From: a virus
DNA length: 38,460 nt
Reading direction: 5' to 3' (one strand)
Virus record (IMG/VR): IMGVR_UViG_3300048838_001849
Span: 1-38,460 of that record
Positions 1-38,460 of the stretch are shown here, one piece after another; positions within the stretch are counted from its first letter, which is position 1, and the number at the start of each line of letters is the position of its first letter. Below the pieces are notes generated by a model. That model saw nothing but the letters and a program-made list of their open reading frames with translations, searched no databases and was not told where the DNA came from. The position numbers and the translations under genes were made by a program.

Positions 1-1476
1 TCACCATCCGCCGGACCGCATCTGCCAAGCTCGACGCGCCCAATAGGACTCGGTCAGACCGGAAAGCGCCCTCGAGATATTCCCTGGATCGTACGGCATC
101 TTAAAATCAAGCGCCTGGGTCATGCTGTCGACCTGATCGGAGTAATCGCCTTCCGGAAAGCAGCGCAACTCTTCCAGGAACACGCGCAACCAAGGCGCGA
201 CCTTCGGGAAAAAAACCCGACCCTGATGGAATTTCAATGTCTGCTCAAATAGACGCAGCTCCTTACTAAGGACGGGCTTTACCATATGCACGCGACCCGC
301 GAATTTGAACTTGATCAGTTCCCCCAAGCTCGTGCCGCTCGAGGCGTCCTCGATCATGATGTAACGCGGCTTGAATTGACCGGCGAGCGTCTCGGCGGCC
401 TCGACGAGTTCATGAATCAGCATCCGCTTGCGGAAAACGTGCATCAGATAAAAACACTGTTGCTGCACCAGCCACGTGGTACAGACGCTAAAAGAATTCG
501 TGAGATTCGTTTTGGCTCCGCAGTCCCAACTCTGCAAGACAAATGAATAATCATCCATCTCCGGTAGCTTGTCATAGAATTGGTACAGATTGGTCGGCAG
601 CATGACGCCGCCTTCTGGCACAGGCTGCTGCTGCTGCTGGGCCGCAAAAATGATGGGGCCGTTTTCGACCTTCATCCGCTCAATCGTTTCGAGGCTCTCA
701 CGCGCTGGATTAAGAACCTCGCCGACCTGACGTTTGTAAACTCGACCGCGGCCGATCTCGATGTCCTGAGGCATCTCGGCGATAGCGGGCAGACAAAGAT
801 GCTCCCAGCCCTCGAGATTCTGCAAGATATGACCTGAGGGGTCGTCGAGATGCAGCCGCTGCATCACCAGCAGGATCTGGCCCTTCTCCTTGTTGTCAAG
901 CCGCTGAAACAGCGTGTGGCGTAGCCAGTCGTTGACCTTATCCCGCTTGCCTTGCTTTCGACAGTCAATGGGCTTGATTGGATCGTCGACGATGAAAATA
1001 TCGCCGCCCATGCCCGTGATCGAGCCCGCAACCGACGTCCACCGGCGATACCCGCGCTTCGTGGTGTAGATATCGCTATCGATGGAGCGCTTGATCTGCA
1101 TCCGCGGAAACAGACGCTGATACCATGGCGATTCGACGATATCTTTGAACATCGTCGCGTGTTCACTCGCCAATATACCGGCGTAACCAATGCAGAAGAT
1201 CTTCTTTCGTGGATCGTGGCCCAGAATAAAGGCGCACAGAGCGACATTGAACATCTGCGACTTGCCGTGCCGAGGCGGCATGTTCACCACACCGCGACGG
1301 AATTCGCCGTCGATGAACCTCGCGGCGAAGTGCGCCATAGCATCGATACTCCAGTTGTCTTCAAATCGCTGCCCCGGATTAAGTGTCAGGAAACAGCGCT
1401 GATAGAAGATGTCGAAGCGGAGTCGGCATGCTGCGTCATATTCTCGAAGTTGTTGGGTATCCATGATCATCACCAT
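1..1476 (-). CDS. Phage terminase large subunit (TerL)
   Basis: DNA-packaging motor: an ATPase that drives phage DNA into the prohead and a nuclease that cuts it. The 491-residue frame shows a Walker A motif PPRHGKS (residues 67-73), a Walker B IFIVDD (160-165), and a C-terminal RNase H-fold nuclease with candidate acidic residues in QSWDCG (Asp318), IEDASSG (Glu376/Asp377) and DYSDQVDS (about 450). Length fits the family, and the stop (TGA) is at the first bases of the window, so the gene is complete. The upstream gene's TGA overlaps the second ATG (1470) as TGATG, so translation probably starts at 1476 or, by coupling, at 1470. It is the last visible gene of a three-gene packaging operon. 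TerL identity is firm from the motifs; the exact phage family is not determined. Confidence 0.93.
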   Translation of the reverse strand: MVMIMDTQQLREYDAACRLRFDIFYQRCFLTLNPGQRFEDNWSIDAMAHFAARFIDGEFRRGVVNMPPRHGKSQMFNVALCAFILGHDPRKKIFCIGYAGILASEHATMFKDIVESPWYQRLFPRMQIKRSIDSDIYTTKRGYRRWTSVAGSITGMGGDIFIVDDPIKPIDCRKQGKRDKVNDWLRHTLFQRLDNKEKGQILLVMQRLHLDDPSGHILQNLEGWEHLCLPAIAEMPQDIEIGRGRVYKRQVGEVLNPARESLETIERMKVENGPIIFAAQQQQQPVPEGGVMLPTNLYQFYDKLPEMDDYSFVLQSWDCGAKTNLTNSFSVCTTWLVQQQCFYLMHVFRKRMLIHELVEAAETLAGQFKPRYIMIEDASSGTSLGELIKFKFAGRVHMVKPVLSKELRLFEQTLKFHQGRVFFPKVAPWLRVFLEELRCFPEGDYSDQVDSMTQALDFKMPYDPGNISRALSGLTESYWARRAWQMRSGGW

Positions 1477-2030
1477 CCGTTCTTGAGTTTAAGATCACGA
1501 AGAATATTTGCGCGCAGCTGGGGACGCAGTTCCTCCTCGATTTCGCGGCGGATCTTTTCAAGCATCGCGTCGTAGGCTTGCTTGTCCTCTTCGGACGTTG
1601 CTGCGGCGGTCGCTGACGTGCTGCTCTCGATCGCCTTGCGATACTCGGTCAGCACGAACCCCATGGACCGGATATCGCCTCCCAAGGCCTTCTGGATGGC
1701 CTTGAAGAACATGGCCTCGTAGCGTGTCAGCTTTTTCGGGTCCGGAATCTTGCGGCCAAGCTTGGCTTCCATCATCTCGATGATGACGGTTCGCTTATTT
1801 TTGCTGCCCCTCGTTCGACCCGCGCGATTGCCGGACACTCCCTTAGGCCACCGGCCCTTCTCGCGCCGCACTCGCAAACTCGGCTCGCGGGCGGCAACCG
1901 GTGAAGCTTGGGCAGAGGACTCAGGGGCATTTCGCTGCTTAGCCATCCTGCCCCTCGAGGGTTTGCGAGCACGCTTTTGATCGCCAACCTGAGGCAATTT
2001 CTTCTGATCGTTCGGTCGAACGCGTTTCAT
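1470..2030 (-). CDS. DUF5681-type protein, probable terminase small-subunit partner
   Basis: A 186-residue, very basic protein. Residues about 55-80 carry the sequence KGRWPKGVSGNRAGRTRGSK, which is the hallmark of the DUF5681 family, usually encoded directly upstream of phage terminase large subunits. The first 50 residues are low-complexity and basic, and the C-terminal third is a charged helix (EKIRREIEEELRPQLR), as expected for a DNA-binding oligomer. Its ATG overlaps the TGA of the methyltransferase gene (ATGA, 2027-2030) and its stop overlaps the terL start, so the three are translationally coupled. A terminase small-subunit role is inferred from position; the domain itself has no proven function that I know of. 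Confidence 0.8.
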   Translation of the reverse strand: MKRVRPNDQKKLPQVGDQKRARKPSRGRMAKQRNAPESSAQASPVAAREPSLRVRREKGRWPKGVSGNRAGRTRGSKNKRTVIIEMMEAKLGRKIPDPKKLTRYEAMFFKAIQKALGGDIRSMGFVLTEYRKAIESSTSATAAATSEEDKQAYDAMLEKIRREIEEELRPQLRANILRDLKLKNGW

Positions 2031-3373
2031 GCGCGCCTCCTGCTGCGCGCAGCGCCTGCTGCGATTTGGTCAAAGGTCTTTCCGCTGCCCTCAAGGATGG
2101 CGTCGGCCTTCGTCGCGGCCTGCCAGCGCCTGACGGCGACATCTACGTAGAGTGGGTCGATCTCGATACCGAAGGCCCGCCGGCCGATCCGATCCGCCGC
2201 CAAGACCGTCGTGCCGGATCCCAGAAAGGGGTCCAAAACGACATCACCGCGGCGGGTACAGTCCCGCATCGCGTCCGCTACCAAAGGTATGGGTTTGACG
2301 GTTGGATGCGCCGTCAAGTCGGCCATACGCCCGGCGCGGAAGGTATTGGCGCCGGGATAGGTCCAAACGTTCGTACGGTTTCGTCCAAAACGCCCGAGCT
2401 GGACGTAATTCAAGTGAAGGCCGGCACCGACTTTGAAGACAAAGATTTCCTCGTGCTGTGACCGGTAGAACGAACCCTGGCCCCCGCTCGCCTTCGCCTA
2501 GACGACGACGTTTAGAAGCTCGCTGTAAATCTCCTTTCCGGCCGCCAGCAGTTCACCGTAATGGCGCCAATCCATGCAAATGTAATGCAGCGCGCCATCA
2601 ACAGAGTTCTCTGCAGCCGGACCGAGCGACCTGATCAGGAACTCAGAAAACTCGGCCGACGACATTTCGCCGGACGCCATCGCAAAGTTGCGATGTTTGG
2701 TACGCCCGCGTCCGACCGTCTTCGAGATGTTCACGTTGAAGGGTGGGTCGCTGAACACCATTGCGGCTCGGTCAGGCCCCATCAGCCTGTCGTAATCCGC
2801 TCGCCTGGAATCTGCGCATAGCACTCGGTGTCGCTGGCCGAGCACCCACATGTCACCAGGCTGACTAACCGACTTCGCTTCGACAGCCGGAATGTCCTCC
2901 TCCGAGTTCGCCTCTGCGTCGCTCAAATCCACCATCAAGGCGTCGAACTCGGCTTGATTGAAACCCGTCAAGTCCAGCTCAAGGTCCTCTTTGGCAAGCA
3001 AAGTGGACAAATCCTGCAATTCGACTACGAGAGCGGAACGGTCATATCCCGCCATCTCCGCGATCTTGTTATCAGCCAGGACATACGCGCGCTTTTTGGC
3101 CTCGGACAGCCCGTTCAGAACCCTGACTGGGATCTTCGCCAGACCCAGCTTCTTAGCGGCCGCTGTCCGCGCGTGCCCAGCGAGAATGACGTCGTTCTCG
3201 TCAACAAGCACCGGATTCGTGAATCCGAATTCCTTAATGCTCGCGGTGATACGACATATCTGCTCGCCAGAGTGGGTGCGAACATTGTTTGGATGGGGTA
3301 TTAGAGAAGAGGTCTTTCGATATTCGTCATTGCGATCGACCATGAAGGGCTCCTGAAAAAACAGAAGCCCCAA
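2027..3373 (-). pseudogene. ParB-N domain/DNA methyltransferase with in-frame amber codon
   Basis: Phage-type fusion of a ParB/sulfiredoxin-like domain (residues about 20-110, with ILAGHAR and RAYVLADNKI) to an N4/N6 DNA methyltransferase. The catalytic motif SDPPF is at 208-212 and the AdoMet-binding motif DPFLGSGTT lies near the C-terminus. The frame is open from 3373 to 2501, meets TAG at 2500-2498, then continues in the same frame to TGA at 2027 with good family sequence (GGQGSFYRSQHEEIFVFK, NRTNVW, HPTVKPI). Homologues, as I recall them, have Trp at this point (VWAK), so TGG to TAG is the simplest explanation. The 291-residue product would keep the catalytic motif but lose the AdoMet site. 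A better start may be the internal ATG at 3343 (MVDRNDEY). Read-through by a suppressor tRNA is possible but unsupported. Confidence 0.88.
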
Positions 3374-3683
3374 TTAGTGGAGATCAATTCGCGCTGTCTA
3401 CAATAGGAAAACTCGGTTCCAATGTGCAAAAATTGTGGCAGCGCTACACGCCGCTCTGTGCATTAGGCTTACACCGCTTTTCAAGGTAGCGCGGAATTTG
3501 GTTCTGTCACGGACAGCGAGTAGGTGAGCTCTAGATTCATACCGGGATGTGTTGATCCGAAGATCGGCAAATTGCGGATGCCAAGGCGCTGAACTGTTAC
3601 GAATAGCGACAATCATAGATGCGCGGCGCAGATGTGCATTGGTGGAAACGGGCCCATTGCATTAGACAGGCGCAGGAGGCAAC
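3374..3683. other. Intergenic region between divergent genes
   Basis: About 310 bases separating the start of the minus-strand methyltransferase from the plus-strand GGCT-like gene. It must hold both promoters. I see no convincing coding frame here: a 72-codon minus frame has no recognisable features. No repeat or strong hairpin was noticed. The only clear signal is the ribosome-binding site AGGAGG just before 3684. Confidence 0.5.
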
Positions 3684-4286
3684 ATGTATTCAGACATCGG
3701 GATCTTAGCCTTTGGTTCGTTAATCGACGATCCGGGCGCCGAGATCGAGGCCGCGATTGTGTCTCGCAAGGCGAATATACAGACACCGTTTGGTGTCGAA
3801 TTCGCGCGCAAAAGCATCAAGCGAGGAAACGCGCCGACCCTCGTGCCGATGCTTGAGGGTGGGACCCCCGTGCCGGCGACGATCCTGCTTGTATCTCTTA
3901 CGGAACAGGACGCGAGGGACTGCTTATGGCGGCGCGAAGTTAACAGGGTTGGACAAGGTGGGCGCTATATCCCGCCCCAGACACCAGGTCCGAATACGCT
4001 CATCATCGATCGACATGTCGATCTCGGCGGCGTTCCAGTGGTTTTGTCTGCACGCTTCCCTGCGACCATTGAGCCGCTGACAGCCGAAAGGTTGGCCGAG
4101 CTTGCGCTTGAGAGCGCACTTGTCGAGCGCACGGGCCGTGACGGAATCACCTATCTAATGGACGCCAAGCGCAATGGGGTTATCACGCCGCTCTCACCAG
4201 CCTATGAAATGGAAATCCTGCGGAAGACCGGCGCGAGCAACCTCGCCACGGCGCTACGCGGCCTTCACAATCAAGAAAGAACGTGA
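3684..4286 (+). CDS. Gamma-glutamylcyclotransferase-fold (AIG2-like) protein
   Basis: A 200-residue protein opening with DIGILAFGSLIDDPG, which matches the YGSL-type glycine/serine loop that starts GGCT/AIG2-like proteins. That fold handles gamma-glutamyl-amine or glutathione-like substrates in characterised members. I cannot assign the substrate, and the rest of the protein is not distinctive. The start is well supported: AGGAGG sits five bases before the ATG. It is divergent from the phage packaging operon and convergent with the HEPN-like gene at 4334-4816, leaving 47 bases between their ends. No signal peptide or membrane segment is visible, so it should be cytoplasmic. The fold call rests on the N-terminal motif only. 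Confidence 0.6.
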   Translation: MYSDIGILAFGSLIDDPGAEIEAAIVSRKANIQTPFGVEFARKSIKRGNAPTLVPMLEGGTPVPATILLVSLTEQDARDCLWRREVNRVGQGGRYIPPQTPGPNTLIIDRHVDLGGVPVVLSARFPATIEPLTAERLAELALESALVERTGRDGITYLMDAKRNGVITPLSPAYEMEILRKTGASNLATALRGLHNQERT

Positions 4287-4333
4287 CGCACAGGGGCTGG
4301 GACCGAGCTTCTGCGTCGGAAGCGACACCGCAG

Positions 4334-4816
4334 CTAGCCGCTTATCCTTTCCCGAAATTTCCAGAGCTTATCATAAATGGCCTCTACCGCGACCGAGGCA
4401 TCATGAATGGTTTCAGCTGTAAGATGGTCTTTCGGATGGTGCGGTGTAAATGTCGGGCCGCGGAGGAAGAATTCCAGATGGCCTTTCTCCGGCAAAAAGT
4501 CCGGCATTATTTGCTTGTGAGCTACGTCGTTCCGCATCTGACGGTACTTGTGAAGGCCATCGTATAGTCGCCTCCAAATAGCCTGCTGTTTGGCACCGCA
4601 CTTCGCCTTCACAGCTTCGTCGATAAGCTCGAGTTTTTCTGCAAAGAAAGTGTTATATTGAAATTTCTTCACCCTCGCGTTTAAATCGCCTTCGGTCAGC
4701 TCGACGTAGATAACGCAAAGTGCGTTCTCAACGTTTGAGAACGTGACCACGAGTCGGCCTACCGCGGTGAAGAGCTTCTCCTGATTGGCCAATTCTTCTG
4801 GTCGCATACGTTCCAC
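4334..4816 (-). CDS. HEPN-like hypothetical protein with Rx4H motif
   Basis: A 160-residue, mostly helical protein. Residues 91-100 read YRQMRNDVAH, giving the R-x4-H signature (Arg95, His100) of HEPN domains, with the polar residue after Arg typical of the RN-x3-H form. HEPN proteins are often RNases or toxins in defence and toxin-antitoxin loci, but others are inactive structural partners. No nucleotidyltransferase (MNT) partner lies next to it. The start is either GTG at 4816 or ATG at 4807; no strong ribosome-binding site decides. It reads away from the helicase-nuclease gene, which begins 130 bases beyond its start, so the two may share a divergent control region. Ribonuclease function is an inference from the motif alone. 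Confidence 0.6.
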   Translation of the reverse strand: MERMRPEELANQEKLFTAVGRLVVTFSNVENALCVIYVELTEGDLNARVKKFQYNTFFAEKLELIDEAVKAKCGAKQQAIWRRLYDGLHKYRQMRNDVAHKQIMPDFLPEKGHLEFFLRGPTFTPHHPKDHLTAETIHDASVAVEAIYDKLWKFRERISG

Positions 4817-4945
4817 GCTTAACTAAATGCAATATCCAAATATCGATCTGGCCGCAACAGCGCTCAACTTCGTCCTAGACAGTCGGGCCGATAGACGAGC
4901 AGTAGTTTGTATTGAGATGGAATGAGAACGGTCACGGCGGATTGA

Positions 4946-7900
4946 ATGAGGATTCTCGGCGGTCGTATCTTGCTGTCGGCATCAGACCTTATGCGTTTTA
5001 CGGGGTGCGCGCACGCGACTGCGCTTGATCTAGCATATATGCGTGGCACTGGACCAACACCGCGCGAGCACACTGAGGATGCCGCGCTCTTGCAGAAGCA
5101 AGGCGACCTACATGAGGCGGCGCATCTGGTTCGTCTAAAGGCGGAAGGGCGGTGCATATTCGAAATCAACCGGGCCAATCTGGCGCAAGATGCTGCGGCT
5201 ACACGTGAGGCGCTGACCAACGGGCCAGATGTAATCTTCCAGGGTGCGTTCTTCTCGGGCAATTGGGGCGGTTGGTCAGATTTTCTGGAGCGAGTGGACA
5301 AGCCATCAGCTTTGGGCGCGTTTAGCTATGAGGTCACCGACACTAAGCTGAAACGCCGTCCTCACCCCAAGCATGTATTGCAACTGGTTCTCTATTCCGA
5401 TCTTTTGACCGAAGTTCAGGGGATCGCTCCCGAGTTTGCTCATGTGGAACTGGGCGACAGCACCCGCGCGACACTGCGGCTGGCGGATTACGCGGCGTAC
5501 GCACGAATGGCGCGGTCAAGGTTGGAGGCTTTTGTGGCCGATCCACAGGAGACTCGCCCCATGCCCTGCTCGGACTGCGCGCTCTGCCGGTGGGAGGATG
5601 ACTGCACGGAGGCCTGGAAAACCGAGGACAGTCTTTTCAACGTGGCCAACATAACCCATGGCCAAGTCAAAAAGCTCGAAGCTGCAGGCGTGCGAACGAT
5701 GGAAAGCCTGGCGGCTCTTGACCATCCAATCCGCAACATGTCGGAACCCACGCGCAATCGCCTTGTGATCCAAGCTCGATTGCAGCACGCCCGTAAGACT
5801 GGCGCGCCGTCATTTGAGTTGCGGCAACCTGAACCAGGCAAGGGCTTCGATCTGCTGCCGGAGCCCCAGCGGGGTGATCTCTTCTATGACATCGAGGGCG
5901 ACCCTCATTACGAGGGCGGTCTTGAGTACCTGCATGGTGTTTGGTTCGACGATCGGTTTTGTGCGTTCTGGGCACATGACCACAACGCCGAGGCTCAGGC
6001 CCTTGGTGAATTGCTGGAGTTCTTCCGAGCACGGCTTGCGGAGTTTCCCTCGGCGCGCATCTACCACTACGCCGCCTACGAGATAACCGCGCTGCGGCGG
6101 CTTACCACGAAGTATGGGATTGGCGAGGCATTTCTTGATCGCCTTCTGCGCGAGCGCCGTTTCGTCGATCTGTTCATGGTCGTGCGCGGGGCATTGATCG
6201 GCTCCGAGGCAAACTACTCCATAAAATCGATGGAGGCCTTCTACGGCCGCACGCGCGATGGCGAGGTAAAAACGGCCGGCGGGTCTGTCGTGGCCTATGA
6301 GCGTTGGCGCGAGACCGGCGACCAGAAGATTCTCGACGAGATCGAGAATTACAATCGCATCGACTGCATTTCGACCCAGGAACTGCGGGATTGGCTGGTA
6401 GGCATCCGGCCCCCGGCATCTTGGCCAGCGCTCGGCCAAGACGCGGGCACCAAGGAGGCCGAGGAGGATACCGAGACACAGGCTCTTCGCGCCGCTATTG
6501 AGGCGTCCGGCTTGCCCGATGCACGGCAGGAGATGCTTTTCAATCTGGGGCTATTCCACAAGCGCGAGGCTAAGCCCGCGCAATGGGTCGTGTTCGATAG
6601 CGTGGGCAAGGAGGAGGACGACCTGATCGACGACCTCAATGCGCTTGCCGGGCTGGAGGCCACAGGTCCGGCCGAACCTATCAAGCGTTCGATGGCGCGC
6701 ACCTACCGCTTCCCACCACAGGAAACGAAGTTGAGCGGCGGCAGGAACGCGACGGTGCCGGTCGTCGATGGTGCCCCGGCAACCGTGAGCATCGAGGCGT
6801 TGGATCGGACCGCATGCGAGATCAGGGTCAAGGTGGGTTCAGCGAAGGTCCACCTACTGACGGATCGGTTGACGCTGCACCCGGACTGGCCAATGAACAC
6901 CGATGTCATCGCTGCCAGCCTGCGCGATGTAATCACCGATCAATGCGGCGCGCGGCGATTTACCGCTGTGGACGACCTCCTGTCACGTGCAGCCCCACGT
7001 CTGACAAACGGTTCGCGGCTCGACCTGTTAAATGGTACGGATCCGGTTACGAGCACGATTGCCGCCGTGGGGGCCATGGATCGCACTGTTCTACCAATCC
7101 AGGGGCCGCCTGGAACCGGCAAAACCTACGTGACTGCCCGCGCGATCCTGTCACTCGTGCGCCAAGGCCACCGTGTCGGCGTCGCCTCGAACAGCCATGA
7201 GGCTATCCGCAATGTGCTCATGGGCTGCCTGAGCGCCTTGGAAGAAAGCGACCTCGACATCGTCCCCGGAAAAACAGACTTGGCGCACAAAGTCAGCGGG
7301 AGTGAAGATGGCTATCCCGATGGCTTTACCGGCATCGCGCGGGCAACATCGAACGACGATCCTGCGCTGACGCACGCACATGTTGTGGGCGGCACCGCGT
7401 TCTTTTTCGCAAGGCCGGAGTTCGAACAATCCTTTGATTGGCTTTTCGTAGACGAGGCCGGACAGGTTGGCCTTGCGAACATGGTTGCTATGGGACGGGC
7501 GGCCCGAAACATCGTTCTGATTGGCGATCCGCGCCAATTGCCCCAGGTCGTCCAGGGGGCACATCCCGAGCCTGCAAACCTGTCGTGCCTCGACTGGATG
7601 CTGGGCGAACACGCCACCGTTCCACCTGACCGCGGCATCTTCCTGCCGATATCGCGCCGAATGCATCCAGAGGTCTGCCGCTTCATTTCGGACCAGGTCT
7701 ATGAAGGGCGGCTGTCCAGCCATCCCGACACGGCCCGTCAGCGCGTGAGCGGCGTCCCTTTCCCTGAGGCTGGTGCCTTCTGGATTGCCGTTGCCCACGA
7801 AGGCAATGCTCAGATCGCATTGGAAGAAGTAGCGGCTATTCAAGCGGCAGTGCGAGACCTGCTGTCGAGCACATGGACGGACAAGGAGGGTGCGCCTCGA

Positions 7901-8245
7901 CCGATGATGCCGAGCGACATCATAGTTGTTGCCCCCTACAACGCGCAGGTCAACGCGCTAAGGGATGCGCTCCCAGCAAACATCCGCGTGGGCACCGTAG
8001 ATAAGTTCCAAGGCCAGGAAGCCCCCGTGTGCTTAGTCTCTATGACGGCCTCCTCTGTGGAGGAAACTGTGCGCGGCATGGACTTCCTGTTCTCGCTTAA
8101 CCGCATCAACGTGGCAGTATCACGGGCAAAGGCGCTGGCGCTGGTCTTCGGCGCGCCTCGCCTACGCGAGGCGAAGTGCGAGACCGTGGAGCAAATGCGG
8201 CTTGTGAACACTCTATGTGCATTGCCGGAAGTTGCGAACTCTTAA
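4946..8245 (+). CDS. TM0106-family RecB-like nuclease fused to SF1 helicase
   Basis: A 1099-residue multidomain nucleic-acid enzyme. Residues 1-200 are RecB/Cas4-like, with candidate PD-(D/E)xK residues in GAFSYEVTDTKLKR (about 124-137). Cysteines 208, 211, 214 and 220 (CSDCALC...C) look like an iron-sulfur or zinc cluster. Residues about 310-480 are an RNase H-like exonuclease domain with FYDIEGDP (Asp315, Glu317) and NYNRIDC (Asp473). Residues 700-1090 form an SF1 (Dna2/Upf1-like) helicase: Walker A GPPGTGK (720-726), Walker B VDEAGQ (835-840), GDPRQLPQ (860-867), VDKFQGQE and NVAVSRAK. It is 0.7 kb upstream of mcrB-mcrC on the same strand, which suggests a shared defence role. Family assignment is firm; the partnership with McrBC is inference. 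Confidence 0.9.
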   Translation: MRILGGRILLSASDLMRFTGCAHATALDLAYMRGTGPTPREHTEDAALLQKQGDLHEAAHLVRLKAEGRCIFEINRANLAQDAAATREALTNGPDVIFQGAFFSGNWGGWSDFLERVDKPSALGAFSYEVTDTKLKRRPHPKHVLQLVLYSDLLTEVQGIAPEFAHVELGDSTRATLRLADYAAYARMARSRLEAFVADPQETRPMPCSDCALCRWEDDCTEAWKTEDSLFNVANITHGQVKKLEAAGVRTMESLAALDHPIRNMSEPTRNRLVIQARLQHARKTGAPSFELRQPEPGKGFDLLPEPQRGDLFYDIEGDPHYEGGLEYLHGVWFDDRFCAFWAHDHNAEAQALGELLEFFRARLAEFPSARIYHYAAYEITALRRLTTKYGIGEAFLDRLLRERRFVDLFMVVRGALIGSEANYSIKSMEAFYGRTRDGEVKTAGGSVVAYERWRETGDQKILDEIENYNRIDCISTQELRDWLVGIRPPASWPALGQDAGTKEAEEDTETQALRAAIEASGLPDARQEMLFNLGLFHKREAKPAQWVVFDSVGKEEDDLIDDLNALAGLEATGPAEPIKRSMARTYRFPPQETKLSGGRNATVPVVDGAPATVSIEALDRTACEIRVKVGSAKVHLLTDRLTLHPDWPMNTDVIAASLRDVITDQCGARRFTAVDDLLSRAAPRLTNGSRLDLLNGTDPVTSTIAAVGAMDRTVLPIQGPPGTGKTYVTARAILSLVRQGHRVGVASNSHEAIRNVLMGCLSALEESDLDIVPGKTDLAHKVSGSEDGYPDGFTGIARATSNDDPALTHAHVVGGTAFFFARPEFEQSFDWLFVDEAGQVGLANMVAMGRAARNIVLIGDPRQLPQVVQGAHPEPANLSCLDWMLGEHATVPPDRGIFLPISRRMHPEVCRFISDQVYEGRLSSHPDTARQRVSGVPFPEAGAFWIAVAHEGNAQIALEEVAAIQAAVRDLLSSTWTDKEGAPRPMMPSDIIVVAPYNAQVNALRDALPANIRVGTVDKFQGQEAPVCLVSMTASSVEETVRGMDFLFSLNRINVAVSRAKALALVFGAPRLREAKCETVEQMRLVNTLCALPEVANS

Positions 8246-8475
8246 ATGTGGCAAGACTTCGAAGCGCGAATTGCGGAAAATGAAGAGAGTGATCCTTTCC
8301 ACTCCGCACGGCTTTTTTCAACGTAATCCGTGGCGCAGGACTGCTGAAGCGCAACGCGCAGCAGTTGTCGGCTTCTACAACATTTACCAGGGCGTTGATC
8401 AATGATATTTTGAACGATGCAAGATGTCGCGAGCTTGTAGCGATTCAGCAGTCGAGTATCCGTCGTCTAAGCAGC
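8246..8475. other. Gap between helicase gene and antisense small gene
   Basis: About 230 bases between the helicase stop and the end of the minus-strand small gene. A 62-codon plus frame crosses it but overlaps the helicase 3' end and has no family features, so I do not call it. No terminator hairpin with a T-tract was recognised. Confidence 0.4.
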
Positions 8476-8901
8476 TCAGTCTCTCCGGGCGGCTTCAGAT
8501 TCAGCCGTTGCGAGTATTACCTCCGTGACGTAGCCTTCAGGCCCGTCAACGGGCTGCTCGAGGACTTTCGCCGCTACAGCATGCCCAATGCAACCCTTGT
8601 CCATTCTCCGCTGATCACCATTAAACGAAATGAAAACAGGAACTCTGGCGGAGCCCAAATGCCACGCGATGTCTTCAAGAAGTCGCTCGAATTGACCCTG
8701 CCGCGATCTATCTCTTGTAGGCGTTTCTTTGGCGAGCGAGCGCGCATCGAACGTGCTGGTCTCACGCACAAAGACATCGTTAGAGCCAGGCACACTTTCG
8801 TAGTCGAGAGGCACCGGTGTCCAAGATGGCATCACCAAATCCAATTGGCGTAATATCTGTGTTCGAACTTTATCGGCTTGCGCCGAACGAGCCAACAGCA
8901 T
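8476..8901 (-). CDS. Hypothetical protein, opposite strand inside defence island
   Basis: A 141-residue frame that I do not recognise. It has a balanced amino-acid composition (VPVFISFNGDQRR, EGYVTEVILATAESEAARRD) and plausible codon use, and reads better than the overlapping plus-strand frame 8365-8853, which is rich in Arg and Ser like a shadow. It has no membrane segment or signal peptide. Its start lies only 22 bases from the mcrB start on the other strand, so the two would need overlapping promoters; this weakens either this gene call or the mcrB start. It could also be the remnant of a longer gene. Function unknown. Confidence 0.45.
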   Translation of the reverse strand: MLLARSAQADKVRTQILRQLDLVMPSWTPVPLDYESVPGSNDVFVRETSTFDARSLAKETPTRDRSRQGQFERLLEDIAWHLGSARVPVFISFNGDQRRMDKGCIGHAVAAKVLEQPVDGPEGYVTEVILATAESEAARRD

Positions 8902-8923
8902 TTTCGCTCATCAACTGATCCTC

Positions 8924-11836
8924 ATGACCCAAGCCGACGAAATCCGTGACTTTGTCGTAGATAATTTCACCGAGCCAGCGCGATCGCGGGGAGATACACG
9001 CCTGACTATTCGGGCAGGAGATGTCCATACTGCAATGAAGCTTGAAAACGCGATGCCGGCAGTTTGTAGTGCGATTGGCAGCGCAAAGTTCTGGGCACGC
9101 GCAAATGTACGGCAGATTGGCCGTGAAGGACCGGCAAATGGCAGCAGCGTGACTTGGACGTTCGATCTCGCAAACGGCGCCGTATTCAACGTCGAAGCTG
9201 CCGAGATGGAGTTACGGAACCGATATGGACCTCCGTCTGTCTTCACTGAAAAGATGGTAGGGTTTCATCTGAACGATGGGCGTGCTGTCGCGCTACAGCG
9301 CGATATCAAGCAGGTCCAAGTATGGGTCGAGGCCAAAGCTCAGTCGAATGCGCCTCCCGTCGAAAAGAAGCTCGAGTATGCGGCAAACCGCGGCCGTCAC
9401 TCAAATCTTCCCGACCGGCTGAAACACAACCCTCCGACCGAACTTCGAGACCGGGGCTTCCCGAGGGAGGTGCTCAGCTTAAGGGTGGCAAATGCTTCAC
9501 AACTGAACAACCTCCTAGACTGGTACGAAGGACATTCGCCGACCTTAGACTTCAGAGCACTGGAGATACTGAAAGACAATTTCATATCTAAATTTCCCGA
9601 CTTCACGGACTTTCGCGCCAGCGAGGGGATGTACTGGAATCGAGTACGTCGCGAGAAACAGGCATGGATCGAGAAGGCTCGAACGCTATCCGATAGCAAT
9701 GACGGACGACAACAGAGCGCCTTGGGTGCGAAGCTATTGGACTTCATCGGCTCGAGCGAATGCGAGGCTTTGCATTGGAGAATGAAGGCAGGTCTGAAGG
9801 ATATTCGAGCGAAACATTCGGCACTCCTCGAGAATGCGGCCGGAGAACTCGTCTCTAGCCGATTGGAGCCTGCTGCAGCGACCGAAGAATTCGTCAGATC
9901 CGTCTGGCCTGCCTACTCAAAGGGACACGAAGAGAACTACCCTTACGGAGATATGCGCACTATCCCGACAGCACTTCTTGCGCTCGTTAGACCGAGCAAT
10001 GCGGTAGTGGTTCACTATCAACCAATGCACACAGCAGGAACCCGGCTTCTTCACAGATCGCTATTCAAGAACGCGCCGTTCTCCGCAACGGAGTACCAAG
10101 ATGTGCTTTCCATGTGCGGTGAGATCGCCGTTGCGATGCGCGACTCTTGGAACTGGGATCCGCAGGATCTGTGGGATATCCAAAGTTTTATCTGGGAGAC
10201 CTGTCGAACCTCCGGGACCACTCCGAAAGATGAAAGCCACGCAGATATGCCAATAGCACTCCAAACTGCCTCTTTCGGGGGTCCACAAAATCTGATCCTT
10301 TACGGACCTCCCGGCACCGGCAAGACCTACGCAACGGTTTGGGAAGCGGTCCGTCTTTGCATCGGAGAGGACGCTGCCGCTCCGATCCAGAACGACCGTA
10401 ATGCCTTAACGGCCGAATATCGGCGCCTCACGAGCGAGGGACAGATTGAGTTCGTTACGTTCCACCAGTCGTTTTCATACGAAGACTTTATAGAAAGTCT
10501 TCGGCCGGTTTCCGAAACCGTTGGCGCGGACAATGAGCAGGAAGTCGGGACGTCAGGTGGATTCAGTCTCAAAGTTTACCCCGGAATATTCAAGGTGATC
10601 AGCGAGAGAGCCCGCCTGGACACCGGCAATGCTCCGATGAAACGGCTCGATCGGTCCAGACCAATTTACAAGATTGCACTGGGTCAACGCGGAAGCGACG
10701 AAGACCGCATACAAAAGGTTCTCGACAACTCAATCATCCATCTCGGCTGGGGTGGTGATATTGATTGGTCCGATGGACGGTTCGACAGTTTCGAGGAAAT
10801 CAAGAAGCATTGGAACGAGAAAAAAGATCCGAACGCTTCTGGCAAGGACCCCAATATTGAAATGACCTACGCTTTCAGGTCGGGACTGCAGACCGGGGAC
10901 TATGTGATTATTTCCGACGGGAGAGACAGCTACCGCGCTTTCGGAAAGGTAACAGGCGAGTATGAGTTTGATCACACCGATAGTTTTCTTCCTCACAGAC
11001 GCAAGGTCGAATGGATCTGGCGCAATGATAAAGGGGCAGAAAGGACGACTTTCTATCCCAAGAATTTCAGGCGACAAGCAGCATATCGACTGGATCCAAA
11101 CCTGATCGACTGGGACGCACTGGAAACGGTCGTGATAGGGTCGGACGCAGAACGCCCTGTCGCAGGCGCACGCCCCCATGTCCTGATCATCGACGAGATC
11201 AACCGAGCGAATATCTCCAAGGTTTTCGGCGAGCTCATCACGTTGCTGGAGGCAGATAAGCGTCTTGGCTGCGAGAACGAAGTTAGGGTACGACTTCCCT
11301 ATTCTGGAACGATCTTTGGCGTTCCGCCGAACCTACACATCATTGGCACAATGAACACCGCCGATCGTTCGATCGCGCTGCTCGATACTGCATTGCGTCG
11401 TCGGTTCGCCTTTAGCGAATTGATGCCGGACACGTCCGCGCTTCAAACGGCTATGCGTGCCAACGGCCTCAACGCCGAGAACATGGACGGAATCAATCTT
11501 GTTAAACTGCTGACCACGATTAATGAGCGCATCGAATATCTCTTCGACCGCGAGCATCAGATCGGCCACGCTTATTTTACCGGCTGCCGCGACCGCGCAG
11601 ATGTGATGAGTGTTATGCGTAACAAGGTCATCCCGTTGTTGGCCGAGTATTTTTACGAGGACTGGTCGAAGGTCGCCATCGTACTTGGTGACGGGAATGG
11701 GGCGACCACGGGCAATTTCATCGAAGCAAAGAAGCTGTTACCTCCCAGCAATTTCAATGGTGATGACGAACTGGGCGGTGAGAAGGTTCGTTGGATCGTC
11801 AAAGCAGAATTCGACTTCTCGGAGTTCGCGGCCTGA
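8924..11836 (+). CDS. McrB-type GTPase/AAA+ restriction subunit with inserted EVE-like domain
   Basis: NTP-driven translocase subunit of a type IV (modification-dependent) restriction system; McrB proteins use GTP. Residues 1-130 form a compact N-terminal domain (GDVHTAMKLENAMPAVCSA) of unknown role, probably target recognition, followed by a mostly helical linker. The AAA+ core has Walker A GPPGTGK (461-467), Walker B LIIDEINR (754-761) and the McrB signature MNTADRS (810-816) followed by LRRRF. Walker A and B are about 290 residues apart. Residues about 570-745 form an extra domain (GLQTGDYVIISDG, AFGKVTGEYEFD, HRRKVEWIW) resembling EVE/PUA-like modified-base readers. Its TGA overlaps the mcrC ATG (TGATG), so they are coupled. 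Total length (970) is about twice that of E. coli McrB. The McrB call is firm; the EVE call is by eye. Confidence 0.9.
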   Translation: MTQADEIRDFVVDNFTEPARSRGDTRLTIRAGDVHTAMKLENAMPAVCSAIGSAKFWARANVRQIGREGPANGSSVTWTFDLANGAVFNVEAAEMELRNRYGPPSVFTEKMVGFHLNDGRAVALQRDIKQVQVWVEAKAQSNAPPVEKKLEYAANRGRHSNLPDRLKHNPPTELRDRGFPREVLSLRVANASQLNNLLDWYEGHSPTLDFRALEILKDNFISKFPDFTDFRASEGMYWNRVRREKQAWIEKARTLSDSNDGRQQSALGAKLLDFIGSSECEALHWRMKAGLKDIRAKHSALLENAAGELVSSRLEPAAATEEFVRSVWPAYSKGHEENYPYGDMRTIPTALLALVRPSNAVVVHYQPMHTAGTRLLHRSLFKNAPFSATEYQDVLSMCGEIAVAMRDSWNWDPQDLWDIQSFIWETCRTSGTTPKDESHADMPIALQTASFGGPQNLILYGPPGTGKTYATVWEAVRLCIGEDAAAPIQNDRNALTAEYRRLTSEGQIEFVTFHQSFSYEDFIESLRPVSETVGADNEQEVGTSGGFSLKVYPGIFKVISERARLDTGNAPMKRLDRSRPIYKIALGQRGSDEDRIQKVLDNSIIHLGWGGDIDWSDGRFDSFEEIKKHWNEKKDPNASGKDPNIEMTYAFRSGLQTGDYVIISDGRDSYRAFGKVTGEYEFDHTDSFLPHRRKVEWIWRNDKGAERTTFYPKNFRRQAAYRLDPNLIDWDALETVVIGSDAERPVAGARPHVLIIDEINRANISKVFGELITLLEADKRLGCENEVRVRLPYSGTIFGVPPNLHIIGTMNTADRSIALLDTALRRRFAFSELMPDTSALQTAMRANGLNAENMDGINLVKLLTTINERIEYLFDREHQIGHAYFTGCRDRADVMSVMRNKVIPLLAEYFYEDWSKVAIVLGDGNGATTGNFIEAKKLLPPSNFNGDDELGGEKVRWIVKAEFDFSEFAA

Positions 11837-13122
11837 TGAGGTCCTATACCGTCCGCGAATGGGACAAGCTCACTTATGGCGACGGCGACGGGCAGATCCC
11901 GGAGCATTTCGCTGACCGGCTGGCGAGCTTAGCGCTGCGCTCACCCTTTGCAGGCAGGGGCGGCAGCGGTGTGCTTGAACACGGCCGCCATGCGCTCCGG
12001 GCGCGGGGCGTGGTCGGGATCCTAGCCGCCAAGGACTGCAGCTTGGAGATTCTGCCTAAGATCGATGTCGCGCCCGGTGAGAGTGTCAGCCGTGTGAATG
12101 CGGCGATACGTAAGCGCCTAATCCACATGCTGGCCGTGGCGCTCGATCTGAAGGTCGATCTCGGGACGATAACGGAGCTTGCATGGCAGCGTGAGACGTT
12201 GCTTGAAATCCTGGTTCGCATTTTTTGCGAGAAGCTCACCGAAGCGGTCCGAAAGGGCATGCCGCGCCGCTATGTTGAGGAAGCAGACGACCTATCTTCC
12301 TTGCGCGGTAGGCTCAATGTCGTGCGCCAGTTCACCCGCCACGCGGTCAACCCTTCCCGTCTCGCCTGCCGGTTCGATGTCCTTTCCGAGGACACCCCGT
12401 TGAACCGGATTATGAAGGCGGCGGTCGCCCATCTATATCGAACATCTCGAAGTTCGGCGAACCAACAACGCTTGCGCGAACTGGCTTTCGTCTATGCGGA
12501 TATAACAGAGGCTCAGCCGGCGGCTCTCCGATGGGATGAAGTCGTGATCGACCGGACCAACCGCCGATGGCAGGAGCTTCTGGGCATGGCCCGGCTTTTT
12601 TTGCTCTATCGCTATCAGACGACGACTGGAGGCCTGAGCCAGGGGACCGCGCTACTTTTTGAAATGAACTCACTATTCGAAGAATACGTCGGTCGCCTCA
12701 TCTCTCGGGCTTTGACAGGGACTGATCTTACGGTGACGTTACAAGGCGGCCGCCTTTTCTGTCTGACCGCAGAAACTACCGAGCGTGGACTTTTTCAGAC
12801 AAAGCCTGACATCCTAATTCGTCGAGCAGGTGTCACGACGCATGTGATCGATACAAAATGGAAGCGAATCACTTCCCGGATTGACGATCCTAAGCAAGGC
12901 GTCTCGCAAGGCGATGTCTACCAGATGATGGCCTATGCACAGCTCTACCGTGCTCCGCGTCTTACACTCCTGTATCCGCATCATCCGGGGTTGGGCGGCG
13001 AGGAAGACGTTCACTCTCGACACCGAATAACCGGGCACGACACCATCCTCGAAACTGCAAGCATTGATGTGGCGAACGGTAACAAGGTTCTTGACCGGCT
13101 CCGGAGTCTGCTCCTGGCCTAA
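11836..13122 (+). CDS. McrC-type restriction endonuclease subunit
   Basis: Nuclease partner of McrB, 428 residues, matching the usual McrC length. The N-terminal half is the McrB-docking region. The C-terminal half has a PD-(D/E)xK nuclease: KPDILI (Asp325), VIDTKWK (Asp340, Lys342), then QGDVYQMMAYAQLY, the Q-x-Y helix of this fold. I chose the ATG at 11836, which overlaps the mcrB stop, rather than the longer frame from 11791 that would start inside mcrB. McrB and McrC would assemble into a ring complex that cleaves DNA carrying particular base modifications; which modification is not predictable here. The gene ends the plus-strand run, and 279 bases separate it from the convergent RepB-like gene. 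Confidence 0.93.
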   Translation: MRSYTVREWDKLTYGDGDGQIPEHFADRLASLALRSPFAGRGGSGVLEHGRHALRARGVVGILAAKDCSLEILPKIDVAPGESVSRVNAAIRKRLIHMLAVALDLKVDLGTITELAWQRETLLEILVRIFCEKLTEAVRKGMPRRYVEEADDLSSLRGRLNVVRQFTRHAVNPSRLACRFDVLSEDTPLNRIMKAAVAHLYRTSRSSANQQRLRELAFVYADITEAQPAALRWDEVVIDRTNRRWQELLGMARLFLLYRYQTTTGGLSQGTALLFEMNSLFEEYVGRLISRALTGTDLTVTLQGGRLFCLTAETTERGLFQTKPDILIRRAGVTTHVIDTKWKRITSRIDDPKQGVSQGDVYQMMAYAQLYRAPRLTLLYPHHPGLGGEEDVHSRHRITGHDTILETASIDVANGNKVLDRLRSLLLA

Positions 13123-13401
13123 CAGGCTAGCGGTTTTCGGAGTATACTGATCTGAAGAAGCTCGAGTTGCAGTGTCGAATGCGCCGGGCCCGCGCCCGAT
13201 CGTTGCAAACTTTCGGTCGGGCGCTCGGCCGATCTTTAGGATCAGCCTAGTGGGCTCCGAACGGGTTCGCCGCCATCCCCACCACCGCGCTTGATCCGCC
13301 TCACAGTGCGGCTTCTCCAGCGGTCCCCGCGCTTCTCGGGTCCGGGTCCCCATAAATGGCCGAACGATCCGCTGTCGTTCGACCTATCAGCCTGACGCAA
13401 T
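13123..13401. other. Convergent intergenic region
   Basis: About 280 bases between the stop of mcrC and the stop of the RepB-like gene. It is GC-rich with short self-complementary stretches around 13185-13245, but I see no stem followed by a T-tract that would pass as a clear terminator. No coding frame has recognisable content. Confidence 0.4.
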
Positions 13402-14307
13402 TCAGGCTGCCGAACTTTCAAGTTCTGCAATCTTCTCGAATTCTGACAATATTTCTCGGTGATGTTGCGTCAAGTACCGAACCACACGCGCATTGCCGAG
13501 CAGCGCGCCTAGAAATCCCTTGGCGAGAACAAAATCGAGATGATCGACACCGTAGGATTGCTCCGCCATTTTGAATTCGCGCTCGAGATTCGTGGATTCT
13601 CGCTCCATCAGCGCGATCTGATTCTCGGTAAGCCCTTTGATGACCTTTTGCTTCGCGGACTCGATCAGCTGATCTTGCGGTGTGGCGGCGACCAATGATC
13701 TCGCATAGGTGATCGAATACTTGTTCATCGCGACCATGAGCTCCGATGCCTCCATCTGCCGCATAGGGGTCATCTTCCTGATCTCGGTAAACGAATTGAT
13801 CGGCACATGCTTGTCCTTGAGGAGTTCTACTGCCTCGGGACAGATGCCCTCCAACAATCTGCGCTTTTTCCGGATACCAGTGACGTTCACGTTCAGGGCT
13901 TTGGCAATCCGCTCTTCGGGTACGCCGCGTTCGACGGCATTCAGGATCATCTTGTGCTCTTGAACGATCGCAATGCGGTTGACCCGACGATTGTAGGTGA
14001 ACGCCTCGTCATCGGTGGAAATCAGGCAGGCGACTTCCGTCTCGCCCATTTCTTTCAGGATCTCGACCCGTAGATGCCCGTCCAGAAGCAGGAATTTGCC
14101 CGCCTCGCTTCGATCGCGCGCCACGATCGGCGGTTCGATAATCCCTACCTCCTGGATCGAGGCCGCTATTTGCGCGTATTTTGGAGTCTTCTTCACATTA
14201 GGCGCGACGATCCGAAGCGGCTGGATACTCGAAATCAAGATGCGTTGGCCGACCTCCTCGAAAGCCATCCGCACCGAGGTTTCGGGATTTTTCGGAGCCA
14301 TACTCAA
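13402..14307 (-). CDS. RepB-type ParB-like partition protein
   Basis: A 301-residue ParB-superfamily protein. The N-terminal ParB fold shows a box-I-like region (QIAASIQEVGIIEPP) and LLLDGHLRVEILKEMG in place of the usual GxRR box II. A central helix-turn-helix follows (PEERIAKALNVNVTGIRKKRR, about 125-145), then a helical C-terminal region like the RepB C-terminal domain of alphaproteobacterial plasmids. Such proteins bind DNA sites, and in plasmids they work with a ParA/RepA ATPase, which is absent here. Its ATG overlaps the stop of the preceding parB (ATGA, 14304-14307), so it is the last gene of the recombinase operon. A role in maintenance or in guiding recombination of an integrated element is inferred. 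Confidence 0.82.
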   Translation of the reverse strand: MSMAPKNPETSVRMAFEEVGQRILISSIQPLRIVAPNVKKTPKYAQIAASIQEVGIIEPPIVARDRSEAGKFLLLDGHLRVEILKEMGETEVACLISTDDEAFTYNRRVNRIAIVQEHKMILNAVERGVPEERIAKALNVNVTGIRKKRRLLEGICPEAVELLKDKHVPINSFTEIRKMTPMRQMEASELMVAMNKYSITYARSLVAATPQDQLIESAKQKVIKGLTENQIALMERESTNLEREFKMAEQSYGVDHLDFVLAKGFLGALLGNARVVRYLTQHHREILSEFEKIAELESSAA

Positions 14308-15191
14308 CCCTGTCTGCCGATTGGAATGCGCTCCGCCAAATTCCGCGGCAGGGTGTCCAGCCCTTCCGCACGCAATAGCGTGACAAAATTTTCGTCGGCG
14401 AAGAGATGGCGTAACGCCTCGGTCACGAATACCAGTCGGTCATGGGTAGCCCCCGCTTTCCGAATAAGCAGTCGTTTCTTGTCGGTATCCGCTCGGTAGG
14501 CTCGCAGAAGGGCATCCGCTGATATTGTACTTGTGCGTCGTTGCTGCGTAGTCTTGAGTCCTTTACCGCGCCGCCGCCGTTGCTCGACGACGCGCTTGGC
14601 GATCAACAGCCTGCGGCCACGCAGAATGTTTTTCTCATAGGCTTGCTGCAACGCGCGCTGCGTGCCCGCATCATCAGCCTCGGCAATCTCGACGGCAACA
14701 CTGACTGGAATCTGACCTGATTCAACCGCGCGCAGGAGACGATGTTCGCCTTTCTCCAGTAGCCGGATTACGCCACGGACGTACTCCAGGGATAGATCGG
14801 TCTTGCGTGCGATTTCAATCTCTTTATAGCCCCGGCGCTTCAGGCCTTCGATATCATGGAGCAGATCGATGGCGCGGTGCTGCCTACGGGCACAATTCTC
14901 GACCAGGCTCATCACCAGGCAATCTTCAGCGGTTGCTTCAACCACCAACGCCGGGATCTCTCGCTCTCCCAGCGCTTGGAACGCCTCAACACGACCCTGC
15001 CCGCATATTAGGTCGTATTGGGGGCCATTCGGACGCTCATGCCGAGTTACGGTTATGGGCTTTTTCAATCCCAAGTGTTCGATGTTCGCGACGATCTCCT
15101 TGAATAGCCGCTTGTTACGCAATCGCGGATTGATCACGTTGATCCGGTCGATTGGCACCATTTGGACGGACGAAACGGCGGAGTTTGTCAT
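14304..15191 (-). CDS. ParB/Spo0J-like DNA-binding protein
   Basis: A 295-residue ParB-like protein. It has the N-terminal ParB domain (IDRINVINPRLRNKRLFKEI; GQGRVEAFQALGEREIPALV, about 66-85; SLVENCARRQHRAIDLLHDI) followed by a KorB/ParB-type HTH (GYKEIEIARKTDLSLEYVRG). A basic linker RRRRGKG and a helical C-terminus complete it. The ATG overlaps the recombinase stop as ATGA (15188-15191), and its own stop overlaps the next ATG, so the three genes are almost certainly one transcript with coupled translation. Two different ParB-like proteins next to each other without a ParA suggest a non-classical partition or a recombination-accessory system; this is inference. Confidence 0.85.
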   Translation of the reverse strand: MTNSAVSSVQMVPIDRINVINPRLRNKRLFKEIVANIEHLGLKKPITVTRHERPNGPQYDLICGQGRVEAFQALGEREIPALVVEATAEDCLVMSLVENCARRQHRAIDLLHDIEGLKRRGYKEIEIARKTDLSLEYVRGVIRLLEKGEHRLLRAVESGQIPVSVAVEIAEADDAGTQRALQQAYEKNILRGRRLLIAKRVVEQRRRRGKGLKTTQQRRTSTISADALLRAYRADTDKKRLLIRKAGATHDRLVFVTEALRHLFADENFVTLLRAEGLDTLPRNLAERIPIGRQG

Positions 15192-16762
15192 GCAACCTCC
15201 AAAATCTTCACCCGCGCGGCCATGCCATAAAGCGCATCGAGCGTGTCGTAACGATAGGCATCGAGCGAGATGCCGTTGTATTCCGCGAGCCGCAGCTTCG
15301 GCAGACTCATGTCGACCCTTGGTAACAAGTAATAATCACGTGCCGCCTTGTTCGCCCGATCCATTCGAACCGCGACGGTGAGGTCTGGCTGAAGTCGGGT
15401 GTCGAACCGAATATGCCAGCGGAGTGAACCAGCGTCGGTTTCACGACATCGGGCGATGACGACTGAGACCGTGAATTCACCGTTGACCGTTAAAAGGTCT
15501 GTCAGTGGGTCGCGGACCGACTTTCCACCTATCCGCTCGATTTCGGCCGCCGTCTCGTTGAGGATTCCGGGGTGTAGCTGCCGCAACGAGCGGTTGATCT
15601 CGATGTAGCGATAATCTCGGTCCGGCGTGAAGCCGACGAGCTGGTAGGCACGTAGCAGACTTCCAAATCGACCCTGATAGGCGCTGCTAGACGGGAGACT
15701 TTCAGATTCGTCGATAATTAGGCCCGAGAGATAGCCACGCTGCTCGAATAAGCGCCTTAGGCCATCCAGCAATTCCTGGTCGCTAAAGCGTTTCGAACGC
15801 TCTTGAATGATAGCCTGCGCCGCTTCGAACAAACTGCGATCCACAATCGGTTCGAAGACGTCGCTGATGCGGATCCACATCTCTGGCGTATTGCGAACTC
15901 TCTTTTTCTTGAGTTTGAAAGAAATCCGGTTCCAAACATTGTCTCCGACGTATTTCGGATTGATGAGAACCTGATGGACCGTTCCACGCGTCCAGGGCCG
16001 CCCGAGATCCGTAACGACGCCGCGAGCATTCAGAATGCCGGCAATTTCATTCTCAAGTTTGCCCTCCTCAACGAACGCTCGATACATCCAACACACCGTT
16101 TCTACTTCATCTGGTGGCCCGGGGATGAGGACGATCCGATCGGTCTGGATGCTTTTGTGCTCTCCTCGGTCGAGCTCGCCTTTCGGCGCGCCGCTCTGAT
16201 CGATCAGCTGGCGCCGAAGTCCGTATCCGGCCATCCCGCCCTGCCGAAATCCATGTTCGATCAGACGGCATTGGCCCGCGAAGACTTTCGTGGACAGCTC
16301 GCGGCTGTATTCGCCGGCCATCGCACGTTTGACGCCCTTCACAATCGTCGAAACCGGACTGCCGTCGTTTTCGAACTGCTCTGCGCAATACTGCACCGTG
16401 ATACCAGCGCGCTTGCAGATATACTCGTAGTACGCACTCTCGTCGGCGTCCTGAAAGCGACCCCAGCGGCTGACGTCGTAAACCAGAATGACCGTGAAAT
16501 CGGCCTTCCCACTCTGCACTTCCTCGATCAGTCGCTTCAGCGCGTCGCGACCATCGATACGCAGCCCACTGCGTCCCTCGTCCGCGAAGGTTCGAACGAT
16601 CTCGAACCCGCGTCGCTCGGCATAAGACCGGATCGCATCGGCCTGATTTTCGGTTGAATATTGCTGGTGGTCGGTCGACATCCGCACATATTGGGCGGCG
16701 CGCGTTGAGGGAACTGCGTTTGTCGGCACCTGTCCAGGGCCATTTGGGCCGGGATCGACCAC
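15188..16762 (-). CDS. Large serine recombinase
   Basis: Site-specific recombinase of the large serine family. The N-terminal resolvase domain carries YVRMSTDHQQYSTENQ with the predicted nucleophile Ser29 (counting from the chosen start) and the conserved YDVSRWGRF region. The recombinase domain includes GGMAGYGLRRQL and the turn motif HQVLINPKYVGDNVW, followed by a C-terminal region of about 200 residues without an obvious zinc ribbon. The open frame begins with TTG at 16804, but GTG at 16762 has GGAGGGAGAGG just upstream and is preferred (524 residues). The gene heads the operon with two ParB-like genes and is divergent from the small regulator-like gene at 16895, so the 130-base gap should hold their control region. 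It probably integrates or excises this element. Confidence 0.88.
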   Translation of the reverse strand: MVDPGPNGPGQVPTNAVPSTRAAQYVRMSTDHQQYSTENQADAIRSYAERRGFEIVRTFADEGRSGLRIDGRDALKRLIEEVQSGKADFTVILVYDVSRWGRFQDADESAYYEYICKRAGITVQYCAEQFENDGSPVSTIVKGVKRAMAGEYSRELSTKVFAGQCRLIEHGFRQGGMAGYGLRRQLIDQSGAPKGELDRGEHKSIQTDRIVLIPGPPDEVETVCWMYRAFVEEGKLENEIAGILNARGVVTDLGRPWTRGTVHQVLINPKYVGDNVWNRISFKLKKKRVRNTPEMWIRISDVFEPIVDRSLFEAAQAIIQERSKRFSDQELLDGLRRLFEQRGYLSGLIIDESESLPSSSAYQGRFGSLLRAYQLVGFTPDRDYRYIEINRSLRQLHPGILNETAAEIERIGGKSVRDPLTDLLTVNGEFTVSVVIARCRETDAGSLRWHIRFDTRLQPDLTVAVRMDRANKAARDYYLLPRVDMSLPKLRLAEYNGISLDAYRYDTLDALYGMAARVKILEVA

Positions 16763-16894
16763 GTGCCTCTCCCTCCATGCGTGGCCGTGATTGCTTTCGA
16801 TCAACCAGCGCCATTCTTGATACCCGAGGGGGATTTGGCAGGAATTTTCTGCCGCTTCTGACTCTTCCGCAATCTAACGAGGAAGAGGCAGGCC

Positions 16895-17278
16895 ATGCGA
16901 AAGAAGATGGGCAATGTTTTGCCGAAAACAGGCAATGTTTTGCACCGAAGGAGGCGCAATGGAAATCTGGGTGTAAATTGCGCAGACGTCTTAGCCACAG
17001 CCTTGAAGAAGGAACTGGGCTCGACGCATCGGGCAATTAAGCTGGCGATGCGATGGACAGATGCGAGCGAACGGACCGTAAAATATTGGTTCGCTGGCGC
17101 CGGCGTGCCCAGCGGCGAGCACCTGATCGCGCTTGCTCAACATTCAGACGTCGTCTTGGTAACATTCCTTCAACTCGCCAATCGTCCCTGTCATGCAGCA
17201 GCCCTACGCATCATCCAGGCCTGCGAGCAAATTCACGAATCCCTGGAAGAGATCCGGAGTTTAACTCGCAACTCGTAA
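16895..17278 (+). CDS. Small regulator-like protein next to recombinase
   Basis: A 127-residue basic protein. Its centre (LATALKKELGSTHRAIKLAMRWTDASERTVKYWFAGAGVPSGEHLIALA, about 33-82 in the frame) reads like a helix-turn-helix: a short turn, then ERTVKYWF as the recognition helix. I recall similar small proteins in rhizobial mobile regions but cannot name the family. The N-terminus is odd: the first 16 codons contain two copies of a 14-base palindromic motif 21 bases apart, giving a repeated GNVL. The frame starts at ATG 16895 with AGGAAGAGGCAGG upstream. A strong AAGGAGG at about 16948-16954 precedes an ATG (16959) that is in another frame and stops after five codons. It is divergent from the recombinase, so it may regulate excision. 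Confidence 0.6.
   Translation: MRKKMGNVLPKTGNVLHRRRRNGNLGVNCADVLATALKKELGSTHRAIKLAMRWTDASERTVKYWFAGAGVPSGEHLIALAQHSDVVLVTFLQLANRPCHAAALRIIQACEQIHESLEEIRSLTRNS
16910..16944. promoter_or_regulatory. Twin 14-bp palindromes, candidate operator
   Basis: GGCAATGTTTTGCC at 16910-16923 has perfect arms GGCAA/TTGCC around TGTT. An almost identical copy, GGCAATGTTTTGCA, lies at 16931-16944. The 21-base spacing puts both on the same face of the helix. They lie at the 5' end of the small regulator-like gene and about 150 bases upstream of the recombinase start, fitting an autoregulatory operator (inference). Confidence 0.5.
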
Positions 17279-17295
17279 GCCACGCGCGCGAACCC

Positions 17296-18018
17296 CTAGG
17301 CTGCGCGCCGCCGTTTCGGACCGCGAACTTTGGAAATGCCGGCCATATTGAGCGTTTGCTGAACCTTGTCTTCGGAGACCGGCCCGAATTTCGGCTGACC
17401 GTTCCCGCGCGGCAACTCCCCAATATGGTCGTTGATGTATCCAGTCAGGTTTTTGACGTTCGACTCCCGCATCGTATGCAGGATGCTGTAGTCGATCCCT
17501 ACCACTTGATATTCAAGGGCGCTGTTCAGGTCATCACGGCGGGCAAGGACATGGCGTCGCAAGAAAATGTGTTCAGCCTTGAATGCCTTTATCGTCAACC
17601 AGACGATCGCTTCCTCGAGATCTGTCCATCGAGTCGAAAATTGTACGATGTCGAATTTTAGCGAATACACGGAGGTGCCATTAGTCAATGTGGCGCTGCT
17701 CCGAGCGCTACGACCATCAACTTTCGCAAGATGAAGGACCTCGAGAGGGAGATGCAGAGGCCCGCCGAACTCGGTTCGCCCTTTGAATCCCCGCAGCAAC
17801 GGAAGAACCAGGCGAACATCGATGCTCTCCTGCTCCGTCGAATAGAACAAGCTGGCGGACACAGCCGGCGAAGATGCTTCGGGAATTACTTCGAACCAGA
17901 TGCGGCCGGCGTCCACATCGCAGCCAAGGTGGGTCAGCGTCTCCAAGGCTTCGGCAAGATTGCGAACAGTCGGTTTGCCGTCGCCATCCAAGGTTTGAGC
18001 AATACGCTTCGGTATCAT
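17296..18018 (-). CDS. Hypothetical protein, unknown function
   Basis: A 240-residue protein that I do not recognise. It looks like a real soluble protein: well-mixed composition, a central beta-rich stretch (TSVYSLKFDIVQFSTRWTD), and a basic C-terminus ending GPKRRRAA. The N-terminus (IPKRIAQTLDGDGKPTVRN) gives no motif. No membrane segment or signal peptide is visible. It is convergent with the small regulator-like gene, their stops only 17 bases apart, and has 690 bases of non-coding sequence upstream. It could be a late part of the recombinase element or a passenger gene. Confidence 0.65.
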   Translation of the reverse strand: MIPKRIAQTLDGDGKPTVRNLAEALETLTHLGCDVDAGRIWFEVIPEASSPAVSASLFYSTEQESIDVRLVLPLLRGFKGRTEFGGPLHLPLEVLHLAKVDGRSARSSATLTNGTSVYSLKFDIVQFSTRWTDLEEAIVWLTIKAFKAEHIFLRRHVLARRDDLNSALEYQVVGIDYSILHTMRESNVKNLTGYINDHIGELPRGNGQPKFGPVSEDKVQQTLNMAGISKVRGPKRRRAA

Positions 18019-18708
18019 GATGACCTCGCAAGCTGGCGGTTACTATCTTTGGGACGTAGCCACTCGTGAGATTCATTCAACCGGACCGAAAACAAGCTCG
18101 ATCGGCCTGCAGATTTCGTGAAAATCGCAAATCCAGCCTGTTCTTTGGTCGAAACCGACCTGCTTTTTGTGAGGCGAATTTGGTCAAGTTAGGCCGATGG
18201 AATCGGCACTTCTGGGGCTTTGGGTGTCTTGGCAGGGCTCAGAATCGCGAAAAGCCCTGTAAATTTTCCCGAAAATCATGGGTTTTGATGCGGAGACCGG
18301 TTCGCACATGACTACGTGCCCCGCCAGCTACATCACCGCTAACTTTCTCTCCCGCGATGCGACCTAGCGAAAAACTACACGTTATGCGGGGCTTTGGCCC
18401 TGGACCTCTGAACTCTTGAACTTGTTGCGGTCGTTGTCCGCGCTCTCTGTTGGCGCCTTTTCTCTCGACCTCTGGACTATGAGGATTTGGTACGGATTCC
18501 TAAGTGTCTGATTGTGTGCGGTTTTTTCGCGCTTGCGATCCGTACTTTTTGATATTTCAGTTGGAGGGGGAGAGCGCCTAGACTCCAAGTCGCGTCCTGA
18601 ATTGTCTTTCAATTCTGGCGATTGGAGTACGGGACCGAGGCGGCGGATTGGGCGACGTCGCGCCTCCCCTGAACGGTTGCGCGGTACGGACGACACCGGG
18701 ATAAGCTG
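18019..18708. promoter_or_regulatory. Long intergenic region with several palindromes
   Basis: About 690 bases without a supported gene. The 627-base minus frame crossing it overlaps the cysteine desulfurase and looks like a shadow. Palindromes: GGTCGAAACCGACC (18147-18160), GCCGATGGAATCGGC (18193-18207, six-base arms), and CAGGGCT (18233-18239) pairing with AGCCCTG (18253-18259), followed by TAAATTTT. The last could be a weak terminator. Clustering near ParB/RepB-like genes makes partition sites or an origin conceivable, but none matches the canonical chromosomal parS or the repABC site that I know. Confidence 0.4.
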
Positions 18709-19860
18709 ATGCAGGGCATTTATCTCGATCATAATGCGACGACGCCGGTACTCCCTCCGGTCCTCGCAGCCATGCTCCCATTTTTTCGGGAGGCTCCGGG
18801 CAACCCAAACAGTGCACACACGCCAGGCGCCGAAGCTCGATCCGCCATTGAGGCCGCCAGAGACCAAGTCGCACAATTGGTCGGTTCTTCGCCGTCGAAT
18901 GTGTTGTTCACTTCCTCCGCTACTGAAGCGGTCAACACTGCCTTTCATTCCGCACTGGCCCGCTACAATGGAAATGGACCTCGGATAGTTACAACAGCTG
19001 TGGAACATCCAGCGGTCCAGCAGTGTGCCTTAGCTGCGCAAGAGCGCGGCGCGGACATTATGCAGTTGCCCGTAGATCGCTCTGGGGCGCTTTCTCTCGA
19101 TCAACTCGCGGAGGCGATCTGCGAAAACACTTGCCTCGTCAGCGTGATGTGGGCCAACAACGAAACCGGCGTCATCTTCCCGATTCCGGAGATCGCAAAA
19201 CTTTGCGCTTACCTCGGTGTGCCACTCCATGTTGATGCTGTTCAAGTTGCGGGCAAACTGCCGATTGATCTTGAAGAGCTGCCTATAGACTATCTATCGA
19301 TCAGCTCTCACAAGATCTTTGGCCCGAAGGGGGTCGGTGCGTTGATCGCATCTCGGGCTTTGATCAAAGCATTGATTAGGGGCGGTGGCCAAGAGACCGG
19401 ACGCAGGGGCGGGACGGAGAATGTTCCCGCGATCGTAGGGTTTGGAGAGGCGGCCCGCCTCGCGGCCGTAGAAATTCGGGACCGGTCCGAGACGTCGGCG
19501 GCGCTGCGAAATCGGCTAGAGCAGGTCCTATTTCAAAATATTGATGGTTGCTACATCAACGGTGCGGATCAGCCGCGGATCCCCAACACAACTAACCTCG
19601 GCTTCAATTATATCGATGGTGACGCACTTGCGGGCATGCTCAACGCCGCGAATATTTATGTATCGACTGGTTCGGCCTGCAGCTCAGATACCGTAACCCC
19701 ATCGCATGTTGTGATGGCGATGACCGGTTCATATGAGCGAGCTGGGGAGGCTATTAGGTTCAGCCTGTCCCACCTCAATACCAACGCCGAAATCGATCGA
19801 ACGATCGCTGCCGTTGAAACCGCTGTCGTGTCCCTTCGCGCTGCATTTGTAAGCCGATAA
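18709..19860 (+). CDS. Cysteine desulfurase (NifS/IscS/DndA class)
   Basis: PLP enzyme that takes sulfur from L-cysteine as a persulfide for iron-sulfur clusters, thio-modified tRNA or DNA phosphorothioation. The 383 residues start with the family hallmark YLDHNATTP and show the cofactor residues His100, Asp176 and Gln179. The PLP lysine is Lys202 in SSHKIFGPKG, and the catalytic cysteine is Cys324 in STGSACSS, so it looks active. Length is typical. The start ATG at 18709 follows a weak GGATAAG site. No iscU, sufE, nif or dndBCDE gene lies beside it, so its sulfur acceptor is unknown. A DndA-like role is suggested by the accessory, defence-rich setting only. Its codon use resembles its neighbours. 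Confidence 0.92.
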   Translation: MQGIYLDHNATTPVLPPVLAAMLPFFREAPGNPNSAHTPGAEARSAIEAARDQVAQLVGSSPSNVLFTSSATEAVNTAFHSALARYNGNGPRIVTTAVEHPAVQQCALAAQERGADIMQLPVDRSGALSLDQLAEAICENTCLVSVMWANNETGVIFPIPEIAKLCAYLGVPLHVDAVQVAGKLPIDLEELPIDYLSISSHKIFGPKGVGALIASRALIKALIRGGGQETGRRGGTENVPAIVGFGEAARLAAVEIRDRSETSAALRNRLEQVLFQNIDGCYINGADQPRIPNTTNLGFNYIDGDALAGMLNAANIYVSTGSACSSDTVTPSHVVMAMTGSYERAGEAIRFSLSHLNTNAEIDRTIAAVETAVVSLRAAFVSR

Positions 19861-19937
19861 GGTGCCTTCCACGGTGCAGCTGGTGGATAGCCAAGCACAC
19901 TGTTGGCCAGAAGAATGAGTATCTGTCGGACGGGAAC

Positions 19938-20720
19938 ATGCAGCCCGTTCTGGTCGCAAAGTTCGAGCAATGCGGCAATGCGCTCTCGTACTTGGGCGAA
20001 CTTGTCCGCGTGCATCCAATGGCAACCGAGCGCGGTCGAATCGCGCTCCTCAACGCCGCAGCTCATCGCGAGGAGGTCGTCGGAAAGTTCGGTGAGCTGG
20101 AAAACGATGAGGAGAGAGCCTTATGGATGCTTTGGACGCAAGCGGAGATTTTTCGCGAAGGTGAAGAGCTCCGATTCTTCGACTACTACTCGGAAGGCAA
20201 TCGAGGCCGACACTACAAGACCACGGCAGATCTGACGGTCAGCCAAGTGGAAGCCGATGTCGGTGCCTTCAAGGCCGAGATCTGCCAATTCCACCGCCGA
20301 CGCGATGGCTCCGGCATTTCCTGCGAAGTCGAGTTTGCCGAACGCCACCAGGACAAGAGCATTCAGGTGGCGGTCTATATCCAGGGGCTGCCCAACAACG
20401 GCACCGAATTCGTGAATGGAAAATTCACCCGTCGCATTTCGAACCCAGCGCTGGAAGCGGCCATTGTCTACGACGCGAGCAATGGCCACACCTCGACCGT
20501 CACAAGGGGCGGCAAAGAGGTGCATGAGGCGCTCCGCGAGTCATTTGCGCGAAAGCTTCTCAAGATCGAGCCGAAATTCGACTTGGTCAGGAAACGATCA
20601 TTTCTCCTCGACTCCTTGAAGACGCCACAGGCGCTTGCACCGGATCCCGCTCTCGGCGTGAAGGCGGTACGGGTGCGCAGGCTCAAGCTGGCTCCCCCTT
20701 CGATGTCGTCGAGCCGATAG
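19938..20720 (+). CDS. Conserved-looking hypothetical protein, 3' end cut by a junction
   Basis: A 260-residue frame that I cannot assign to a family. It looks genuinely coding (FDYYSEGNRGRHYKTTADL; SIQVAVYIQGLPNNGTEFVNG; KEVHEALRESFARKLLKI), a soluble alpha/beta protein without membrane segments. The last residues (PPSMSSSR) are read from the reverse strand of an excisionase-like gene, so the native C-terminus ends around base 20694 and the frame closes by chance in foreign sequence. It starts 77 bases after the cysteine desulfurase on the same strand and could share its transcript, though no sulfur-relay motif is present. Whether the product still functions is unknown. Confidence 0.6.
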   Translation: MQPVLVAKFEQCGNALSYLGELVRVHPMATERGRIALLNAAAHREEVVGKFGELENDEERALWMLWTQAEIFREGEELRFFDYYSEGNRGRHYKTTADLTVSQVEADVGAFKAEICQFHRRRDGSGISCEVEFAERHQDKSIQVAVYIQGLPNNGTEFVNGKFTRRISNPALEAAIVYDASNGHTSTVTRGGKEVHEALRESFARKLLKIEPKFDLVRKRSFLLDSLKTPQALAPDPALGVKAVRVRRLKLAPPSMSSSR

Positions 20721-20845
20721 ACGATCCGCCCGCCGATCTTCAGATACTGCGGGCCCTGATGAAGCCACCGCCAGCGTTCCAAGGTGCGCGGGCTGAGATT
20801 CCAGCGGCGAGCGAGTTGAACTTGATTGAGATGCCTGATGTCCAT
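20700..20845 (-). pseudogene. Truncated excisionase/AlpA-like HTH gene
   Basis: Residues read from 20845 (MDIRHLNQVQLARRWN, SPRTLERWR, GPQYLKIGGRIVYRLDDIE) are the standard MerR/excisionase-type helix-turn-helix seen in small phage and plasmid DNA-binding proteins. After DDIE, where homologues continue with a short acidic tail, the frame runs into the reverse complement of the neighbouring gene (20468-20700) and loses family likeness. The DNA-binding part is nearly complete; only the tail is lost. An upstream in-frame ATG at 20857 is possible. It lies downstream of two unknown genes on the same strand. Confidence 0.7.
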
Positions 20846-20976
20846 GGGGCCAACCAAAGCGTGTCGAAGTCACGCGAAGAATGGCGCATGCCCTGTGGGA
20901 TTCTTGGCTCGGTCAGTGTGCGAAAAGCTGTGCGAATTCGCTGGGACTCGAAATACGTCTGGCACACAGCCTGGGC

Positions 20977-21897
20977 CTACAGGTCGAGCCAGTAGTACCC
21001 GGCGCCGTCGTACTTGATGACCGATCCATAGGCCGGATGACCCGCAAACAACTGTCCGACACGTTGATTTGTACCGGCCGCGCCTTGAATTTCGGTTTGG
21101 TGAAGACGGGAGAGGCCGCTTTTCCGCGCTTCATGGAGAGCTTCCACCGCGAGCGCTTGCTTGTCGGTGAATGTATATTCCTGATCCCCGACGACCGCCG
21201 AGCGAAACCCCGGACTGAACGCGAAGCCGATACCATCGCTACGGAAGCGATGGTCCGTCCCTCGGAGAGCCGCATAGATAGGCCCTTCGTCGATCGAGAT
21301 CGTGCTGGCGGAGACCTGCAATACCTCATCGAGCGGAACGAGGGCGCAGCGTGGTGGTGCTTCACCGGGGATCAAATCGAGCGCGGTCGACGTCAGGATG
21401 ATTGCCGGCGCCGATCCAGTATGCCCTGCAACAATCCGTTTGGCATCTTCGAATCGGTCTTTCTCGGAGAGACGGCGCCCGACGAACAACTCGCACGCAT
21501 AGGGGCCGAATCGCGCCCGTCCAACGCGAATGACAGTCGATGAGGTCGACGCCTTGACGAACTTCAGTCCCAGTGCAGTCGCGATGCTGCCGGCAATCCA
21601 GTTCTCGTCGACCACAAACCGCCGCAGCGTGTCGGGCAGAACGGACTGATATCCGCTATCAGGACAGAATGCGCGATAGAGTCCGTCGCCGGCATATTCG
21701 ACGCCGATTGAATGCGGAACGTCGCAGCCAAGACACAAGACCGTCTCGGCATTATCGATGTGAGTCAGTGCGCCGAGATCGACCAGCGAAGCGATTGCTG
21801 TGCGATCACTGCTCTCTTCGATTCCCTGACCTGTGATCTCCGGCAATTCGCACTCGCAAAGACTTCGAAGCGCCAGAACGAGATTTGCGGTGGTCAT
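20977..21897 (-). CDS. Hypothetical protein, phage/mobile-region type
   Basis: A 306-residue protein without a family I can name. The N-terminal part has a possible metal site (CLGCDVPHSIGVEYAGDGLYRAFCPD, about 55-80: two close cysteines, a histidine and a later cysteine). The C-terminal third (FTDKQALAVEALHEARKSG...AYGSVIKYDGAGYYWLDL) looks like a winged-helix module often found at the end of phage-region proteins. It starts three bases after the stop of the 92-residue gene upstream, so the two form an operon. A DNA-binding role is guessed from the C-terminus only. Confidence 0.65.
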   Translation of the reverse strand: MTTANLVLALRSLCECELPEITGQGIEESSDRTAIASLVDLGALTHIDNAETVLCLGCDVPHSIGVEYAGDGLYRAFCPDSGYQSVLPDTLRRFVVDENWIAGSIATALGLKFVKASTSSTVIRVGRARFGPYACELFVGRRLSEKDRFEDAKRIVAGHTGSAPAIILTSTALDLIPGEAPPRCALVPLDEVLQVSASTISIDEGPIYAALRGTDHRFRSDGIGFAFSPGFRSAVVGDQEYTFTDKQALAVEALHEARKSGLSRLHQTEIQGAAGTNQRVGQLFAGHPAYGSVIKYDGAGYYWLDL

Positions 21898-21900
21898 GAC

Positions 21901-22179
21901 TTATGCCGCAGGTTCGATGAGCTCCCATTTCTCGATATGCGTTTCGGCAATCTTTCGATCCGCCTCGGGCAAATCCTTCAGGTTCGATGAGTTCGGCCTG
22001 GTCAGCTCGATGTTCAGCGTCCTCGCTCTCTTTGCACCCGGAGGCGGGTTGAAATGCATCGAGATTGTCGCGTGAACCACTGTGAATTTGCTGTAGACGC
22101 GCGATCTCTCGGAGAACCAGCTGTTGCCGAGATCATAAACAGACGTGCCTGGCGCTCCGCCCGGCGCCTCGATCGTCAT
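21901..22179 (-). CDS. Small hypothetical protein, first gene of a two-gene unit
   Basis: A 92-residue protein of unknown function (SWFSERSRVYSKFTVVHATI; EADRKIAETHIEKWELIEPAA). The C-terminus is helical and acidic. An in-frame stop lies about 10 codons upstream of the chosen ATG (22179), so the frame is not simply the end of a larger gene in the present sequence. However, the primase stub begins within about 80 bases on the other strand, so upstream sequence may have been lost. A 13-base direct repeat (CAGGTTCGATGAG at 21909 and 21979) falls inside its 3' part. It is followed at three bases by the 306-residue gene. Confidence 0.5.
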   Translation of the reverse strand: MTIEAPGGAPGTSVYDLGNSWFSERSRVYSKFTVVHATISMHFNPPPGAKRARTLNIELTRPNSSNLKDLPEADRKIAETHIEKWELIEPAA

Positions 22180-22254
22180 CAGACCGGAGCCCGCGGCAGC
22201 CTACGAGGCCGCTCAGGTTCACGCTCCGATCGCTAGCCCGGCCGGCGCGCCCGT

Positions 22255-22584
22255 GGCTGTCGTGAATGGCAGCGCGTGGGCCTTAAGCCTCCGACCGCCG
22301 TGTCCGCCGCGACCGAGGAATATTTCGAGGCCGAGGATGCGTTGGGGCGTTGGCTCGACGAAGCGTGTGAGCGCGGGCGCAATCTGACCGAGACGAGCGG
22401 CACACTATTCGCCGCCTGGAAGGTCTGGGCCGAAGCGAACGGCGAGTTCGTCGGCTCGATCAAGCGCTTTTCCGAAAACCTGGCGAGCCGAGGGTTCGAA
22501 CCCTACCGCGATCGTCATGCCCGCGGCTTTCGCGGACTTGGCCTGCGGCAGGGCGGCAGCGGCCGTGCCGAGATGGAGTTCTGA
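22255..22584 (+). pseudogene. C-terminal stub of P4-type phage DNA primase
   Basis: The frame reads GCREWQRVGLKPPTAVSAAT, then EEYFEAEDALGRWLDE and a tail SIKRFSENLASRGFEP. This matches, from memory, the final 100 or so residues of phage/plasmid primase-helicases of the P4/D5 type. The whole catalytic part (Toprim/AEP and SF3 helicase, typically 500-700 residues) is missing: immediately upstream the frame has no family content, and minus-strand genes begin at 22179. A GTG at 22276 could still start a 102-residue product, but it would have no enzymatic core. This marks a deletion edge of the prophage. Confidence 0.75.
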
Positions 22585-22589
22585 CCGAC

Positions 22590-22937
22590 ATGGAGCACAG
22601 CATGAAGTCGAACAAAATCAATCGTGTGACGGATGTGACGGATCAGTTCGATATCAACGTCACGCGCGCGCACGCGCGCACGCGTGAGGGGATTCCGAAA
22701 GCATCCGACACATCCGTCACGCAGCGAGCCAATCAGGCCTCATCGCCTGCTCGTCGCATGATGGGGCGCTCCCCAGAGCCATCCGAGACCGAAGCGATCA
22801 AGCGCTACGGCTGGCGCGACCAGGGAGTTCTTGTTGTCAGCGCCGATGACCACCGCCTCTCCTGGCCCGAACGTGAACTGGTCCGGCAGATCGGATCGCG
22901 GCTCTATGGCCGCACGCCTCGGGGAGACCGGCGATGA
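22590..22937 (+). CDS. Small phage hypothetical protein after primase
   Basis: A 115-residue protein of unknown function, typical of the gene that follows the primase in rhizobial prophages. Its N-terminal part is low-complexity (VTDVTD, then RAHARTRE encoded by alternating CG/CA). The C-terminal half (YGWRDQGVLVVSADDHRLSWPERELVRQIG) is better ordered. The ATG lies five bases after the primase stop, and its own TGA overlaps the next gene's ATG (ATGA, 22934-22937), so it is in an operon. No enzymatic motif is visible. Confidence 0.65.
   Translation: MEHSMKSNKINRVTDVTDQFDINVTRAHARTREGIPKASDTSVTQRANQASSPARRMMGRSPEPSETEAIKRYGWRDQGVLVVSADDHRLSWPERELVRQIGSRLYGRTPRGDRR
22626..22720. repeat. GTGACGGAT repeats and an alternating CG/CA tract
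   Basis: GTGACGGATGT at 22626-22636 and a second GTGACGGAT at 22635-22643 form a tandem pair. The inverted copy ACATCCGTCAC lies at 22710-22720. Between them, 22661-22686 is 26 bases of unbroken alternating pyrimidine-purine (CACGCGCG...). All fall inside the 5' part of the 115-residue gene and explain its low-complexity N-terminus. Confidence 0.55.
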
Positions 22938-23377
22938 CCGAGCGCCGCTGGACCGAATCGATGATCGAGGAACGCTTCGTCGAAGCGGCCGACGTCATGA
23001 AGCGGCTGCCGGACGTGTGCGTCCCCGGGCACTTCAATACGTGGCCGAGGATGCTCTACGAGTTCAGCGACCTGGTGAGCCAGGAGCCGCCCCGCATCAC
23101 GCGGGTGAGGCCGAACGCCGCTGCGATCAGCCGCATGGAGGAGACGCTCGACTGGTTGAAATGGCTTGAGCCGATCGATCGCAAGGTCGTCTGGCTTCGG
23201 GCAACCGGCGAGCGGTGGAAGACCGTGTGCTGGAAGGTCGGGCTGCAGCGCGCCGCCGCACACGAGCATTGGCTCTACGCCTTGTGCGTGATCGCGTGGA
23301 GACTCAACGGGCATCACTTGCCGAAAGGACTCTCGAAGCGACGCTTCATCGAGCGCACGATTGCGGCGTCAGCGTAG
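22934..23377 (+). CDS. DUF6362-like phage protein
   Basis: A 147-residue protein with WTESMIEERFVEAADVMKRLP at its start, a central EETLDWLKWLEPIDRKVVWLRA, then RWKTVCWKVGLQRAAAHEHW. The last looks like a sigma-factor-region-4/HTH-like segment, and the pattern fits the DUF6362 family as I remember it. Such genes lie between the replication and packaging genes of alphaproteobacterial phages and may regulate late genes (inference from the HTH and position). Its start overlaps the preceding stop. It is followed by the convergent Fic gene, whose end is about 100 bases away. Confidence 0.7.
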   Translation: MTERRWTESMIEERFVEAADVMKRLPDVCVPGHFNTWPRMLYEFSDLVSQEPPRITRVRPNAAAISRMEETLDWLKWLEPIDRKVVWLRATGERWKTVCWKVGLQRAAAHEHWLYALCVIAWRLNGHHLPKGLSKRRFIERTIAASA

Positions 23378-23478
23378 TGCAGCGAAAATTGTCTGCCAGA
23401 CACTTTTCGCTCAGACAGAATGGCGCGGATTCGCTAGTTTCGTTGGCAAGATCGCGAGACGCGCGTCGACGATCCGGT

Positions 23479-24531
23479 TCACTTCAGCACGTACCAGGTC
23501 GATCGCCCGCCGCCCTGCTTTGCGAGATAGCCCTTCTCGACCAGTTGCCGAAAGTGCTCCTTGAGCGTGTTGCGGCTGACGCCGGTCAGCTTGGCGATCT
23601 CGCCGATGCTGACGCGGCCGTGTTCGCGGACGTGGTCGAGAATCTGGACTGAGTGTTCCGGCAGGCTTGAGACCACGAGCTTCTCGCGCTCGATCTTTCT
23701 CGCCAGCCGCTCCTTCTGCTGGCGCAGCGCGCGCAGGAAGAACAGAAGCCACGGCTCCCAATTGGGATTGTCGGTGCGGATCGTTCCCTGCGTCTGCCGC
23801 AGCGCCAGGTAGTAGCCTTCCTTGCTCTGCTCGATGACGCTCTCAAGCGAGCTGTAGGGCACGTAGGCATAGCCCGCGCGCAGCAGCATCAGTGTGGTGA
23901 GGATACGGCTCAGCCGTCCATTGCCGTCCTGGAACGGATGGATGGCGAGGAACACGACCGTAAAGATCGCGATGACGAGCAGAGGATGGAGGCGCTTCTC
24001 CACCGTCGCCTCGCCAAACCAGGTGACGAGTTCGGTCATCAGCCGGGGCGTGTCGAATGGCGTCGCGGTCTCGAACACGATGCCGATCTGCTTGCCGTCC
24101 TGGTCGAAGGCCACGACGTTGTTGGGGCCGGTCTTGTAACCGCCGCGGTGGCGCTCGTCCTTCTCGCTGTGCACGAGCAGGTCGCGGTGCAATTGCTTGA
24201 TGTGGTTTTCGGTGATTGTGATTTCGTCCCACGACCGGAACACGAGGTCCATCGCTTCGGCGTAGCCGGCGACCTCCTGCTCGTCGCGGGATGCGAAGGA
24301 CTTGATGTCGAGGTTGGAGAGCAGCCGCTCGACTTCGCGGTCGGAGAGCTTGCTGCCCTCGATCCGGGTGGAGGAGCCGATGCTCTCGATGGTGGCGACA
24401 CGCCGCAGCGCCGACAGCCGTTCAGGCGCGACGGTTCCGAGCGCCCGCCAGGCGCCCTTGAACTCGTCGATCTCGGCGATCAGCGCCAGGATCTCCGGGG
24501 TGATCCGGATGGTGTCGGTTCGGATGCTCAC
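23479..24531 (-). CDS. Fic family protein with C-terminal winged helix
   Basis: Fic enzymes transfer AMP or another nucleotide moiety to target proteins. The catalytic loop HPFQDGNGR (about residues 198-206) is complete. An N-terminal inhibitory helix motif SSTRIEG (about 54-60, matching (S/T)xxxE(G/N)) is present, so the protein should be self-inhibited and needs no separate antitoxin. Residues about 285-350 form a winged HTH (VREHGRVSIGEIAKLTGVSRNTLKEHFRQLVEKGYL), as in the large Fic-wHTH group. The open frame extends to 24594, but those codons consist of operator-like repeats, so I prefer GTG at 24531 (SIRTDTIRITPE). It is inserted against the direction of the phage genes. Autoregulation through the repeats is plausible. 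Confidence 0.9.
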   Translation of the reverse strand: MSIRTDTIRITPEILALIAEIDEFKGAWRALGTVAPERLSALRRVATIESIGSSTRIEGSKLSDREVERLLSNLDIKSFASRDEQEVAGYAEAMDLVFRSWDEITITENHIKQLHRDLLVHSEKDERHRGGYKTGPNNVVAFDQDGKQIGIVFETATPFDTPRLMTELVTWFGEATVEKRLHPLLVIAIFTVVFLAIHPFQDGNGRLSRILTTLMLLRAGYAYVPYSSLESVIEQSKEGYYLALRQTQGTIRTDNPNWEPWLLFFLRALRQQKERLARKIEREKLVVSSLPEHSVQILDHVREHGRVSIGEIAKLTGVSRNTLKEHFRQLVEKGYLAKQGGGRSTWYVLK

Positions 24532-24600
24532 ACCCGAATAGACACCCAAATCCACCCAAATAGCAAGGCCACCCGAATGCCCACCCAATTGCACCCGATT
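24531..24600. promoter_or_regulatory. Duplicated three-box repeat array at the Fic promoter
   Basis: Six copies of CACCC(G/A)A(A/T)T start at 24531, 24543, 24553, 24570, 24582 and 24592. The spacings 12, 10, 17, 12, 10 show that a three-box unit has been duplicated with a 39-base offset. Box variants are CACCCGAAT, CACCCAAAT (twice), CACCCGAAT, CACCCAATT and CACCCGATT. The array abuts the preferred Fic start, so it is well placed for a repressor, possibly the Fic winged helix itself (inference). Confidence 0.65.
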
Positions 24601-24909
24601 GGAACAGACTTAAGGAAAGGGAAGGCCGTCAACCTTTCATTAGCCCAACCGGCAAGGAAAGGATCGAGCCCGTCCGGCCGCTCGCGGGTCCTTCCTGGCG
24701 GAGATCCTAGGCGGGGGGCAATGGCCCGAAATTTCGCCACCGGCAGGGCAAAAATCTGAGTTACCGGTTACCACGCGACGTTGCCGCCCGTATGCCCTAA
24801 AGGGCCGCAACGGTTGGTGTTTTCGGCCTGCGCCCTGGTAACCGCCGCCTGGTAACAGGCGTGCCCCAGTTACCACGCCTGCCGCGGTACGGCGCTCCAC
24901 GCGAAACAG
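24601..24909. promoter_or_regulatory. Intergenic region with GGTAAC/GTTACC cluster
   Basis: Some 310 bases upstream of the methyltransferase-terminase chimera. GTTACC occurs at 24760, 24767 and 24869, and its complement GGTAAC at 24837 and 24851. GTTACCACGC is repeated at 24767-24776 and 24869-24878. GCCTGGTAACAGGC is a stem with five-base arms. These may be operators or terminase/packaging-site repeats next to the terminase gene; neither is proven. No coding frame is convincing here. Confidence 0.45.
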
Positions 24910-26877
24910 ATGACGCACCGACTGCCCGACACGGTCGAGCATTGGCCGCTCGACCGCCTGATCCCCTATGCACGCAACGCCCGCACCCACGCGGACGACC
25001 AGGTCGCGCAGATCGCGGCCTCGATCGTGGAGTTCGGCTGGACCAACCCGATCCTGGTCGACGCCGAAGGCGTGGTGGTCGCCGGTCATGGCCGGCTGCT
25101 GGCGGCACGCCGTCTCGGCATAGATACCGTGCCGGTGGTGGTGCTCGGCCACCTGACCCCGGCGCAGCGTCGCGCCTACGTGATTGCCGACAACAAGCTC
25201 GCGCTCAACGCCGGCTGGAATGAGGAATTGCTCGCGGCCGAGCTGCATGCGCTCAACGGCGAGGGCTTCGATCTTGCGCTGACCGGATTCTCCGACGCCG
25301 AGCTTGAAGCGCTGATGGCGCCGCTCGGCGAAGAGGGGGAAGCCAGCGACGGCGACGACGATGCCGCCGACGAGACACCTGCGCTGCCGCGTCAGCCGGT
25401 CACGCAAGCCGGCGATCTCTGGCTGCTCGGCCGCCACCGTCTCCTTTGCGGCAGCAGTGCCGATGCGGCGGTGGTCTCGCGCGTCATGGAGGCGCGCACG
25501 CGCACGTTCTCGTGGCGGGCGAAGACGTTCCTGACCTCGACGCCAACGATCCATGGCTTCTCGCGGATCGAACGCGAGTACGAGGCATCCGACCAGCGTC
25601 GCTTCTTCGTGCCGTGTCCGCATTGCGGGGTGCTGCAGTGGCTGCGCTTCGAGCGGCTGCGGTGGGACAAGGGAAAACCCGAGACCGCACACTACGAGTG
25701 CGAGGCCTGCGACGCCGCCATCGAAGAGCATCACAAGACCGCGATGCTTGCGGCCGGCGACTGGCAATCGACCGCGGACGCCGCCGATCCCGGCACGATC
25801 GGGTTCCATCTCTCGGCGCTCTATTCGCCGGTCGGATGGTTTTCGTGGGCCGACATCGCCCGGATGTGGGAGGCAGCGCAGGCAACCGACGAAGCCAAGC
25901 GCAGCTTCAAAAACGGCGTCCTCGGCGAGACCTGGATCGAAACCGGCGAGGCGCCCGACTGGCAGCGTCTGTACGATCGTCGCGAACCCTGGCAGATCGG
26001 CACGGTGCCGCCCCGCGGTCTGTTCCTGACCGCGGGCGCCGACGTTCAGAAGGATCGGATCGAGGTCGACGTCTGGGCCTGGGGCCGCGGACTCGAAAGC
26101 TGGCTGGTCGAGCACCTCGTGATCGAGGGCGGACCCGACCGAGCGGAAAGCTGGGATGAGCTGAGCGGCTTGCTGGATCGCACCTGGCCGCACGCGCACG
26201 GCGCACGGTTTGGGCTCGCGAAGCTCGCAATCGACACCGGCTATGAATCGCCGGCGGTTTATGCCTGGGGCCGCAAGGTGGGGCACGCGCAGGTCGCGCC
26301 GGTCAAGGGCGTGGAGGGCTTCAATCGGGCAGCACCGGTCGTCGGTCCGACCTTCGTGGATGTGACTGAGGCAGGCCGCAAACTGCGGCGCGGGGCGAGG
26401 CTTTGGACGATCGCGGTCGCGACCTTCAAGAGCGAAACTTACCGTTTCTTGCGGCTCGACCGCCCGACCGACGAAGAGATCGCTGAGGGTGCTTCCTTTC
26501 CGGCGGGGTTCGTTCATCTGCCGCGCGGGGCCGAAGCGGAATGGGTCAAGCAGCTCGCTGCCGAGCAACTCGTGACGGTGCGAACCAAGCGCGGCTTCAC
26601 ACGCCTGGAATGGCAGAAGATTCGCGAACGCAATGAGGCGCTCGACTGCCGCGTCTACGCCCGCTCGGCCGCATGGCTCGCGGGAGCGGACCGGTGGTCC
26701 GAAGCGAAGTGGCGTGACCTCGAGGACCAGGTCGGGCCTGCGCCTGATGAAAGTGCAGTGATCTCCGCGCAGAGCGATGCGCAGGGCCTGACCGCGGGCG
26801 TACTCGCGCGTGCACCGGCCGCAGCCGGCAAGCGCCGCTCCGATTGGCTCGCCGTGGACAAGGGATGGCTGAGGTGA
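24910..26877 (+). CDS. Chimeric gene: ParB-methyltransferase N-terminus fused to GpA-type terminase C-terminus
   Basis: A 655-residue frame built from two phage genes. Residues 1-193 are a ParB-N domain (RLIPYARNARTHADDQ, VVAGHGRL, RAYVIADNKLAL) plus the lead-in of a DNA methyltransferase (DLWLLGRHRLLCGSSADAA). From about residue 194 (EARTRTFS, then KTFLTSTPTIHG) it is the GpA-family large terminase: SRIEREYEASDQRRFFVPC, a CPHC/CEAC zinc ribbon (236-239, 264-267) and the C-terminal nuclease part. Both the methylase catalytic core and the terminase Walker-A ATPase half are missing, with the small terminase gene expected between them. The join lies near 25486-25510. The product could not package or methylate DNA. 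Its TGA overlaps the gpW ATG. Confidence 0.88.
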   Translation: MTHRLPDTVEHWPLDRLIPYARNARTHADDQVAQIAASIVEFGWTNPILVDAEGVVVAGHGRLLAARRLGIDTVPVVVLGHLTPAQRRAYVIADNKLALNAGWNEELLAAELHALNGEGFDLALTGFSDAELEALMAPLGEEGEASDGDDDAADETPALPRQPVTQAGDLWLLGRHRLLCGSSADAAVVSRVMEARTRTFSWRAKTFLTSTPTIHGFSRIEREYEASDQRRFFVPCPHCGVLQWLRFERLRWDKGKPETAHYECEACDAAIEEHHKTAMLAAGDWQSTADAADPGTIGFHLSALYSPVGWFSWADIARMWEAAQATDEAKRSFKNGVLGETWIETGEAPDWQRLYDRREPWQIGTVPPRGLFLTAGADVQKDRIEVDVWAWGRGLESWLVEHLVIEGGPDRAESWDELSGLLDRTWPHAHGARFGLAKLAIDTGYESPAVYAWGRKVGHAQVAPVKGVEGFNRAAPVVGPTFVDVTEAGRKLRRGARLWTIAVATFKSETYRFLRLDRPTDEEIAEGASFPAGFVHLPRGAEAEWVKQLAAEQLVTVRTKRGFTRLEWQKIRERNEALDCRVYARSAAWLAGADRWSEAKWRDLEDQVGPAPDESAVISAQSDAQGLTAGVLARAPAAAGKRRSDWLAVDKGWLR

Positions 26878-27083
26878 TGTGGACCGATAACGAGCTGGCC
26901 GCGCTCCGCCGCGCCTACGCATCGGGGACGCTGCGCGTGAGCTATGACGGTCGCACCGTCGAATACGGCTCGGCCGACGATCTCTTGAAGCGTATTCGGA
27001 CCATCGAGCGCGAGATCGCGGCTGCGTCTTCGGCTTCGGCGCCGGTTGCCGGGTATGCCGGGTTTTCCCGCGGCGATCGTTGA
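26877..27083 (+). CDS. Head-tail joining protein (gpW-like)
   Basis: A 68-residue protein, the same size as lambda gpW, which plugs the portal and lets the tail attach. The sequence (TDNELAALRRAYASGTLRVS, YDGRTVEYGSADDLLKRI) is the usual head-tail joining family pattern. I place the start at the ATG overlapping the terminase stop (TGATG); an in-frame ATG at 26865 would add four residues. Its own stop overlaps the portal ATG in the same way. The order terminase-gpW-portal is standard for lambda-like phages, which supports the call. Confidence 0.85.
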   Translation: MWTDNELAALRRAYASGTLRVSYDGRTVEYGSADDLLKRIRTIEREIAAASSASAPVAGYAGFSRGDR

Positions 27084-28594
27084 TGGCGCAAGCGACCTGG
27101 CTTGATCGCGCCATCGGCGCCGTCGCCCCTCGTGCCGCCGTTCGCCGTGTCTTGGCACGGCAAAGCTTCGAGGTGCTGACGCGCGGCTACGACGGCGCGG
27201 CGCGCGGTCGGCGCACGGACGGCTGGCGTGCTCCGAACTCTTCGGCTGACGCCGAGATCGCGATGGCTGGCGCGCTGTTGCGCGACCGCATGCGCGATTT
27301 GGTTCGCAACAACCCGCACGCCGCGAAGGCGGTTTCGGTATTGGTCAACAATATCGTCGGCGCCGGGATCATTCCGCGCGCCGCGAGCGGCAACAAGAAA
27401 CTCGATCGCGAGGCCGACGCGCTGTGGGAGAGCTGGTCTTCCCACTGTGATGCCGACGGTCAACTCGATTGCTACGGGCTGCAGACGCTGGCCTGCCGAG
27501 AGATGGTCGAGGCCGGCGAGGTGTTGCTTCGGCGTCGTCCGCGGCGAGCGACGGACGGGCTCGACGTCCCGCTGCAGGTGCAGATCATCGAAGCCGATCT
27601 TCTGGACGGCACGCGCAACGGTGATCTCGCCAATGGTGGGCGCATTCTGCAGGGCGTCGAGTTCGATGCTATCGGCCGTCGACGCGCCTACTGGCTGTTC
27701 ACCCAGCATCCCGGCGATCACGCAGTGTCATTGCGCCGCAGACTCGATAGTGCAGCAGTACCTGCCGGCGACGTGGTCCATCTCTACGAAAAGCAGCGTG
27801 CACAAGTGCGCGGTGTGCCGTGGGGCACGCCCGTCATGCGGGCACTGCGCGACCTCGACGATTGGACCCAGGCCGAGTTGGTCCGCAAAAAGACCGAGGC
27901 TTGCGTGGTCGGCATCGTGCTCGGCGCCGACGAGGGCGAGCAAGGCATCGCCCCATCTGTCGTTGATGCCGATGGCAATCGCGTCGAGCAGTTCGAGCCC
28001 GGGCTAATTGCCTACGCACGCGGCGGCAAGGACATCAAGTTCAACCAGCCGGCCACAACGGCGGCGGTGTCGGAATGGCTGCGGGCGCAGTTGCACATCG
28101 TCGCGGCCGGATTCCGGCTGCCCTACGAACTGCTCACCGGAGATCTGAGCCAGGTCAACTATTCGTCGATCCGCGCGGGCCTGGTCGAGTTCCGCCGCAT
28201 GATCGATGCCGTGCAATGGCAGCTGTTCATTCCGATGTTCTGCCAGCCGGTCTGGGACTGGTTCACGGAGCAAGCCTGGGCAGCCGGACGCCTGCCGCAG
28301 CCCAAGATCGCGGTCGCGTGGTCGCCGCCGCGCTTCGAGGCGGTCGATCCGCTGAAAGACGCCATGGCCGACATGCTGGCGATGCGATCGGGCACCATGA
28401 CGCTTGCCCAGGCCATCGCGCGGCAGGGCCATAACCCGGACGCGGTGCTTGCCGAGATCGCCGCCATGAACGCCAAACTCGACGCGCTCGGGCTCGTGCT
28501 CGACTCAGACCCGCGCAAGGTCACCAAGACCGGCGTGCTGCAGGACGCGATCGACGCGAGTGCCGATTCCGCGCCTGGTCAACAGCAAGGATAA
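27083..28594 (+). CDS. Phage portal protein, lambda family
   Basis: Forms the dodecameric ring at the capsid vertex through which DNA enters and leaves. The 503 residues match the lambda gpB-type family: an N-terminal RDRMRDLVRNNPHAAKAVSV, the central VQIIEADLLDG, and RLPYELLTGDLSQVNYSSIRAG, with FWV-type aromatic segments (PMFCQPVWDWFTEQAW) in the C-terminal half. The start is the ATG overlapping the gpW stop. The gene appears intact, unlike the terminase before it. It is followed after four bases by the protease-capsid fusion, which has its own AAGGA site within the portal 3' end. Confidence 0.93.
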   Translation: MAQATWLDRAIGAVAPRAAVRRVLARQSFEVLTRGYDGAARGRRTDGWRAPNSSADAEIAMAGALLRDRMRDLVRNNPHAAKAVSVLVNNIVGAGIIPRAASGNKKLDREADALWESWSSHCDADGQLDCYGLQTLACREMVEAGEVLLRRRPRRATDGLDVPLQVQIIEADLLDGTRNGDLANGGRILQGVEFDAIGRRRAYWLFTQHPGDHAVSLRRRLDSAAVPAGDVVHLYEKQRAQVRGVPWGTPVMRALRDLDDWTQAELVRKKTEACVVGIVLGADEGEQGIAPSVVDADGNRVEQFEPGLIAYARGGKDIKFNQPATTAAVSEWLRAQLHIVAAGFRLPYELLTGDLSQVNYSSIRAGLVEFRRMIDAVQWQLFIPMFCQPVWDWFTEQAWAAGRLPQPKIAVAWSPPRFEAVDPLKDAMADMLAMRSGTMTLAQAIARQGHNPDAVLAEIAAMNAKLDALGLVLDSDPRKVTKTGVLQDAIDASADSAPGQQQG

Positions 28595-28598
28595 CGAA

Positions 28599-30650
28599 AT
28601 GCACGGGACTATCGATCTGCCGCCGCTTCAGCGGGCGGCAGCCATTCTGCCTGCATCGCTCGACGAGAAGGATCGCTCGATCGAGGTCGTGTGGTCGACC
28701 GGCGCGCGCGTGCGGCGCCAGCCGTTCTTCGGCGAGCCGTTCGACGAGGAGCTGAGCATGGACCCTGACGAGGTCCATCTCGATCGCCTCAACGCAGGTG
28801 CGCCGCTCCTCAAGGTGCACGATCGGTTCGCGCTTGAGGCAGTGATCGGCTCGGTGGTGCCGGGCACGGCGCGCATCGAGAACGGTCGCGGGCTGGCCCG
28901 CGTGCGCTTTAGCGAGCGAGAGGATGTCACCCCGGTCTGGAACGATATCTGCAGCGGGCACATCCGCGCGGTCTCGGTCGGCTATCAGGTCCAGCGTTAC
29001 GAAATCACCCGTCCGAACAACGGCCCCGAATTGTGGCGTGCCGTCGATTGGACTCCCTTCGAAATCTCCGCGGTCCCGGTCGGGGCCGACCCGGCGGCCG
29101 GCTTCCGCTCGGTTGATTACCTGATGCCCTGCGTCCTCGACCGGGATGACGCGACCACTCCCAGGAGAACCATCATGGAAAATGCTCAGACCAAGCCGGC
29201 GGCGCCCGACCCGACCGCGGCCGGTGATCTCGCCTTGCCCGGGATCCTCGATCACAAGGAGGAAGGATTGGAACAGCGATCACAAGCCGAGGCACGGCCG
29301 TCTAAGCCCGCTCAGGTGGCGACCGAGCCGGCGGTGCCGATGTCTGCCGCTCCGACGGCGGACGCGCTCATCGCCCGCGCACAAGAAATCGAGCGCGACC
29401 GGGTCTCGACCATCTACGATCTCGCGACCCGGCTTGGGCTGGAGCGGTCTTTCTCCGATGACCTGGTGAAGCGCAATGTCGGGATCGAGGAGGCCCGCCG
29501 CCTGATCCTCAACAAGGTCGCCGAGGCTGCCGATCATGCGCGAGTATTCCCGCATGTCTCCGTTCCGCTCGGCGGACGTGACGAGCGCGTGACGCGCCGC
29601 GACGCGGTGGCGAATGCGCTCCTGCACCGCTACAGCCCGACGCTGTTCCCACTCAGCGAACCTGCCCGCGAATACCGCGGCATGACGCTGCTCGAGCTGG
29701 CGCGCGAGTTTCTGGCGAATGCCGGCGTCAATGTCCGGGGCTTCTCGCGCGACGAGATCGCAACGCGTGCGTTGCACTCGACCTCTGACTTCCCCGAAAT
29801 CCTCTCGGCGGTCACCAACAAGGCGCTGCGCCAAGCTTACGATGCCTATCCGCGCACCTTTGTGGCCTTCTGCCGCCAGGTGCTGGCCACCGACTTCAAG
29901 GCCATGAACCGGGTGCAGATCGGCGAGGCGCCGCAGCTCCTGAAGGTCAACGAGAGCGGCGAGTTCAAGCGCGGCACGATCGCGGAATCGAAGGAAAGCT
30001 ATCGCATCGAAACCTACGGTCGCGTGGTCGGCATCACGCGGCAGGTCTTGATCAACGACGACCTCGATGCCTTCACCCGCATTCCGGCGATGTACGGCAC
30101 TGCCATTGCCACGCTCGAAAGCGACGTGGTGTGGGCGATCGTCACGGCGAACGCAGCGATGGCCGACGGCGTCGCGCTCTTCCACGCGACGCACAAGAAC
30201 CTCGCCGGCACTGGCGCGGCGCTCAGCGTCACCACGGTGGGCGACGGCCGCGCCGCGATGGCCAAGCAGACCGGTCTCGACAAGAAGACGGTGCTCAACA
30301 TCCGCCCGTCCTTCCTGATTGTGCCGGCGGCGCTGGAGCTCGCGGCCGAGCAGCTGATCGCGCAGAACCTGGTGCCAGCAAAGACCGGCGATGTGGTGCC
30401 GCAATCGATCCGCACGCTCACCCCGATCTCCGAGCCGCGGCTCGACAGCGCGAGCGCCACGGCCTGGTATCTCGCCGCAAACCCGGCCCAGATCGACACC
30501 ATCGAGTACGCGTATCTGGAGGGCCAGCAGGGCGCCTACATCGAAACCCGCAACGGGTTCGACGTCGACGGCGTCGAGATCAAGTGCCGGCTCGACTTCG
30601 GCGCCAAGGCCATTGACTGGCGCGGCCTCTACAAGAACGCCGGCGCATAA
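28599..30650 (+). CDS. Prohead protease/major capsid protein fusion
   Basis: A 683-residue polyprotein. Residues 1-175 are an HK97-type prohead serine protease with candidate catalytic His74 (KVHDRF) and Ser126 (RAVSVGYQ), ending in the typical WTPFEISAVPVGADP. A linker of about 150 residues rich in Ala, Pro and charged residues acts as scaffold (delta-domain-like). From about residue 300 it is a major capsid protein of the gpT/HK97 fold (AVTNKALRQAYDAY, FKRGTIAESKESYRIETYGR, GITRQVLINDDLDAF). The protease would cleave itself free during maturation. Fusions of this kind are known in alphaproteobacterial phages. The start ATG at 28599 has AAGGA six bases upstream, better than the in-frame ATG further upstream. 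Confidence 0.92.
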   Translation: MHGTIDLPPLQRAAAILPASLDEKDRSIEVVWSTGARVRRQPFFGEPFDEELSMDPDEVHLDRLNAGAPLLKVHDRFALEAVIGSVVPGTARIENGRGLARVRFSEREDVTPVWNDICSGHIRAVSVGYQVQRYEITRPNNGPELWRAVDWTPFEISAVPVGADPAAGFRSVDYLMPCVLDRDDATTPRRTIMENAQTKPAAPDPTAAGDLALPGILDHKEEGLEQRSQAEARPSKPAQVATEPAVPMSAAPTADALIARAQEIERDRVSTIYDLATRLGLERSFSDDLVKRNVGIEEARRLILNKVAEAADHARVFPHVSVPLGGRDERVTRRDAVANALLHRYSPTLFPLSEPAREYRGMTLLELAREFLANAGVNVRGFSRDEIATRALHSTSDFPEILSAVTNKALRQAYDAYPRTFVAFCRQVLATDFKAMNRVQIGEAPQLLKVNESGEFKRGTIAESKESYRIETYGRVVGITRQVLINDDLDAFTRIPAMYGTAIATLESDVVWAIVTANAAMADGVALFHATHKNLAGTGAALSVTTVGDGRAAMAKQTGLDKKTVLNIRPSFLIVPAALELAAEQLIAQNLVPAKTGDVVPQSIRTLTPISEPRLDSASATAWYLAANPAQIDTIEYAYLEGQQGAYIETRNGFDVDGVEIKCRLDFGAKAIDWRGLYKNAGA

Positions 30651-30681
30651 ACCTAGAACTCTAATCTTGGACTGACGGAAC

Positions 30682-30699
30682 GGGCGGCTTCGGCCGCCC
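30682..30699 (+). terminator. Hairpin after capsid gene
   Basis: GGGCGG-CTTCGG-CCGCCC forms a six-base-pair stem with a stable CUUCGG loop, 31 bases after the capsid stop. The following TTCGTCGTTT is only moderately T-rich, so it is a partial terminator or an mRNA-stabilising hairpin separating abundant capsid mRNA from the decoration gene. Confidence 0.55.
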
Positions 30700-30725
30700 T
30701 TCGTCGTTTCAGAAGGACATCTGCC

Positions 30726-31061
30726 ATGAAGAACTACGTTCAACCCGGCAATACCATCACGCTCACGGCGCCCTACGACGTCGCTTCCGGCGACGGGCTT
30801 CTCGTCGGTGCCATCTTCGGGGTCGCCACCGGCGCCGCTGCGAACGGCGAGGCGATCGAGGCCGCGCTCGTCGGCGTGTTCGACCTCAAGAAGGTGGGCT
30901 CGCAGGCCTGGGCGGTCGGCGACAAGATCTATTGGGACAACACCGCCAAAGAGACGACCAAGACCGTCGCCAGCAATACGCTGATTGGCGCCGCCATTGA
31001 GGCTGTCGGCAACGGAGCCGGCGAGACCGTCGGGCGTGTTCGACTCAATGCGAGCTTCTAA
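30726..31061 (+). CDS. DUF2190 family capsid decoration-like protein
   Basis: A 111-residue, glycine- and alanine-rich, beta-type protein. It starts MKNYVQPGNTITLTAPYDVASGDG and contains VGVFDLKKVGSQAWAVGDKIYWD, the recognisable core of DUF2190, a family found directly after major capsid genes and thought to decorate or stabilise the capsid. AGAAGGA seven bases before the ATG supports the start. It appears intact. It is the last gene before an inserted antisense toxin-antitoxin cassette, whose toxin stop overlaps its 3' end by four bases. Confidence 0.88.
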   Translation: MKNYVQPGNTITLTAPYDVASGDGLLVGAIFGVATGAAANGEAIEAALVGVFDLKKVGSQAWAVGDKIYWDNTAKETTKTVASNTLIGAAIEAVGNGAGETVGRVRLNASF

Positions 31062-31828
31062 GCGCGAACCCAGCGCAGCTTGGCAATGCGCGGATCGGCC
31101 GCAAAGGCCTTGCGATCAAACGTGATGCCGGACTTCGGCGCCTCGCAGATCGCCTGGGCGCCGGCGTCGCTGAGACGAATATGCCACGTCTGCTGCTCGA
31201 TCGGCTGGGTCTTAGCAAATGCTCGGCAAGTCAGAACCGCGAGGTTGATGCCATGATCGGGGTCACGAACCGATGCGTAGCGAATGATCTCGATCTTGGC
31301 CGCGCGGGCGGCATCGGCAAACGCCTGGCAGTGGCCGTAGTCCGTTACATGCATCCACCGTGCCCGGTCGGCGCTGTATTTGCCTTTGGTCAGATCGATC
31401 GCTTTTTTGGTGGTGTATTCGGCTGAGAATGCCGTGTATTCGGCGGGATTTGCAGGCCACGGCGTATCGGGCGACTCCGCAAAGAACAGCAGACGACAGA
31501 ATGTCATCTCGGCGACCGCCGTCTGCGGCACCTCCGATGCGTAGAACACGCCCTCTGTCATGCCCGCGCGCCGGAAACGCGATCCGGTGGGGTAGACCGC
31601 GCCATAGCGGAACGGCGTCGACAGAAGGTAGTGCAGGTCGCGGCACTCGGGCGGCAGTGGCGGCTTGGTGGTCTCGATGAGGTCTTCGAGCAGTTCCTGC
31701 TCGTCAACCGAATCGACGAGCTTGAGCGTCGAGACATGGTGTTGCGCCTCGACCAGCCGCCAGCAAGTGCCGCTGCTGGCACGGGCGTCAGACGACAGCG
31801 CGGCGGGCGTCCAGATACTGGATGACAT
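31058..31828 (-). CDS. RES-domain toxin (NAD+ phosphorylase/ADP-ribosyltransferase-like)
   Basis: RES toxins deplete cellular NAD+ or ADP-ribosylate targets until bound by their Xre/MbcA antitoxin. The 256 residues show the RES pattern: CWRLVEAQHHVST (Arg24), FRYGAVYPTGSRFRRAG, then GVFYASEVPQTAVAEMTF (Tyr96, Glu107) and a later Ser in the SVRDPDHG region. Length and order fit the family. Its start (31828) lies inside the 3' end of the antitoxin gene, overlapping by 41 bases, so expression is coupled with the antitoxin first. It is antisense to the surrounding phage genes, fitting a moron or stabilisation cassette. Confidence 0.9.
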   Translation of the reverse strand: MSSSIWTPAALSSDARASSGTCWRLVEAQHHVSTLKLVDSVDEQELLEDLIETTKPPLPPECRDLHYLLSTPFRYGAVYPTGSRFRRAGMTEGVFYASEVPQTAVAEMTFCRLLFFAESPDTPWPANPAEYTAFSAEYTTKKAIDLTKGKYSADRARWMHVTDYGHCQAFADAARAAKIEIIRYASVRDPDHGINLAVLTCRAFAKTQPIEQQTWHIRLSDAGAQAICEAPKSGITFDRKAFAADPRIAKLRWVRA

Positions 31829-32171
31829 TCATCAGCCCGGGCACGGTTTGAATAAGCGTCAGCGGTTCACCGTCGAGCGCGGTGTTGCGGTTCTTCAGCC
31901 ACGAGCCGGCAACCGCGTCGTCGCCGCCAACGATCGCGTCGAGCGACCGGTAGAGGCGCACGAACAGGACCGCGAGCTCGAACGGCTTCTGGCCCGGCTG
32001 CAGAGTGTAGTCGCCGCTGCGCATGCGCGAGACGGTTGCCTCCGATACGCCGATCACGGTCGCGAGCGCCTTGTTGGTCAGGCCCAGCTGGCCGGCGGCT
32101 CGTAGCGTTGCCTTGGTGAGGACGGTCGCCTTGTCGGGTGCGGAGACCGGGCGGGGTTTGGTGGGTGCCAC
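31788..32171 (-). CDS. MbcA/ParS/Xre-type antitoxin
   Basis: A 127-residue partner of the RES toxin. The N-terminal Xre-like HTH (LTNKALATVIGVSEATVSRMRSG) should bind the operon promoter. The C-terminal half (QKPFELAVLFVRLYRSLDAIVGGD, WLKNRNTALDGEPLTLIQT, GLMNVIQYLDA) is the MbcA/ParS toxin-binding domain that covers the RES active site. I place the start at GTG 32171, which has GGAGG six bases upstream on the minus strand; the longer frame to 32252 has no such site. Likely autoregulated through repeats just upstream. Confidence 0.88.
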   Translation of the reverse strand: MAPTKPRPVSAPDKATVLTKATLRAAGQLGLTNKALATVIGVSEATVSRMRSGDYTLQPGQKPFELAVLFVRLYRSLDAIVGGDDAVAGSWLKNRNTALDGEPLTLIQTVPGLMNVIQYLDARRAVV

Positions 32172-32189
32172 GGATTGCCTCCATTTCTG

Positions 32190-32222
32190 TAGCAAGAATA
32201 TAGCAACAAACTTCCTAAGGAA
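32190..32222 (-). promoter_or_regulatory. Candidate promoter/operator of the toxin-antitoxin cassette
   Basis: Between the antitoxin GTG and the divergent head-tail gene there are two TTGCTA repeats (minus strand, complementary to 32190-32195 and 32201-32206; 11 bases apart) and the short palindrome TTCCTAAGGAA (32212-32222). The AT-rich patch contrasts with the GC-rich phage genes. An Xre-bound operator is inferred. Confidence 0.4.
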
Positions 32223-32273
32223 AGACAAATCGGGCCACCCCGGTTCCCGCATTTCGCACCTTTATAAGCATCG

Positions 32274-32591
32274 ATGAACGCAATCGAATTGGCCATCGCG
32301 GCCCTGTTTGCCGATCCCAACCTCGGGCGGGACGCCCAGTGGCGCGCTGGGGGAGCGGGCGATGGCAGCGCCGTCCGCGTCATTCGCAAGCGCCCGGACC
32401 AGGTTGTCGGCTTCGGCGACAGCCGGGCGGTCATGCCGACCGTATTGATCGATGTGCGCCGAGCGGAGGTGCCGAATCCGGCGTCCGGCGACACGCTCGA
32501 AATCGAAGGCGAGACCTTCGCCGTCATCGCCACACCCACCATCGATGCAGAGCGGCTGATCTGGACCTGCGAGGCGTCCCCGCTGGGCTAA
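32274..32591 (+). CDS. Head-tail joining/attachment protein
   Basis: A 105-residue small beta-rich protein (QVVGFGDSRAVMPTVLIDVRRAEV; GDTLEIEGETFAVIATPTIDAERLIWTCE) of the head-tail joining type (gpFII or neck protein-like) found before tail genes. The start ATG at 32274 has only a weak upstream site, and the toxin-antitoxin cassette now occupies its upstream region, so its original promoter or read-through may have been disturbed. The stop lies four bases before the next gene. Family call rests on size, position and beta-sheet pattern. Confidence 0.75.
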   Translation: MNAIELAIAALFADPNLGRDAQWRAGGAGDGSAVRVIRKRPDQVVGFGDSRAVMPTVLIDVRRAEVPNPASGDTLEIEGETFAVIATPTIDAERLIWTCEASPLG

Positions 32592-32595
32592 GCCG

Positions 32596-33258
32596 ATGCG
32601 GTTCTCGATCAAGACCGACGACCTCGCCAAGGGCTTAGGCGAGGTCGAGGGAGCAGCAGCCCGCTCGGTGACGGCTGCCATGCGCGAGGTGACGGACGGG
32701 CTCAAAGGCGAACTGCGAGCCGACGTCACCGACGCCGGATTGGGGCAACGGCTCGCCAACACCTGGCGTGGCAGGACGTATCCTGAAGGGGCGGTCAGTC
32801 TCGAGGCCGCATCGTTCGTGTGGTCGAAAGCCCCGAATATCGTCGACGCCTTCGATCGCGGGGTGACGATCCGATCGCAGCGCGGCTTCTGGCTCGCGAT
32901 CCCCACGGCGGCCGCGGGCGTCAAAGGCATCAGCGCCACCGGCGCCATGAAGCGGATCACGCCGGGTGGCTGGGAACGCCGCACTGGGATGCGGCTTCGT
33001 TTCGTCTATCGGCGCGGCGGGCCGTCGCTGCTCGTTGCCGACAATGCACGGCTCACCAAGCGCGGCCTTGCGCGCGCCAACACTGGTCGCACGCGCAGCG
33101 GAGCCACCTACACCCGGATCGCCGGCCGTTCGACGGTGGTGGTCTTTCTGCTCGTTCCGCAGGTGACGCTCAAGAAGCGCTTCGATATCGCGAGCGTTGC
33201 CCAGCGATGGGCCGACCGCGTGCCGGGGGTCATCGCCAGTCGCTGGAGATCGACATGA
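32596..33258 (+). CDS. Phage tail-completion-type protein (DUF6441-like)
   Basis: A 220-residue basic protein with RFSIKTDDLAKGLGEVEGAA at the start, a central GFWLAIPTAAAGVKG and a C-terminal VVFLLVPQVTLKKRFDI, which I associate with the DUF6441 family of minor tail proteins in alphaproteobacterial siphophages. A neck or tail-completion role like gpZ is inferred from its position between the joining protein and the tail terminator. It appears intact. Its TGA overlaps a small gene's ATG (ATGA, 33255-33258). Confidence 0.72.
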   Translation: MRFSIKTDDLAKGLGEVEGAAARSVTAAMREVTDGLKGELRADVTDAGLGQRLANTWRGRTYPEGAVSLEAASFVWSKAPNIVDAFDRGVTIRSQRGFWLAIPTAAAGVKGISATGAMKRITPGGWERRTGMRLRFVYRRGGPSLLVADNARLTKRGLARANTGRTRSGATYTRIAGRSTVVVFLLVPQVTLKKRFDIASVAQRWADRVPGVIASRWRST

Positions 33259-33338
33259 TTGATCGGCCGATCGCAATCGTCCTGACGGTTCTATCGTTCG
33301 CCTTCATTCTGTCCGTCACGGTGGGACTTGCCCCGTGA
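33255..33338 (+). CDS. 27-residue single-pass membrane peptide
   Basis: A very short gene bounded on both sides by translational overlaps: ATGA with the preceding stop and GTGA with the next start. The peptide (MIDRPIAIVLTVLSFAFILS, then VTVGLAP) is one hydrophobic helix of about 20 residues. Its perfect fit between two genes argues for real translation. It could simply couple translation of its neighbours, or be a small membrane protein; function unknown. Confidence 0.6.
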   Translation: MIDRPIAIVLTVLSFAFILSVTVGLAP

Positions 33339-33766
33339 GCAAGCGCGAACAGGTGCTCGACGCGGTCAAGGCGCTGCTGTCCTCGGCGCTGCCCACTGCC
33401 GACGTGAGGCGCAACCTCGCAAAGCCCGAGCGAATTCCGCCCGGCGGTCTCGTCGTCATTCGCGATGGCGATCCAGGCGAGCCTGAGGTGATGTTATCTC
33501 CGCTCGTCTACGTCTATAGCCATCGCATCCCGATCGAGCTTGCCGCCTACGAGACGTCTTCGCAGTCGCCCGAGCAGGTGCTCGACGAGATGCTTGGCGC
33601 GATCGGCGTGGCGGTGTCTGGCGACCGCACGCTCGGCGGTCTATGCGACTTCATCGAGGCGCAGGCGCCTTCAACGGACGACGTCGAAACCGCGGGCGCG
33701 CGTGCCGGCCGCTGGGCCGACGCGGCCATCGTCGCGGTCTACGGCACGCCCGATCCGCTGAACTGA
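33335..33766 (+). CDS. Tail terminator-like protein
   Basis: A 143-residue protein with an N-terminal helix (REQVLDAVKALLSSALPTADV) followed by mixed alpha/beta (GGLVVIRDGDPGEPEVMLSP, VYSHRIPIELAAYE), the pattern of gpU-like tail terminators, which cap the tail tube and join it to the head. It starts with GTG overlapping the stop of the 27-residue gene. The order terminator then tail-tube protein is the standard siphophage arrangement and supports the call. Databases sometimes mislabel this family, so the name is from context. Confidence 0.72.
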   Translation: MSKREQVLDAVKALLSSALPTADVRRNLAKPERIPPGGLVVIRDGDPGEPEVMLSPLVYVYSHRIPIELAAYETSSQSPEQVLDEMLGAIGVAVSGDRTLGGLCDFIEAQAPSTDDVETAGARAGRWADAAIVAVYGTPDPLN

Positions 33767-33791
33767 ACGCAATCAAGAGCAGGAGAATCCC

Positions 33792-34733
33792 ATGGCACGC
33801 GCACGCGGCGCCAACGCCGTCATGGCTGCGGCATTCGAGACGACTTACGGCACGCCGCCGGTGGCCGGCTACAAGAAGCTGCCCTTCGTCTCTTCGGCAC
33901 TTGGCGACGAGCAGAACCTGATCGCGAGCGACCTGCTCGGCTACGGCCGGGAGCCGCTGCCGCCGAGCCGCGACGTGGTCAACAACGAGGGCGACGTTGT
34001 CGTCCCCGTAGATCTGCGCAACTTCGGCTACTGGCTGAAGTTGCTGCTTGGCGCCCCGACCACGGTCGAGGACACCGGCGTGTTCACCCACACGTTTGTC
34101 TCCGGCGCGCTCACGCTGCCGTCGATGGCAATCGAAGTCGGCATGCCGGAAGTCCCGAGCTACGGCATGAACTTCGGTGTCCGCGCCAATTCCATGAAAA
34201 TCCAGCTGCAGCGCTCAGGCCTCCTCAACGCCACCATGAGCCTGATCGCGCAGGGCGAGACCAAGGCCGGATCGTCCGGCGCGGGGACGCCGACCGAGGC
34301 GGTGATAAAGCGGTTCTCGCAATTCATGGGCGAGATCAAGCGCAACGGCACCGCGCTCGGGCAGATCGTCTCGGCGGAACTCACCTATTCCAACAATCTC
34401 GACAAGGTCGAGGTGATCCGGCCGGACGGTCGGATCGAGGATTCCGACCCGGCAATGGTCAGCGTCACCGGCACCGTGACCATTCGCTTCGCGGATACGG
34501 TCCTCCTTGACCAGGCGGTTGCCGGCACCGCGTGCGAGTTGTCGTTTGGGTGGGAGATCGACGAGGACAAGTCGCTCCTGTTCACCGTGCACGAGGTCTA
34601 CCTGCCGAAGCCGAAGCAGCCGATCACCGGTCCGGGCGGCATTCAGGCCGCGTTCGCCTTCCAGGCCGCCGAGGACCCGACGTTGCAGAAGACGCTGACC
34701 GCCGCACTCATCAACGACGTGTCGGCCTACTAA
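33792..34733 (+). CDS. Phage tail tube protein
   Basis: A 313-residue structural protein. The start (ANAVMAAAFETTYGTPPVAGY) and the central stretches (VVPVDLRNFGYWLKLLLGAP, VFTHTFVSG, PSYGMNFGVRANSMKIQLQR) match tail-tube proteins of siphophages, which form stacked hexameric rings. AGCAGGAGA upstream of the ATG is a good ribosome-binding site, as expected for an abundant protein. It sits between the tail terminator and the tail assembly chaperone, its canonical place. It looks complete, with no frameshift. Confidence 0.88.
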   Translation: MARARGANAVMAAAFETTYGTPPVAGYKKLPFVSSALGDEQNLIASDLLGYGREPLPPSRDVVNNEGDVVVPVDLRNFGYWLKLLLGAPTTVEDTGVFTHTFVSGALTLPSMAIEVGMPEVPSYGMNFGVRANSMKIQLQRSGLLNATMSLIAQGETKAGSSGAGTPTEAVIKRFSQFMGEIKRNGTALGQIVSAELTYSNNLDKVEVIRPDGRIEDSDPAMVSVTGTVTIRFADTVLLDQAVAGTACELSFGWEIDEDKSLLFTVHEVYLPKPKQPITGPGGIQAAFAFQAAEDPTLQKTLTAALINDVSAY

Positions 34734-34754
34734 CCCAACACATGAGGGGTTCCC

Positions 34755-35108
34755 ATGCTCAAACTCGCGTTTGATCGCGAGCCGTACTGGCTCGACATTC
34801 TTCCTGGCGTCCGGGTGCAGTTTCGACCGATCACCGTCGCAGCAATCCTGCTCGCTCGCACCGCCGCGGCTGAAGTGCTGCGGGCAGGCGGCGAGGATGC
34901 GATGGTGAAGGCGGGCGTCGCCTTCACGCGTTCGCTCTCACACTCAGGCATCGCCGGGTGGGAAGGGATCGGTGATGCGGACGGCAAGCCCGTCGAGCCG
35001 AACAAGGAGACCATCGATGCCGCCCTGGAAATCTGGTCGCTGTTTGACGCGATCGACCGCCTCTACGTCGGTCCGGCGCTGATTCAGGACGCTGAAAAAA
35101 ACGCCTGA
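34755..35108 (+). CDS. Tail assembly chaperone, short form (G-like)
   Basis: A 117-residue product (LAFDREPYWLDILPGVRVQF, RPITVAAILLARTAAAEVLR, then ALEIWSLFDAIDRLYVGPAL) typical of tail assembly chaperones that coat the tape measure before tube assembly. The last codons, GAA AAA AAC GCC TGA, contain a slippery heptamer, so a fraction of ribosomes would shift to -1 and make the 218-residue long form. GAGGGG upstream of the ATG serves as ribosome-binding site. It lies between the tube and tape-measure genes, as in lambda G/GT. Confidence 0.88.
   Translation: MLKLAFDREPYWLDILPGVRVQFRPITVAAILLARTAAAEVLRAGGEDAMVKAGVAFTRSLSHSGIAGWEGIGDADGKPVEPNKETIDAALEIWSLFDAIDRLYVGPALIQDAEKNA
35096..35102 (+). 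promoter_or_regulatory. -1 ribosomal frameshift slippery site
   Basis: A AAA AAC in the zero frame (GAA AAA AAC) is the canonical X XXY YYZ heptamer, located two codons before the zero-frame stop of the chaperone gene. The -1 frame stays open for 102 more codons with coherent coding. This is the standard siphophage G/GT arrangement. Confidence 0.9.
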
Positions 35109-35410
35109 TCGCCCTCGCCGAATGGCACTTTGGCGGGGGCGATGGTTACTGCAAGGCCTGTTCCTCGACGTGCCCCAATTGCCTCTACATCGAGCACGCA
35201 CCACAAACGCCTGACGGCATTGCCGCCTGGGGCGTGCTCAAGCGCGCGGCCGGACAGGTGCGTACCGTCATGGGCGGCGTCTACGCACTCGATTTCGGCG
35301 CGGTGCTGATGCTCGCCGACGCCATGGGCGCGCTCAACACGCTGCTCGTCGAACTCCTCCCCGAGATCGAACCGATCATCGTGCGCGCCTACGCCCGAGA
35401 CTCCGAATGA
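35102..35410 (+). CDS. Tail assembly chaperone, frameshift extension (T-like)
   Basis: Read in the -1 frame after the slip, this adds RLIALAEWHFGGGDGYCKAC and continues for a total of 102 residues, ending AYARDSE at TGA 35408. It has no good start of its own, as expected for a region expressed only by frameshifting; the fused product would be 218 residues. A cysteine cluster CKACSSTCPNC suggests a small metal-binding knuckle. The rest is helical (VLMLADAMGALNTLLVELLP). By analogy with lambda gpGT, the extension should recruit tube subunits to the tape measure. Confidence 0.85.
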   Translation, partial: RLIALAEWHFGGGDGYCKACSSTCPNCLYIEHAPQTPDGIAAWGVLKRAAGQVRTVMGGVYALDFGAVLMLADAMGALNTLLVELLPEIEPIIVRAYARDSE

Positions 35411-35440
35411 GCACGACGCAACCGCGAACGTAAGCGAGCG

Positions 35441-38400
35441 ATGTCCACCACAAATGTCTCGATCCGCCTCGGCGTCGAGGGCAAGGCGGAGGTCAAGCGC
35501 GCCTTCGACGAGGTCGGCAAGGCGGGACAGGATGCGTTCCGCGGCGTTGCCACCTCCATGGACGCCGCGGGCGCCGCGGCAGACCGCGAGACGCAACGCC
35601 TGCAACGGCTGGCCCAGGCCGCCAAGCAGGCCGCTGCGGCCGATCAGGCCCAGCGCGGCTTCAATACCGTTCTCGGCGTTGGCACTGGCGTTCCCAAGTC
35701 CGCGCGGGATTCCGCCGCGGTGTTCGAAGAGGCGGCTAGAGCCTCCGAAGACCTGGCGGCCCGCACGGCTGCACTGCGCGCGCAGATCGATCCGCTTGGC
35801 GCGGCGCAGGCAAAGCTCAACGCCGAGATCGCCGAAGCCAATGGGCTGTTCAAGGCGGGCGCGATTACCGCAACCGAGCAAGCCGCCGCGCACGCCCTGG
35901 CGCAGGCCCGCTATGACTCGACCGCGAGAGCCCTCGGAGGGATCAGCTCGACCGGCAAGCTCGCATCGCACCAGCTCGTCAACCTGAGCTATCAGCTCAA
36001 TGACGTGGTCGTCTCGCTTGCGAGCGGCCAGCGGCCCCTGATGGTGCTGATGCAGCAGGGGTCGCAGATCGCTCAGATCTTCGGGCCCGGCACCGGCATC
36101 ACCGGCATCCTGCGCGGTGTCTGGCAGGGCCTCACCAGCCTGATCACGCCGACGACCGCGGTTGTGGTCGGCATTGCGGCGATCGGAGCTGCGGTCGGCT
36201 ATTCCTATTACCGCTACATCGAGTCGCAGAAGGAGCTCGAGGTCGCGCTTGCCGGCACCGGCCGGGCCGCGGGCGCAACCGTCGGCCAGATTGAACGGAT
36301 CGCGGAGCGGTCGGCCTCCGCCGGCAGCGTTTCGGTTGCGGCCGCGCGGGAAATGGAGGCCGCGTTCCTTCGGACCGGCAAGATCGCGGTTACGAACTTC
36401 GAAGGCCTGATCAAGGTCGTCAAGAACTACGCAGCGACCACCGGCACCGATGTCGCAACCGCGACCAAGGAGCTTGCCGGCGCCTTTGCCGATCCGATCC
36501 GGGGAGCGGACTCGCTTAACGAGAAGCTCAACTTCCTCGATGATCGGACGCGGCAATACGTCCGCACGCTTGCCGATCACAACAACCGCACCGATGCCCA
36601 GCGTGTCCTGCTCGATGCGCTGAAAGGCAGCCTGGTCAATGCATCCGAGGCCACTACGGCGCTCGGCCGCGCCTGGGATTTCGTTGGGCGGATGGCGTCC
36701 AACGCCTATGACGCGATGGGCCGCGCGATCTCGCGGGCGCTCGACGGAGCGCCGATCGATGAGCGTCTGAAGGAGCTCCAGCAGGAACGCGCGCGCCTGC
36801 AGGCGCTGATCGAGAACCCGCCTACGCGCTTTGCGGCTCAGGCCCGCAACTTCAATACGCGGATGCTGGCCGAGGTCGAGGCCGAGATCGCCAAGATCGA
36901 GGCCAAGCTCGCCAACATCGAGGTCCGGGCGAAGGACGCGAAGGCCAACGAGCTCTCGGTCCGCGCCGGCACGGTGGCACGCGACCTCACGCCCGGCTTC
37001 GAAGAGCTGCAGACGCTCCGCGCCCGGCAGGCGCAACTCCGTTCCGCGCTTGACGACCCGCTCGTCAGGCAGAAGGTCGCCGACCTCAAGCAGGTCGAGA
37101 CCGCGTATGACGCGGTCACCCGCGCGATCCGCAGCTGGCTCGACCCGGCCGAAAAGGCCCGCCGCCTCGACGAGCTCGAAATCCAGGCGCTTCAGGCCAA
37201 GACCCCGGCGCAGAAGGCTGCCATCGCCGAGGAAAGGCGGCGGTTGAGCTTGCCGGACAGGCGATCCCGGTCGCCATTGCCGAAGCCGACATCACGCGGG
37301 CCGGCACCAAGGCGCGCACCGAGGCGACGCAGGCGCATATCGACCAATCGCGTGTCGTCGAGGTCAACACCAGGGCAACGCTCGGCCTGGCGGATGCTTG
37401 GCTCAAGGGGGCAGCGGCGGCCCAGCAGGCGGAAGTCCGCCGCAAGGCGCTGACCGAGGCCGTGCAGAATGGCGTCGATGTCGAGACCCGAGCCCGCGAG
37501 CTCCTGCGCGAGCAGATCGCGGAGCAAGCCGCGCAGTCGGCGAAATCGGCCACCGATCTGACGGCCGAAGCCGCCGCGCAGCGCAAGCTCAACGACGCCG
37601 TTGCCGCCGGCACGATCTCGACCGAACAGGCCCAGCGGCTGATGCAGGTCGAGCAGGCGCTCCGGCCGCTCGTCATCGCGCAGGCCCTTGCCGAGGGAGA
37701 CGCGAAGGGCACGCTTGCCCGCGTCATCGATGCGCTGCGCGGAGCCTATGCGCGGCTGCACGGCGAGCGGGCGCGCGCGGCCGCGCTGCAGACGATCGAG
37801 GGCCAGAAGAACCAGATCGAGCTGCTGCAGAAGCAGATCGAATTGACCGGCCAGGGCGAGTCGCAGCGGGCGATCATCATTGCGCAGCTGCAGGCCGAGC
37901 AGCAGCTACGGCAGAAGGGCATCGATCTCGCCAGCGCCGAGGGCCAGGCGATCCTCGCCAACGCTGCCTACATTGAGCGGCTCAACCAGGAACTCGCCCG
38001 CTCCAACGGCGCCATGCAGGCGCTGCAGGGCATCACCGACACGACGTTTAACCACTTTGCGACCCTGATTGCGCAGGGCAAGACCGACTGGAAGTCCTGG
38101 GCGGACGCAGGGCGCGCGGCGCTTGCCGACATCGAAAAGGAAATCCTCAAGCTCGCGGTGATGAACCCGTTCAAGAACTTCTTGTTCGGCACCAACCTGC
38201 CGACACTGAGCAACGTCGGTGGACTGTTTAGCAATGTGTTCGGCGGGTTCTTTGGCGGCACCGGGCAGGGCTTGGTCCGGCTGCCTCAGCAGCGCGCCTC
38301 TTCGGTTCGCCGATCTATCATGCCGGGGCGATTGCCGGAGACACAGCGCCCACCCGTCTCGTTCCCCGCGACCTGTTCCGGGCAGCGCCGCGTCTCCATG

Positions 38401-38460
38401 ATGGCGCGTTTCTCAAGCCGGACGAGGTCCCCGCCATCCTGCAACGCGGGGAGCGCGTGC
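35441..38460 (+). pseudogene. Tail tape measure protein, two apparent frameshifts, runs off window
   Basis: Sets tail length and spans the tail lumen. From ATG 35441 the frame encodes a long coiled-coil protein with a lambda-gpH-like tail-length domain (TGKLASHQLVNLSYQLNDVV, then MVLMQQGSQIAQIFGPG) and membrane-like helices (PTTAVVVGIAAIGAAVGYSY). The first frame is good to about 37240 (PAQKAAIAEERRR). It then degenerates into Arg/Pro/Ser-rich shadow, while a frame one base off continues (ELAGQAIPVAIAEADITRAG...) to about 38270. A further one-base shift is needed for the conserved ending FGSPIYHAGAIAGD...LKPDEVPAILQRGER. Each step fits a single missing base. Either real decay or indel errors in GC-rich sequence. 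The 3' end lies beyond the window. Confidence 0.85.

Follow-up and report, generated by a model that had tools for sequence, protein, structure and literature searches.

An in-frame ParB-methyltransferase–terminase chimera that is probably a deletion scar in a defective prophage

The window analysed here is an entire virus record (IMGVR_UViG_3300048838_001849, 38,460 bases), and it contains an open reading frame in which the N-terminus of a ParB-type DNA methyltransferase (ParB-MTase) runs directly into the C-terminus of a GpA-type terminase large subunit (TerL). The first-pass annotation took this either for an accident or for a new DNA-targeting nuclease, which raises the question of how such a chimera arose and whether its product could do anything. 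We favour the first answer, and put the probability that the frame is the scar of a single deletion in a defective, decaying prophage at roughly 0.84. The lesion looks real, and has the appearance of ordinary viral decay, not of a new enzyme.

The frame encodes 655 residues, and the ORF together with Pfam and PHROGs matches bears out both the in-frame fusion and the length first proposed for it. Residues 1 to about 194 correspond to a ParB-type N6/N4 methyltransferase and the rest to TerL from its residue ~214 onward: phrog_498 (DNA methyltransferase) aligns over residues 5–195 (E 9.6e-72) and phrog_15 (terminase large subunit) over residues 193–653. At the N-terminus, Pfam places a ParB_N domain at residues 22–78 with an E value of 2.6e-4, under the curated cut-off, and a search of all 655 residues returned no PF01555 (N6_N4_Mtase) match. 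The GpA_ATPase profile is matched at residues 192–285, only over the last part of its 247 positions, and is followed by GpA_nuclease (PF20454; E 1.6e-90), a domain conserved with 19 relatives. A sequence search of the PDB gave Spo0J/ParB, for the N-terminal part, as the sole relative, and a structure prediction made from a shallow alignment had a mean pLDDT of 41, too low to be informative.

Table 1. Coordinates of the fusion, its parts and the further lesions in the window.
Feature	Position	Strand	Remarks
Fusion ORF	24910..26877	+	Open frame, 655 aa
ParB-like domain and linker of ParB-MTase 1, residues 1 to ~194	24910..25492	+	97% identical to L021 (G001) 936-1518
Joint, GAGG microhomology between both parent sequences	25489..25492	+	Comparison with relatives
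GpA_ATPase remnant, profile positions 153-247	25493..25764	+	Pfam; Walker A-like and Walker B segments gone
GpA_nuclease domain, essentially complete, profile 1-291/294, residues 296-598	25795..26703	+	Pfam
Primase C-terminal remnant (807-aa primase in G001)	22276..22584	+	Second large deletion, joint 22255-22257
1.5-kb inversion relative to G001, G005, L182 and L186	20698..22199		Reading frames broken at its ends
Tape-measure gene, 670-aa ORF here vs 1039 aa in G004	35441..37453	+	1-bp deletion near 37246 causing a frameshift
Another ParB-MTase, left end	2498..3373	-	In-frame TAG at 2498-2500; 438 aa in L278

The fusion resembles the ParB-methylases (a ParB domain fused to an N6/N4 MTase, phrog_498) in its N-terminal ParB-like domain and linker, whose DNA is 97% identical to that of an intact gene, and differs from them in having no N6_N4_Mtase catalytic domain with its S/DPPY motif. 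Similarly, it shares with the GpA family of TerL proteins (lambda gpA type, GpA_ATPase plus GpA_nuclease) a complete nuclease, the last ~95 ATPase positions and a lambda-family portal gene directly downstream, whereas the N-terminus, a complete ATPase bearing the Walker A-like and Walker B motifs, and a small terminase of its own are missing. The proposal that the catalytic parts of both partners are lost is thus correct for the methyltransferase, whose catalytic domain is wholly gone, and for the ATPase, which lacks its N-terminal part and Walker motifs, but not for the terminase nuclease, which is essentially complete.

The undamaged arrangement is found in IMGVR_UViG_3300048577_000301 (L021, hereafter G001), the closest relative with sequence on either side of the joint. 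It matches window positions 23975–25492 at 97.0% identity and 25489–26534 at 90.7%, and carries between them 4,492 bp that are absent from the window, more than the ~2–3 kb first estimated. ParB-MTase 1, ParB-MTase 2, the small terminase (TerS) and TerL follow one another unbroken in G001, and the 4,492 bp encode the C-terminus of ParB-MTase 1, the second ParB-MTase (434 aa, with an N6_N4_Mtase domain), TerS (phrog_57) and TerL up to residue ~214. In the intact MTase 1, the N6_N4_Mtase domain starts at residue 199 with an SPPY motif at 204, and the TerL N-terminus holds a Walker A-like segment (KAAQVGATE) and an LFLDEVD segment, both before residue 214. The methyltransferase is cut immediately ahead of its catalytic domain, the terminase midway through its ATPase domain.

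ParB-MTase genes upstream of the terminase have been described as the ParB-Tls locus in Paracoccus phages (PMC6536676). The intact relatives have the gene families and the order of this locus of alphaproteobacterial phages, with the ParB-MTase genes followed by TerS and TerL, and it is the source of both fusion partners; the window differs in that the middle, 4.5 kb, is deleted and the two ends are fused in frame. Among the TerL loci that we fetched, which overlap and are not independent counts, the ATPase N-terminus is kept in 220 of 221 matches, the single exception running off its contig, and none of the 221 carries the fusion. In the 145 cases from these overlapping loci that show both features, the nearest ParB-MTase lies 1.65–6.5 kb from the C-terminal part of TerL, and an upstream ParB-MTase is never nearer than about 1.6 kb. 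One further relative, L181, has two ParB-MTases at 8001–11783 and then, after about 1 kb, tape-measure sequence, and has apparently lost its terminase and head genes too.

Comparison with the parent sequences narrows the join, first placed in a GC-rich repeat at 25486–25510, to the 4 bp GAGG, the only stretch that the two parents have in common there. The repeat itself, GCGCGCACGCGCACG, lies entirely on the terminase side: it is TerL's own coding sequence for A-R-T-R-T, is conserved in TerL and has close counterparts in several TerL relatives. Up to the joint the nearest methyltransferases read CATGGAGG, and beyond it GGAAACGCGCG. Deletion via GCGCGCACGCGCACG, as suggested at first, is not supported and we reject it, since GCGCGCACGCGCACG is missing on the methyltransferase side in these nearest relatives. 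Assuming 65% GC, a random joint would have at least 4 bp in common with a chance of about 2%, so that GAGG as the cause of the deletion is suggestive only.

We infer that the join originated through this microhomology. The ancestor would have had the common ParB-Tls packaging locus, comprising ParB-MTase 1, ParB-MTase 2, the small terminase and a GpA-family large terminase, and illegitimate recombination at the 4-bp match would have deleted 4,492 bp. This event would have removed the MTase catalytic domain, the second MTase and the small terminase, together with some 214 N-terminal residues of TerL that include its ATP-binding motifs, and the two ends would have met in frame by luck, an outcome expected for one such join in three. 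If translated, the product would consist of a ParB-like domain, a broken ATPase and an intact-looking nuclease, and should neither methylate DNA nor power packaging; the element would consequently be unable to package itself by its own GpA terminase. Judged from the sequence, the methyltransferase and the packaging motor of the element are most likely dead, and the fusion product presumably has no role.

To see whether the joint exists as DNA, we scanned all of IMG/VR for sequences that could encode the joint peptide V-M-E-A-R-T-R-T-F, using a degenerate pattern, and found one match outside the window, in the separately assembled record IMGVR_UViG_3300048591_001241. This twin contig spans window positions 16353–37833 (21.4 kb) and is identical to the window at the fusion joint, at both inversion joints, at the primase joint and at the tape-measure frameshift, and thus also carries the inversion, primase and tape-measure lesions. 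It differs by four SNPs, at 19609, 29204, 29215 and 29264. In addition, 39 bp of the capsid gene that are present in the window (about 30325–30363) are missing from it in frame. Because a second, separately assembled contig has the identical joint, a one-off assembly collapse, which the first-pass annotation had named as the outcome that would overturn its reading, is unlikely.

An artefact could also take the form of a chimera within a read or from amplification, or of two related phages in the sample being joined during assembly, and this is the likeliest of the alternatives, although we consider it improbable, at about one chance in ten. The parents share a mere 4 bp at the joint, and identity to G001 shifts across it, synonymous divergence jumping from 0.07 to 0.42; given this step, the recent past of the two sides may differ. 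Moreover, the window and its twin, despite being separate assemblies, may come from related samples, as the relatives cluster in neighbouring IMG taxon ids. Against this, the twin has the same joint and the same other rearrangements while differing in SNPs and the 39-bp indel, and a 4-bp overlap would be too short for a k-mer collapse, so that reads should span the joint.

The deletion-scar reading agrees with the state of the rest of the element. A second deletion, of ~2.0 kb, leaves only the last 109 residues of a D5-type primase whose 807-aa gene is intact in G001 and L182. The inversion breaks a gene that is intact in G005 and, at its other end, a short reading frame assigned by eye, without a family search, as HTH-like. 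Compared with relatives, several genes essential for the lytic cycle are broken (TerL/TerS, primase and tape measure). Taken together, the fusion deletion, the primase deletion, the inversion, the tape-measure frameshift and the nonsense ParB-MTase read as a prophage in decay. The window also encodes a large serine recombinase, which with the lesions suggests integration in a host chromosome, the host flank not being seen within the 38-kb record. Cryptic prophages are reported to lose terminase genes preferentially (PMC7744054), and the element resembles cryptic or 'grounded' prophages (PMC7744054, PMC6379469) in its deletions, inversion, frameshift, nonsense lesions and lost packaging gene, differing in that the scar here leaves a long open frame. 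Against the deletion-scar reading, neither half contains a stop or frameshift and both show low dN/dS, the frames for the portal, the capsid and several tail proteins are unbroken, with head and several tail genes well conserved, a host flank is not seen, and synonymous divergence steps at the joint.

Could the fusion nevertheless be a functional new protein, in which the ParB-like domain directs the terminase nuclease, for instance as a defence or interference factor? Such an activity is conceivable in view of a report that ParB-methylases can nick DNA through their ParB domains (PMC5512222). In this reading the ParB-like domain would bring the metal-dependent GpA nuclease to DNA with no need for ATP-driven packaging. 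The 655 open codons, the complete nuclease domain and the presence of defence-type genes in the same element would fit. The low dN/dS of the two halves relative to relatives (0.10 and 0.05) reflects pre-fusion history and is silent on selection on the fusion itself, since its two known copies do not differ anywhere in the ORF. A functional fusion would be expected to turn up in several unrelated lineages and to show selection spanning the joint, but the search for the same fusion elsewhere, while it did yield the one near-identical twin, brought no repeated occurrence in other strains. No fusion was present in IMG/VR records beyond the twin (joint-pattern scan), in the viral and genome contigs searched, again apart from the twin, or in phage records among the matches listed. 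In 397 genomes of one order, 190 had matches, each, among the matches listed, on one half or the other. A joint-pattern scan of 385 genomes was empty, a weak result as the pattern is specific to this exact joint.

The fusion is thus confined to a single lineage, its terminase side is cut within the ATPase domain, away from a domain border, and the remainder of the element is decaying. With positive support absent, we regard a new DNA-targeting nuclease as very improbable; if it were true, a deletion would have given birth to a prophage-encoded DNA-cutting factor, for example one acting against related phages. It is no likelier that the phage is alive with swapped packaging, the left-end Terminase_6 module (1–2030, minus strand) packaging the genome and the GpA terminase being free to decay: the module's TerL (491 aa) and DUF5681 protein are open and L278 has a close relative of it, but it lies 22 kb away and points out of the window, its own ParB-MTase has a stop codon here, the element's primase and tape-measure genes are broken too, and it is more simply a second prophage.

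As a deletion scar, the locus is a clean example of how a deletion in a decaying prophage can generate a long chimeric open frame that annotators would name 'terminase' or 'ParB nuclease'. It cautions that records of this sort should not be taken for packaging-competent viruses or new multidomain enzymes, and would gain greater importance only if expression and activity of the fusion protein were demonstrated.

Several minor features accompany these results. The inversion is balanced, with about 2 bp in common at its ends and no flanking inverted repeat seen by eye, and the large serine recombinase lies 4 kb from it. In the tape-measure region (35441–38238), the frameshift is present in both contigs. 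The second terminase module as a whole (1–3373; Terminase_6C TerL, DUF5681 protein and the ParB-MTase with the in-frame stop) has close relatives in two IMG/VR contigs only and probably belongs to another prophage. A Fic-family gene (23479–24594, minus strand) sits between a DUF6362 gene and ParB-MTase 1, as in G001 and L006 and unlike in G005. A gene for a RES-domain protein (31058–32303, minus strand) is inserted among the head genes; G004 lacks it, and L117 and L158 have matches to it downstream of the terminase. A probable defence island at 4946–13122 encodes an RNase_H_2-domain helicase (1099 aa), an AAA_5 protein (970 aa) and a McrBC-type protein (443 aa).
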